In this document: piece after piece, positions 1 to 52,640 of the stretch
How positions within the stretch are numbered: the stretch's first letter is position 1
Layout of the letters: every line of letters starts with the position of its first letter
DNA from: an uncultured Pseudomonadota bacterium
GTDB lineage: Bacteria > Pseudomonadota > Gammaproteobacteria > CAJXQU01
DNA: 52,640 nucleotides
Direction of reading: 5' to 3'
Assembly: GCA_913058255.1 (NCBI GenBank)
Contig: CAJXQU010000015.1
Coordinates: 1-52,640 of the forward strand
Position numbers and translations under genes: made by a program
Notes under the pieces: model-generated
What the model was told of the DNA's origin: nothing
Database searches by the model: none
The model's input: the letters and a program-made list of their open reading frames with translations, nothing else

Positions 1-49
1 ACGAGATTTCTGCCTGTCTCGTGGGCTCGGAGATGTGTATAAGAGACAG
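1..49 (+). other. Nextera i7 sequencing adapter (contamination)
   Basis: These bases are not genomic. Positions 31-49 are the 19-bp Tn5 mosaic end (AGATGTGTATAAGAGACAG). Positions 16-30 are the Nextera read-2 handle (GTCTCGTGGGCTCGG), preceded by an 8-base block TTCTGCCT (8-15) in the place of the i7 index, and by ACGAGAT (1-7), the end of the P7 primer. The order and spacing are those of a complete i7 adapter. Genomic sequence begins at position 50. The adapter also shows that the window starts at a true contig end. Confidence 0.97.
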
Positions 50-841
50 CAGTCACAACAAGGTAATGATGTTGAAGAATTTAGAATTCAACACATTCTG
101 ATTGCTGTTCCAGAAGAAGCGGATAAAAGCCAACGTCAAGAATTCAAGGCTAAGGCAAATAAGGTTATGAAGAAACTTAAGGCTGGTGCTGACTTTGCAA
201 CCATAGCCATTGAGGTTTCTGATGCTGGGAATGCGAGCGAAGGTGGTGATATGGGATGGATGGAAGCTAATAGAATTCCTTCATTATTTAGCTCGACTGT
301 CCCAGAGTTAAAACAAGGTGAGCTAGGTAAGATCCTCAAGAATGACAGTGGATACCACATCATTAAATTAATAGGTAAACGTTCTTCTGATACTGATATT
401 CAAATGATCTCACAGACACATGCTCGCCATATTTTAATTCGTCCCAATGATTTGATCAGTGAAGCCGAAGCCAAAGAACGACTCGTACAACTCAAAGAAA
501 GAATATTAGCTGGAGCTGACTTCTCCGAATTAGCTAAATCACACTCGGACGATAAGAATTCAGCTGTTCAAGGCGGTGATTTAGGCTGGTCAAGCCCTGG
601 GAAAATGGTTCCTGTATTTGAGAAAGAAATGGCGAAACTAGATGATAATGAGTTTAGCGAACCTTTTAAGAGTCAGTTCGGTTGGCACATAGTTCAGGTT
701 TTAGGCCGTCGTCAACACGATGGAACAGAAGAACTTATCGATGCTCGAGCTCGAGCAGCTATAAAAAAACGTAAGGTTGAGGAGGAACATCAATCTTGGT
801 TGATCAAACTCCGTGATGAAGCCTACGTTGAATATCGTTAA
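50..841 (+). CDS. surA: Chaperone/peptidyl-prolyl isomerase SurA, 3' part only
   Basis: Periplasmic chaperone for unfolded outer-membrane proteins, with parvulin-type prolyl isomerase domains. About 264 codons remain. Two parvulin domains are visible: the first opens with QHILIAVP and contains GGDMGW, the second opens with ARHILI and contains GGDLGW, each ending in the G(Y/W)HI motif. A C-terminal helical segment follows. E. coli SurA has about 428 residues, so the signal peptide and most of the N-terminal chaperone domain are missing because the contig begins here. The open frame runs in-frame into the adapter and gains a false GTG start at 35. The surA-pdxA-rsmA order is classic for gammaproteobacteria and supports the call. 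Confidence 0.95.
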   Translation, partial: QSQQGNDVEEFRIQHILIAVPEEADKSQRQEFKAKANKVMKKLKAGADFATIAIEVSDAGNASEGGDMGWMEANRIPSLFSSTVPELKQGELGKILKNDSGYHIIKLIGKRSSDTDIQMISQTHARHILIRPNDLISEAEAKERLVQLKERILAGADFSELAKSHSDDKNSAVQGGDLGWSSPGKMVPVFEKEMAKLDDNEFSEPFKSQFGWHIVQVLGRRQHDGTEELIDARARAAIKKRKVEEEHQSWLIKLRDEAYVEYR

Positions 842-874
842 ACTTAATTTACAGTTAAATAAGAAAATTTAACC

Positions 875-1855
875 TTGTCTACTCCTATTCGTATTGTCAT
901 TACTTCCGGTGAACCTGCCGGAATTGGCCCTGATCTTTGTGCCTTAATCGCGCACAAAAACTTCGATGCTGACATTGTTGTTATTGGTGATCCCGAAGTC
1001 ATTCAATCGCGCGCCGAACAGCGTAACTTAGCGCTCGACATTCTACCTTTTGATCCAAGTTCATCAGCAACACACCAGCTGGGACAATTAAAAGTATTAC
1101 CCTTACCCGTGTCCAACAAGGTCATTGCTGGTCAACTTGATCAGGCCAATGCGCAATATGTGATCAGCACGTTAGACACAGCCTGTCGAGGGTGTGTGAA
1201 TGGGTTGTTTGATGCGATGGTAACGGCACCTTTACATAAAGGTATTATCAATGATGCTGGTCAAGCTTTTACTGGGCACACTGAATACTTAGCGGAAAAA
1301 TCGGGTGGTCATCATCCAATTATGATGTTAGCCACACCGCAATTACGTGTGGCCCTCGTCACAACTCATGCGCCTCTTTCCGCTATTCCGGCGATGATTA
1401 CTGAGGAACTGATCTTAAAAGCCACAAGAATTCTTGATCATGATCTTCGAACAAGATTCAAGCTCGACAATCCACGTATCGCTGTTTGCGGTCTCAACCC
1501 GCACGCAGGTGAAGGTGGTCATCTTGGTATGGAAGAGATCGACACGATTATTCCAGCACTGAATAAGCTCAAGGCTGAAGGCATTAACGTCCGCGGTCCC
1601 TTACCTGCCGATACTGCCTTTACACCTCATCAGTTGGAACAAGCTGACGTGGTGTTGAGCATGTACCATGATCAAGGTTTACCGGTACTCAAACACCAAG
1701 GTTTTGGTGATGCGGTGAATATTACACTCGGCTTACCAATAATTCGTACATCCGTTGATCACGGCACGGCTTTGGATTTGGCCGGCTCAGGTGACATTGA
1801 CGAAGGCAGCCTGTGTTCAGCAATAGAAATGGCCATTGAAATGGCGAAACAATAA
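875..1855 (+). CDS. pdxA: 4-hydroxythreonine-4-phosphate dehydrogenase PdxA
   Basis: NAD-dependent oxidative decarboxylase that converts 4-phosphohydroxy-L-threonine towards the amino-ketone used for pyridoxal phosphate synthesis; cytoplasmic. The protein is 326 residues, the usual family length. Visible features are the N-terminal TSGEPAGIGPD motif, TAPLHKG, the GHTEYLAE substrate loop and metal-binding histidines (GHTE, THAPLS, MYHDQGL). The start is a TTG codon: an in-frame TAA lies five codons upstream and no ATG or GTG sits between, while the protein begins directly with the conserved TPIRIVITSGEP region. It lies 33 bp after surA and 1 bp before rsmA, so the three are probably co-transcribed. 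Confidence 0.96.
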   Translation: MSTPIRIVITSGEPAGIGPDLCALIAHKNFDADIVVIGDPEVIQSRAEQRNLALDILPFDPSSSATHQLGQLKVLPLPVSNKVIAGQLDQANAQYVISTLDTACRGCVNGLFDAMVTAPLHKGIINDAGQAFTGHTEYLAEKSGGHHPIMMLATPQLRVALVTTHAPLSAIPAMITEELILKATRILDHDLRTRFKLDNPRIAVCGLNPHAGEGGHLGMEEIDTIIPALNKLKAEGINVRGPLPADTAFTPHQLEQADVVLSMYHDQGLPVLKHQGFGDAVNITLGLPIIRTSVDHGTALDLAGSGDIDEGSLCSAIEMAIEMAKQ

Positions 1856-1856
1856 T

Positions 1857-2648
1857 ATGGATCAAAAACCCGAAAAACACCGTGCTCGCAAAAGGTTTGG
1901 ACAACATTTCTTAAATGACCAATATATTATTGATCAAATAATTTCATGCATCGCTCCACAAAAAGATGAGCATCTAGTAGAAATTGGCCCTGGTACAGGC
2001 GTACTAACCCGCCCTTTACTATCTCAAGTTGAAAACCTTGATGTTATCGAATTAGATCGCGATCTTGCGGCTAGACTACGCAACGAATTTAGTTCTGATC
2101 GATTACGCGTGCATGAAATTGATGTACTGAACTTTTCTTTTCAATCGATGGAAAAGAAAAATAAAAAGATCCGCTTGATCGGAAACCTTCCTTACAATAT
2201 TTCAACACCTCTTATCTTTCACATTTTAGAAGCTTCTAATGTGATCTCTGACATGACCTTCATGCTACAAAAAGAAGTCGCCGATCGTATGGCTGCTGAA
2301 GCCGGAACACGTCAATATGGACGACTATCCGTTATGTTGCAATATTATTGTGAGACCGAGTTTCTATTCGATGTACCACCAGAGGCATTTGATCCACCAC
2401 CGAAAGTCATGTCGAGCATTATTCGTCTAGTGCCTAAAAAAGAGCTGCTGCCACTCAAAGATAAGTTACTGTTTCAAACAGTGGTCAAACAAGCTTTTAG
2501 TCAACGACGAAAAACGCTTCACAACGTATTAAAAAACTTAGCCGATGATAACGATCTAGAATCCGTAGGACTTTCACCCAAAGTCCGTTCGGACACGATT
2601 ACAATGGAAGAGTACGTAAAACTGACAAATTACTTATACAACAAGTAG
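1857..2648 (+). CDS. rsmA: 16S rRNA dimethyladenosine transferase RsmA (KsgA)
   Basis: Dimethylates two adjacent adenosines near the 3' end of 16S rRNA during small-subunit assembly, using S-adenosylmethionine. The 263-residue protein shows ARKRFGQHFL at the N terminus, the SAM-binding EIGPGTGVLT, the acidic IELDRD motif and the catalytic NLPYNIS motif, then the C-terminal helical domain (FSQRRKTL). I chose ATG 1857, one base after the pdxA stop, because the upstream TTG at 1836 would add seven residues lying within pdxA. The apaG-apaH pair that follows rsmA in many relatives is absent; a DnaA-box-rich gap follows instead. Confidence 0.97.
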   Translation: MDQKPEKHRARKRFGQHFLNDQYIIDQIISCIAPQKDEHLVEIGPGTGVLTRPLLSQVENLDVIELDRDLAARLRNEFSSDRLRVHEIDVLNFSFQSMEKKNKKIRLIGNLPYNISTPLIFHILEASNVISDMTFMLQKEVADRMAAEAGTRQYGRLSVMLQYYCETEFLFDVPPEAFDPPPKVMSSIIRLVPKKELLPLKDKLLFQTVVKQAFSQRRKTLHNVLKNLADDNDLESVGLSPKVRSDTITMEEYVKLTNYLYNK

Positions 2649-2999
2649 AGCGTCAAACTATCCACTAAAATTTATGTCTCTTATAAAGGATACGCGTTAA
2701 AAGATTGTTAAATTTTGCTAACTCATTGAGTGCAAACAGATAATACTTTTATGCACAGAAGCTGTGGATAACTCTGTTAATAAACTAGGTTCAATGCTCC
2801 AAAGGCCTTATGTTTATTACACTTGAGTTAGATCGAACAAAAAACAAACAAATAGAGTTTTGTTTTAATATTCATATAGATACAAGAAGTTCTTAATTCT
2901 TTACAATTAGTTTTGATAGCAAGTTAACATTATTTTCAATACAAAAATTCTATGTGTATAAGTCAATAACTTTTTTAACAAATTTGAAGGATAAATCGA
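2649..2999. promoter_or_regulatory. AT-rich intergenic region with DnaA-box cluster 1
   Basis: A 351-bp gap without a gene. It contains exact matches to the DnaA box consensus TTATNCACA at 2749-2757 (TTATGCACA), 2763-2771 (reverse, TGTGGATAA) and 2953-2961 (reverse, TGTGTATAA), plus a one-mismatch box at 2775-2783. The sequence from about 2820 to 2999 is visibly very AT-rich. The segment 2754-2777 is identical over 24 bases to 4943-4966 in the other TRAP-flanking gap, and CTATGTGNATAAGTCAA follows about 195 bp later in both. The promoter of dctQM presumably also lies here, with a GAAGGA ribosome-binding site near 2986. Function is inferred; no promoter is assigned. Confidence 0.6.
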
Positions 3000-3548
3000 T
3001 TGACAATGAAACTTTCACTAATAATAAATAAAATAAATTCTCTCAGTGAGTTGACAGGTAAGTTAACTTCAGTTTTGGTTATTTTCATGGTTCTGCTTAT
3101 CAGTTACGACGTCACGATGCGTTATCTCCTCGGAGGTGGCTCTCCTGCCCTTCAGGAACTTGAGTGGCACCTCTTCGCTATTGTCTTTTTGCTCGGCGCA
3201 TCCTATACCCTAAAGCACCAAGATCATGTCAGAGTTGATCTCATCTATAGCAGTCAACGACTCAGCGATAAACACCGTGCACTAATCGATATTTTCGGCG
3301 GACTGTTCTTTCTGATCCCTTTCTGCCTTTTAATCATCATCAGCTCTTGGCCGTTTGTTGAAAATTCATTCTTGATCAATGAGCGCTCTCCCGATTCTGG
3401 CGGTTTACCGTTTCGTTGGATTTTAAAAGCAATGGTTCCCATTGGATTCTTCTTACTTTTATTACAAGGTATCGCAGATATTTTAGATAAAATTTTTATT
3501 GTTATAAAAAACAATAAGAATGAATCAACACAAGGAAATCAGTCATGA
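3000..3548 (+). CDS. dctQ: TRAP transporter small permease subunit (DctQ family)
   Basis: Small membrane subunit of a tripartite ATP-independent periplasmic transporter, which with DctM moves organic acids or similar solutes using an ion gradient. The 182-residue protein has four hydrophobic segments, the family pattern. The motif DVTMRYLLGGGSPALQELEWHLF (split here as DVTMRYLLGG and QELEWHLF) near residues 37-58 is the conserved DctQ signature. Two starts are possible: TTG 3000, about 9 bp after GAAGG, or ATG 3006; I keep TTG because of the spacing. It overlaps dctM by 4 bp (ATGA), indicating translational coupling. No substrate can be assigned. Confidence 0.88.
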   Translation: MTMKLSLIINKINSLSELTGKLTSVLVIFMVLLISYDVTMRYLLGGGSPALQELEWHLFAIVFLLGASYTLKHQDHVRVDLIYSSQRLSDKHRALIDIFGGLFFLIPFCLLIIISSWPFVENSFLINERSPDSGGLPFRWILKAMVPIGFFLLLLQGIADILDKIFIVIKNNKNESTQGNQS

Positions 3549-4867
3549 TGTTATCAATGGAAGTCTGGGCTCTCATCATGTTTGCTTGTGTCATGCTGGC
3601 CTTACTCATCGGTTATCCAGTTGCTTTTACACTAGGAGCAATCGCCGCACTATTCGGCACCATCTTTCTTGGCTTTGATTACTTTCAGTTATTACCCCTT
3701 CGAATATGGGGAGTAATGACCAACTTCACCTTATCTGCAGTTCCTCTTTTTATCTTTATGGGCATTGTCTTGGAGAAATCAGGGCTCGCTGAAGACCTGT
3801 TAGAAACGATGGGACTCCTATTCGGTAAAATTCGTGGTGGTCTTGCCTTATCTGTGGTCATTGTTGGTGCCCTGCTTGCTGCGACCACCGGTGTTGTTGG
3901 TGCAACGGTTGTGACGATGGGGATCATCGCATTGCCCGCTATGCTCAAACACAACTACTCGCCTGAGCTAGCAACCGGAACCATTGCTGCATCCGGAACA
4001 CTCGGTCAAATTATCCCCCCTAGTATTATTTTGATTTTGCTAGCCGATGTCATGGGCATTAATGTAGGCCGTCTATTTTTGAGTGCCGTTGTACCGAGCT
4101 TATTACTCATATCTTTATTTATTATTTACATCATTTACTTTGCTTGGCGTAATCCAGAAGCTGCACCGGCTCTCAAGAGCAATTCCAGCGAGAACCTTAC
4201 CTTGCGTGTCATTAAGAGCTTGCTTCCACCTCTGCTCTTAATCTGCGCAGTGTTAGGTACAATCTTTGGCGGCGTTGCCTCTCCGACAGAGTCAGCAGCT
4301 TATGGCTCACTTGGTGCACTGATTCTTGCTGCGATACACAATCGCTTATCAATAAAAAATCTACTTGAAGCCGCTCAACATACAACGAAATTAACCAGTA
4401 TGGTTTTTCTGATCCTAATCGGTGCAACGGCCTTTGGTTTGGTTTTTAGAGGAATGGGTGGCGATCAATTGGTCGAAAACTTATTTACCGATCTGCCTGG
4501 CGGTACCTGGACGTTTATCCTTCTAAGTATGCTCCTCATTTTCATTCTTGGCTTTTTCTTAGACTTTCTTGAAATCTGTTTTATCGTTGTACCTATTCTG
4601 TCTCCTATTGCTAGCTTAATGGGTGTCGATCTCGTTTGGTTCGCTATTTTGATCGCTATCAATCTACAAACATCTTTTCTAACACCACCATTTGGGTTTT
4701 CGCTTTTCTACCTTAAAGCCGTCGCCCCAGCAGAAATAAAGCTCCAGCAGATCTATCGAGGTATTATCCCTTTTGTGCTCATCCAAATCGCCACGCTTCT
4801 TTTACTAGTGTGTTTTCCAAAAGTAGTTTCTTGGCTACCGACATATGTCGAACAATTTACACGTTAG
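3545..4867 (+). CDS. dctM: TRAP transporter large permease subunit (DctM family)
   Basis: Large transport subunit of a TRAP system, an inner-membrane protein with about 12 hydrophobic segments. The 440-residue length is normal. The DctM signature regions are visible: VPLFIFMGIVLE near residue 66, the GAxxGATTGVVGATVVTMG-like glycine/threonine stretch near 105-125, and IIPPSIILIL near 157. TESAAYGSLGA in the second half and PPFGFSLFYLKAVAP near the C terminus are also typical. It is coupled to dctQ by a 4-bp overlap. No DctP binding-protein gene is adjacent, so the partner must lie elsewhere or the pair works with an unlinked protein. Confidence 0.93.
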   Translation: MMLSMEVWALIMFACVMLALLIGYPVAFTLGAIAALFGTIFLGFDYFQLLPLRIWGVMTNFTLSAVPLFIFMGIVLEKSGLAEDLLETMGLLFGKIRGGLALSVVIVGALLAATTGVVGATVVTMGIIALPAMLKHNYSPELATGTIAASGTLGQIIPPSIILILLADVMGINVGRLFLSAVVPSLLLISLFIIYIIYFAWRNPEAAPALKSNSSENLTLRVIKSLLPPLLLICAVLGTIFGGVASPTESAAYGSLGALILAAIHNRLSIKNLLEAAQHTTKLTSMVFLILIGATAFGLVFRGMGGDQLVENLFTDLPGGTWTFILLSMLLIFILGFFLDFLEICFIVVPILSPIASLMGVDLVWFAILIAINLQTSFLTPPFGFSLFYLKAVAPAEIKLQQIYRGIIPFVLIQIATLLLLVCFPKVVSWLPTYVEQFTR

Positions 4868-4882
4868 TTTAAGGGTATCTTG

Positions 4883-4898
4883 TGTGAAAAAATTCACA
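4883..4898. promoter_or_regulatory. CRP-like palindrome TGTGA-N6-TCACA
   Basis: A perfect TGTGA-N6-TCACA element, the core consensus for CRP/Vfr-family regulators, lies 15 bp after the dctM stop. It sits between convergent genes (dctM and aroE), where no promoter is expected, so it may instead be a short hairpin marking the end of the dctM transcript or a chance match in AT-rich DNA. The inverted repeat extends to six bases per arm (TGTGAA/TTCACA). Confidence 0.3.
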
Positions 4899-4935
4899 TA
4901 AAACAGCTAAGCCCTTGTCTTTAATAGTTTAATAA

Positions 4936-5153
4936 TTTTACCCACAGAAGCTGTGGATAACTCTGTGAATAAGCTGCGTCAAAGTGACGACAACCACGGC
5001 AATTGTTACACCTTTATTAAAACGGTTACTTTTTAACCAGCACTTATAATTTTAGAAAATCAATGACTTACGTTACTTTCTGAACTATCCACAGGAGAAG
5101 TTTTAGATAAACTCACCAATTGTTAAATTTTTGATGCTATGTGCATAAGTCAA
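4936..5153. promoter_or_regulatory. DnaA-box cluster 2 between convergent genes
   Basis: This gap between the ends of dctM and aroE carries reverse-oriented exact DnaA boxes at 4952-4960 (TGTGGATAA), 4964-4972 (TGTGAATAA) and 5140-5148 (TGTGCATAA). One-mismatch boxes lie at 4938-4946 (TTACCCACA) and 5085-5093 (CTATCCACA). Bases 4943-4966 are identical to 2754-2777 in cluster 1, and the CTATGTGNATAAGTCAA element is repeated at nearly the same distance. Because both flanking genes end here, ordinary transcriptional control by DnaA is an unlikely explanation. Origin or DnaA-titration function is an inference. Confidence 0.6.
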
Positions 5154-6001
5154 GATCTAAATGACTTTATTACCGAATCAGTTAGTGGTCTGACATCACG
5201 CCAAATGTGAAATGACTCTGCGGCCTGCTCTATCAACATTCCCAGCCCATCAACAGCTAAAACCGCCTCTTGTTCCCGTCCCCATTCAACGAATTTTGTG
5301 GGTGCTTTTGAGTACATCATGTCGTAACAGACACCAGCTTCGGCCAAAATATTTTTAGGTAATGGTGGCAGCTCACCTTGAAGGCTTGCCGAGGTTCCAT
5401 TTATGATCAAATCGAACTCTCTGCCTGCCAGATCAGAAAATTCAGTCGCTGAAACATCCCCTAGATCAGAGAAAACTTCCACCAACTGTTCCGCTCTTGA
5501 AATTGTACGATTGGCTATCACACAGGATGCTGGTTGTTCCTTAAATAAGGGGTCGACCACACCTCGTACAGCACCACCTGCTCCGAGTAGTAAAATACGT
5601 TTGCCTTTGATCGTCTGTTGAAGATTGACAAGAATATCTCTGACCATCCCGCACCCATCGGTATTATCACCAATGATTCGATTATTTTGGTCAAAAGAAA
5701 GTGTGTTAACCGAACCGGCACGCTCAGCAAATTCACTGCGTTGTTCCGTAAGTTTCCAAGCCTGCTGTTTGAAAGGCACAGTAATATTTAGGCCCTTTCC
5801 TCCCGCTAAACGAAACTGCTCAACCATCTCTTGGAACTGTTCGAGCGGTGCTTCTAGCGCTTGGTACCTTAGATTCTGATCCGTTTGCTCAGCGAATTGT
5901 TGATGAATTTGTGGGGATAGACTGTGTGAGATCGGATTACCCAGAACCGCATAATGATCGACGTTTGATGACAGTGTTATTTCAAGAAGCTTTGAAACCA
6001 T
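5150..6001 (-). CDS. aroE: Shikimate dehydrogenase AroE
   Basis: NADP-dependent reduction of 3-dehydroshikimate to shikimate in aromatic amino acid biosynthesis. The 283-residue protein shows the shikimate-binding NPISHSLSP, the catalytic-lysine motif NITVPFKQ, the Rossmann loop GAGGAVRGV, the NADP-selecting NRT motif and the C-terminal DGLGMLIEQA. The open frame extends upstream to 6082, but ATG 6001 has an AAGG ribosome-binding site 8 bp before it and leaves only a short lead before the conserved HYAVLGNPI. It lies 47 bp after mshG and is probably transcribed from the pilus operon or a promoter inside it. Confidence 0.95.
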   Translation of the reverse strand: MVSKLLEITLSSNVDHYAVLGNPISHSLSPQIHQQFAEQTDQNLRYQALEAPLEQFQEMVEQFRLAGGKGLNITVPFKQQAWKLTEQRSEFAERAGSVNTLSFDQNNRIIGDNTDGCGMVRDILVNLQQTIKGKRILLLGAGGAVRGVVDPLFKEQPASCVIANRTISRAEQLVEVFSDLGDVSATEFSDLAGREFDLIINGTSASLQGELPPLPKNILAEAGVCYDMMYSKAPTKFVEWGREQEAVLAVDGLGMLIEQAAESFHIWRDVRPLTDSVIKSFRS

Positions 6002-6048
6002 AATCAATACCTTGCCCGAAACTCGGGTAAAATAAAGATTATAGCGAA

Positions 6049-7278
6049 TTAACCACCCATGGCTACGCTGCTGAGATCCCACATAGGAAGAAAGATACCT
6101 AAAGCAAGAATAAGCACCATAATACCTATTGCTGTAATCAACACAGGTTCGATAGTGGAGCTTAGATTTTTCACATCATATTCGACTTCGCGTTCATAAA
6201 ACCCTGCGACTTCAAGCATCATCTCATCCACAATCCCAGTGTCTTCACCGACACTTAGCATTTGTAACACAAGCGGCGTGAATAATTCGGTTTCAGAAGC
6301 TGATTGAGTCAAGGTTCCACCTCGCTCGACTGAATTACAAATATCTTTGACCTTCTCCCCGACAAAATGATTATCCACTGCTTTTGCCACAACCGTCAGA
6401 GCTTTGGTTAAAGGCACACCAGCACCAACAGACATCGCGAATGAACGAGCAAAACGTGCGAGTGTCGCACGCAGAATAATGTCGCCAACGAGCGGGAGTT
6501 TAAGCTTGGTCTTATCCCATCGATAGCGACCAGACTTAGTCTTCACCCAAGCCTTTACCCCCCAAGTTGAAACAACCAGTGTCACTAGTATTATTGGCCA
6601 ATAACTGACAAAAAAGTTCGATGTCATCATTAGTATCTGGGTTGCTAAAGGAAGTTCAGCATCGGCACTTTCAAAGATTTTTGCAAAGGCTGGTATCACA
6701 AAAATATTGATCACGGCGATGGCAATTGAAATAGCAATGATGACGAATGTCGGATAACGCAACGCGCTTTTGATCTGCATTCGCGTTTCTTTATCGTATT
6801 CCATATAGTGTGATATTTGTAAGAAAGCTTCATCCAAGCGGCCTGTATTTTCACCGACACCGACCATAGCAACAAACAAGGGTGGGAAAATACGAGGATA
6901 CTGCTTTATGGATGTACTCATCTCTTGCCCAGATTCCAAGTCGACCTGGAGCTCTCTTAGCACTTCTGCAAAATATTCATTACGAACAGAGCGAACAATG
7001 CCACCGATAGCCTGATTGATCGGAATACCTGTGCGAAGTAAGGCATACATTTGTCGAGAAAACATAACCATCTCTGAAATATCAGGCGGTTTTTTACTCT
7101 TAAGTAAATCAGCGACTTGAGCAGTAACTGTTTTTTGTTCAACTTTCTCCTCAATATTGATCGGTGTAATGCCTGTACTCAATAAACTCGAAGCAATCGT
7201 GTTGGCAGATCCACCTTCCATATCACCACTGATCAAATTGCCCGAATTATCTCGTCCTTTATATTCAAAAATAGCCAT
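6049..7278 (-). CDS. mshG: MSHA-type pilus inner-membrane platform protein MshG (GspF/PilC family)
   Basis: Polytopic inner-membrane protein on which the extension ATPase assembles the pilus. The 409-residue protein begins with MAIFEYKGRDNSG, the usual opening of PilC/GspF proteins, and contains two GspF domains (about residues 70-195 and 275-400) with FSRQMYALLRTGIP and a matching SFAMSVGAGVPL region. Three hydrophobic segments lie near residues 170, 225 and 380. It overlaps mshE by one base (TAATG) and is the last gene of the msh order I-J-K-L-M-N-E-G found in Vibrio. The mshF gene that follows there is not seen; aroE comes next. Confidence 0.93.
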   Translation of the reverse strand: MAIFEYKGRDNSGNLISGDMEGGSANTIASSLLSTGITPINIEEKVEQKTVTAQVADLLKSKKPPDISEMVMFSRQMYALLRTGIPINQAIGGIVRSVRNEYFAEVLRELQVDLESGQEMSTSIKQYPRIFPPLFVAMVGVGENTGRLDEAFLQISHYMEYDKETRMQIKSALRYPTFVIIAISIAIAVINIFVIPAFAKIFESADAELPLATQILMMTSNFFVSYWPIILVTLVVSTWGVKAWVKTKSGRYRWDKTKLKLPLVGDIILRATLARFARSFAMSVGAGVPLTKALTVVAKAVDNHFVGEKVKDICNSVERGGTLTQSASETELFTPLVLQMLSVGEDTGIVDEMMLEVAGFYEREVEYDVKNLSSTIEPVLITAIGIMVLILALGIFLPMWDLSSVAMGG

Positions 7279-9152
7279 TAATCATCCATTATCGATAATG
7301 ATAAGTTATTATCACTGAAGCTAAAAGTCCGCTCTGATGTACTTTCAATATCACTAACAGGATCGGGTTCCATCAATTCTAATACAGGCATTTCAGCTGA
7401 ATCACTCTGTTCAGCTTCTAAGTGAGAAGATATTTCATCTTCGTCTACAATCTCAGTATCAAGATCAATCTCAGCAGAAATTCTCATCACTTCCTCTAGC
7501 GTCGTCATACCTTTTTGTGCAAATTCCAAAGCAACTACACCTAGAGGCTGATAGTTTTTTGAATGCTTTGCAGACTGAATAAATTTAGCATTATCCCCAG
7601 AAGCCAAAGCAAGAGCTAACTCTTCATCAATGGTTAATAATTCCTGCACGGCAATTCGACCTGAATAACCCGTTTGATGGCATTTTTGACAGCCTACCCC
7701 TGTAAAATATTGATGCTGTTCGCCACCCGATTTTTTTACCCAATTCTTTTCTGCAGTATTCGGTTCGTATTCAACACTACAACCATCGCACACCCGTCTG
7801 ACAAGTCGCTGCGCAATAATCGCCCGCAATGATGTTGCCAATAAATACCCTGGCGCGCCCATGTCCATTAAACGTGTCGCAGTGCTGATCGCATCGTTGG
7901 TATGCAGTGTCGATAGCACCATATGTCCTGTCATCGCTGCACGTAACCCAATCTGAACTGTCTCAGCATCACGCATTTCGCCGATGAGAACTACATCCGG
8001 ATCTTGTCGTAAAATTGTTCTTAAAACACGGGCAAATGTAAGATCAATTTCAGTATTAACTTGCACCTGATTGATCCGAGGAAGACGATATTCCACCGGA
8101 TCCTCGACAGTAATAATTTTAACTTCCGGTTTGTTTAATAATTTTAATGTGCTGTAAAGCGTCGTCGTTTTACCACTACCCGTTGGTCCTGTTACCAACA
8201 CCATGCCATTCGGAGCTCTGACCATAGATTCATAACGTTGTCGCATCGTATCGGGCATTCCAAGCGAACTAAGATCCGGTATACCTTCACTTTGATCCAG
8301 GATACGCATAACCGCCGACTCGCCATGATAAATAGGCATCGTTGATAATCGCACATCAATATTTCTTTTATGTACACGAAGACTAAATCGACCATCCTGA
8401 GGCAAACGTTTCTCAGAAATGTCCATACCAGCCATGAGCTTAAGCTTCACCACTAGAGCACTCGCAACACGTTTTTCTTTTATAATCTGTTCTTGTAAGA
8501 TCCCATCCACACGTTGGCGAATGCGCAGCACCGTTTCACCCGGTTCAATGTGAATATCAGATGCTCGTGCACGAATCGCATCTTCTAATAAAGACTGTAA
8601 TAATTTAACGACGGGAGCATCAGAATGATCAACACTTTCAGCTAATTCATTGAGATAATCATCATTAGCTGAAAGTTCATGTTGCAATTCTTCAGCAAAT
8701 CCAGAAATTTGTTCAGTTTGTCGATACGCCCTATCAAGTGAATTTAATAAATCAGATTCACGAACAACCGCGACGATCAAATTCTTTTTTAAAATTCGGG
8801 ATAGTTCGTCATAAGCAAAAATATTCGTTGGATCAGCCATCCCAACCAACACCGAATCTTCTTCATTACTCAAAGCCAAAACACGAAAACGTCGAGCGTG
8901 GATCTCAGGAATTAACTTAACAACTTCGGGCCTTAATGGGTATTGAGTTAAATCGATTAGCGGTACTTTCAACTGGGCCGACAAAAACCGTAGTAAATCA
9001 TCCTCGACCACATAGCCGCCTTCAATCAAAACTTTACCTAGCTTTTGCCCACTTGTCTTTTGTTGTGCTAAAGCATTATCTAATTGCTCTTGAGAAATGA
9101 TACTGTTCTCAACGAGCAGATCACCAAGGCGAATTCTCTTTCTTTGTGTCAC
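7278..9152 (-). CDS. mshE: MSHA-type pilus extension ATPase MshE with c-di-GMP-binding domain
   Basis: Hexameric secretion ATPase powering pilus assembly. The N-terminal MshEN domain (residues about 7-145) has the two repeated c-di-GMP-binding motifs: RLGDLLV...QLDNALAQQ at 8-31 and KLGKVLI...DLLRFLSAQ at 37-60. The ATPase part carries Walker A GPTGSGKTT (322-330), EDPVEYRL, Walker B region VVLIGEMRD, a STLHTND histidine box and a zinc-type tetracysteine (Cys 455, 458, 488, 491). After about residue 560 an acidic tail of some 60 residues follows, longer than I expect for MshE. Overlaps mshN by 4 bp and mshG by 1 bp. Binding of c-di-GMP by MshE is established for Vibrio; here it is inferred from the motifs. 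Confidence 0.95.
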   Translation of the reverse strand: MTQRKRIRLGDLLVENSIISQEQLDNALAQQKTSGQKLGKVLIEGGYVVEDDLLRFLSAQLKVPLIDLTQYPLRPEVVKLIPEIHARRFRVLALSNEEDSVLVGMADPTNIFAYDELSRILKKNLIVAVVRESDLLNSLDRAYRQTEQISGFAEELQHELSANDDYLNELAESVDHSDAPVVKLLQSLLEDAIRARASDIHIEPGETVLRIRQRVDGILQEQIIKEKRVASALVVKLKLMAGMDISEKRLPQDGRFSLRVHKRNIDVRLSTMPIYHGESAVMRILDQSEGIPDLSSLGMPDTMRQRYESMVRAPNGMVLVTGPTGSGKTTTLYSTLKLLNKPEVKIITVEDPVEYRLPRINQVQVNTEIDLTFARVLRTILRQDPDVVLIGEMRDAETVQIGLRAAMTGHMVLSTLHTNDAISTATRLMDMGAPGYLLATSLRAIIAQRLVRRVCDGCSVEYEPNTAEKNWVKKSGGEQHQYFTGVGCQKCHQTGYSGRIAVQELLTIDEELALALASGDNAKFIQSAKHSKNYQPLGVVALEFAQKGMTTLEEVMRISAEIDLDTEIVDEDEISSHLEAEQSDSAEMPVLELMEPDPVSDIESTSERTFSFSDNNLSLSIMDD

Positions 9153-10243
9153 AAACTTCCCCTGTTTTTTAAGTCGTTAATTCTTTGTGCGGCAAACTGT
9201 TTTAGAGCCACAGGCACACGTTCATCTAGCAATGACCATTCAAATGCTGAGAGGGCCTGTTTATTTTGTGATTTTGCCATTAACGAAATTCCAAGTCCTA
9301 ACCACCATTTTCCATTATTACTTTGTAGATTTAGAATTTTTTGATAAACCGCAATTGCTTGTTCGTGCTTGCCACTTTGCTGATATAAAGCCGCCATCAT
9401 AGAATGATATTCTGGATCAACACGATGATCTGGAGCCGCTTTATTTAAAATGTGTAAAGCCTGAAGAGGCTGTCCTTCATTTACCAATAAATGTGCAAGT
9501 GGTTGAGCAAGTCGTGCCTCATTAGGGTCGCCTATTAGACCTTTTTTATAGACATCTATTGCCGATTGCTTTTGTTTGTTTTCTAACAGTGTTGATGCAA
9601 GAAGCAACCTAGGTTCAAGCAAACTTTCATTCTGAACTAATATTTGTTGCAGCTCGCCAATAGCTTTAGCAATCAAACCCTGCCTCAATAATTGCTGAGC
9701 GTGTTGATATTTTGCATCTTGATTGTTAATCAGTTGCTCTGTGACTATTTTCTTTTGAAAAATTACTTTTTGTTTGGACAAGTCCAAGATTCGCTCATTT
9801 GCTGTTGCCTCAAACTCGACCTGTGTATTTTTGAGTTTAATTTCGGCCTGTGATTGAGTTTCGGCAACTGGCTTTATCGTTCTTTTTGTAGATGGAATTG
9901 CCACCTTAGTGGAACTTTCGATCGACGTAACCTTTGTTATTGGTTCAATCTCTGCTTGAATTTGAATAGGTTTTTCTGGCGCAACCAACGTTACTATGTC
10001 AGCGGGCTGACGAGTGGTATTTTGAGCAATACTTCGATCAGTTACTGGCAGTTGATCAACAAATTTTAAAACACTAACGATCGCTATCAAGACTAACAAA
10101 AAGTTAATCCAATATTTTTTCTTCACATTAGCATTGTCATGTATAGGAGGCAGATCGATACTCTTGATAATAGAGTAATCTTCAAAAAGGATAAGCCCTT
10201 TTCGATCAGCTTCCTCAGACATGACATCATTAACAAAACTCAT
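9149..10243 (-). CDS. mshN: MSHA biogenesis protein MshN, TPR-containing
   Basis: Bitopic membrane protein of 364 residues. A cytoplasmic N terminus of about 45 residues is followed by one hydrophobic segment (INFLLVLIAIVSVLKFV, about 47-63). A linker rich in Ala, Thr and Gln (about 70-180) comes next, then tetratricopeptide repeats over about 180-350 (AKAIGELQQIL, SAIDVYKKGL, QALHILNKA, QAIAVYQKIL). MshN is thought to act in the MSHA envelope complex; its exact role is not settled. It overlaps both neighbours (mshM upstream, mshE downstream) by 4 bp, which supports co-translation in the msh operon. Confidence 0.85.
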   Translation of the reverse strand: MSFVNDVMSEEADRKGLILFEDYSIIKSIDLPPIHDNANVKKKYWINFLLVLIAIVSVLKFVDQLPVTDRSIAQNTTRQPADIVTLVAPEKPIQIQAEIEPITKVTSIESSTKVAIPSTKRTIKPVAETQSQAEIKLKNTQVEFEATANERILDLSKQKVIFQKKIVTEQLINNQDAKYQHAQQLLRQGLIAKAIGELQQILVQNESLLEPRLLLASTLLENKQKQSAIDVYKKGLIGDPNEARLAQPLAHLLVNEGQPLQALHILNKAAPDHRVDPEYHSMMAALYQQSGKHEQAIAVYQKILNLQSNNGKWWLGLGISLMAKSQNKQALSAFEWSLLDERVPVALKQFAAQRINDLKNRGSL

Positions 10244-11184
10244 TTGATAAATGCCATAACGTCAGTCGAATTCATCGCCGCAGCAATCAAACCGATTAGC
10301 GCAAAACCGCCAAATGTTCCGTAAGCCCATCGCATCAATGTATCTCTTTTTCTTGAAGACTTTTCATGCCAGCGACGTGCATCATCAGTATCTTCAATTG
10401 AGACTCGCATGTGTTTGCGCGTAACGATGAGATCACCAATTCCATATGCCACAATCATAGCCTTGTGTGCAAGAATATTAACTAAGCGTGGTATTCCTCG
10501 ACTCGCGGCAAAAAGTAAATCGAGCGCATCTTCATCAAACAGATCGCCATCGGCATAACCCGCCACACTCAAACGATGATCTAAATAACGTTTCATCGCT
10601 TCACGATTTAAAGGCGTTAGGTCATAGGCGAATGTAATTCGTTGTCTAAGTTGTCTAACCGAAGGTTCAGATAGCACCTCATCAAGCTCTGGTTGCCCAA
10701 ATAAGATGACCTGAATAAGCTTTCGTTTTTCAGTTTCTAGATTCGTCAACAAACGTAATGTTTCAAGGGTCTCGATCGGCATTGCTTGTGCCTCATCCAA
10801 ACACAAGACAACACGTTTGCCTTCCTTACGCATTTTTAACAACGACCAGGTAATACGTTTTAACAACGCATGCTGTTTAATATTCGGCGTATAACGAATA
10901 CCGAGTTCATCGGCAATCGTTAAAAATAATGATTCTGGGGTTAAATATGGATTGGGCACATAAGCGGTGACATATTCATCACCGAGACTATGCAGTAATG
11001 CACGACATAAAAGCGTCTTTCCTGTACCAACTTCACCGGTAACTTTTAGAAAACCTTCTCCCATATCCAAAGCTACTTTCATGACGTTTAACGCGTCACG
11101 ATAACCTGAACGGTTCATAAAAAATGACGTGTCTGGGGTAATTCCAAAAGGTAGTGCTTTTAATCTAAAGTGTTGTAAATACAT
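10240..11184 (-). CDS. mshM: MSHA biogenesis ATPase MshM (ExeA/GspA-type AAA)
   Basis: AAA ATPase of the ExeA family, in MSHA systems associated with secretin or assembly-complex placement. The 314-residue protein has FRLKALPFGITPDTSFF at the N terminus, Walker A GEVGTGKTLLC, Walker B VVLCLDEAQ and sensor region VILFGQPEL. A hydrophobic segment lies near the C terminus (about 290-306). I use ATG 11184 because GAGAGGA sits 8 bp upstream; ATG 11202 has no ribosome-binding site. Unlike the rest of the msh cluster it is separated from its upstream neighbour (mshL) by about 160 bp, which contain a hairpin and a sigma-54-like promoter. Confidence 0.9.
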   Translation of the reverse strand: MYLQHFRLKALPFGITPDTSFFMNRSGYRDALNVMKVALDMGEGFLKVTGEVGTGKTLLCRALLHSLGDEYVTAYVPNPYLTPESLFLTIADELGIRYTPNIKQHALLKRITWSLLKMRKEGKRVVLCLDEAQAMPIETLETLRLLTNLETEKRKLIQVILFGQPELDEVLSEPSVRQLRQRITFAYDLTPLNREAMKRYLDHRLSVAGYADGDLFDEDALDLLFAASRGIPRLVNILAHKAMIVAYGIGDLIVTRKHMRVSIEDTDDARRWHEKSSRKRDTLMRWAYGTFGGFALIGLIAAAMNSTDVMAFIK

Positions 11185-11231
11185 AGTTCTTATCCTCTCC
11201 ATCCCTAAATGATATCTTTCTACTAAAGATT

Positions 11232-11249
11232 AAGCATTAGTCATGCCAA
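11232..11249 (-). promoter_or_regulatory. Candidate sigma-54 promoter for mshM-N-E-G
   Basis: On the minus strand the sequence TTGGCATGACTAATGCTT fits the sigma-54 consensus TTGGCAYG-N4-TTGCW with one clear mismatch and an exact GG-N10-GC spacing. The predicted transcript would begin near 11222, about 38 bp before the mshM start. Many pilus genes use RpoN, so the position is sensible. No enhancer-binding protein gene or site was recognised nearby. Confidence 0.4.
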
Positions 11250-11293
11250 TATTTATTTAGTCATAGAGGGAACGAAAGTTTAAAAGAATTTAT

Positions 11294-11334
11294 CTCAATA
11301 AACTTATTCTCATCATATTAATAAGCTTATTGAG
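11294..11334. terminator. Long AT-rich inverted repeat between mshL and mshM
   Basis: Two 15-base arms (11294-11308 and 11320-11334) pair with a single mismatch around an 11-base loop. The repeat lies 12 bp after the mshL stop. It lacks a clean T-run, so it may be a weak terminator, a processing or stability hairpin separating mshL from mshM, or a regulator-binding site. Confidence 0.45.
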
Positions 11335-11345
11335 TTCTCAAAAAA

Positions 11346-13115
11346 TTACTCAGGAATATTTGAAGGTTGTTTCCAATCGATAACATCTTGGCGTATTTCA
11401 TTCATATTGTTACGTGAATCACCAAGTGCGTTAGCCCAAGCACGCGAACTATCAGCAACGGTGGGCCTTAATAAAATGATTAATTCGCTTTTCGTTTTAG
11501 AACGAGCCTTATGTTTGAATAAATTTCCGAACAAAGGAATATTGCCCGCACCAGGTGTTTTCGCATCGCTATCATCGGTGCCATTTTGCATCAAACCACC
11601 AATCACAACGATCTGACCATCTTGTGCACGAATAATACTGTCAGACTCTCTGATAGTGCTTCTTGCTAACGGCAGATCTTGTTGCGCACCATTCACCGTC
11701 AATAATTTCTGCTGCTCTTGAACTCGGCTCACCGATGGGTGCACATGTAATGTGACGCTGTTATCTGCACTAATCTGCGGCGTTACATCTAATGCAATAC
11801 CTGAGAAAAATGGCGTCAATTCAATTTCTGCTGTTTGGTTTGTTCCACCACCACTACTAGATGAGTCTGAGGAAACACCCGTAACAAAAAATTCATCTCG
11901 CCCAACCTTAATAACAGCCTTCTGATTATTCATGGTAGAAATTCGAGGACTCGATAAAACTTGGACACTCCCCTGAGTTTCTAGTAACTCTATAAATGCA
12001 GAAAACTTACTGCCATTAACTGCCAGTGAAAACACACCACCAAAACTTGAAACTGGAAAGCTACCAATACCAACACCACGTTGGTCACTATAACCCGCAT
12101 CATTTTCCAACGATGTTCCACCACCCGTCACGCCTGCAGAAAATGATCCGGCCAAAGCTTGCCAGTTAACACCACTACGAAAGCTGTCGTTAAGTTCAAC
12201 CTCTAAAATTTTTGCTTCTAAAATAACTTGCCGTTGAGAGATAAGTTCTGCCGCTTTTAAATAACGTTCAACATCACGTAATTCATTCGGAATCGCTCTA
12301 ACGACGACCATACCTGATTGTGGGCTGATCACCACACTGCGGCCATCCTCACCACCGATAATAGATTGGACGGATAGGTTTATTTCATCCCAAAAACTCG
12401 TTAGTGGCTGCTGGGTTGTAACTTGTGTTCCCGTACTACTTGAGCCTGAAGACGAGCTACTACCAGAATCAGAACTACTGCCTGAACTAGATTCTCCACC
12501 ACCTGAGCTTCCAGAGTCAGCTAAGGTTCCTGAGCTAACGGATGTCGATGAGACACCTGATCGTTGTACATTTAAATAGTCAATCTGAAAAATTCTTGTC
12601 TCTAATGCATTGGGTAATACACGCAGACCATAACCTGTGCGCTCAAACTCATAGCCATATACATCACGTACAGCTCCCATGACTTCTGCGATGGTGACAT
12701 TCTTTAGGTTCAAAGAAATCGTTCCTTCTAGATCAGGATGAACCACAATATTGTAATTTGTACCTTCAACCAAGCTCATGTAAAACTGATCGGCAGGAAC
12801 ATTACTCACAGAAATATCAAAACGCTGACTATCTTTATTTGAAATTTTTTCAGCTCTAACCGGAAGCACTTCTTTTTGTATCACTGGCATCAAAGCCTTA
12901 CTAACCTCCGCTTGTGTCATCGTAGCTTGAGAAGTCTTTCCTTTAGCAGGAACATGATTTGCCCCTTCAGCTAAGATCTGATCCATCTCATCAATCGTAT
13001 CGACTCGCGGTGAAGTATTTTGACAACCTGAGATTAATAACCCTGAGATCGCTAACAGCATATGGACTGTAGAAAGTTTTTTTAATTTAGACATTTTCAT
13101 CATTTTTTCCATCAT
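11346..13115 (-). CDS. mshL: MSHA-type outer-membrane secretin MshL (lipoprotein)
   Basis: Multimeric outer-membrane channel for the pilus. The 589-residue precursor has a lipoprotein signal with lipobox LLISGC (Cys 31), a short secretin-TonB N-terminal domain near residues 110-160 (NLKNVTIAEVMGAV), and an N-domain with SVVISPQSGMVVVRAIP. The secretin domain ends in VVIGGLMQNGT, IPLFGNLFKHK and SELIILLRPTV. Residues about 200-240 form a low-complexity Ser/Gly linker inside the N-domain region. Several near-adjacent ATG codons exist; I chose 13115 because it overlaps the mshK stop as ATGA. Confidence 0.93.
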   Translation of the reverse strand: MMEKMMKMSKLKKLSTVHMLLAISGLLISGCQNTSPRVDTIDEMDQILAEGANHVPAKGKTSQATMTQAEVSKALMPVIQKEVLPVRAEKISNKDSQRFDISVSNVPADQFYMSLVEGTNYNIVVHPDLEGTISLNLKNVTIAEVMGAVRDVYGYEFERTGYGLRVLPNALETRIFQIDYLNVQRSGVSSTSVSSGTLADSGSSGGGESSSGSSSDSGSSSSSGSSSTGTQVTTQQPLTSFWDEINLSVQSIIGGEDGRSVVISPQSGMVVVRAIPNELRDVERYLKAAELISQRQVILEAKILEVELNDSFRSGVNWQALAGSFSAGVTGGGTSLENDAGYSDQRGVGIGSFPVSSFGGVFSLAVNGSKFSAFIELLETQGSVQVLSSPRISTMNNQKAVIKVGRDEFFVTGVSSDSSSSGGGTNQTAEIELTPFFSGIALDVTPQISADNSVTLHVHPSVSRVQEQQKLLTVNGAQQDLPLARSTIRESDSIIRAQDGQIVVIGGLMQNGTDDSDAKTPGAGNIPLFGNLFKHKARSKTKSELIILLRPTVADSSRAWANALGDSRNNMNEIRQDVIDWKQPSNIPE

Positions 13116-13495
13116 TTCGATGAGCGTTTTTTAATAGAGTCAGGTAACAAAGAAATTGTAAACAACTCTCCATTAGCCATCATTTCAACAGAGTATGCAA
13201 AAATCTTAAGTACCTTTGCTGATCCCACCGTTTGCCCTGTAGAGACAGTCTCACCATTGATAATAGCAATGCTTGATGACCTACCGATTTTCACTGCATG
13301 AAGCCGATACTCAATTTCTGGTTCAACCTCTTTCTGAGAGCTGATCGTATCTTGTTTATTATTAGTGCTACTTACAGTTGCCGGTGCTACATAGTCCGCT
13401 GGACGTGTTGGATCAATTAATTTTGTTGCAGCATGCGTTAAAATACTTGTACTAAATAACAAACCAAAACTAATACATTTCATATGTAGTTTCAT
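13112..13495 (-). CDS. mshK: MSHA biogenesis protein MshK
   Basis: Small periplasmic protein of 127 residues that resembles PilP/GspC-type partners of the secretin. It has a signal peptide (MKLHMKCISFGLLFSTSILTHA) with cleavage likely after THA, followed by the DPTRPADY motif typical of MshK. A small beta-rich domain (LHAVKIGRSSSIAIINGE) follows, which resembles the PilP/GspC HR fold. I chose ATG 13495, not the frame's first ATG at 13507, because it gives an ATGA overlap with the mshJ stop and has GGAG upstream. It also overlaps mshL by 4 bp. Confidence 0.85.
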   Translation of the reverse strand: MKLHMKCISFGLLFSTSILTHAATKLIDPTRPADYVAPATVSSTNNKQDTISSQKEVEPEIEYRLHAVKIGRSSSIAIINGETVSTGQTVGSAKVLKIFAYSVEMMANGELFTISLLPDSIKKRSSK

Positions 13496-14190
13496 ACGTC
13501 GATCCACTCCTCATCAAGACTTAATGTGTAGACTTTTATTACCGTATTTACATTCGGATATTCATCGATATTTAACTCAACGCTATCCCAGTAAAACTTC
13601 CAATGAAGCTCTTCAAGTGATTGTAAATATTCAAGCGTGTCAAGATAACTACCACTAAACTCCACTTGTAATCCATGACGCCAGGCTAACTGCTCCTCAA
13701 TAACTTCTGTTTTTTTCTGTTCTGTTAAAGACGCCTTATTTTTTTCTAGCTCTGGCTTTTCTATTCTCTCAGGAAACGGTTTAGCTCCCAATCCATCTAA
13801 ACGGCGGATCGTTAAACCTTCTGATTGTGTCAATACTGTTTCTAACACTTTAGCCATTTGATCGGGTGCTATTAAACTACTTGTAATTGCTAATAGCTTT
13901 TGATCAGTCTGTTCTAGTTGCGAAATGATGGATTCTAATCGTTGTCTATTTTTTATATAGAGAGGGCTTTGATCAGAATCGATCAAATCTTGAACCTGTT
14001 GTGAAAGCGTCATTACTTTCTGATTTTTTTCATCCAGTTCACTATTAAGCAACGCTTGTTTTTCTGCCATGGGCTGCATGAATGTGAAATCCCAGATGGC
14101 ATAGAGCACAACGCTTACGGCCAGTATGATTCCGACTCTTTCTTTTGCAGATAAATCATTAATGCGATTTTTAATTGTTAAGGAGCTCAT
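13492..14190 (-). CDS. mshJ: MSHA biogenesis protein MshJ (PilO-like)
   Basis: Bitopic inner-membrane protein of 232 residues, equivalent to PilO/GspM in the assembly platform. One N-terminal hydrophobic segment (about residues 19-36) is followed by a coiled coil (about 40-100, many Gln/Glu/Leu heptads) and a ferredoxin-like periplasmic domain with VEFSGSYLDTLEYLQSLE near residues 175-192, the usual PilO-type signature. The stop overlaps mshK and the start overlaps mshI2 by 4 bp each. Confidence 0.88.
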   Translation of the reverse strand: MSSLTIKNRINDLSAKERVGIILAVSVVLYAIWDFTFMQPMAEKQALLNSELDEKNQKVMTLSQQVQDLIDSDQSPLYIKNRQRLESIISQLEQTDQKLLAITSSLIAPDQMAKVLETVLTQSEGLTIRRLDGLGAKPFPERIEKPELEKNKASLTEQKKTEVIEEQLAWRHGLQVEFSGSYLDTLEYLQSLEELHWKFYWDSVELNIDEYPNVNTVIKVYTLSLDEEWIDV

Positions 14191-14852
14191 AATTTGACAT
14201 CCTCAAAAACAGGCACACTGCCATTTTCTGTTCTAAAAATAAAATCTATTTTCTCTGAATCTGAAGTGCTCTGAGAAACTGCTGAACTAATATTTTCTTT
14301 CTGACGTAGGTTTAACATCGCAAATGACTTTCCAGCAAAAATCTTTTCATTAGAAAGCTTTTGTAAATAAATAGGTGCTAACTCTGGCTTCAAAGAACTA
14401 CCAGTAATAGCAAGATCTTCACCGCCCCTATTGACAGAAAGCCCCGTTATCCATGCACCTTGCACATGCTGTCTTGACAACGCGACCATAAATTCAGAGA
14501 AACCATCAGTACTGCCATACTTTTGTTCGGTAAGTGATCCAAGCAGCTCTCTTCGTGTCTTCAGCTCTGTTTCTTTACCTTCTATTTCATCTTCTTTGAC
14601 AGCTTTATTTTTATTTTTATTATTTGCAATTGCTAGTGTCGATAGCTGTTCCATCATTGTGTCATTTTTAGCATTTAAGCCTGACACTTCTTCTTCTATG
14701 TGTTGGAGTTCCATCACTTTATTCCAGCTTAAACCTGCAATAACTCCAACAACGATAAAGATAGCAAACAAACAATTTGTGATCGTTAGAGTTTCTTTTT
14801 CAGGATGAAATTGTTCCTGATATAAATTTACTTTTTGTGCAATTAATTTCAT
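14187..14852 (-). CDS. PilN-like MSHA platform protein (second mshI-type gene)
   Basis: PilN/GspL-C-like bitopic inner-membrane protein of 221 residues. The N terminus contains KVNLYQEQF, the short motif by which PilN-type proteins dock to their PilM-type partner. A hydrophobic segment (about 26-44) and a charged coiled coil (about 50-100) follow, then a periplasmic domain (VQGAWITGLSVNRGGEDLAITG). In Vibrio-type msh operons this position is held by the second mshI-type gene. It is joined by 4-bp overlaps to mshI upstream and mshJ downstream. Confidence 0.85.
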   Translation of the reverse strand: MKLIAQKVNLYQEQFHPEKETLTITNCLFAIFIVVGVIAGLSWNKVMELQHIEEEVSGLNAKNDTMMEQLSTLAIANNKNKNKAVKEDEIEGKETELKTRRELLGSLTEQKYGSTDGFSEFMVALSRQHVQGAWITGLSVNRGGEDLAITGSSLKPELAPIYLQKLSNEKIFAGKSFAMLNLRQKENISSAVSQSTSDSEKIDFIFRTENGSVPVFEDVKL

Positions 14853-15811
14853 GAGGTTAACTCAGGTGGATTCAATGCAGCACCGATGGCAGGGATACAT
14901 AAAGCAACTTTTTCCCGATCCATGTTTGCATCCATTTCGAAAAGGTTTTCAAGATCAATATATCGCACTTGAATACCAAGTTGACTAGATAGATATTCTG
15001 TTAATCCCTCGACAGGTTTTATCAACGGTACCAACACGACACCAGAAACAGGTGGCTCATGATACTGGCTCTCGTAAAAATCCAGAGTACGTTGGATCTC
15101 AATAATCACAGTATCTAACCAACCTTCCATTTCAGCCGTCACAGCCTCGGAATATAAAGCACCAAATAATTTTTCAGATCCCGTTAAGTGACGTGTAAAA
15201 TACAACACACTCTCTTTTGTCAATGTAATTGATCCGCTGTGCATTCCCAGCCAAACCATTGCTACGCCTTGTTCATTTTCAGGCAAGTAGCTAGCAATAT
15301 TTCGCATTGCTAGCTCCATAATATCGATTGAACTGAGTTCAAACCCAGCCCCAAGCATCAGCTTAACTCGCTTAGCAATGACTTCTTCTTTGGCTACAAC
15401 TACGTACACCATATCGCCACTAGATTTTTGATCAGGTATGTCAAAAACATCGATAACAGCTTGCTCAACTGGAAACCCTATCAAGTCTTTAATTCGCCAG
15501 CGCATGGCTTCGATGACTTCATCTTTAGGAACATCAGGAACTTCAACCATGAGTAGTTGATAGGCTTCAGAATTCATCAAGCTTACACAACGAAGTTTTG
15601 CATACTCTTTAGTCTCAGAAATATTTTTCACCGTATCGATGAGTTCTGCTCGATTCTTGACAGGGTGATATTCGCATGACTCCAGTATTGGCAAACCCTT
15701 TTTATTAGGTTTAACAACGGCCGTAGCCACTGCATCGCCGGTTGGCCAAATTGATAAACAAGCGCTATTAATAGCTTTTGATTTAAAGCGATTTAGCATT
15801 TTAATTTCCAT
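14849..15811 (-). CDS. mshI: MSHA biogenesis protein MshI (PilM-like)
   Basis: Cytoplasmic actin-fold protein of about 320 residues, equivalent to PilM/GspL-N, which anchors the PilN-like partner. Visible features are the central MRWRIKDLIGFPVEQAV segment and VMVWLGMHSGSITLTKE-like strands (here VAMVWLGMHSGSITLTK, about residues 182-198), and a C-terminal VRYIDLENLFE. It is less conserved around the nucleotide site than the other PilM in this window (18777-19868). The start is uncertain: ATG 15811 has no ribosome-binding site, while ATG 15799 has GGA seven bases upstream. It is the first gene of the msh set, 59 bp after the upstream secretin gene. Confidence 0.85.
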   Translation of the reverse strand: MEIKMLNRFKSKAINSACLSIWPTGDAVATAVVKPNKKGLPILESCEYHPVKNRAELIDTVKNISETKEYAKLRCVSLMNSEAYQLLMVEVPDVPKDEVIEAMRWRIKDLIGFPVEQAVIDVFDIPDQKSSGDMVYVVVAKEEVIAKRVKLMLGAGFELSSIDIMELAMRNIASYLPENEQGVAMVWLGMHSGSITLTKESVLYFTRHLTGSEKLFGALYSEAVTAEMEGWLDTVIIEIQRTLDFYESQYHEPPVSGVVLVPLIKPVEGLTEYLSSQLGIQVRYIDLENLFEMDANMDREKVALCIPAIGAALNPPELTS

Positions 15812-15870
15812 ATAGATTTCATAATAAAGGTATCAAGCAATAAGCAAGCCATGTTTTTACAATCTGTTTG

Positions 15871-17316
15871 TTAGAGCTTAAAAGGAAGGTTTTTCTTCCC
15901 TATTGGCTCGTGGTTTTTAAAGATTTTATTAACCTCTCTACCTTCATTCTTTAACTCAATATCAAGATCTTCAATACGATCTTTATTTATATTTTCGGAT
16001 GAACGATAGATACCACCATTCTTTTTGACGATTCTAGGTGTGATCATCACGACTGTTTCAGTATTCGTCACTGTGTCTTCTTGATTACGAAATGCATATC
16101 CAAGTAATGGAATATCACTTAGTATAGGAATGCCTTGACGAGCATTGGCAGCATTATTTTTGATCAAACCACCAATAAAAATAGTTTCTCCATCAGCCGC
16201 CAGTAGTTGTGTTGTAACTTCAGTAGTTTGTAATGAGGGGATGCCATCGGTCACCGTCGCATTACTCACTTCAGGATGGATTTGCATCATGATCTTGCCA
16301 CTACGATCAACAAAAGGAGTCACCCGTAAGATGACACCAGAATCTAAAAACTTAATCGTTTCAGTTTGTTGATTACCATTGCCACTCGTCGTTAATTCTT
16401 TGTATCCAATGCGATCACCGATCACAACTTCAGCCTCTTGATGTTCTAGTGCTAAAAGTTTGGGTGATGATAACGTTCGTACTCTGCCCTTGTTACTCAG
16501 CGCACTCAAAGCCAAATTCACATTAGAATTTGTCAACGAAAAGAACAGACCTGCACCCGGACCATCTAAGCCCGACGTACTAAACTCTCCTCCTCCCACA
16601 GAAAACATTCTGGCCCAATCTATTCCATAGGTTTCTGTTCGGTTTAATTTAATCTCTAGAATTTGTGCTTCGATCATGATCTGTGCAGGCTGGCTATCAA
16701 GCTCTTCTAATAAGGACTCAATTTTGATCATGAATTCAGGAATATCTTCGACGACGATTAAACGTCGCTCAGGCAGTGCTGTAATTTTTCCATAACGAGA
16801 AAGGTGATCACTGAGTATGGTTGAAACTACATTGGGATCACTGTATTGAACCTTGAAGGATTTAACCTGCGTCAAACCTCCCACAATCTCTTTTCCGGCA
16901 TCATCACGGGTCACGACGAAATAGGTGTTTCCTGATTTTTCGACAGCATAACCTGCTGCTATCGCAACGGCTTTGATCGCTTCATGCAGGTTTATTTCGT
17001 AAAGGTTAATTGAGACTTGGCCTTGAACACCTTTCGCCAACAGAATATTGACTCTCCCATGTTTGGACATCATTTCAAACACTTCTGCTAAATCAGCATG
17101 GCGGACAGAAATTGTTACTGTTTTGGACAAACTATCTTTCGGAGAAGTCGCCGTCTGAACGTTATGATTTTTTAAGCCTTCTTGATGTTCTGCTTCGGCT
17201 TGTTGTATTGGTAGTGCAAGATAGACGATCAGAAATAAGACGTGATAAAGCCTCTCGTTAAAGAGTTTTGTTTGGTTATTTTGTCTCTTCCATCGAGATA
17301 GAAAAGTTTTTTCCAT
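15871..17316 (-). CDS. Second secretin (PilQ/GspD/MshL family)
   Basis: Outer-membrane secretin of about 481 residues. Its signal peptide is preceded by a long basic n-region and ends near QAEA. The secretin-TonB N1 domain follows (VSINLYEINLHEAIKAVAI), then an N-domain (RRLIVVEDIPEFMIKIESLL) and the secretin barrel with RTLSSPKLLALE, TIFIGGLIKN, IPLLGYAFRN and TETVVMITPRIV. There is no lipobox, unlike MshL. Only one or two periplasmic N-domains are present, shorter than typical GspD. The frame opens at TTG 17331; I use ATG 17316. Either start overlaps the upstream PilP-like gene by about 40-55 bp. Confidence 0.9.
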   Translation of the reverse strand: MEKTFLSRWKRQNNQTKLFNERLYHVLFLIVYLALPIQQAEAEHQEGLKNHNVQTATSPKDSLSKTVTISVRHADLAEVFEMMSKHGRVNILLAKGVQGQVSINLYEINLHEAIKAVAIAAGYAVEKSGNTYFVVTRDDAGKEIVGGLTQVKSFKVQYSDPNVVSTILSDHLSRYGKITALPERRLIVVEDIPEFMIKIESLLEELDSQPAQIMIEAQILEIKLNRTETYGIDWARMFSVGGGEFSTSGLDGPGAGLFFSLTNSNVNLALSALSNKGRVRTLSSPKLLALEHQEAEVVIGDRIGYKELTTSGNGNQQTETIKFLDSGVILRVTPFVDRSGKIMMQIHPEVSNATVTDGIPSLQTTEVTTQLLAADGETIFIGGLIKNNAANARQGIPILSDIPLLGYAFRNQEDTVTNTETVVMITPRIVKKNGGIYRSSENINKDRIEDLDIELKNEGREVNKIFKNHEPIGKKNLPFKL

Positions 17317-17665
17317 TTTTTTCAAAAACAACAGATTGTCCCTTGACCTTGATCAGTCTAAAACCTTCATACTCCATACCAACCTCAATCATATCCCCAC
17401 CGATATTAACGATTGAAATATCATCCGAAAGGATGATGCCTCTTAATTCTGGCTGCCAAAGAAATGACTCCCGTGGCGTTCCTTTCGATGTTGGCGCTTC
17501 TTCCCTTTGCTCACCTACATTCATTGAGGCAGGCTCTGTTGACTGTTGTGTGAGCGGGTTTACAAAAGGATCAGTATGCAAGTCAGGTGCCAGAAAATTC
17601 TCTGCAATGACTTGCTGACCAAAGCTAAAGATAATAAGACTTAAAATAACTCTATTTTTTAGCAT
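17276..17665 (-). CDS. PilP/MshK-like periplasmic protein
   Basis: Small exported protein of 129 residues with a signal peptide cleaved probably after VIA (residue 21). A short disordered part follows (APDLHTDPFVNPLTQQ), then a beta-rich C-terminal domain (PELRGIILSDDISIVNIGGDMI) of the PilP/GspC HR type. DPFVNP resembles the DPTRP region of MshK. GGAG seven bases before ATG 17665 supports the start. It sits between the PilO-like gene and the secretin, the position of pilP in pilMNOPQ, and probably links the inner platform to that secretin. Confidence 0.8.
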   Translation of the reverse strand: MLKNRVILSLIIFSFGQQVIAENFLAPDLHTDPFVNPLTQQSTEPASMNVGEQREEAPTSKGTPRESFLWQPELRGIILSDDISIVNIGGDMIEVGMEYEGFRLIKVKGQSVVFEKNGKNFSISMEETK

Positions 17666-17666
17666 T

Positions 17667-18224
17667 TCACTGCTCCTCTAATGGCTGGATCAAAGCCAGT
17701 GATAAACGCAACTCTCGTTCCTCAGGATTAACACCTGCTTTCATCGAAAATCGTTTCACAAACAATGGCGTTGTCGCATGCTCAAGTGAGTAAACCCACT
17801 TAAATAACTGCCCGTAGGAACCACTCATTTCGATCTGAAAAGGAATCTCTGTATAGGTTTCACCTTGGCTTTCTTTACCCGGCGCGACATTAAGTAACTG
17901 AACTTCATATTGCTTTGCAAAGTTACCCAAGTCTGCGATCACCTTTAATGGCTTTGTACCTTTTAGAACTTCATGCCCGGTTTTTGTTAGCTGCTCGTTC
18001 AAGCTGGTGATTTCACTTTGTAATGAGAGCATTTCTTTTTTCCCAGCTTCAGGATCGCTAGGTAACATTTTTAGAGCCTCATAACGAACTTGCTGTAACT
18101 TATAAGACTTCATTGGCTTCTTAAATAGGCTCGTAAAACCACCCAAAACCAACACAACAGCAATTGCCGCTAATAGTAAAAACATCAGTCTTGGAGTCAG
18201 CGTTTTTGTCAGCTCATCTAACAT
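17667..18224 (-). CDS. PilO-like type IV filament platform protein
   Basis: Bitopic inner-membrane protein of 185 residues. An N-terminal hydrophobic helix (about 14-31) is followed by a coiled-coil stretch (about 45-90) and a ferredoxin-like periplasmic domain with PFQIEMSGSYGQLFKWVYSLE, the conserved PilO-type motif. It lies between the PilN-like and PilP-like genes, overlapping the former by one base. GspM is the T2SS equivalent. Confidence 0.85.
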   Translation of the reverse strand: MLDELTKTLTPRLMFLLLAAIAVVLVLGGFTSLFKKPMKSYKLQQVRYEALKMLPSDPEAGKKEMLSLQSEITSLNEQLTKTGHEVLKGTKPLKVIADLGNFAKQYEVQLLNVAPGKESQGETYTEIPFQIEMSGSYGQLFKWVYSLEHATTPLFVKRFSMKAGVNPEERELRLSLALIQPLEEQ

Positions 18225-18799
18225 TACATAATTTCCATATCAAAACTGACAAGACTATCTGACTTGTTCAGCATCGCCGATTTAAGAACAACCACTTCAT
18301 GGACTTCTGGCTCTGTTAATAAACGTTCGACAAAGGCTGATAATGAGGCGTGATCTAAAGCTTTACCTTTAATTTTTATATTCATTAATTTTTCTTGATC
18401 AGGGTTTTCGTTTCCAAGTGCCGTCGCTTCGTAACTCCACTCCTCCATCCAAACCGTAGGGTTCAAAACGCGATCAAAAATTTGAAATGTCTTACCCGCC
18501 GCGCCGCCTTTTTGTAAAAGCTCAACAAATGCGATTTGCTTCTGCACTATCGCTCGCTCACCTTCTAGCTTTGTAATTTCATCATGTTGCGTTGTTATTG
18601 TTTTTTTCTGTTCTTCCAGACTAGTTATCTGTGCGTTGACCTTGGTCACATTCGCATTTAAAAATATTTTCCCAGCAATAATCAGCGCGATCAACAATGC
18701 ATACAAACAACCAAAACCTATCAACATCTGTTTGGCTTTTTGCACACGCCGATAACTTTCAGGAATAAGATCTATTTCACGCACTGGTTTCACTCCCAC
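18224..18799 (-). CDS. PilN-like type IV filament platform protein
   Basis: Bitopic inner-membrane protein of 191 residues. The cytoplasmic REIDLIPESYR at residues 6-16 matches the docking peptide of PilN for PilM. A hydrophobic segment (about 25-43), coiled coil (about 50-90) and periplasmic alpha/beta domain follow. The gene starts 23 bp inside the end of the PilM-like gene and touches the PilO-like gene with a one-base overlap, so translation of the set is tightly coupled. Confidence 0.87.
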   Translation of the reverse strand: MGVKPVREIDLIPESYRRVQKAKQMLIGFGCLYALLIALIIAGKIFLNANVTKVNAQITSLEEQKKTITTQHDEITKLEGERAIVQKQIAFVELLQKGGAAGKTFQIFDRVLNPTVWMEEWSYEATALGNENPDQEKLMNIKIKGKALDHASLSAFVERLLTEPEVHEVVVLKSAMLNKSDSLVSFDMEIM

Positions 18800-19868
18800 T
18801 TAACGACAAACCAGTAGCCACCGCAATGCCCAAATGCCCAGATTGTTCATTAACTTCTTCGGCTTGATGAGAGGTATTCAAGCCATAAAATGGTCGTGTC
18901 GTTTTAACTGGAAGTCCTGTCATTTCAGCGAGAAGTTTATCAAAACTAGGCCAAGCCGCTACACTTCCAAAAATATAAGCTTGATACACATTTCGCCCAC
19001 GTGTTCGCGAAGCCACATACAGCATCAAACGTTTTATTTCAGAAGAAAATTCTAACAACGAAGGTTTCAATATATCCGTCAGTGAAGCCGTAATTCCTGG
19101 TTCAAATAAATCATCACCAGCCAAAATATTGTTAACCACCTGAACCCCGTGACGCTCTAATAAATTTTCGGCTTCATCCTGAGAAACCTCCAAAGCGTCT
19201 GACACTTGCTTTAGTGCTGAGTTTAAGCCAAATGATAATGAACGATCGAGTAATAGGCGGCGTCCCCATAAGACGGTTGCGTACGATCGGTCAATGCCAA
19301 AATTAATGGCTAAAACAACCTTGTCGTTTTGTGTGGGGTGCATGGCGCTGATCAAACGATTGATTGCCACCGGCCCAATCTCTAGTCGAACAACATTCAA
19401 ACCTGCCTTGCTTAAATAGTCTAAGAATTCGATAACCGACTTTTGCTCGGCAACCGCCACGAGCGCGGTTCGATCAACCTGATCTTTATGTTCAGGTCTA
19501 ATGTGCAAGTAATCTATAACGGACTTGTTAATGCTGTCACCAAAACGTTCTTTTATCGCTCCAATAACAACCTCGTCAACATCTTGTCCGGGGGTATGCT
19601 TATATTCTAATGAAATAAACTGAACCTTCTCTGGCGGCATTGCAACAACAGCTCGCCGACCTTTGAAAGCACCTTGTTTACGCGCTTCGCGGAGTAGCTT
19701 CTTTAGTTCAGCAGATGACGCATAAAGCTCGTCTTTAGCGATGGGATAATCTATAGACACAGCCGAACGAACACACGGACCACTTTTAGTAAAATCTGCC
19801 TGTACTATTTTTAATGCTTCCGTCCCAAAGTCTAGTCCAATGGGGCCAGTACGGAGAGTCCCTAACAT
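18777..19868 (-). CDS. PilM-like actin-fold platform ATPase
   Basis: Cytoplasmic PilM-type protein of 363 residues. Visible motifs are GPIGLDFGTEALKIVQ (phosphate-1 region), the VVAMPPEKVQFISLEY segment, VVLAINFGIDRSYATVLWG (phosphate-2 region) and the adenosine-region IFGSVAAWPSFDKLL. The actin-like nucleotide site therefore appears intact, unlike the neighbouring MshI. It is the first gene of a pilM-N-O-P-Q-type set, preceded by a 213-bp gap after the last pseudopilin gene. That gap should contain a promoter, but I cannot point to convincing boxes. Confidence 0.9.
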   Translation of the reverse strand: MLGTLRTGPIGLDFGTEALKIVQADFTKSGPCVRSAVSIDYPIAKDELYASSAELKKLLREARKQGAFKGRRAVVAMPPEKVQFISLEYKHTPGQDVDEVVIGAIKERFGDSINKSVIDYLHIRPEHKDQVDRTALVAVAEQKSVIEFLDYLSKAGLNVVRLEIGPVAINRLISAMHPTQNDKVVLAINFGIDRSYATVLWGRRLLLDRSLSFGLNSALKQVSDALEVSQDEAENLLERHGVQVVNNILAGDDLFEPGITASLTDILKPSLLEFSSEIKRLMLYVASRTRGRNVYQAYIFGSVAAWPSFDKLLAEMTGLPVKTTRPFYGLNTSHQAEEVNEQSGHLGIAVATGLSLSGSETSA

Positions 19869-20081
19869 GTGTTCTCTTTCCCAAAATATTCGTGTCCAAC
19901 TATAGTTATCGGAAAATATCTGGAAAGCTGAAGCCGTTCATTGATAAAAACACTTTCACTGCATACAGCGGCCTATTCATGAGAATGAATGGTTAAAATC
20001 CGCTTAACGACAGTGATCTTTTTTTCGACTCAAACAAACGCGCAATCACCTTGTCTCTATTTTCTAGTTTTTATTCAAATC

Positions 20082-21017
20082 TTATGGGCAAGTATGCCCA
20101 CACTCACATAATGTGCTTATGCGCAATATGGGGTGTTTGGTGCTATCGCTATGATTTTTATTAATAAACTTAAGGTTATTTGTGACTCCATTCTCTCCCC
20201 ATAATTCAAAGCCATAGTTGACATAGGCTCCATCAAGCCAACCGGTGACAAGATCTTTAACATCCCAACTATTCCATCCAATCACACCCTCGTCAACACT
20301 CGTCACCGCCGCAGGAGAGAAATCAAGATCACTGTTAGTCCAAACAACACCAGCCTTTCTTTCATTATAGGTTGCTTCGTCCTCCACCCATTCTTTCTTC
20401 AAACGTAAAATGCTCACATCAACATCGCTATTACTACTATCAGGAGCACCCGATAAATGTAATTCAAGGCTGACTGAAACAAGCGCGTCAATATCCACCG
20501 TCATACTCGAAAAATCGAATTCTAAAAGCCCAATACGATCAGGCAAAAAAGCACTATAATTGACATGTAATGTCTCTTCAGTACTATAATTCGTTGACTT
20601 ATCGGTTGATCGTATATGAGTCCCTTTCGTTGGATTGAGCGTTTGCTCAATCGTCTCAAACATCCTCACCTCACGAGAAAACTGCTTAACACCGCCCTCC
20701 TGCTCAACAGTAATATTAAGCATCACAGGCGAGCCATGATCAGGGCTCACCGAAGCCGTATAATTGCGACCATTAAAACTCCCCGTTGGAGCCACAGAAT
20801 ATCCCGCACAATCGTCATCTTGTAACAATGCTTGGCCTGCCATCACGAGTCCAGCCTCAGCAACATACCGAGCTTGCTCAAAATCATTGATCGCTGCCGT
20901 TTGTTTTAGAGCAACAACACTTTTTTGATTTAACATTAACGCAATTGAGCCAATGACCGCTAAGATCAAAACTACCGGTAGCAGAATAAAGCCTTGCCTA
21001 TCCCTTCGCATGCTCAT
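20082..21017 (-). CDS. GspK/PilX-like pseudopilin with C-terminal DNRLRE-type domain
   Basis: Minor pseudopilin of 311 residues. The prepilin leader MSMRRDRQG precedes FILLPVVLILAVIGSIALML; position +5 is Pro, not the usual Glu, as expected for tip-located GspK/PilX proteins. Residues about 40-125 form the pilin-like part. From about 130 to 300 the sequence looks like a DNRLRE-type beta-sandwich (GLLEFDFSSM, VSLELHLSG, WVEDEATYNER, WDVKDLVTGWLDG, NYGFELWGENG), a module found on surface and adhesion proteins. It ends in CECGHTCP. It closes the G-H-I-J-K series and overlaps the J-like gene by 4 bp. The domain call is by motif recognition only. Confidence 0.78.
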   Translation of the reverse strand: MSMRRDRQGFILLPVVLILAVIGSIALMLNQKSVVALKQTAAINDFEQARYVAEAGLVMAGQALLQDDDCAGYSVAPTGSFNGRNYTASVSPDHGSPVMLNITVEQEGGVKQFSREVRMFETIEQTLNPTKGTHIRSTDKSTNYSTEETLHVNYSAFLPDRIGLLEFDFSSMTVDIDALVSVSLELHLSGAPDSSNSDVDVSILRLKKEWVEDEATYNERKAGVVWTNSDLDFSPAAVTSVDEGVIGWNSWDVKDLVTGWLDGAYVNYGFELWGENGVTNNLKFINKNHSDSTKHPILRISTLCECGHTCP

Positions 21018-21760
21018 AATCGCCCACCCAGCCGAATGCTCGTGTTCAAGCTTGTGGTTGTTACACCATCATCTGCGGTCAACACCAACCCGACCTGCAC
21101 AATGGCATAACGTCCGGTTTGTGTGGGGGTTGTCACTGTGAAGCTTGTGATCCGCTCAGAAATGATGGTTACCAGCTTATCTTCATTACCGACAGTCCCA
21201 TTACCTGAAATATCAAATGACAGTTTCTCATCTTGTTTAAAGATGCCATTTTTCCAGTCTAAATGAAGTTTTTCAGGCTTGTCTTCATCTACCACCCCAT
21301 CTTCATCATCATCGTCTTTATTGCCTTCATCGACAGAGCCATCGCCATCATCATCGACGCCTAAAACACCTGATGCGCCATCACCATTCATATCGCCCAA
21401 ACCATCTTCATCAACCTGGCCATCTTCATCATCGTCGGCATCGGCAAAACCATTTTTATCCATATCTCTTTCGGGATCGAGACGAAAATCATAGTGAATT
21501 TTGGTCAGCGTATTTTTCTTCATTGTCATCCAGCTAGCTCGACTAACCACCCGCACGATCCGACGCATGGCAAAAGCAGCTTCGCGCTCAAGTTCCGTTT
21601 TTTGCTCAACCACCTGCTGAGTATTAGAAACATTACCGATCACATTGCCTAAGGAGAGCATCAACAGCCCAGAAATAGCCACCACAACTAAAATCTCGAC
21701 CAAGGTGAAGCCTCTTTCCGAGCGCTTGATAAGCATTGATTGATAGTTTGGGCTACGCAT
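21014..21760 (-). CDS. GspJ/PilW-like pseudopilin with acidic calcium-loop insert
   Basis: Minor pseudopilin of about 248 residues with cleavage motif ERG-FTLVEILVVVAISG, where Glu +5 is present. Roughly residues 85-160 form a striking Asp-rich insert with repeated DxDxDGxxD-type loops (DMDKNGFADADDDEDG, DMNGDGASG, DDDGDGSVDEG, DDDDEDGVVDED) resembling thrombospondin-type-3, dockerin or EF-hand calcium loops. A beta-rich C-terminal part follows. I use ATG 21760, which overlaps the I-like stop by 8 bp; ATG 21736 would give a shorter leader. The codons of the insert produce a simple CATC-rich stretch on the plus strand. Confidence 0.82.
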   Translation of the reverse strand: MRSPNYQSMLIKRSERGFTLVEILVVVAISGLLMLSLGNVIGNVSNTQQVVEQKTELEREAAFAMRRIVRVVSRASWMTMKKNTLTKIHYDFRLDPERDMDKNGFADADDDEDGQVDEDGLGDMNGDGASGVLGVDDDGDGSVDEGNKDDDDEDGVVDEDKPEKLHLDWKNGIFKQDEKLSFDISGNGTVGNEDKLVTIISERITSFTVTTPTQTGRYAIVQVGLVLTADDGVTTTSLNTSIRLGGRL

Positions 21761-22175
21761 CGGGTAACACCAATGTCTCAAAGCTTAGCGGACTACCTTG
21801 ATATTCCGCCCGAACCCAAATCACCTCATCAACCCCCGTATAAGGATCATCATCGGCATCGGCGTTATCAACATCGTAACGTGACAAATAAACCGCTAAA
21901 GGATCCGTACCACTGACATCTGAATAAGAACTCAGCGTGGAATAAGCTCCAGCGACGGTGGCTGCAGCATCCAGCGTGGCAAAATCATCTGCCAGCACCT
22001 CTTCCATCTTGCCAAATAGCAGATAATGTTGGCGCAAAGAATGACTACCGATTTCAGAACTTTTGATGCTGGTTTGCAACGCTTCCATCGCCGGAACAAG
22101 TGTAATACCCAGTAGCACAATGGCGATCAAGACCTCGATCAAAGAAAAACCTGAAGATGAACCTATCTTTCTCAT
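21753..22175 (-). CDS. GspI/PilV/MshD-like minor pseudopilin
   Basis: Prepilin-like protein of 140 residues with leader MRKIGSSSG and FSLIEVLIAIVLLGITLVPA, including Glu +5. A short globular part follows, with acidic DNADADDDPYTG near residues 103-114. Length and position between the H-like and J-like genes fit GspI; MshD is the alternative name. Four-base overlap with the H-like gene. Confidence 0.83.
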   Translation of the reverse strand: MRKIGSSSGFSLIEVLIAIVLLGITLVPAMEALQTSIKSSEIGSHSLRQHYLLFGKMEEVLADDFATLDAAATVAGAYSTLSSYSDVSGTDPLAVYLSRYDVDNADADDDPYTGVDEVIWVRAEYQGSPLSFETLVLPDA

Positions 22176-22738
22176 GGCGTCAAGACCCGCCCAAAACCAG
22201 GCTCTAAAACCACCTGCTGGATCAGATCCCCATAGCTCATATCAATGTTTGCTGACTCTAAAATAAAGGAGTTTCCTGACACGGAGTCACGCCAAAATGG
22301 CGTTCCTTCCTCATCAAACAAAACATAAGACACACTCGAAGCAAGCGTATAATAGTGAAACAAGGGAATAACCGAAGAAAAGCCCACCCCCTTTGTAGAC
22401 GAATTGTCCGACAAAAGAAAATCGTATGGTTGCTTAGAATGTGGATGATAATCGACTAACAAACCAGTCAACGGATTAGCGCCCGTCCCGGCTTTAAAGG
22501 CATAAAGCCGCGTCGTAACCGTATCAAGATGCACACCATGCACCTGCCCCGTACGAATCGACTCGTCTCGAGCAAATCTCAAGGCCGTAGCAACCTCATT
22601 GCTTGCAGAATCTAAACGGGCCGGATTGGAGCTAGATAACTCAGGTAGAACAACACTGGCTATGATGCTTAGAATAAACAGCACAATCAGTGTTTCTATT
22701 AGGGTGAAGCCACCTTGATCTTGCATTTCACACGACAA
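22172..22738 (-). CDS. GspH/FimT/MshC-like minor pseudopilin
   Basis: Prepilin-like protein of 188 residues. The leader ends in QGG and is followed by FTLIETLIVLFILSIIASVV with Glu +5. The stretch EVATALRFARDESIRTGQ is the hallmark of GspH/FimT proteins. The C-terminal part is beta-rich. It lies 20 bp after the major pilin gene and overlaps the I-like gene by 4 bp. Confidence 0.86.
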   Translation of the reverse strand: MSCEMQDQGGFTLIETLIVLFILSIIASVVLPELSSSNPARLDSASNEVATALRFARDESIRTGQVHGVHLDTVTTRLYAFKAGTGANPLTGLLVDYHPHSKQPYDFLLSDNSSTKGVGFSSVIPLFHYYTLASSVSYVLFDEEGTPFWRDSVSGNSFILESANIDMSYGDLIQQVVLEPGFGRVLTP

Positions 22739-22758
22739 ACTCTGATAGATTCGTGCCC

Positions 22759-23331
22759 CTAGTAAGAATCGTAAAAAGGCGTGCCTGAGTGATCATCAGC
22801 AATGAACTTTCCTGTCAACTCATCATAGAGCCAACCACCGGAACTGTCAGTCGTTGCTGAAACCATCGCTAAGTTTCCACTTGTTGTTGGAAAAACAATG
22901 GTATTTACTTCTGTAATCGCGTTTTTAGGTATGCCAGCAACACCCGTTGTTGAAACAGTAAGATATGGGCCATATTTAAAAGTCGCACTTTTCATAGAAC
23001 AAGCTGCGCCTGTGATGCTGGTAAACAGTGTCAATTGTTCCGCGAATGCCAAAGCGGTTCTTGCAAGACCTTCACCTGGGCCTGACGCACAGCCACCACC
23101 ACCTGTTGCAAGCTTAACGCCCGGGTAGTCCCCATGGTCTTGCTTATAAAGAGCAATGGACGATCGCATGGCGGAGAGATTCGTTTTTAAAGACTCAACC
23201 CTCGCATCATCCGTCGCACCACTCAATTGAGGAATAACCACTGCAGCCAAAATTCCCAAAATAACAACCACGATGAGTAACTCTATCAACGTGAAACCTT
23301 TTTGCAGATCCCTTTTTATCGATAACTTCAT
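22759..23331 (-). CDS. Major pilin/pseudopilin (GspG/MshA-like)
   Basis: Type IV pilin-like protein of 190 residues with leader MKLSIKRDLQKG and FTLIELLIVVVILGILAAVV, including Glu +5. Helix continuation (LKTNLSAMRSSIALYKQDHGDYPG) resembles GspG and MshA. Two cysteines (GGGGCASG and GAACSMKS) could form a disulfide, more MshA-like, and the typical GspG C-terminal DPWGNPY motif is not seen. ATG 23331 has AAGGTG six bases upstream, so I prefer it to GTG 23340. As the first pilin gene after a divergent intergenic region it is probably the most highly expressed. Whether it serves one or both assembly platforms is unknown. Confidence 0.87.
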   Translation of the reverse strand: MKLSIKRDLQKGFTLIELLIVVVILGILAAVVIPQLSGATDDARVESLKTNLSAMRSSIALYKQDHGDYPGVKLATGGGGCASGPGEGLARTALAFAEQLTLFTSITGAACSMKSATFKYGPYLTVSTTGVAGIPKNAITEVNTIVFPTTSGNLAMVSATTDSSGGWLYDELTGKFIADDHSGTPFYDSY

Positions 23332-23700
23332 AAATAACACCTTTTATGTAACATTAATATAATTCGTTACTTGACATTATCGACTCCTTCAGGAATTACT
23401 TTAAGTAATACATAACTATTACATAAACGAAGTATCACAACCCTTTCTATTATATTAATAGGCCACACAAGCTAGCTTAGAACCGACCCTTATAAAAACC
23501 TCAAGCTCCATAGAAAGCGTCAATAGCTAGACAGGGCGCGCTTACCCCGTATTTTCGCCCCATCGCACAATGTAATAATATGAGAATTCCACTAACAACT
23601 TCAACTTTTTACTGGTATGGTTAAGCTGTGATTAAATATTCCTCATAATAATAAAAAACATAAATCAAGATGTTCTAACTCATCTGTATAGGGACTAAAC
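23332..23700. promoter_or_regulatory. Divergent intergenic region between major pilin and VPLPA-CTERM genes
   Basis: A 369-bp non-coding gap that must hold both divergent promoters. The clearest structure is a perfect palindrome ATTACTT-T-AAGTAAT at 23395-23409, about 64 bp upstream of the major pilin start, a candidate operator. The VPLPA-CTERM gene has an AGGGA ribosome-binding site at 23690. No unambiguous -35/-10 pair or sigma-54 site could be assigned by eye. Confidence 0.4.
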
Positions 23701-24408
23701 ATGATAAAATCAATCTCCATCACCTCCATCACCTCCATCACCTCCGTAATCTTGTCACTCTTTTTGCTATCAACCAATGCGTCAGCCACGGTCATCTATG
23801 CGCAGGACCTTGACCCTTCGCTTACTGTAGGTAGATTTGTCAGCGATTTCGGAACAACCACTCGGAGAGCCAACAAATTCACTCTGTCCGGTGCTGCGAC
23901 CCAGTCGATAAACACTATCAGCTGGCTGGGAACGTATGGCTCGCTTGTCACCTCTCCAGGCGCTGATGATTTCACACTCCGAGTATTTGCTGATAACGGC
24001 AGCGGAGCCCCAGAGCTGTCAGCCTCGGTATTAGACATCGACGTTGGCAATGCCGTTAACCGTGCAGGTACTGGGGGGTTTTCTATATTCGGCAGAGATA
24101 TATATACCTATCAAGCCAGTTTAGGAACGGACATTACCCTTTCATCCGGCGTTGATTACTGGTTAGCTGTCATTAATGATTTCAGTGTCATTAGTACTTC
24201 AGATAGTTGGAGTTGGGCAGTCTCTTCATTTACTGGAAGCAACACATTAGTCCAAGGCACTGATGGTGGCACCTGGGTAGTACCGACTACCGATACAGCC
24301 CAATACGAATTATCACACGTATCAAGCGTCCCTATCCCAGCCGCATTATGGCTGATGATCAGTGGCCTTGCTGGCTTAGCTACTTTCAAAAGAAAACAAC
24401 ACGCTTAA
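23701..24408 (+). CDS. VPLPA-CTERM-type exported protein (exosortase substrate candidate)
   Basis: Exported protein of 235 residues. The signal peptide is probably cleaved after NASA (residue 29). A beta-rich domain over about 30-205 contains DDFTLRVFAD and SGVDYWLAVINDF, typical of the secreted beta-sandwich proteins that carry such anchors. The C terminus VPIPAALWLMISGLAGLATF followed by KRK (210-235) is the tripartite VPLPA-CTERM sorting signal: motif, hydrophobic helix, basic end. Such signals are handled by exosortases in exopolysaccharide-producing Gram-negative bacteria; no exosortase gene is in the window. It is the only plus-strand gene between 5.1 and 31.6 kb. Confidence 0.82.
   Translation: MIKSISITSITSITSVILSLFLLSTNASATVIYAQDLDPSLTVGRFVSDFGTTTRRANKFTLSGAATQSINTISWLGTYGSLVTSPGADDFTLRVFADNGSGAPELSASVLDIDVGNAVNRAGTGGFSIFGRDIYTYQASLGTDITLSSGVDYWLAVINDFSVISTSDSWSWAVSSFTGSNTLVQGTDGGTWVVPTTDTAQYELSHVSSVPIPAALWLMISGLAGLATFKRKQHA
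23719..23745 (+). repeat. Three perfect 9-bp tandem repeats in a signal peptide
   Basis: Three identical copies of ATCACCTCC encode repeated Ile-Thr-Ser in the signal peptide of the VPLPA-CTERM protein, with a partial copy (ATCTCC) just before. The unit is a multiple of three, so copy changes would alter signal-peptide length without shifting the frame. Confidence 0.9.
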
Positions 24409-24420
24409 ACAAGCTGTTTT

Positions 24421-24454
24421 ATGAAGGATCTTGCTTTTAAGTAAGATCCTTCAT
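24421..24454. terminator. Candidate bidirectional terminator hairpin
   Basis: A perfect 12-bp inverted repeat (ATGAAGGATCTT and AAGATCCTTCAT) around a 10-base loop lies between the convergent ends of the VPLPA-CTERM gene (13 bp upstream) and the gspF-like gene. It has no long T-run on either strand, so efficiency is uncertain, but position and stem strength favour a terminator. Confidence 0.55.
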
Positions 24455-24494
24455 CACCATAACCTATCCCTGCTCAATACGCTTTAAAGCTCAT

Positions 24495-25619
24495 CTAGTT
24501 CATCGTGCTCGATAGCTTAAAGATCGGTAGAATAAGTGCGCTGACGATGAGTGCGACGAAAACTCCCATTCCTAACAACATTGCTGGCTCGATAATTTTC
24601 GATAACATTGAGAGCTTCTTAGCCAATTCTTTTTGATAATAATCAGCGATTCGGCCCGTTACCAGTGATAATTTGCCTGATTCTTCACCCGTCTGGATCA
24701 TTTGCTTGATCAGAGTTGGGACGAATTTAGTTTCTCTAAAACCTAGACCTAAACCTTTACCTTCACTGACATTACTCACCAACTTTTCAACGAAGTTTTG
24801 GAATGATTGGTTGTGGGTTGCATCTTTGCAGATTGTCAGAGCATCGATTAATGACACGCCATTTTCTAAGGACAAGCTGAGTAGCCGCATCATGTGTGTC
24901 AAATAGAGCCGTGTGAATAGAGCCCCAGCTACCGGTGCAGTTAGTAGGGTGTAATCAAACCAACGTCGAAAGTTTGGCTGACTAAAAAGCATTTTAAGAT
25001 AGAAGCCCAACATGACAACCACCCCCAGCAATGCCCACCAGTAGTTGATCATAAAATCACTCGCACTCATCAAGACCTGCGTAATCATTGGCAATTGTGT
25101 GCCCGATGAAGAGAACAAAACAGTGAATTTTGGAAAGATCGAGGTCAAGACGAACACAACAACAAGTATAGAGAACCCTGTCAAGATAATCGGGTAAGTA
25201 AAGGCTGAAACCATCATCGCTTTTAGCTCTTCACGTTTTTCTTCCATTTCTAGTAGGTGGCCTAAAACGGTGACGAGATACCCGCCCTGCTCTCCTGCAT
25301 CGATCAGTGTGATGTAGGTTTGTGAAAATAATTTTTTATGGTTCCCAAGTGCTTGGGCAAAAGTTTGCCCTTTGGTAACCCTTTCATGCAGATCAAGGAT
25401 CATGGCTTTCAGCTCAGCATGATCGGATTGGGTCTCAAGAATTTCTAGGCTGCCATGCAGTGTGTTACCTGTCTCGATCAATAAAGCCAGTTGTTCCGTA
25501 AAGAATTTTCGGTGATTCGCCGTTAGCTTTCCATCAGAGAATAATTTAAATTTACTCGCTGACGGATCAGATTTTGTATCTGATTTTTCGGTTTTTGTGT
25601 CTGTAAAATCTATGGCCAT
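24495..25619 (-). CDS. Second GspF/PilC-family inner-membrane platform protein
   Basis: Polytopic platform protein of 374 residues. It has two GspF domains (about 40-165 and 240-365) with FFTEQLALLIETGNTL and HMMRLLSLSLENGVSL as paired motifs, and hydrophobic segments near 142-162, 193-212 and 345-368. The N-terminal 25 residues are hydrophilic (TDTKTEKSDTKSD) and lack the usual YKGRD opening of PilC/MshG proteins. It follows the STAS-GspE ATPase gene by 23 bp and precedes the G-H-I-J-K genes, the standard T2SS gene order E-F-G-H-I-J-K. Confidence 0.9.
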   Translation of the reverse strand: MAIDFTDTKTEKSDTKSDPSASKFKLFSDGKLTANHRKFFTEQLALLIETGNTLHGSLEILETQSDHAELKAMILDLHERVTKGQTFAQALGNHKKLFSQTYITLIDAGEQGGYLVTVLGHLLEMEEKREELKAMMVSAFTYPIILTGFSILVVVFVLTSIFPKFTVLFSSSGTQLPMITQVLMSASDFMINYWWALLGVVVMLGFYLKMLFSQPNFRRWFDYTLLTAPVAGALFTRLYLTHMMRLLSLSLENGVSLIDALTICKDATHNQSFQNFVEKLVSNVSEGKGLGLGFRETKFVPTLIKQMIQTGEESGKLSLVTGRIADYYQKELAKKLSMLSKIIEPAMLLGMGVFVALIVSALILPIFKLSSTMN

Positions 25620-25642
25620 ATGAATATCACCTCAGCAAGAAG

Positions 25643-27682
25643 TTAATCTGCTGAAATTATCCGTTTAACTTCTTCGATCGTCGTGTCACCTTTATGGACA
25701 CGCTCCATGCCGTCATCAAACAAGGTGACAACACCAGCGTTCTCTATATATTCACTCAGGTTATCTCGGCTCGGGTTTTTCATCATCAGGTTTTGTAAGG
25801 CTGAGTCTGATTTGACGATCTCGTGTACCGCCATTCGTCCTTTGTAACCAGAGTCATAACAGGTTGTGCAACCGCGTCCTTTTGATAAGTGAACATGTTC
25901 GTCTTCGCTCCAACCAAATTCTTTTTTCAATTCGGGTGGTGCGACAAAGGTCGTTTTACAATCTGGACAGACGGTTCTAACCAGACGTTGAGCAACAGAA
26001 CCCACTAAAGCCGAGGACAATAAGTACGGTTCAACGCCCATGTCTAATAAACGTGTCACGGCTCCGATCGCATCGGTAGTATGCAAAGTAGATAAAACCA
26101 AATGTCCTGTTAAGGCAGCTTGAATGGCAATTTCTGCCGTTTCGTGGTCACGGATCTCACCGACCATTATAATGTCAGGATCTTGTCTCAAGACATGCTT
26201 CAATAACTTAGCAAAAGTTAAACCAACCTTATCCTTCACTTGGTTTTGGTTGATGATATCAAGCTGATATTCGACTGGATCTTCAATCGTAACAATACTT
26301 TTTTCAGTATCATTAAGGTGCTCGATGGCAGAGTATAGCGTGGTTGTTTTACCACTACCCGTTGGGCCCGTAACCAAGATAAGACCATGACTACGCGTCA
26401 GTAAATGGCTGAAAATTTCAGTGTTGTGCTCGCTCATGCCAAGCTTATCTATGGGTAAAATACTACGATTTTTATCCAACACACGAAGTACGATTTTTTC
26501 ACCATTTACGCCGGGTAAGGAGCTAAAACGCAGATCAACAACATTGCCCCGTGTGCTAACTTGAATACGCCCATCTTGCGGTAGACGGCGTTCAGAAATA
26601 TCCATGTTGGCCATGACTTTGAGTCGAGAAACCAAAGCTGGATGCATTTCCAGAGCAGCTGTCATCACTTCGTATAAGATGCCATCAACACGTAACCTGA
26701 TCCGGGTTTTATTGCGTGAAGGCTCTATGTGAATATCACTGGCCCCATCACGAATCGCACGTTGAATAACCGCATTGACTAGGTTGATGACAGGGCTGCC
26801 ATTGGCTATCTCATCAATACTCGCAAAATCACTATTGAGCTCTTGATCGATCAGCTCAAAGTCTTCTTCTAGATCGCCAACATAGGCATCAATCTCAACG
26901 GATCCTTCGTAGGCTTCGTTGATGCAATGTTCAATTTCTTCTCCACGCGCGAGTACTGGCTGAACAATCAAACCGGTGGTACGTTCAACCTCATCGAAAC
27001 TCGGTATACTTTGCGGATCAGATGTGGCAAGTGTCAGTACGCCACGAATATTAAACAAGGGTAGTACTTTTAAGCGCGAGGCTAACGCATGATCAATCGT
27101 TTTTGTAATAGCCAGATCATAAACACCGGCTCGTAAATACGTGTGTGGAACGTCAAGCTGTTGGCTCAGAACTTTCAGCATTTCTGTTTCAGAAACCCAC
27201 TCACGTTCGACCATGATCTCACCCATACGCTTACCAGTTTCAGACTGTAAACGGACAGCTTCATCAACATGCTCTTCAGAGACGAGCCCTGCTCCGATAA
27301 GCAAATCGCCAAGTCGCAAGTTTTGCAAACCGGTCGTCGACCCATGAGCTAGAATCTGATCATTCTGCGTCGTATTTAAGACGTCAACATAGTCATTAAC
27401 TCCCGTGATACGCAGCACATCTTGATTGATGCTGTTGACATTGGTTAGTGTTAATCCTCCACCTCGACGCGCTAACTCATCTTGAGAGTCAAGTAGTAAT
27501 TCGAGCACATAACTATTAAGGGTAGGAACATTCGTTAAATCGATGATCAACAAATTTTCGCGTTGGGCAAGACAGCCCGCAACGGCTTCTCTAACAGGTT
27601 CTAAAGAAGCTAGATCAGAAAAACCTTCACTGGGGAGCAAGCGAGTAGCAATGCCAACTCGATCGGTGAGTACCTTTTGCAT
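25643..27682 (-). CDS. STAS-MshEN-GspE fusion: secretion ATPase with regulatory N terminus
   Basis: Secretion ATPase of 679 residues with an unusual N terminus. Residues about 1-107 look like a STAS domain (LLIIDLTNVPTLNSYVLELL, RRGGGLTLTNVN, LRITGVNDYVDVL), with Ser 57 near the position phosphorylated in SpoIIAA-type proteins. An MshEN domain follows (about 119-260) with the c-di-GMP-type repeats RLGDLLI...RLQ (123-146) and RMGEIMV...SQQ (152-175). The ATPase has Walker A GPTGSGKTT (439-447), EDPVEYQL, IIMVGEIRD (504-512), STLHTTD and tetracysteine 572/575/605/608. It lies 3 bp after the GGDEF-EAL gene, so signalling and motor genes are one operon. The STAS call is from pattern recognition; the rest is firm. 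Confidence 0.92.
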   Translation of the reverse strand: MQKVLTDRVGIATRLLPSEGFSDLASLEPVREAVAGCLAQRENLLIIDLTNVPTLNSYVLELLLDSQDELARRGGGLTLTNVNSINQDVLRITGVNDYVDVLNTTQNDQILAHGSTTGLQNLRLGDLLIGAGLVSEEHVDEAVRLQSETGKRMGEIMVEREWVSETEMLKVLSQQLDVPHTYLRAGVYDLAITKTIDHALASRLKVLPLFNIRGVLTLATSDPQSIPSFDEVERTTGLIVQPVLARGEEIEHCINEAYEGSVEIDAYVGDLEEDFELIDQELNSDFASIDEIANGSPVINLVNAVIQRAIRDGASDIHIEPSRNKTRIRLRVDGILYEVMTAALEMHPALVSRLKVMANMDISERRLPQDGRIQVSTRGNVVDLRFSSLPGVNGEKIVLRVLDKNRSILPIDKLGMSEHNTEIFSHLLTRSHGLILVTGPTGSGKTTTLYSAIEHLNDTEKSIVTIEDPVEYQLDIINQNQVKDKVGLTFAKLLKHVLRQDPDIIMVGEIRDHETAEIAIQAALTGHLVLSTLHTTDAIGAVTRLLDMGVEPYLLSSALVGSVAQRLVRTVCPDCKTTFVAPPELKKEFGWSEDEHVHLSKGRGCTTCYDSGYKGRMAVHEIVKSDSALQNLMMKNPSRDNLSEYIENAGVVTLFDDGMERVHKGDTTIEEVKRIISAD

Positions 27683-27685
27683 GAT

Positions 27686-29854
27686 CTAGGCCATTAATAC
27701 CTGAGTCTTTCCAGTGATTTTTTCCATAAATGGGCTGGGTTTATCGATACCATACCCCTGCGCGTAATCGATACCAATTTCTGAGACCACATCAACGATG
27801 GCATCGTTTTCGACAAACTCCGCAATCGTTTTTAAACCCATTGCTTGTGCAATATGATGAATAGAGTTAACCATGATTCGATCAACGGTATCATCAACAA
27901 TGTTTTGTATGAAAATTCCATCGAGTTTTAAATAATCGACAGGTAAGTTTTTTAAATAACCAAATGAACTCATACCGCTGCCGAAATCATCTAGGGCAAA
28001 TCTACAACCAATATTTTTTAAAGTTTCAATAAATTTCAGCGCACTAGCTAGATCACTCACCGCTGATGTTTCAGTGATTTCTAAACAAATTCTTTCAGGC
28101 TCAATTTCACTATCAAGTATGGTTGAAACAACATATTTAAGAAAACCTTCATCCGTGAGTGACTGTCCAGAAATATTAACTGAAACAGAAATATCATCAG
28201 TCAAATGGCTTTCTTTGACATCACTCAATACACTGAGTGTTTCTGCCAATACCCAACGATCAATCAAAGGCATCAAGTTATAACGTTCTGCCGCAGGAAT
28301 GAAGCGCCCTGGAGCAACCATATCACCATTTTCTTCACGTAACCGAACTAGAATTTCATAATGACTTGCTTCACCATATGGATCTGATAAAGGAGTGATT
28401 GCTTGTCCAAAAATTTCAAACAGATCTTCTTTAAGAGAGTTCTTTATTCGACTCGCCCAATACATCTGATCACGGTGTTCAGCCATTTCCGTATCCGTTG
28501 GCTGATAGATTTTAACGCCATTTTTTCCTCTCTCTTTGACGATGGAAGAGGCAACTATCGCAGCACTTAAAACATCAATCGCAACTTCCATGTCCGGATC
28601 AATTTCAACGACTCCAAAACTACCTGAAATTTCAAAAATTTGATCATTTGATATAAATGAAATTTCTTGGAGTGCTCGCCGTAAACCTTCCGCGATTCCT
28701 TCGGCAACCTGTCCTGACGTATCTTCAAGAAGAATCCCAAATTCATCACCACCTAAACGTGACAAGGTAATATCCTTTCCAAGCTTAGATCGAAGTAAAG
28801 CGGTCACTTGTCTAAGTAAACGATCACCTTCGGAATGCCCCCATGTATCATTAATTACTTGAAAACGGTCAAGGTCAAAGTATATTAGAGAATGATAAGC
28901 ACCATCATCTCTTGTAGCGAGCTCATCAAGTTTGCTTTCAAAACTGCTCCTATTCAAAAGACCGGTAATAGGATCACGTTTTGACTGAAATATTTTTGTT
29001 GTTTCTCGTGCCAAAAGTTCGCACAACCGTCTATCAGTATTAGTATAATGCTCACGGTCCATCTTATTTGCAAAGACAACAATACCGGCAATAGAGTTGT
29101 CTATATTCATCACGCTAGAAACAATTAATTTATAAGGTATTAGAGGTTCATGATGTGTATTTTCTGAATAAGAGTCACGATTAACCACAATAGATTTGTG
29201 AGCGGATTCATGAAAAATAACAGGATTTTTACTGAGTCTTTCCAGTGTTTCTTCCACTTCAGGAAGATCTTCATCTAATGAGTGTCGCAGACGAATATCT
29301 TCTCCAGGGATCAACAATGCGACGAGATCCACTGACAAAAACTCCATGCTCATATTCAACAGTTCATTATATGATTTTATCTCATCATACTGATGACTAT
29401 TTACCCAAATATCATCAAGTCCATAAACCATATTTATTTCTTCATAGCGAGATGCCAGCTCGTTGGAGAGTCCGCTTATGGAAGTATGATTGGTATAATC
29501 AACCGCAATATAATGTGCAATATCAACAAGGATAGGCTTAAGCAGCTCTTCGATTGTAGTCGTTAATGTTTTGCTTGCCTCTGTTAACGTTAGTTTCAAC
29601 CAAAAAGGTTGATCTTCTGCGCCAAGGAAAAGCGCGGCAGCCCAAACAACCTCACCTTTTTCAGATTGCATTTTTTGTGCTTTATAACACAAGCTATCCC
29701 AGTCAATTTCTCGACTAACACCAATCTCGACTTCAACGCTTTCACCAAGTTCATTTCCTTTTTGGTCAAATAGTCCAAGCTTGCATTCTTGCCCTGTTAA
29801 ATGTTCGAATAGGCTTACATATCTATCTAGATCAAAGTCGATTAACTTATCCAT
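27686..29854 (-). CDS. GGDEF-EAL c-di-GMP turnover protein
   Basis: Cytoplasmic protein of about 722 residues. The N-terminal part (about 1-300) looks like GAF-type sensing (VMNIDNSIAGIVVFANKMDREHYT). The GGDEF domain has an intact active site RLGGDEFGIL and DPITGLLNR, but no RxxD inhibitory site five residues before it. The EAL domain has EIL in place of EAL, yet keeps VSVNISGQSL, EITET, DDFGSG, KLDG, AEFVE and YAQGYGIDKP, so phosphodiesterase activity is plausible. No membrane helix is seen. The frame opens at GTG 29869; ATG 29854, two bases after the response regulator stop, is preferred. It probably sets the c-di-GMP level sensed by the two MshEN ATPases. Confidence 0.92.
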   Translation of the reverse strand: MDKLIDFDLDRYVSLFEHLTGQECKLGLFDQKGNELGESVEVEIGVSREIDWDSLCYKAQKMQSEKGEVVWAAALFLGAEDQPFWLKLTLTEASKTLTTTIEELLKPILVDIAHYIAVDYTNHTSISGLSNELASRYEEINMVYGLDDIWVNSHQYDEIKSYNELLNMSMEFLSVDLVALLIPGEDIRLRHSLDEDLPEVEETLERLSKNPVIFHESAHKSIVVNRDSYSENTHHEPLIPYKLIVSSVMNIDNSIAGIVVFANKMDREHYTNTDRRLCELLARETTKIFQSKRDPITGLLNRSSFESKLDELATRDDGAYHSLIYFDLDRFQVINDTWGHSEGDRLLRQVTALLRSKLGKDITLSRLGGDEFGILLEDTSGQVAEGIAEGLRRALQEISFISNDQIFEISGSFGVVEIDPDMEVAIDVLSAAIVASSIVKERGKNGVKIYQPTDTEMAEHRDQMYWASRIKNSLKEDLFEIFGQAITPLSDPYGEASHYEILVRLREENGDMVAPGRFIPAAERYNLMPLIDRWVLAETLSVLSDVKESHLTDDISVSVNISGQSLTDEGFLKYVVSTILDSEIEPERICLEITETSAVSDLASALKFIETLKNIGCRFALDDFGSGMSSFGYLKNLPVDYLKLDGIFIQNIVDDTVDRIMVNSIHHIAQAMGLKTIAEFVENDAIVDVVSEIGIDYAQGYGIDKPSPFMEKITGKTQVLMA

Positions 29855-29856
29855 AT

Positions 29857-30243
29857 TTAGGCTAAACACTCCAATTCTTCGAAATATTCATTAAGTCTAA
29901 TGACAAGCTTTCTTGGGCTGAGTGGCTTTTCAAAGAACTCAACATTCTCTAAGCTACCAGCTTGTTCTCTAAAATCTCGCTCAGTTCTTGATGTCATAAT
30001 TAAGATTAATGTCTCGCTTTCAGGAAAGTCATTTCTGAACTGTTGTGAAAATTCCAGACCACTCATTTTTGGCATCTGAATATCAGATACAATAATATCT
30101 GGCATAACCTCATTGACTTTATCCAATGCCATCAAGCCATTATTTGCCGTTTCAACAGAGTATCCCGACTTAACCAAAAAATGTTTTATCACGGATAAAA
30201 CATGTGGCTCGTCATCAATTAATAATACTTTTTTAGTTTTCAT
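29857..30243 (-). CDS. Stand-alone response regulator receiver protein
   Basis: CheY-like single receiver domain of 128 residues without an output domain. It shows LLIDDEP (acidic pocket), the phospho-acceptor Asp 54 in DIIVSDIQMPKMSG, the MTSRT switch region and FFEKPLS with the conserved lysine. It lies 19 bp after the histidine kinase gene and directly before the GGDEF-EAL gene. The natural reading is kinase to receiver, then by protein contact to the GGDEF-EAL protein or the STAS-ATPase; that step is inference. Confidence 0.93.
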   Translation of the reverse strand: MKTKKVLLIDDEPHVLSVIKHFLVKSGYSVETANNGLMALDKVNEVMPDIIVSDIQMPKMSGLEFSQQFRNDFPESETLILIMTSRTERDFREQAGSLENVEFFEKPLSPRKLVIRLNEYFEELECLA

Positions 30244-30262
30244 TTTTAGTTTTCCTCCTCAC

Positions 30263-31594
30263 TCAAACCGCCTCTTTAAGCAGGGTCGATGTTTTTCCAA
30301 TTTCAAGAGTAAAGACTGTCCCCTTCCCTTTCTCACTCTCTACAATCAGACTCCCACTGTGTAATCCTATAATTTCATTGGCTAAAGATAAGCCCAATCC
30401 ATGACCGTTTCGATTAGTCACGTCATCATCATCTGAGCGATAGAATTTCTCAAAAATCTTTTTCTGATCTTCTTCTAAAATACCAATTCCGGTATCACTG
30501 ATCCTTATTATTATCGAATCATTATTTTCTTCGGCTTCCATTGTCACGAGCCCGTCAGGCTTATTGTATTTAATAGCATTCGATAAAATATTATTTAAAG
30601 CGACACGAAATAAATCCTTATCGATAGATAAATGACTTAATGTTTGCGGCAGGTTCAGATTAAACTTAATGTTATTTTCATCACCAGCACGTTGCATTTT
30701 TTCAAAAACATCAATAAGAAAGTCACGGAAGCGTATTCTTTTACGATCGATACTGACGTTTCCTACTTCAAAGCGAGTAATATTCAATAGATCGGTGATC
30801 ATATTAGAGACACGATCAATCTCATCGTTAATCACATTAATACTGGTAATTCTCTGTTGTTCATCATCACCAATATCAAGCATCAATTCGCTATGCATTT
30901 TAATAATATTCAATGGTGACTTCAGTTCATGCGATACATGCGCAATAAAATCATCACGTGATTTTTTTGCCATTGATTCCGCAGTCACATCACGGAATAA
31001 AATCAAGATCCCGATGGTAACTTCAGGTTTAGATGGTAATGAAATCGGTGACACAGTGACCGCTAGTGTTTTCTCTTTCTGATCTTCAGGTGTAAATTCC
31101 ACCGTTTCAGTTCTGCGTAGACGCGTTACGTTACCTTCATACCGCACCAATAAACTTAAAACCTGTTGATTCGTACACCAGTCGTGAGCCTGCTTGCCGA
31201 CTACCTCACTCGTTTCAACACCAATCAACGATTGCAATTTTTGATTAGCAAACTTCGCGGTACCCGCTTGATCAAGAATGACGATGCCCTCTGGGAAAAC
31301 TTCCAGTACTGAACGGAGTTTTTTATGCTGATACACGATCGACTTATTTTCAGTCTCAGCATCTTGACGTAAATTTTTCGCCGTCTTAAGCTTTTCTCGA
31401 ATATATTTCACCAATGAAGACACAGATTCGGTCAGGTTTACTGACTTTGAACTCTGTTCTTCCGGCAATAGAGAAGCGATCATTCTCTTAGCTTTCTTCA
31501 ATTGACGAGACTGTACAAAACTTGCAGACAAGCCAATGAAAGCTACAATCACCAATATAATGACGAGCGGATCGGTAAGTTGTTGCAGTATCAT
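30263..31594 (-). CDS. Membrane-bound PAS sensor histidine kinase
   Basis: Kinase of 443 residues. One N-terminal membrane helix (LVIILVIVAFIGLSASFV, residues 9-26) is followed by a coiled coil (about 50-95), a PAS domain (about 100-210; VLEVFPEGIVILDQAG), HisKA with FIAHVSHELKSPLN (phospho-His near residue 224) and HATPase with NNILSNAIKYN, DTGIGI, FEKFYRSDD and GHGLGLSLA. All catalytic boxes are present. With only one predicted helix and no periplasmic loop it probably senses a cytoplasmic or membrane signal through the PAS domain. It heads the HK-REC-GGDEF/EAL-STAS-ATPase-GspF series. Confidence 0.93.
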   Translation of the reverse strand: MILQQLTDPLVIILVIVAFIGLSASFVQSRQLKKAKRMIASLLPEEQSSKSVNLTESVSSLVKYIREKLKTAKNLRQDAETENKSIVYQHKKLRSVLEVFPEGIVILDQAGTAKFANQKLQSLIGVETSEVVGKQAHDWCTNQQVLSLLVRYEGNVTRLRRTETVEFTPEDQKEKTLAVTVSPISLPSKPEVTIGILILFRDVTAESMAKKSRDDFIAHVSHELKSPLNIIKMHSELMLDIGDDEQQRITSINVINDEIDRVSNMITDLLNITRFEVGNVSIDRKRIRFRDFLIDVFEKMQRAGDENNIKFNLNLPQTLSHLSIDKDLFRVALNNILSNAIKYNKPDGLVTMEAEENNDSIIIRISDTGIGILEEDQKKIFEKFYRSDDDDVTNRNGHGLGLSLANEIIGLHSGSLIVESEKGKGTVFTLEIGKTSTLLKEAV

Positions 31595-31669
31595 TTTTGT
31601 TTGGATCTCGGATCATTAACAATGTTTAATTGCATAAACCCTACTCCATGTATAGTTATTTTGGTTTCC

Positions 31670-31681
31670 ATATCATGATAT
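31670..31681. promoter_or_regulatory. 12-bp perfect palindrome upstream of the kinase gene
   Basis: ATATCATGATAT is a perfect palindrome 76 bp before the histidine kinase start, in the 210-bp gap between it and nspC. It could be an operator for the signalling operon, but a short AT-rich palindrome may occur by chance. No promoter boxes were assigned with confidence. Confidence 0.25.
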
Positions 31682-31804
31682 ATATCGGCCGGATCAGGCA
31701 TAGCTTGAGGCTGTCGGCATAAGTGATAGCTATTAATCTTCGGGGGGCAGCGACTAGGGGTTGGTAAATTTAAGCCCTTTTTGAAGCGTACGAAACTATC
31801 TTAT

Positions 31805-32920
31805 CTAACATAAATACTGCCGGTACGCTTCATAGCTATATTTCTTGATCGCGATGAACTTACTATCTAAATCCTTGATATATACATCCGGTAAATTGAT
31901 ACCATTGAACCGACTGGCTTTTACAAATGAGTAAGCTCCTACATCGCTGATATTGAGTTGTGAGCCTATTTCTAAGGGAGCATCGAATGAGTACTCTCCA
32001 AACAGATCGCCACTTTTACAGCTACAACCAACCAATAGATACGAATATCCGGTGCTTTTATTGGCTTGCTTTATGGTTGGTCTCATTTGATATTCAAATA
32101 CTTCGGGATGATGGCAAACTGAAGTATCCAACACAGCGATCTGCTTATCTTCACTTTCAAACAGATCAATTACGCGAGTCTGCAGTTCACCAGAATCATT
32201 AATAATGCCTTTGCCCGGTTCAAAGTAGACTGTCAGGTCATAACGTTCACACAGTTTGATGATAACTGTTTCAAACTGCTCAAAGACGGCAGGATCATTA
32301 AACACATAGCCACCACCGATATTGATCCAGTCTAATTTCGATAAAACATCGCCTAGCACGTGTTCAATTTTTTCTAATGTTTTGATTAATGGCTCAATAC
32401 TTTCTGATCCAAACATGGTGTGAAAGTGTAAGCCGGAAAGTCCATCAAGCCATTCAACCTGCTCAATAGAAACTCCTAATTTTGAATATTCTCGACATGG
32501 ATCGTAGCGATCATCATTAAGAAAAGAGAGCCTTGGGTTAACTCGAAGCCCTGCATTGAGTGAGTGAGCGAGTTGTTCAGAAAATCTCTGCCACTGGTTC
32601 AGAGAGTTAAGGCTCAAAAAATCACAAACCTCTATCAACTCTGCTATTTCATCAGCACGAAAACCGGGTGTGGTTATATGAACACTCCCTTGTCCTTTCT
32701 TCAGCAGCACTTCTCGTGCAAGTTTTGCCTCGAATAAAGAACTTGCTGAAAAGCCATCAACGTACGGCAACATGGCTTCTAACAAAGCTGGAAACGGCAG
32801 CGCCTTTACGGAATAAAGTAATTTAAAACGTGTTTTTTGTCGTAGATCAGAAAATTGTTTAAGTCGTGCGGTAAACTTGGATTGATCAAAAATATAAGCC
32901 GGTGTCTTCATCACCGACAT
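31805..32920 (-). CDS. nspC: Carboxynorspermidine decarboxylase NspC
   Basis: PLP-dependent alanine-racemase-fold decarboxylase that makes norspermidine or spermidine from the carboxylated precursor. About 371 residues. Visible motifs are the PLP-lysine region LLYSVKALPFPALL, DGFSASSLFEA, GLHFHTMFGSE, WINIGGGYVFN, FEPGKGI and GCSCKSGDLFGEY near the dimer-interface cysteine region. The frame opens at GTG 32941; ATG 32920 or 32911 lie closer to the conserved TPAYIFD start, and I use 32920. The carboxynorspermidine dehydrogenase gene usually paired with nspC is not adjacent. It is divergent from clpB. Confidence 0.9.
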   Translation of the reverse strand: MSVMKTPAYIFDQSKFTARLKQFSDLRQKTRFKLLYSVKALPFPALLEAMLPYVDGFSASSLFEAKLAREVLLKKGQGSVHITTPGFRADEIAELIEVCDFLSLNSLNQWQRFSEQLAHSLNAGLRVNPRLSFLNDDRYDPCREYSKLGVSIEQVEWLDGLSGLHFHTMFGSESIEPLIKTLEKIEHVLGDVLSKLDWINIGGGYVFNDPAVFEQFETVIIKLCERYDLTVYFEPGKGIINDSGELQTRVIDLFESEDKQIAVLDTSVCHHPEVFEYQMRPTIKQANKSTGYSYLLVGCSCKSGDLFGEYSFDAPLEIGSQLNISDVGAYSFVKASRFNGINLPDVYIKDLDSKFIAIKKYSYEAYRQYLC

Positions 32921-32944
32921 TCTATCTAATTTAGGCTGCACGGG

Positions 32945-32970
32945 CTTGAAATTTTGTGATCAAGCCGCAT
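32945..32970 (+). promoter_or_regulatory. Candidate sigma-32 (heat-shock) promoter of clpB
   Basis: CTTGAA at 32945-32950, a 14-bp spacer and CCGCAT at 32965-32970 match the sigma-32 pattern CTTGAA-N13-17-CCCCAT with one mismatch in the -10. Transcription would start near 32977, with AAGGAG at 32995-33000 before the clpB ATG. ClpB is a classic heat-shock gene, which fits. The same bases also form a 7-bp inverted repeat (GGCTTGA/TCAAGCC, 32943-32966), so a hairpin or operator is an alternative reading. Confidence 0.55.
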
Positions 32971-33007
32971 CATAGAGTCATATATTTATATTTTAAGGAG
33001 AGTTGCA

Positions 33008-35584
33008 ATGCGACCCGATAAAATGACGACAAAATTCCAGCTGGCGATGGCCGATGCACAGAGTCTTGCATTAGGGCGAGATCATCAGTTTATAGAACCA
33101 TTACATTTATTGACCGCTTTGATGGATCAGGAAGGTGGTACTGTACGCCACGTGCTCGCACAGTCTGGCGTTAATGTGAATAGCTTGCGCTCTAAGCTTG
33201 GGGAATCGCTGGATCACATGGCGAGTGTTGAAGGGGCTGGTGGTGAAGTGCATCTTTCACGAGACTTGGAACGTTTGCTTAACCTAACTGACAAAATCGC
33301 ACAAAAACGTAAGGATCAATATATATCGAGCGAGCTTTTTGTGTTGGCCGTTTTAGATGATAAGAAAAATGCATTAGCACCGATATTGCAAGGCACCGGG
33401 GCGAATCGGAAAGCGGTGGAACAGTCTGTTGATACCATCCGTGGCGGCGAAGCTGTGAATGATCCTAACGCCGAAGAAAACCGTCAGGCGTTGGAAAAAT
33501 TCACCATTGATGTCACCGAACGTGCCGAACAAGGCAAGCTTGATCCGGTGATTGGTCGTGATGATGAAATCCGTCGCACCATTCAGGTTTTACAGCGTCG
33601 CACAAAAAACAATCCTGTTTTGATCGGTGAGCCCGGTGTTGGTAAAACTGCTATCGTTGAAGGCCTTGCACAACGGATCGTCAATGGTGAAGTGCCTGAA
33701 GGTTTGAAAAACAAACGTCTATTATCACTTGATATGGGAACCTTGATCGCGGGAGCAAAGTTTCGTGGCGAGTTTGAAGAACGTCTGAAATCTGTATTAA
33801 ACGATTTGTCCAAACAAGAAGGTCAAATTATTTTATTCATCGATGAACTTCACACCATGGTTGGCGCAGGAAAAGCCGAAGGCGCGATGGATGCCGGTAA
33901 TATGCTTAAACCTGCGTTGGCGCGTGGAGAACTGCATTGCGTCGGTGCAACAACGCTTAATGAATACCGTCAATACATTGAAAAAGATGCTGCTTTGGAA
34001 CGACGCTTTCAAAAGGTACAGGTTGATGAGCCTTCGGTTGAAGATACGATTGCGATATTACGGGGATTAAAAGAACGTTACGAAGTCCATCATGGTGTCG
34101 ATATTACTGATCCTGCCATTGTCGCCGCTGCGACCTTGTCACACCGTTATATTACTGATCGACAATTACCCGATAAAGCCATTGATTTAATCGATGAGGC
34201 TGGTAGCCGCATTCGTATGGAGATCGACTCCAAACCAGAATCAATGGATAAGCTTGATCGCCGTTTGATCCAGCTCAAAATCGAACGTGAAGCGCTGAAA
34301 AAAGAAAAAGACGAAGCCTCAATTAACCGACTCTCAACATTAGAAGAAGAGATAGAAAAGCTGGAGCGCGAATTCTCTGATCTGGAAGAAGTTTGGAAGT
34401 CAGAAAAAGCGGCTGTGCAAGGCTCTCAACATATTAAAGAAGAGCTGGAACGTGCTCGTTTAGAATATGAAAATGCCAATCGAGCGGGCGATTTAAATCG
34501 AATGTCTGAACTGCAATATGGCACCATTCCTGAATTAGAAAAGCAACTGGATATGGCGGCGCAAGCTGAAATGCAGGACATGCAATTGTTACGCAATAAG
34601 GTCGGCGAAGAAGAAGTTGCGGAGGTGGTGTCTAAGTGGACAGGTATCCCTATCTCAAAAATGCTCGAAGGTGAACGTGACAAGTTATTACGCATGGAAG
34701 AAGCCTTGCATAAACGTGTTGTCGGTCAGGATAAAGCTGTAATGGCGGTGGCCGATGCCATTCGACGCTCGCGTGCAGGCTTGGCTGATCCGAATAGACC
34801 TAATGGTTCGTTCTTATTTTTGGGCCCGACAGGCGTTGGTAAAACAGAATTATGTAAAGCGTTGGCGGAATTTCTCTTCGATACCGAGGATGCGATGGTT
34901 CGAATCGACATGTCAGAGTTCATGGAGAAACATTCCGTCGCACGATTAGTTGGTGCACCTCCGGGTTATGTTGGTTATGAAGAAGGCGGCTATCTGACTG
35001 AAGCCATTCGCCGTAAACCCTACTCAGTGATTTTAATGGACGAGGTGGAAAAAGCTCATCCCGATGTTTTTAATATCTTATTGCAGGTCTTGGATGATGG
35101 TCGCTTAACTGATGGCCAAGGTCGTACGGTAGATTTCAAAAATACCGTCATCGTTATGACATCAAACTTAGGTTCGGAAAAGATCCAAGAAATGACCGGC
35201 GATGATCAATACGATGACATGGTGAAAGCGGTAATGGAAAATGTTTCACAGCATTTTCGACCCGAGTTTATCAATCGAATTGATGAGACGGTAGTCTTCC
35301 ATTCGCTAGGCAAAGAACAAATTCGTTCGATTGCCGAGGTACAGATTGAGCTGTTACGTGATCGTTTACACGAGCAAAACCTAGAGTTTGAGATCAGCGA
35401 AGCAGCTTTGGATAAACTTGGTGAAGCTGGGTTTGATCCTGTCTATGGAGCACGTCCTTTAAAACGGGCCATCCAACAATATCTGGAAACACCTTTGTCG
35501 AAAGATCTACTGGCTGGCAACTTCACTTCAGGACAAACCATTAAGGTCGATCTGCAAGATGGTGAGTTGCTATTCTCTCATTAA
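33008..35584 (+). CDS. clpB: ATP-dependent disaggregase ClpB
   Basis: Hsp100 chaperone that rescues aggregated proteins with DnaK; cytoplasmic hexamer. The 858-residue length is normal. The N domain (residues 1-145) is followed by AAA1 with Walker A GEPGVGKT (near 206), ILFIDELHT and the arginine-finger region. The middle coiled-coil domain (about 405-525) comes next, then AAA2 with GPTGVGKT (near 605), the [14 protein letters not shown] pore loop and [13 protein letters not shown]. It has a strong AAGGAG ribosome-binding site and is followed by a good intrinsic terminator, so it is monocistronic. Confidence 0.98.
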
Positions 35585-35599
35585 TTATTAAGTAATATC

Positions 35600-35645
35600 A
35601 GCGTGTAGCGGATTGTCAGCTTCTTTCCAGTACACGCTCTTTTTT
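35600..35645 (+). terminator. Rho-independent terminator of clpB
   Basis: AGCGTGTA (35600-35607) pairs exactly with TACACGCT (35631-35638), followed directly by CTTTTTT. The loop is long (23 bases) but can fold further. It starts 15 bp after the clpB stop. Confidence 0.85.
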
Positions 35646-35659
35646 AAAGAATCTAATAA

Positions 35660-36346
35660 ATGAAAAAAATAATCATCATACTGCTTATTATTTGCGGTAT
35701 ATTTTTTATCCTCTATCAACAAGCGGATAAAAAAAATCGTTCTACAGAAAGGCTCACTGATCTGCCATGGATGGTCACTATAAACCCTGATGGTAGCTCG
35801 ACAGTTTTCTCACAAACACTCGGCAAAAGTACGCTCAATGACTTTCAAACTCACGTAAAAAGACAGCCTCAGATCAGTCTGTTTCGCGATCAAGATACTT
35901 CTTTTTCATTAGAAGCCATGTTCGAAAAAATTGATCTAAGCGGTATTATCAGCACTGTTATTCTTGAGCTTGATCTAACGGAAAAGGAACTCAAAGTGTT
36001 AGAAAAATCTGCACTCCGGCGTAAAGTCATGCCATCAGGCTCCTATCAACTAACGCTTTCTAACGAAGTTATAGCAACGTTATCTAACAAGATAGTAAAA
36101 AGTCTTAGTTATACACCAACATCGGTTCGCTTAGATGCTGAGATGATCAAACTACGATTTGGTGAACCTGCCGAGATCATCAAAATCGATGAAGAGATCA
36201 GCCACTTTATTTATCCACCACTGGGATTGGGTATCATCCTCAACCTCAGAAAACGCGGAAAAGAGGTTTTTCAATACCTAAACCCTGCTGACTTTGATCG
36301 GTTAAAAGAAAAACTGTATGGTAAGCCCCTCAAAATAACCGACTAA
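35660..36346 (+). CDS. Membrane-anchored protein of unknown function
   Basis: I do not recognise this 228-residue protein. It starts MKKIIIILLIICGIFFILY, an N-terminal membrane anchor or uncleaved signal, with no lipobox cysteine in the right place, followed by a Lys/Asn-rich linker and a soluble domain probably in the periplasm. The C-terminal part (about 165-222) contains RFGEPAEIIKIDEEISHFIY, then PPLGLGIILNLR and FQYLNPADF, reminiscent of small outer-membrane-assembly lipoproteins of the SmpA type, but I cannot assign it. It lies 14 bp past the clpB terminator and 24 bp before the SlyD-like gene. Confidence 0.75.
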   Translation: MKKIIIILLIICGIFFILYQQADKKNRSTERLTDLPWMVTINPDGSSTVFSQTLGKSTLNDFQTHVKRQPQISLFRDQDTSFSLEAMFEKIDLSGIISTVILELDLTEKELKVLEKSALRRKVMPSGSYQLTLSNEVIATLSNKIVKSLSYTPTSVRLDAEMIKLRFGEPAEIIKIDEEISHFIYPPLGLGIILNLRKRGKEVFQYLNPADFDRLKEKLYGKPLKITD

Positions 36347-36370
36347 CTAAATGATTACTAAGAGAGCACT

Positions 36371-36853
36371 ATGAAAATTGCTGAGAATTCAGTCGCGACA
36401 ATCGACTACACTCTAAAAGATGATGAAGACGTCGTCATCGATCAATCTTCGGATGGAAACTTTGCATACCTACACAATGGCCAAAACATCATTCCAGGTT
36501 TGGAAGCTGCATTACTAGGTAAAGCGGCTGGTGATAAGGTCGAAGTAACCGTTGAACCAGCGCAAGCATATGGTGAAAAAGATCTTGCTCAAATCCAACG
36601 TGTACCTCGCGATATGTTCCCTGCCGAAGCCGATATTCAACCTGGAATGCAATTCCAAGGTGAGTCACCTGATGGCCAGATGTCTGTTGTCACGGTTTCT
36701 GATATCGATGGGGATGAAGTTGTTGTAGACGGCAATCATCCACTTGCTGGTTTGACACTTCACTTTGATGTGAGCGTTGTCGATGTTCGTGAAGCATCAG
36801 CGGAAGAACTTGAACATGGCCATGTCCATGGACCAGGTGGCCACGCTCACTAA
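36371..36853 (+). CDS. slyD: SlyD-like FKBP-type peptidyl-prolyl isomerase
   Basis: Cytoplasmic prolyl isomerase/chaperone of 160 residues. The FKBP core (ATIDYTLKDDEDVVIDQS, IIPGLEAALLGKAAGDK, EPAQAYGEKD, HPLAGLTLHFDVSVVDVR) is interrupted by the insert-in-flap domain (about 70-125), as in SlyD. The short tail HGHVHGPGGHAH retains some metal-binding histidines but lacks the long Cys/His-rich tail of E. coli SlyD. A strong hairpin follows the stop. Confidence 0.92.
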   Translation: MKIAENSVATIDYTLKDDEDVVIDQSSDGNFAYLHNGQNIIPGLEAALLGKAAGDKVEVTVEPAQAYGEKDLAQIQRVPRDMFPAEADIQPGMQFQGESPDGQMSVVTVSDIDGDEVVVDGNHPLAGLTLHFDVSVVDVREASAEELEHGHVHGPGGHAH

Positions 36854-36886
36854 ATAACCTCAGCTCGGATACAACAGAGGTTATTT
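36852..36886. terminator. Bidirectional terminator between slyD and lpoA
   Basis: A perfect 10-bp inverted repeat (AAATAACCTC, 36852-36861; GAGGTTATTT, 36877-36886) lies exactly between two convergent genes. The arms end in short A/T runs on both sides, so it can serve both transcripts. Confidence 0.75.
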
Positions 36887-36890
36887 AAAA

Positions 36891-38774
36891 TTAAGGTAGC
36901 AGCTTAGGCTCACCTTTTTTGAATACCGCACAATCAAGATGACGCCAGATCTGACCTGATGATCTTGCGCTTAATCGGCCAGTTTTACCGGGTACTTCTG
37001 TGCCCGGTGAGCTAGTCAAGCCATGTAGCTCATTCACCAGCAAATAAGCATCTGTGCCCAACGCAGATAATCGTCGCTGACTTAAATCTCCTGATAATCG
37101 ACTTGGCATATCACAAAAGACTAGGCCTTCAAGATCTTTATCCATCGCAAGATCCGGCTGATTATAAACCCGTGCAGTGGTGTAAACCGGTAAATCAAAT
37201 GCACGATGTAATTGAACAATAGGTCGAACAATTCTTGAGTCTCGTGGTGATGCTGTGAAAAAGATCATGTCGATCTGCTGTTGATTATTTGACTGACGTT
37301 GAGTGCCTTTACGCACGTCTTCCCATAAGGGGTCAGAACTACCCGCGCGAAGTAAATTTTTCATCACCTGACTGATCGTGTTTGATTTTGGTTCAAAAGA
37401 ATCATAAGCCACCACCTGCCCGCCTTCTTGCTCTAAGGCAGCCATAAAGGCATTTGCAATACGTTCGCCGATAGCATCTTCTGAGGCTAAAACAACGGCT
37501 CGATAATGACCATCAACAATAGCTCGTCTAGCAACTTCAGCCGCTTCATTTTCAGGACTCAGACCAAACTGAAACAAGCCTTCCATTCCGACCGTTCCAT
37601 CTGGAAGCGTGTTTAAAGCCAAAATCGGTACACCTACATTAGCTGTCGCAATCAAGCTAGATAAAACTGATTTTTGTAATGGCCCAATTATCATTTCAGC
37701 ACCATCAACAACGGCTTGATTCACAATATCTGACAATGTATGTGAGACATCTGCAGAGTCATAGACCTTATAATTCACATTCGCCGCATATGAATTATTG
37801 GCTGCACTACGGAAACCACTAAGCACCGATTGACCGGCATTTGCATAATGGCCAGATAATGGCAGTAGTAAGGCCACGTTTCGAGGCGTTCCCTCTAGGA
37901 CTGTCCCTGTATACATGCCATTTTTTGAATCTGGTGTCGATGGATCACTTTCGATAAAAAAAAGAATATCTTCTGTCGCAGGATGCCCGGGGTATGTCTC
38001 TTTCCAAACATCAAGCTCACTCCGGCTTCCAGCCGTTGCAACCTCTGATCCTTGGTAGTTACCTTTTTTGACAATAGCAGCTAAAGACCACCAGCCAGCA
38101 TCATCTTGCGTCATTCCTGACGGGGGTGAAAAAATATCTTGGCGTGGCATCTTCTGAAGCTGATTCCAGATCCATTGATGATTCAAGGTTCTCTCTTCCG
38201 ATATAGTAATAAATGGATCTACGTCGATTCGTTCCATTACCGCGTCAATATTACGCTTTAGTCCTAACCAAGCATCAGCACGAACCATCCCCAAACGTAC
38301 TTGAGTATCTAGGCTCATCCCTGCCGCATCACGAGGCAACAGACCAAACGCATCTCTTGCTCTTGCCTCATTAATATCAATTTGAGCTTGAACAATTTTA
38401 TAAAGAAGGCGTTGCTCCTTATTAAAGTCTGCGGTGTTTAATTTTTTTAACCCAGCTCTGGCTGACTTATTCTCTCCAGCACGCGCATGAGAATCGGCTG
38501 TTCTAAGTAAATAATCTTGACTTAAACTTGTAGACTCTGATCTTCCTGCCAGCTTTTTATAAAGAGCCGCTGCCTCGCTGTACTCACCTCGTGAATAATA
38601 AGTGTCCGCTTTTATGGCTAATGAATTCAACGCCGCTCGTTCTTGCCTAATCTGCTTATCTTCAATAGCAACATCGCGAACAGATTGAGAGTTACAAGCA
38701 ACGAGTGTTGAACTGATGAATATGGCAAGAAATCGCCACCGCACTAATTTTCCCTTCATAATCTTATTTTTCAT
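36891..38774 (-). CDS. lpoA: Penicillin-binding protein activator LpoA (LppC family)
   Basis: Outer-membrane lipoprotein that activates the peptidoglycan synthase PBP1A from the outer membrane. The 627-residue precursor has lipobox STLVAC (Cys 27). An N-terminal TPR-like helical part (about 40-280; ADTYYSRGEYSEAAALYKKL) is followed by a periplasmic-binding-protein-like domain starting at RNVALLLPLSGHYANAGQ and including GAEMIIGPLQK and DMIFFTASPRDSR. In E. coli lpoA neighbours rsmI and yraN; here it is translationally coupled (ATGA overlap) to an AEC-family carrier, an unusual pairing. Confidence 0.92.
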   Translation of the reverse strand: MKNKIMKGKLVRWRFLAIFISSTLVACNSQSVRDVAIEDKQIRQERAALNSLAIKADTYYSRGEYSEAAALYKKLAGRSESTSLSQDYLLRTADSHARAGENKSARAGLKKLNTADFNKEQRLLYKIVQAQIDINEARARDAFGLLPRDAAGMSLDTQVRLGMVRADAWLGLKRNIDAVMERIDVDPFITISEERTLNHQWIWNQLQKMPRQDIFSPPSGMTQDDAGWWSLAAIVKKGNYQGSEVATAGSRSELDVWKETYPGHPATEDILFFIESDPSTPDSKNGMYTGTVLEGTPRNVALLLPLSGHYANAGQSVLSGFRSAANNSYAANVNYKVYDSADVSHTLSDIVNQAVVDGAEMIIGPLQKSVLSSLIATANVGVPILALNTLPDGTVGMEGLFQFGLSPENEAAEVARRAIVDGHYRAVVLASEDAIGERIANAFMAALEQEGGQVVAYDSFEPKSNTISQVMKNLLRAGSSDPLWEDVRKGTQRQSNNQQQIDMIFFTASPRDSRIVRPIVQLHRAFDLPVYTTARVYNQPDLAMDKDLEGLVFCDMPSRLSGDLSQRRLSALGTDAYLLVNELHGLTSSPGTEVPGKTGRLSARSSGQIWRHLDCAVFKKGEPKLLP

Positions 38775-39655
38775 CCAAATTTTGGTAAAGCATACACTAA
38801 AGCTAATGGGATTGAGATTAGTGAAAATGCATTTGCGATCAAAACAATAGCGGCAACTCGTGCTGGCTCTTGATCATAATGTTCTGCAAACATGAAGTTC
38901 ATCACAGCGGGCGGTAATGCCCCAAACATAAATAAAACGCCTTGCTGCATCTTTGTCATTTCTATAAACGGTAATGCTATCAGAACAGTTACGATACCTA
39001 TTACGGGAGCTAAAATGCCCGAAATTAATCCAAGATGCCACTCAGATAGATCGACATCAGCCAGCCTAACTCCAAGCGCAAATAACATTAGTGGAATACA
39101 GATCTCTCCTAACATATCGATTGGTTTCATAACCGTTTCGCTGATCTGAAAATCCGTCACGCTCACTAAAATAGCGGCTATGACGGCAAGCACCATAGGC
39201 GAAAATAGCTGTTGTAGGATGTGAGATCGTCGATCCAATAAGTAACTTCCCAAGGAAATATGCAAAAAGGTACTGACTAGAAAAACAACAATGCTGGCAG
39301 GAAAGGCCTCTTCTCCAAATGCCATCACCGTTAATGGCAGTCCCATATTGCCAGAGTTACCGAACATCATTGGCGGGCAAAACGTTTTCGGATCAATCTT
39401 CAATAGTTTAGCAACAGGCCAAGCGAGAACACCTGAAATGATTGTCACGAGTGCAGCGCCAATCGCCAAGTTTACATATAGCCCTGCATTTTCGGCCTGT
39501 CGTATCAAGACGCCAAATAATAATGCAGGAATAAAAACATCCATATTTAGGCGGTTTGGTAAGCTCATATCTGGTAAATAGCGCTTACCATAAAACATAC
39601 CGACAAAGACAATGGCAAAAATAGGGAAAATTATTTCAAAAATACGTAAGGTCAT
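38771..39655 (-). CDS. AEC-family (auxin efflux carrier-like) transporter
   Basis: Inner-membrane transporter of 294 residues with about ten hydrophobic segments. The family features are FGNSGNMGLPLTVMAFG near residues 98-114, the conserved N-terminal half motif with discontinuous helix, and a matching second-half region FMFGALPPAVMNFMFAEHY. Substrates of bacterial AEC carriers are mostly organic acids; none can be assigned here. It starts 70 bp from the divergent dapF and overlaps lpoA by 4 bp. Confidence 0.88.
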   Translation of the reverse strand: MTLRIFEIIFPIFAIVFVGMFYGKRYLPDMSLPNRLNMDVFIPALLFGVLIRQAENAGLYVNLAIGAALVTIISGVLAWPVAKLLKIDPKTFCPPMMFGNSGNMGLPLTVMAFGEEAFPASIVVFLVSTFLHISLGSYLLDRRSHILQQLFSPMVLAVIAAILVSVTDFQISETVMKPIDMLGEICIPLMLFALGVRLADVDLSEWHLGLISGILAPVIGIVTVLIALPFIEMTKMQQGVLFMFGALPPAVMNFMFAEHYDQEPARVAAIVLIANAFSLISIPLALVYALPKFG

Positions 39656-39725
39656 AATGGGGTATTGTCCCGATAATCTACAACCACCACAAGCATTAAG
39701 CGGCTGTTTTCGCTATCATATCAAC

Positions 39726-40556
39726 ATGAGAATACCTTTTACAAAAATGCATGGCCTCGGCAATGATTTTGTCGTCATCGATGCAATAACAAATCCTGTA
39801 ACACTCACGACTGAAAATATCCGCTTTTTGGCTAATCGTCATTTCGGTATTGGCTGCGACCAATTGCTATTACTTGAACCTCCATCATCCCCAACTGCCG
39901 ATGTCAATTATCGGATTTTTAATGCTGATGGTGGTGAAGTAGAACAATGTGGTAACGGCGCTCGCTGTGCGGCTGTTTATTTAAAATCTAGCGGTCAAGT
40001 TAACAAAGATGAGATTATTGCTGAAACAGCAAATGGCGTGATCAAACTTTATTGTCAAGATGATGGTCAAGTGCTTGTCGACATGGGAACCCCGCGTTTA
40101 GAACCTGCAACTATACCGATAAAAGCCGATCAAACGGCCCTGCTCTATCAAATCAATGTTGAAGGTGAAACGCTGGAACTTGCTGCCGTGTCGATGGGTA
40201 ATCCACATGCGGTCCTTCTCGTCGAAAATATCGACACCGCATTGGTTGAACAGCTAGGCCCCTTACTTGAATCACATACGTTTTTTCCAGAACGAGTCAA
40301 TGTCGGTTTTATGCAAATAATTGATCGGAACAATATTCGTTTACGTGTCTTTGAACGTGGTGTTGGTGAGACCTTAGCCTGTGGCACTGGCGCTTGTGCC
40401 GCTGTTGTTGCTGGTAATATTCAAAATCTATTAGAAAGTAATGTAACCGTCGAATTACCTGGAGGACAGCTAGAAATTAGCTGGGCTGGAGAAGAACAAT
40501 CGGTCTTAATGACAGGACCGGCAACAAACGTGTTTGAAGGAGTTGTCAATTTATGA
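39726..40556 (+). CDS. dapF: Diaminopimelate epimerase DapF
   Basis: Converts LL- to meso-diaminopimelate for lysine and peptidoglycan synthesis; cofactor-independent. The 276-residue protein shows MRIPFTKMHGLGNDFVVID at the N terminus, the catalytic cysteines in EQCGNGARC and ETLACGTGACAA, and SMGNPHAV. The open frame extends to 39612, but that would overlap the divergent carrier gene and place 38 unrelated residues before the conserved start, so ATG 39726 is chosen. It overlaps the DUF484 gene by 4 bp, part of the conserved dapF-DUF484-xerC order. Confidence 0.97.
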   Translation: MRIPFTKMHGLGNDFVVIDAITNPVTLTTENIRFLANRHFGIGCDQLLLLEPPSSPTADVNYRIFNADGGEVEQCGNGARCAAVYLKSSGQVNKDEIIAETANGVIKLYCQDDGQVLVDMGTPRLEPATIPIKADQTALLYQINVEGETLELAAVSMGNPHAVLLVENIDTALVEQLGPLLESHTFFPERVNVGFMQIIDRNNIRLRVFERGVGETLACGTGACAAVVAGNIQNLLESNVTVELPGGQLEISWAGEEQSVLMTGPATNVFEGVVNL

Positions 40557-41257
40557 GCGTACAAAAAACTATGACCATTGAAGATAACGCAGAGGGTGTA
40601 GAAGCGGTTGTTAACTTCTTGCGAGAGCATCCGAGTCTATTAGTAGAACATCCTGATTTACTATCAGAAATGATCATTCCACATGCCACTGGAGTAGCAA
40701 CTTCACTCGTCGAACGTCAAGTGTCTGTATTACGAGAACAAGTTCGTCAATACAAACATCAGTTACAAGACCTCGTAGAAATCGCCACTGAAAATGGTTT
40801 GCTCAATGAGCGTTTGCATTTATTAGCCGTAAAACTCATCGAATCCACCGATTTAGCATCTCTAATCGCCTGTATAAAAAGGACGCTGGTCTCAGACTTC
40901 AAAGCCGACAAGATTGTTCTTAAAATCCTTGCTGAGCATTCTGAAAATAAGACTGAGTTTGTGGGGTTAGACTGGCCCGAAAAAAACTTATTTACTGAAG
41001 CATTTAAGCAAAAAAAACCACTCTGTGGCCGCCTTAAAGAAGATCAACATAAAACAATGTTTGCTGATGAACTACCAGAGTATGGCTCATCGGTTTTGAT
41101 CCCTTTATTTGGAAACGACTGGTCAGGGTTACTCACCATCGGCAGCCAAAACCCTGAACGTTACCAAGAAGATATGGGCACTGAAATTTTAACGCAGATG
41201 GCTGACATTGTGACGCTTGCCTTGAACTCTCATGTCAATCCTAACATCGAAAATTAA
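40553..41257 (+). CDS. DUF484 family protein
   Basis: Cytoplasmic protein of 234 residues. The N terminus FLREHPSLLVEHPDLLSEM is the DUF484 hallmark. It is followed by a coiled coil (VERQVSVLREQVRQYKHQL) and a GAF-like C-terminal domain (about 100-228; SSVLIPLFGNDWSGLLTIGS). The biochemical role of the family is not known. Position between dapF and xerC is conserved in gammaproteobacteria, and the start overlaps dapF by 4 bp. Confidence 0.93.
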   Translation: MSVQKTMTIEDNAEGVEAVVNFLREHPSLLVEHPDLLSEMIIPHATGVATSLVERQVSVLREQVRQYKHQLQDLVEIATENGLLNERLHLLAVKLIESTDLASLIACIKRTLVSDFKADKIVLKILAEHSENKTEFVGLDWPEKNLFTEAFKQKKPLCGRLKEDQHKTMFADELPEYGSSVLIPLFGNDWSGLLTIGSQNPERYQEDMGTEILTQMADIVTLALNSHVNPNIEN

Positions 41258-41268
41258 TAAATAATTCA

Positions 41269-42159
41269 GTGAGCCTTGAACCACCACTAAATATTTTTTT
41301 ATTACAACTTTCTGATCTTTCAGAAAATACGCGCTCGGCTTATCAACGTGATATAGAATCATTAATCACTTTTCTAAACCTACACAATCTAACATCATGG
41401 CACGATGTTGGAATAGCTGAGATTAGACGTTTTATTGCTACTCGGCATCGACAAGGAGTGAGCGGAAGAAGCTTGCAACGTAACTTGTCATCCATTCGGC
41501 GATTTTTTAATTACTTGATTAATGAAGGCTTCCATATCTCTAATCCAGCAGATGTGATCAAGGCACCTAAATCACCACGAAAATTACCGAAGGTTTTGAA
41601 CGTCGACGAGACCAACACGCTGTTAGAGATTAAGGCGGATGACCCTACTTCAATTCGAGATCTGGCTATGATGGAGTTGATGTACTCTTCAGGTTTACGT
41701 GTATCCGAACTAGCCGGACTGGATATGACCGTTCTTGATCTAGCCAATGCTCAAATTCAGGTTTTGGGGAAAGGTAATAAACAACGACTCGCCCCTGTGG
41801 GCACAAAAGCAATTTCAGCATTGAAAGGCTGGCTAAAACATCGGGAGAAGTTTACAAAAGATGAAAATGATGCCGTTTTTCTGAATAGGAATGGCAAACG
41901 AATTTCTGTACGTTCCATACAGCAACGTTTTCGTCATTGGGGAGTCAAACAAGATCTAAAAAGTTCGCTACACCCGCATATGTTACGCCATTCTTTTGCC
42001 AGCCATATTCTTGAATCTTCAGGTGATCTACGTGCTGTTCAAGAATTGCTTGGTCATGCTGATATCAGTACGACACAGGTCTACACACATTTAGATTTTC
42101 AACGGCTGGCCCAAGTTTATGATCAAGCTCATCCGCGCGCACGCAAGAAAAAAGACTAG
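41269..42159 (+). CDS. xerC: Site-specific tyrosine recombinase XerC
   Basis: Recombinase that with XerD resolves chromosome dimers at dif. The 296-residue protein has the SAM-like N-terminal domain (LSENTRSAYQRDIESLITFL) and a catalytic domain. The latter carries Arg in SSGLRVSELAGL, Lys in GKGNKQR, HMLRHSFASHIL (His-x-x-Arg), LGHADISTTQVYTH (His and the nucleophilic Tyr). The start is GTG 41269, 11 bp after the DUF484 stop, with a weak ribosome-binding site. Its end overlaps the convergent deacetylase gene by 4 bp. Confidence 0.96.
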   Translation: MSLEPPLNIFLLQLSDLSENTRSAYQRDIESLITFLNLHNLTSWHDVGIAEIRRFIATRHRQGVSGRSLQRNLSSIRRFFNYLINEGFHISNPADVIKAPKSPRKLPKVLNVDETNTLLEIKADDPTSIRDLAMMELMYSSGLRVSELAGLDMTVLDLANAQIQVLGKGNKQRLAPVGTKAISALKGWLKHREKFTKDENDAVFLNRNGKRISVRSIQQRFRHWGVKQDLKSSLHPHMLRHSFASHILESSGDLRAVQELLGHADISTTQVYTHLDFQRLAQVYDQAHPRARKKKD

Positions 42160-43214
42160 TCGACAACCAACCTTTTAAACTTATTTGATAACGCAAACGG
42201 CGCACCGCTACAAAATAATCGTACATATTTTTGAGTTTGATAATCACCGTTCAAAGAGACTCGAGGCAAAGCCTGTAAATGTTCTGCATGCTCAGGAAAC
42301 AATACTGCTTTACGCGTCGTCGTCGAGGTAACAAAACCTAGTTCTTGCATGATATCAAACTCACGACGAGCGGCTGATCCGGCATCACCATAAGGATATG
42401 CGAAGTGTTTCGGAATTTCACCCAGTTGCTCGCGCAGAATTTCTCGTCCTCGACCCGCTTCTTCTTTAACGTGATCAACCGATAATTTCCGTAATGCATA
42501 GTGATTAATCGTATGTGCGCCAATAGTAACAAGCGGATGCTTATTCAACTCACGTACTTGATCCCAAGTCATCGAACATGAACGACACCAAGCTTGCCAG
42601 TCAACATTATACTGCTTGACCATATTTTCCGCTTCGGCATATTGCTCTTCATGTGGAAGCTTTCTCAGTGTCCAATAGATCGCATTGAACGCCGCATATT
42701 TTTCGGCTGTCGTTTTTGTTTTAAAATCGAAAATATGACCAGCAACGGTCATGTTGATATGACTATTTTTATTAATAATTTCTTCGAGAATATCCCACCA
42801 CAATAAAACCTCACCATCAGGAAAGCCAGTACACACATAAACGGTGAATGGTGCCTTATTTTTTTCAAATACAGGTAATGCAATTTCGAGATTATCAAGA
42901 TAACCATCATCAAGCGTAAAGGCTGCAAACTTACGATCGAATTGTTTATTTGTTAACCGCTCTTCGACTTCATCCAAAGAAATAATATCATAACCTAATT
43001 TACGAACCTGTTTGATCGTGGCATCTAAAAACTCGGGAGTGATTTCTAAAATTCTATTGGGACAAAAATCATTTTTATTAGCATCCGATCGAACATGATG
43101 CAGAGTAAAAATTACGCCAACACCACTCCAGTCTTTACTCAGTAAACGATAGGCCTGTGTATAATAGAGCACATCCAATGCACTACTCATTGCCAGTTTT
43201 TTTAATGGAGTCAT
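42156..43214 (-). CDS. Polysaccharide deacetylase (NodB-homology) family protein
   Basis: Carbohydrate esterase 4-type deacetylase of 352 residues, probably acting on an exopolysaccharide precursor or chain. NodB motifs are visible: FTLDDGYLDN (motif 1, catalytic and metal Asp), GAHTINHYAL (metal His-x4-His-type motif 2) and FAYPYGD (motif 3). No cleavable signal peptide is apparent, so it may act in the cytoplasm or at the membrane. It follows the GT4 gene by 27 bp and is probably co-transcribed with it. Its 3' end overlaps xerC by 4 bp. Confidence 0.9.
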   Translation of the reverse strand: MTPLKKLAMSSALDVLYYTQAYRLLSKDWSGVGVIFTLHHVRSDANKNDFCPNRILEITPEFLDATIKQVRKLGYDIISLDEVEERLTNKQFDRKFAAFTLDDGYLDNLEIALPVFEKNKAPFTVYVCTGFPDGEVLLWWDILEEIINKNSHINMTVAGHIFDFKTKTTAEKYAAFNAIYWTLRKLPHEEQYAEAENMVKQYNVDWQAWCRSCSMTWDQVRELNKHPLVTIGAHTINHYALRKLSVDHVKEEAGRGREILREQLGEIPKHFAYPYGDAGSAARREFDIMQELGFVTSTTTRKAVLFPEHAEHLQALPRVSLNGDYQTQKYVRLFCSGAPFALSNKFKRLVVD

Positions 43215-43241
43215 TTTTATTTCTTCCTTGAACGTCAGTGA

Positions 43242-44387
43242 TTAGCTTGCCAATATGTGTTGATAGTAATCAATGATGGCTACTTGCATTTTTTCAAGAC
43301 CAAACTGCGTACGAACATACTCTTTTAGCTCAATCGAATCCTGAATAGCTTTTTTAGGTTCATTCATTTGCTTTGACATTGATGCCACCAATGCATCGAC
43401 ATCCGAAGGCTTAAGCAATCTAGCGTCATAGCTACCAAAAATTTCAGGGATACCACCAACATTTGTGGTAATGAGAGGTACGCCCGCCGCTAACGCTTCC
43501 AAAACAATATATGGAAAAGATTCTGCCAATGAAGGTATCACAACACATCGACCTTGATTAAAAGCTTTTGTTGCAGGAAAAATCGGTGGAGATATCGTAA
43601 TCTGTTGTTGAATATTTAATTGCTTAATTCGTTGCTTAAAATAAGCTTCGTCAGGCCCAGAACCCGCCAGTAAAACTGTCAAAGACCGAGCTTGTTTTAA
43701 TATAGAAACCGCCTCTAACAATGTATCAATACCTTTGAGTTTTCTTATTTCCCCGATAAAAACAAAATCAAACTCAGTCTTGTCACCTGTCCATTGATCA
43801 AACTCAGTTTCGCTCAAGCCATTATGAATAACTTTTCGATCACAAGGTAAAGCTCCTAGTTTCGTCTCGTAAGTGTCGGCACTGTAGTTACTTTCAAAGA
43901 TCAAACCATTGGTGTGACGTTTTAAGTATTTTTCTAAATTGAGGAAAATAATCCCTGCTGGAGAGTTTGCTGCATAATGTAGTGACCCACCATGCGGTGT
44001 GTACACTGATTTGATTCCTAGGCGTGAACCCAAGATACGAGCATAGGCACCACCTTTTGCACCATGACCATGAATAATATTTGGCTTTTTTGCCCGAAAC
44101 AGAGCCGACACTTTTCGGGCAGTTGAAAAGTCTGAAAATGCTAAAGTTCTGCTAATCGGTAACCTTACAACGCCTAAAGAGCAGTAAGGTTTTAATTCAG
44201 TCAGCATCTGATCAGCAAATTCATCCTCAAGCTCAGAGTCACAAACGACTCCAACAGAGAGGCCTTTTTCACTTTGCCCTCGAATCAAATCACAGACATG
44301 CCTAAACACACCTCCTTTAGGAAGCCGGAAACAGTGAAGTACTTTAAGATTTGCAGCTAAGGCTAACGTTGGCTCTGTATGCGACAT
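43242..44387 (-). CDS. GT4-family glycosyltransferase
   Basis: Cytoplasmic retaining glycosyltransferase of 381 residues with a GT-B fold. KGGVFRHVCDLIRGQ near the N terminus, NIIHGHGAKGGAYARI in the acceptor domain, FDFVFIGEIRKLKGIDTLLEA opening the donor domain, and SLAESFPYIVLEALAAGVPLI (E-x7-E motif) are typical of GT4. It starts 27 bp before the deacetylase and is divergent from the initiating glycosylphosphotransferase, which points to exopolysaccharide synthesis. Sugar specificity is unknown. Confidence 0.92.
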   Translation of the reverse strand: MSHTEPTLALAANLKVLHCFRLPKGGVFRHVCDLIRGQSEKGLSVGVVCDSELEDEFADQMLTELKPYCSLGVVRLPISRTLAFSDFSTARKVSALFRAKKPNIIHGHGAKGGAYARILGSRLGIKSVYTPHGGSLHYAANSPAGIIFLNLEKYLKRHTNGLIFESNYSADTYETKLGALPCDRKVIHNGLSETEFDQWTGDKTEFDFVFIGEIRKLKGIDTLLEAVSILKQARSLTVLLAGSGPDEAYFKQRIKQLNIQQQITISPPIFPATKAFNQGRCVVIPSLAESFPYIVLEALAAGVPLITTNVGGIPEIFGSYDARLLKPSDVDALVASMSKQMNEPKKAIQDSIELKEYVRTQFGLEKMQVAIIDYYQHILAS

Positions 44388-44556
44388 TCGATGATTATAG
44401 TGCCAATAAACATAATATACTCATTTGTTAACACATGATTTTACACTTTATTAAGATTGCCGGTTTTGCCGTACTCGCTGTTTAATGTATCCTGCTATTC
44501 AGAGAGAAGAGAGAAAGGAAACAATAAGTTTAAATATAAGGATATCAGAACAACTC

Positions 44557-46041
44557 ATGGAATATAACAAAAGTAATAGTGACGCACCTCCAAAACCTAA
44601 TAGTAAAATTCACTTGCAAGGCTTAAAACATAGTGTTTCATTGTCTCCACGCATCGTTTCTGGCAGCGTCGCCGCACTGGATACTTTCATAATTTTTACG
44701 ACAGGCCTGATCATTTTTCATCTTTACCTCCCTGCCGATGCTCATACAGTCCTATCTCTGTATCTCGGTGCGATGGGCCTTTATAACTTATTAATACTGA
44801 TCTGCTTTTATAACACAGCGCTTTACAGCTTTCGGTCCTTAGGTCGTCCGCTAGCTCGGGTCGGTAAACTTTTGTTTCTAGGCTCTACCATGTTCAGTCT
44901 TCTTTTGACATTCGCCTTTGTTATAAAAATTACTGATGAATATTCTCGAGTCTGGGCTGTTAGTTGGTTTCTCATCTCATTAACCCTTATCATTTTATTG
45001 CGTTTTTGGGTCTATCAAACACTCCAGAAATGGGGAGCTGATAAAAAGATTTCTCGTAACATTGCTGTGATCGGTGCCGAAGAACATGGCATCCGATTGT
45101 TGGAAGTTATCAATGAAATGAAAGAACCCTGGATGCATGTCATCGGCGTTTTTGAAGATCGCTTTTCTCGTGTCCCATCGCACATTGAAGGTAGCCCTGT
45201 ATTGGGTAATGTTGATGATCTGATCGACTATGTGCAAGAACATCGAGTGGATGATGTCATTATCGCACTACCGTGGTCAGCTGAAGAAAGGATGCAGGAA
45301 ATCATAGAAAAACTTGAAGTCCTGCCTGTCGATATTCGCCTGTCTCCTGACATGATAGGTTTCACCTTATTAAACCATTCCTATTCCCATTACTGTGGTT
45401 TGCCTGTTTTAAACATTTCAGACAAACCAATATCCGGTTGGGATTACGTTGGAAAAATGATTTTTGATAAGACTCTTTCAACAATTATATTAATACTGAT
45501 CGCTCCTATCATGCTACTAATTGCCATCGGCATAAAGCTCGATAGCCCAGGCCCAGTCTTCTTTAAACAAAAGCGTTATGGTTTTAATAATCAATTGATT
45601 GAAGTGCTAAAGTTCCGTTCAATGCGGACTGATATGCAAGATGATAATGCAGAAAAACTGGCCACCAGAAATGACCCTCGTATAACAACACTAGGCGCTT
45701 TTCTACGAAGAACCAGTCTCGATGAGTTACCACAATTCATAAATGTTCTAAAAGGTGAAATGTCGATTGTTGGGCCAAGGCCACATGCAACCCGCGCAAA
45801 AGCTGCTGGCAAGCTCTATCAAGAGCAAGTAGCTAAATATGCCGTTCGACATAAGGTCATTCCTGGTATCACAGGCTGGGCGCAAGTCAATGGTTGGCGT
45901 GGTGAAACTGATACCGAAGAAAAAATAAAGAGACGAGTGGAACACGACTTATATTACATCTACAACTGGTCAATGTTGCTAGATATTAAGATTACTCTGC
46001 GGACCTTATTCGTATTCGTTAACTCAAAAAATGCTTACTAA
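44557..46041 (+). CDS. Polyprenyl glycosylphosphotransferase (WcaJ-like, undecaprenyl-phosphate glucose phosphotransferase)
   Basis: Membrane enzyme that starts repeat-unit assembly by moving a sugar-1-phosphate onto undecaprenyl phosphate. It has four N-terminal membrane helices (about 35-150), a CoA-binding-like Rossmann domain ([18 protein letters not shown]), one more hydrophobic re-entrant helix ([20 protein letters not shown]), and the catalytic domain with [30 protein letters not shown] and [11 protein letters not shown]. The frame opens at ATG 44485 without a ribosome-binding site; ATG 44557, with AAGGA about 14 bp upstream, gives 494 residues and is preferred, though not certain. It converges on rnfC with a 21-bp gap. 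Confidence 0.92.
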
Positions 46042-46062
46042 TAACTGACCCGTTTTTGGTTC

Positions 46063-47562
46063 TCATTTCTTACGCTTAGATTTTGCTCGCTGAATAGCAG
46101 CGAGCACTTCATCTTGTAAACTTTCCTTTTTTAAACTTTGTCTCGATTTTTTCTGTTTTGATTCAAGTTTTTCATTCTTTTCTCGTTCTAAACGACGAAG
46201 ACGAGCAAGGTATCTTGCTTTACTTATTTCTGCTCGTGCAGCGATCGCTTTCTGTTCATTTATCAGATATTTTGCTTGCTGAAAGTTCTTTACTAGCGGA
46301 ATATGGCTAGGACAAACATGATCGCAACAAGCACATTCTATACAGTTAAATAATCGATAATCCTTGAGTGATTCATATTCTGAACACTTTGCCAGTGCAA
46401 CCAACATTTGCGGTTGTAATTGTTCAGGACAGACTTCAACGCAATCACCACAACGAATGCAGCTCGACTCAGTTTGCTCTTCAACTTCAGGCCGTAACAA
46501 AACACAATTTGTTTTTTTAAGAATAGGTACTTCTGTGGACTTAAGCCTTTTACCCATCATACTGCCGCCAAAACTGATCCGTTGTTCTGATAGTGTTTTT
46601 TTTAGGCAATGTTCTAATAGGTCCCCAGCTTTTGTACCATTTAAAACTTCGATATTTTGTGTATTTACACCTGTTCCAGCGATGGTAACTACTCGCGAGA
46701 TCAGTGACTCACCTAAAAGAACAGCCCTAGAAATTGCGACCGTTGTTGCAACGTTCAGCACTAACACTCCTGTTTGAATAGGCAAGCCATGTGCAGGCAC
46801 CCACTTTCCAGTAAGCGTTCTGATCAACTGTTTTTCCGCCCCAGCAGGGTAAATCGTAGGAACTTTCACAACTTCAAAATCTAATGCCGATGGATCATTT
46901 TCAACTGCGGAAACAAGTCTCGTATATGCCTCTGGCATATCAGACTCCACAGCTAGATAAACTTTTTTTGCAGCCGTTATTTTTTGCAGAACTTTCGAAC
47001 CCGCGATGACTTCCTCAGCACTTTCTCTAATAACGTGATCATCACAACTAATGTAGGGTTCACATTCAACTCCATTTATGACGAGTGTTTCTACCTTTTC
47101 ATCAGCTGCTTCGATTACTTTGACTTGAGAAGGAAATCCAGCCCCTCCCATTCCGATAATACCCGCTTCGCCAATTCTTGCTTCAAGCTCTTCAGCTGTC
47201 GCCATTAAATAATTCAGTACAGGCATTTTCTCAAACCAACGATCATAACCATCGGTTTTGACAACAATACAACGAGTTAATAAACCACTTTCTTTACTGC
47301 AATATTGACCAATGTCATCAATTATTCCGGAACTTGAAGCATGGATATTACTACTGACATATGAGCCTGATTTTGCGATCCGTTGCCCTTTTAAAACTTG
47401 CTCGCCAATCTCGACGACAGGAATGGAGGCTGTCCCAATCTGTTGTTCCAAAGGAAAAATCAAATACTCAGGAATAAATGGTGAATCAATTTTCTGATCA
47501 GACGTTAGATGTTTAAAACTCTCAAGTTTTAAACCGCCGGGAAATCGATACAAACTAGTCAT
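46063..47562 (-). CDS. rnfC: Rnf electron transport complex subunit RnfC
   Basis: Peripheral subunit of the ion-pumping ferredoxin:NAD oxidoreductase, carrying flavin/NADH-binding and two 4Fe-4S clusters. The 499-residue protein has FMN/NADH-type [32 protein letters not shown] and NVATTVAI. Ferredoxin motifs are [12 protein letters not shown] (about 366-377) and [12 protein letters not shown] (about 406-417), and it ends in a Lys/Arg/Glu-rich tail. It overlaps rnfB by 4 bp. In most gammaproteobacteria rnfD, rnfG, rnfE and nth follow; here the next gene is the convergent glycosylphosphotransferase. Confidence 0.95.
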
Positions 47563-47981
47563 GCTCGGTCATCATTGTCGTGTGGCAAGACCAGATCAAT
47601 ACAATCAACTGGACAGGGAGGTAGACAAAGTTCACAGCCCGTACAGAACTCGGAAATAACCGTATGCATTTGTTTTGTCGCACCGATAATGGCATCAACC
47701 GGACAAGCCTGAATACACTTTGTACAACCGATACATTGATCTTCATCGATTACGGCTAACCGGAAAGGTCGATACACCCCATGTTCAGGATTCAGCGGTA
47801 CGGATTCTCGGCCTAATAAATTCGCCAGTTGGTCTATGACGAACTGACCTCCCGGTGGGCATTGATTGATCTCCGCTTGGCCTTGGCTGATCGCTTCAGC
47901 ATAAGGCCGACAGGCATCGTAGTTACACTCTCCGCACTGTGTCTGTGGCAATAGTGCATCAATATGATCAACTAGCTGCAT
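47559..47981 (-). CDS. rnfB: RnfB iron-sulfur subunit lacking its membrane anchor
   Basis: Fe-S subunit of 140 residues. It has the N-terminal 4Fe-4S domain ([19 protein letters not shown] with INQCPPGG) and two ferredoxin-type clusters ([24 protein letters not shown]). Typical RnfB has about 190 residues with an N-terminal membrane helix; here the protein begins only about 14 residues before the first cluster. An in-frame TAA lies two codons upstream of the ATG and no hydrophobic segment is encoded in the 66-bp gap to rnfA, so the short form is what the sequence says. It overlaps rnfC by 4 bp. Confidence 0.93.
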
Positions 47982-48047
47982 ACATTATTTACTATTTTTT
48001 AGTGTTCGTTTAATCATGACAGGTACACTCTTAAAATGTATCCAGAG

Positions 48048-48626
48048 TTAAAAGCCTGAAAAGGCCATGGATAAAATACCCAAGCTAATCAAGTTGATCG
48101 GTATACCTTGAGACCATTCTGGTATATCAGCCAACTCCAGTCGTTCACGCAAGCCTGCAAACAAGATCAGCGCAAGACCAAAGCCCACAGATATTCCAAG
48201 ACCAAATACACATGCCATCCAAATGGATTTTACACTCTCCAACGTCAACAAGACCACGGATAGTACTGAGCAATTGAGCATCAATAAGGGTAAGAATATC
48301 CCATACCGTTCAAATAAATCTGATGACTTATTTTTTAATAACCAATACAAAGATTGCAGTAAAAGAATGAGCACAAACGGTAAGATAATCAGTTTCAGGC
48401 TTATCAATTCAAACGGCACTAATAAGTAGTGATAGAGCAAATAACCGATCAGTGCAGCACTTGTCATTACGACTGCGCTAACGAGTCCTAACCCCACGGC
48501 AACATCAATCTTACGTGATCCTGCTAATAGTGGACAAAGCGCTAACTGCGACTCCAGAACTAAATTATTAACCAGAACAGCGCTAAGAAAAACAACACTC
48601 GCACTCTGTTCTACACCCATGATCAT
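48048..48626 (-). CDS. rnfA: Rnf electron transport complex membrane subunit RnfA
   Basis: Integral membrane subunit of 192 residues with six hydrophobic segments, homologous to NqrE. Features are [20 protein letters not shown] near the N terminus, with the Asn-Asn and Cys characteristic of RnfA/NqrE (the cysteines coordinate a membrane Fe-S centre in the family). [14 protein letters not shown] near residues 114-127 is the matching second motif. The C-terminal [20 protein letters not shown] is also typical. It overlaps the metG stop by 4 bp, so the rnf genes are read from the metG transcript. Confidence 0.92.
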
Positions 48627-50653
48627 TTTATTCGCATACCGAGCTTTGCACCTTCGTCAGGATGCAGCACAAACAGATCGTCACCACCAGGCCCAGCGGC
48701 CAATACCATGCCTTCAGACATTCCAAAACGCATTTTCCTTGGCGCAAGATTCGCTACCATCACCGTCAGTTTTCCTTCTAACTCTTCGGGTTGATAGGCT
48801 GATTTAATACCCGCAAAAACATTACGCTCTTCACCAATATCCAATGTTAATTGCAATAGCTTATCGGCACCTTCGACATGTTGAGCCTTAATTATTTTTG
48901 CAACTCTTAGATCAATTTTCGCAAAGTCATCAAAACTAATTTCATTTGCAATCGGGTTCTTAGCCAACACCTCAGACACTGTTTTTTGTTGCGCGACCTG
49001 AATTGTTTGTTTGCTATCTTCGATCATAGCGTTGATGTGTTTTTCTTCGACACGCGTCATCAATGGTTTGAATTTATTGATCGGGTGTTCAACTAACAAC
49101 TGATCAACTGTATTCCAAGTCATCGGCTCTATGTTCAGAAAAATCTCTGATTTTTCTGCCATCACGGGCAGTACTGGTTTTAAATAATTGATCAAAATTT
49201 TGAAGCAATTTAAACCCGTAGTACAGATTGCTTGTAGCTCCGCATCAGCACCTTCTTGCTTAGCAACCACCCAAGGCTTTCTATCATCAATATATTGATT
49301 AACTTGATCAGCCAAGCTCATAATCTCACGCATCGCCCGCGAGTACTCACGACCTTCGTAGGCCAGCCCGATGCTTTCTCCCGCCTTGACCATCGTTGTG
49401 ATCAGTTCTGAGTTTTCGACTTCTGCACCGAGTTTGCCGTCAAAGCGTTTACTAATAAAGCCAGCGCAGCGACTTGCTATATTCACGACCTTACCAACCA
49501 GATCCGAGTTCACCCGCGCTTGAAAGTCGTCCATGCTCAGATCAAGATCATCGATACCGCTACTCAATTTTCCAGCAAAATAATAACGTAAATATTCAGG
49601 ATCAAGATGTTCAAGATAAGTACGCGCCATGATAAACGTGCCACGTGACTTTGACATTTTTTGCCCATTCACTGTCAAGAAGCCATGCGCGTAGATCGCC
49701 GTTGGTGTACGAAAACCTGAACCGGCTAGAACCGCCGGCCAGAATAAGCCGTGAAAACGGATAATATCTTTACCAATAAAATGATACAGCTCAGCATCAC
49801 TATCTGCCGTAAGATAATCATCAAATTCTAATCCATCGGTCTTTTCACAAAGATTTTTGAAGCTAGCAAAATAACCCATGGGGGCATCCAGCCAGACATA
49901 AAAATACTTACCCGGCGCATCTGGAATTTCAAAACCAAAATAGGGTTTGTCACGTGAAATATCCCAATCGTTCAGGCCGATCTCAAACCATTCCTCCAGC
50001 TTGTTGGCGACTTCCGGTTGCAAATGCCCGGCCTTCATCCAATCTTTTAACATTGCATCAAAATCGGTCAGTTTAAAGAAAAAATGCTCAGAATCTTTTT
50101 CGATCGGCGTTGCTCCGCTGACCACAGACTTAGGATTTTTTAATTCTGTAGAATCATACGTCGCTCCACAGACTTCACAATTATCGCCATATTGATCATC
50201 AGCACCACATTTAGGACACTCACCTTTTATGTAGCGATCGGGCAAGAACATTTCTTTTTCTGGATCATAAGCCTGACTAATCACTCGACGATCAATGTGA
50301 CCCGCTTCTCTTAATTTAAGATAGATCGTTTCGGCTAACTCTTTATTTTCTGATGAATGCGTGCTGTGATAATTATCAAAATCCACAGAAAAATCAGCAA
50401 AATCGCGTTGATGTTGATCGCTGATCTGTTCAATCAATTGTTCTGGCGTTATACCATCTTGCTGAGCACGCAGCATGATCGGCGTACCGTGTGCATCATC
50501 CGCACATACGTAATAACTAACATGGCCACGCATCTTCTGATAACGAACCCAGATGTCCGTCTGAATATATTCGACAAGGTGTCCAAGATGGATCGGGCCA
50601 TTGGCATAGGGAAGCGCGCTAGTAACTAAGATTTTTCGTTGTTTTTTTGTCAT
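48623..50653 (-). CDS. metG: Methionyl-tRNA synthetase MetG
   Basis: Class I aminoacyl-tRNA synthetase that charges tRNA-Met; 676 residues. It shows the HIGH-type motif HLGH in [18 protein letters not shown], the zinc-knuckle cysteines ([18 protein letters not shown]), KMSKSRG, the anticodon-binding helical domain, and the C-terminal tRNA-binding OB domain ([20 protein letters not shown]). It is divergent from mrp with a 108-bp gap, the arrangement found in many gammaproteobacteria, and is followed by rnfA. Confidence 0.98.
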
Positions 50654-50761
50654 TTTTTAAACTATTCTGAAATTTGTGCCTAAGGTATCACGTCGACGCG
50701 CGCTCATGAAAGTAATTGGTGTAGAATGTCGCCATTATTTAAACGTTAAGAAACTATTTTT

Positions 50762-51856
50762 ATGTCTGAAATATCAAAAGATCTGGTTAACTCTATTTTA
50801 TCCAGTTATACCGTTCCTTACCTCGAAATTGACCCGATCTCAGGAAACCTGGTTAAGGATTTATCGATCAGCGAAAACCTCATCAAACTTGAACTTGAGT
50901 TGGGAATACCCGTTGAAGGCATTCAACATGTGATATCTAAAGACCTGAACGCTCTTATCAAGCAGTACACCTCTGCTACCGACGTTATTATTAATATCAG
51001 TTCAAAAATTAGAGCTCATGCATTTCAAAAGAATGTAAATGCTCTTAAAGGTGTGAAGAACGTCATTGCCGTTGGTTCAGGTAAAGGCGGTGTAGGTAAA
51101 TCAACCCTTTCCGTCAACCTTGCGCTAGCCCTGCACAAAGAGGGTGCAAAAGTGGGCATGATGGATGCCGATATTTATGGTCCTAGCTTACCAACCATGC
51201 TCGGTGCGCATGGCAAAGCAGAGTCTAAAGATGGAAAAACAGTTGACCCGTTACAAAGTCACGGAATTCAAAGTATTTCTATGGGAAATATGACGGACTC
51301 TGATGATACTCCTGTCATTTGGCGTGGTCCGATGGCGACATCAGCCATGCAACAGTTAATCAATGATGCTAACTGGGATAACCTCGATTACCTGATCATT
51401 GATTTACCACCTGGCACCGGTGATATCCAGCTCACTCTTTGTCAGAAGATTCCTGTCACGGGTGCCGTTATTGTCACAACACCACAAGATATTGCTTTGA
51501 TCGACGCTAATAAAGCTTTAAAAATGTTTGAACAGGTTTCTGTTTCTGTATTAGGGATCGTCGAAAATATGAGTACGCATGTTTGTTCAAACTGTGGTCA
51601 TGAAGAAGCCATTTTCGGAACGGGTGGTGGCGAGACGATGTCTGAACGTTATGATGTTCCGCTACTGGGTCAGATCCCTTTAGCTGCTCAAGTAAGAGAA
51701 GCCGTAGATAATGGCGAACCCACCGTTGTTTCTGATCCGAACTCACCGATCACTGCGACATTCTTAGAAGTCGCCCGACAAGTGGCGGCTCAAGTTTCAA
51801 GAAAGCCCAAAAACTTAGCGCTAAATATGCCTAAAATCGTTATCGAAAATAAATAA
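50762..51856 (+). CDS. mrp: Fe-S cluster carrier ATPase Mrp (ApbC)
   Basis: P-loop NTPase that binds and delivers Fe-S clusters. The 364-residue protein has an N-terminal MIP18/DUF59-like region (about 1-88), the deviant Walker [48 protein letters not shown], and the cluster-binding Cys pair CSNCGH. ATG 50762 lies just after an AT-rich leader without a strong ribosome-binding site. Twelve base pairs separate it from dcd. Confidence 0.96.
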
Positions 51857-51867
51857 GAGATTCAAGA

Positions 51868-52434
51868 ATGAGTATTAAGTCTGATAAATGGATCCGCCGC
51901 ATGGTGGCCGAACAAAACATGATAGAACCTTTCGAGTCTGATCAGATCAGAGAAGGTGAGAATGGCCGTGTCATTTCCTATGGTACATCGAGCTATGGTT
52001 ATGATATCCGCTGCTCTGATGAATTTAAGATATTCACCAACATCAATTCAGCCGTTGTTGATCCTAAGGCATTTGATCCTGATAGCTTTGTGGACATCCA
52101 ATCAGATGTCTGCATCATTCCTCCTAATTCGTTTGCTTTAGCAAGAACTGTTGAGTATTTTCGTATCCCGCGTGATGTATTAACAATTTGCCTCGGCAAG
52201 TCTACTTATGCTCGATGTGGTATAATCGTCAATGTTACACCACTAGAACCTGAGTGGGAGGGGCATGTTACATTGGAGTTTTCCAATACAACGCCGCTTC
52301 CAGCTAAAATTTATGCCAATGAAGGAGTTGCACAGGTCTTATTCCTAGGTTCGGATGAGATATGTGAAACATCTTACAAAGACAGAAATGGTAAGTATCA
52401 GGGGCAAACAGGAGTAACTGTCCCTAAATTGTAA
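51868..52434 (+). CDS. dcd: dCTP deaminase Dcd
   Basis: Deaminates dCTP to dUTP, the main dUMP source for thymidylate in many Gram-negative bacteria. The 188-residue length is exact for the family. Visible are [34 protein letters not shown], the [10 protein letters not shown] active-site loop, [20 protein letters not shown] with the catalytic Glu, and [12 protein letters not shown] at the C terminus. It follows mrp closely, probably in one operon. Confidence 0.97.
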
Positions 52435-52488
52435 CTTAAAGAACAGTAAATTTATCTTTTAACTATAAAGTCTCTCAAAGGGGGAGCC

Positions 52489-52640
52489 ATGAAAAAAATT
52501 ATTTCCTTACTACTTATCTCTGCAGCACTGATCTTTGCTGGTTGTGATAAAGCAAAAGATGCTGCAGATTCTGCTGCAAGTACTGCTAAAGATGCGGCTT
52601 CAAGTGCTGTAGATGCAACTAAAGATGCGGCTTCAAGTGC
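52489..52640 (+). CDS. Small Ala-rich repeat lipoprotein, 5' part
   Basis: The first 50 codons of a lipoprotein, cut by the window end. Signal peptide MKKIISLLLISAALIFAGC has lipobox IFAGC (Cys 19). The mature part is a run of DAA/SAA/KDAASS units with an 11-residue period, likely an amphipathic helix in the periplasm, similar in style to small stress-related Ala-rich lipoproteins. GGGGGAG just before ATG 52489 is a strong ribosome-binding site. Function unknown. Confidence 0.8.
   Translation, partial: MKKIISLLLISAALIFAGCDKAKDAADSAASTAKDAASSAVDATKDAASS
52587..52640 (+). repeat. 33-bp tandem repeat at the contig end
   Basis: A 21-base block ending in GGCTTCAAGTGC occurs at 52587-52607 and again at 52620-52640, a 33-bp period that encodes the 11-residue KDAASS repeat. 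The window ends on the last base of the second copy, as expected if assembly stopped in a repeat array longer than what is seen. Confidence 0.85.

Follow-up and report, generated by a model that had tools for sequence, protein, structure and literature searches.

A STAS-fused type IV filament motor with a conserved histidine kinase, receiver, and EAL neighborhood: a candidate for an undescribed mode of pilus control

What tells a pilus motor when to run is an open question. MshE, the extension ATPase of the MSHA pilus in Vibrio cholerae, is gated by c-di-GMP, but its ATPase rate scarcely alters in vitro, and partners have been suspected (PMC5013675). The 52,640-nucleotide stretch of DNA analysed here, which we call the window, raises the question anew, as it encodes a filament motor with a STAS domain directly downstream of a set of signalling genes. 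The genes and domains of this locus are listed below in the order of the minus strand.

30263..31594, minus strand: histidine kinase (HK), with which the unit begins (Pfam HisKA 52 bits, HATPase_c 90, PAS_4 33)
29857..30243, minus strand: stand-alone CheY-like receiver (Pfam Response_reg 86 bits)
27686..29869, minus strand: GGDEF-EAL protein (Pfam GGDEF 110 bits, EAL 202 bits)
25643..27682, minus strand: STAS-MshEN-T2SSE filament motor ATPase (Pfam T2SSE 453 bits; own clade, 100/100)
27368..27616, minus strand: STAS domain of the ATPase, aa 23-105 (PF01740 34.7 bits; PDB profile search; Foldseek)
27158..27316, minus strand: predicted double motif for c-di-GMP binding within the ATPase, aa 123-175 (NF053729 59 bits, cut-off 38)
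24495..25619, minus strand: GspF/PilC-type inner-membrane platform (T2SSF 163 bits; TIGR02120 304 bits against a cut-off of 424)
22759..23340, minus strand: major pilin candidate (N_methyl 38 bits; GspG model 60 bits against a cut-off of 88.85)
22172..22738, minus strand: GspH-like minor pilin (Pfam GspH, N_methyl; TIGR01708 49 bits, below cut-off)
21753..22175, minus strand: GspI-like minor pilin (N_methyl; position and likeness to relatives)
21014..21781, minus strand: GspJ-like minor pilin (prepilin motif; position and likeness to relatives)
20082..21017, minus strand: GspK-like minor pilin with C-terminal CBM96/DNRLRE, putative adhesive tip (CBM96 52.5 bits, cut-off 26; DNRLRE module 83.6 bits, cut-off 34)
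18777..19868, minus strand: PilM-like (TIGR01175 55 bits, below its cut-off of 133)
18224..18799, minus strand: PilN-like (position; similar proteins in relatives)
17667..18224, minus strand: PilO-like (position; similar proteins in relatives)
17276..17665, minus strand: PilP-like (position; similar proteins in relatives)
15871..17331, minus strand: secretin (PilQ 201, GspD 190, MshL 154 bits; each below its own cut-off)

The preliminary description placed the four genes from kinase to ATPase head-to-tail with gaps of about 20 bp or less, and this is how the minus-strand open reading frames fall: 19 bp separate the HK from the receiver, the receiver and GGDEF-EAL genes overlap (-13 bp), and 3 bp separate the latter from the ATPase. 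The limits then given to the unit, 25643-31594, are too narrow, as the GspF-like platform, the pilins, PilM-N-O-P, and the secretin extend it to about 15871. A gene for a VPLPA-CTERM sorting-signal protein (TIGR03370, above cut-off) lies on the opposite strand at 23701-24408 (+) and interrupts the operon between the platform and major pilin genes. Promoter and terminator scans returned matches no more frequent than in shuffled sequence. At the start of the contig, positions 1-50 of the window hold a Nextera transposon mosaic end (agatgtgtataagagacag). It is an artefact of assembly or adapters, and the first open reading frame (2-841) begins within it.

Is the N-terminus of the ATPase truly a STAS domain, as had been proposed? 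Pfam places STAS (PF01740) at residues 23-105 (E 1.6e-8, 34.7 bits, above the curated cut-off of 22.6), and a profile built from the N-termini of the whole family matches the solved STAS proteins TM1081, TM1442, and SpoIIAA (E 3e-7 to 1e-6). The structural comparison points the same way at low confidence. Because the alignment used for prediction was shallow, comprising three closely related sequences, the ATPase model has a mean pLDDT of 48 (25-63 in the STAS part); its secondary structure there is compatible with a STAS fold, and Foldseek aligns RsfB, RsbV, and RsbS to the N-terminus with probabilities of 0.69-0.99 but E values above 0.05. A chance match is ruled out by the profile score, the PDB profile search, and the existence of 17 orthologous copies.

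Past the STAS domain, Pfam recognizes MshEN at residues 176-261 and T2SSE at residues 294-674. The MshE-type c-di-GMP motif at residues 123-175 scores 59 bits against a cut-off of 38 (NCBIfam NF053729), which bears out the assignment of a c-di-GMP-type MshEN domain as a sequence prediction. Such receptors are defined by two 24-residue motifs with a 5-residue spacer; the window's ATPase keeps the spacer intact and matches 9/11 and 6/11 of the strict positions, motif II deviating from consensus in the window's genus (G10 to E). Most STAS motors retain the motif in a looser form than MshE, and motif I is degraded in genome G168. Foldseek, on the same low-confidence model, matches MshE with c-di-GMP (5htl) to the domain that follows STAS. 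The T2SS GspE of the same genome, unlike the STAS motor, lacks the motif.

The architecture is not an oddity of the window. A single-protein scan of named genomes gave matches only in two same-genus MAGs. A class-wide search of 369 genomes recovered 16 proteins in 15 genomes that align across the STAS region; for the remaining GspE/MshE relatives in that listing, the alignments run mainly from residue ~118 on, without a full-length STAS match. A phylum search added one further STAS-ATPase in a MAG of another class (G493), for a total of 17 in 16 genomes and 13 families, 12 of them gammaproteobacterial and the last that of the other-class MAG. This MAG, 80% complete, is the one carrier among 48 genomes of its class, and its STAS motor could possibly stem from transfer or mis-binning. 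A match in a Legionella adelaidensis plasmid that seemed to reach the STAS part was rejected as an ordinary MshE beside mshL, the match spilling into the preceding gene. In a tree of the 15 of 17 STAS motors of sufficient length, the motor cores form one clade (support 100/100) apart from the PilB, T2SS GspE, and MshE of the window's genome. The STAS fusion therefore most simply arose once, and multiple independent fusions are ruled out by the tree. Curated models likewise leave the ATPase outside the named motors: it scores 582.5 bits with the T2SS GspE model TIGR02533 (equivalog cut-off 630) and 563.2 bits with the T4aP PilB model TIGR02538 (equivalog cut-off 676), and it does not group with MSHA MshE, since the STAS motors separate at 100/100 and the genome's own MshE falls elsewhere.

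The signalling genes travel with the motor. The trio of HK, receiver, and GGDEF/EAL protein immediately precedes the STAS motor in 15 of the 17 loci, with gaps mostly below 50 bp or overlapping, and a GspF-like gene follows the motor in 14 of the 15 loci where the contig continues, the ORF caller having returned none in G264b. That this gene order is kept across families indicates a functional tie between signalling genes and motor much more strongly than the window alone could. In sequence terms, the trio, the STAS-MshEN-T2SSE motor, the platform, the pilins, PilM-N-O-P, and the secretin are demonstrably encoded in conserved order.

The HK has one N-terminal transmembrane stretch, as read from its sequence, followed by PAS, HisKA, and HATPase_c domains, and its H-box is kept in all relatives examined. 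In the receiver, the acidic pocket, phospho-Asp, and Lys are conserved across relatives, and Pfam finds no DNA-binding output domain. The third protein carries two sensor-like domains ahead of GGDEF and EAL, the second of them GAF-like (residues 135-295; VIA-align on a low-confidence model). Its domains are as first described, though only one of its two catalytic motifs is conserved. The EAL motifs ExLxR, NxS, ExTE, DDFG, KxD, E, and Q are present in 14 of 14 tabulated copies (NxC once), and likewise in G493, whereas the GGDEF motif is intact in 4 of 15 copies (the window, two genus relatives, and G127) and degenerate in the other 11. An EAL site intact throughout beside a mostly degraded GGDEF marks the conserved enzyme as a predicted phosphodiesterase, and local c-di-GMP removal is, as far as motifs can tell, the conserved activity of the family; the motif table rules out diguanylate cyclase in that role, while cyclase activity of the window's own protein is possible.

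The occurrence of the GGDEF/EAL sensor part largely follows that of the STAS motor. A profile of this part matches in 19 of the 369 class genomes, 14 of which carry a STAS motor; of the five non-carriers, two show HK-receiver-GGDEF/EAL running up to the edge of a contig, and the other three contain stand-alone paralogues alone. Stand-alone GGDEF/EAL paralogues away from filament genes occur at L109:7786-10008, L110:7085-9307, L113:8488-10773, and L114:9471-11738. In G038 the match falls on a 682-aa protein (L033:17766-19814, minus strand) encoded some 6 kb upstream of the motor gene, with the sensor part N-terminal and a histidine kinase elsewhere in the protein, possibly a domain swap.

Two loci break the pattern: G038 has the HK and receiver with no adjacent GGDEF/EAL gene, and G012 has none of the three. 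These exceptions suggest some role of STAS independent of the trio, and that of G012 bears on the possibility that STAS is a structural add-on that carries no signal, docking the motor to the inner-membrane complex on the PilM/PilN side or aiding hexamer assembly, with the trio controlling transcription or global c-di-GMP. Conservation within STAS is highest at residues of the fold (G10, D48, L60, L63, and G75), and in T2SS and T4P the N-terminal domain of the motor touches the PilM equivalent (PMC11656802), as this explanation would have it. It is hard pressed, however, to explain why 15 of 17 loci pair the trio with a STAS motor if the two are not linked, and a receiver that has no DNA-binding output domain fits transcriptional control poorly. 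We consider a purely structural role unlikely, if worth keeping in mind.

If STAS does carry a signal, it need not be phosphorylation. The preliminary description proposed that the motor could receive a phospho-signal together with c-di-GMP, and implied Ser57 as a SpoIIAA-type site. The STAS domain and c-di-GMP motif of that proposal hold, and alignment does place Ser57 at the position of SpoIIAA Ser58; the phospho-input is the conjectural part. In its fullest form the idea is a partner-switching phospho-switch, in which Ser57 would be cycled by an RsbW/HsbR-type kinase and a PP2C phosphatase encoded elsewhere in the genome, and the motor would integrate a serine-phospho signal with c-di-GMP. 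Partner-switching systems that pair STAS with GGDEF are known (PMC8457831), Ser57 is present in 15 of 17 STAS motors, the window's genome encodes a 606-aa protein that fuses SpoIIE with HATPase_c_2 (G000:C17), and strong matches to RsbW-like kinases occur in several relatives. Yet the serine is replaced by Gly in G185 and by Asn in G012 and ranks only 13th in conservation among STAS columns, and the residue before it is usually Asn, as against Asp in SpoIIAA. The enzymes are just as patchy: G127, G146, and G191 all keep Ser57 and have no strong match to RsbW-type kinases or SpoIIE-type phosphatases, and neither enzyme is encoded within the conserved operon, whose kinase is a histidine kinase. 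Serine phosphorylation of STAS is thus possible from the sequences and not indicated as a common mechanism, and we regard the full partner switch as improbable. Docking of the receiver or the EAL protein on STAS is the reading we prefer.

On that docking model, the HK would sense envelope or cell state and phosphorylate the receiver, which, having no output domain, would act by protein contact with the GAF-EAL phosphodiesterase, the motor, or both. The EAL protein would set the c-di-GMP level locally, next to the motor; with c-di-GMP high on MshEN the filament could extend, as happens with Vibrio MshE, and hydrolysis next to the motor would halt extension. STAS would be the docking site that keeps the EAL protein or receiver on the motor and so couples signal and effector locally, and Ser57 phosphorylation may tune that contact, although the evidence does not require it. 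Counting against this model are G012 and G038, where STAS occurs without the full trio, the degraded motif I of G168, the motif II deviation in the window's genus, and the low confidence of the structure model. We put at about even the chance that these genes form the regulatory front end of a type IV filament system of its own kind, with local c-di-GMP and docking on STAS gating the motor. Somewhat more tentatively, we propose an undescribed type IV filament subtype, defined by the STAS-MshEN motor and HK-receiver-EAL set, that would simultaneously read c-di-GMP through MshEN and, through STAS, a signal carried by a protein, be it contact with the receiver or phosphorylation of Ser57. The recurrence of trio and STAS motor in distant bacteria does look like an undescribed on/off control for a pilus. 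If true, a named subtype would be added to the unassigned type IV filaments, and a STAS domain would be seen to act on a secretion-type motor. Since the likely partners of the motor are encoded beside it and conserved with it, the question of what tells such a motor to run could be put to four purified proteins.

We found no description of STAS with MshEN, GspE, pilus motors, or EAL in the open-access papers searched, which covered few subscription papers and no preprints; within that literature, the claim that a STAS-GspE/MshE fusion is absent from characterised systems stands. The closest systems, MshE, FimX-PilB, and STAS-cyclase partner switching, each share one part and none has the whole set. 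MshE also places an MshEN c-di-GMP motif before a T2SSE motor and works with separate PilM/N/O/P-like proteins and a secretin, but it lacks STAS, its counterpart in the window's genome lies outside the STAS-motor clade, and no dedicated HK-receiver-EAL operon is described for it. FimX (REC-PAS-GGDEF-EAL) acts on PilB directly or via PilZ (PMC11656802), and in the FimX-PilZ-PilB system (PMC11656802, PMC8389850), too, a GGDEF-EAL protein whose GGDEF is degenerate works together with receiver and sensor domains and acts on the N-terminal part of the motor, as is proposed for the STAS system. The single FimX-type chain is not what the window encodes, however: its receiver is a separate gene, apparently phosphorylatable, the GGDEF-EAL protein has only GGDEF and EAL by Pfam plus the GAF-like part, the EAL site is intact, the motor itself has STAS and a c-di-GMP motif, and the operon has no PilZ gene. 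The STAS proteins HsbA and BgrV control GGDEF enzymes, and in HsbA-HsbD, BgrV-BgrR, and SiaC-SiaD a STAS or STAS-like domain is tied to a GGDEF enzyme (PMC8457831), but there STAS is free and accompanied by a serine kinase and PP2C phosphatase, whereas the window's STAS is fused to a motor in an operon that has neither. Finally, the generic type IV filaments of Denise et al. 2019 (PMC6668835) comprise an ATPase, platform, pilin, and secretin matching no named type; the STAS system may itself fall in this set, from which it differs as a recurrent subtype with a marker architecture and trio.

What filament the motor might build is suggested by its minor pilins. GspK-like pilins with CBM96/DNRLRE modules are found in the window, G127, G359, G038, G185, G168, G012, and G146; that of G264b has LamG and a disaggregatase-type repeat, and that of G191 has no such module. 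T2SS GspK homologues sit at the filament tip, and sugar-binding modules on their counterparts here make an adhesive, sugar-binding pilus the likely product. A contrary reading takes the operon to serve mere co-expression: the filament would be a secretion device of T2SS type, and the signalling genes would act on other targets. The pilins do match GspG and GspH models best, though weakly, and the closest models include GspF and GspE. Nonetheless, none of motor, platform, major pilin, PilM, and secretin reaches any curated T2SS cut-off, nor any for T4aP or MSHA (NCBIfam), the genome has a separate T2SS whose GspE lacks the c-di-GMP motif of the STAS motor, and the modules of the GspK-like proteins are compatible with adhesion; we judge a secretion device very improbable. 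By locus, the CBM96/DNRLRE GspK-like pilins outside the window lie in L069, L070, L075, L067, L033, L034, and L074, and GspK-like pilins with LamG domains in G168 reach 1491 aa. Besides its T2SS, the window's genome encodes PilB as well as two MshE-like motors. An MSHA-like cluster (MshI to MshG) at 6049-15811 (minus strand) comes straight after the secretin gene. It lacks nearby pilin genes of its own and might share pilins with the STAS system.
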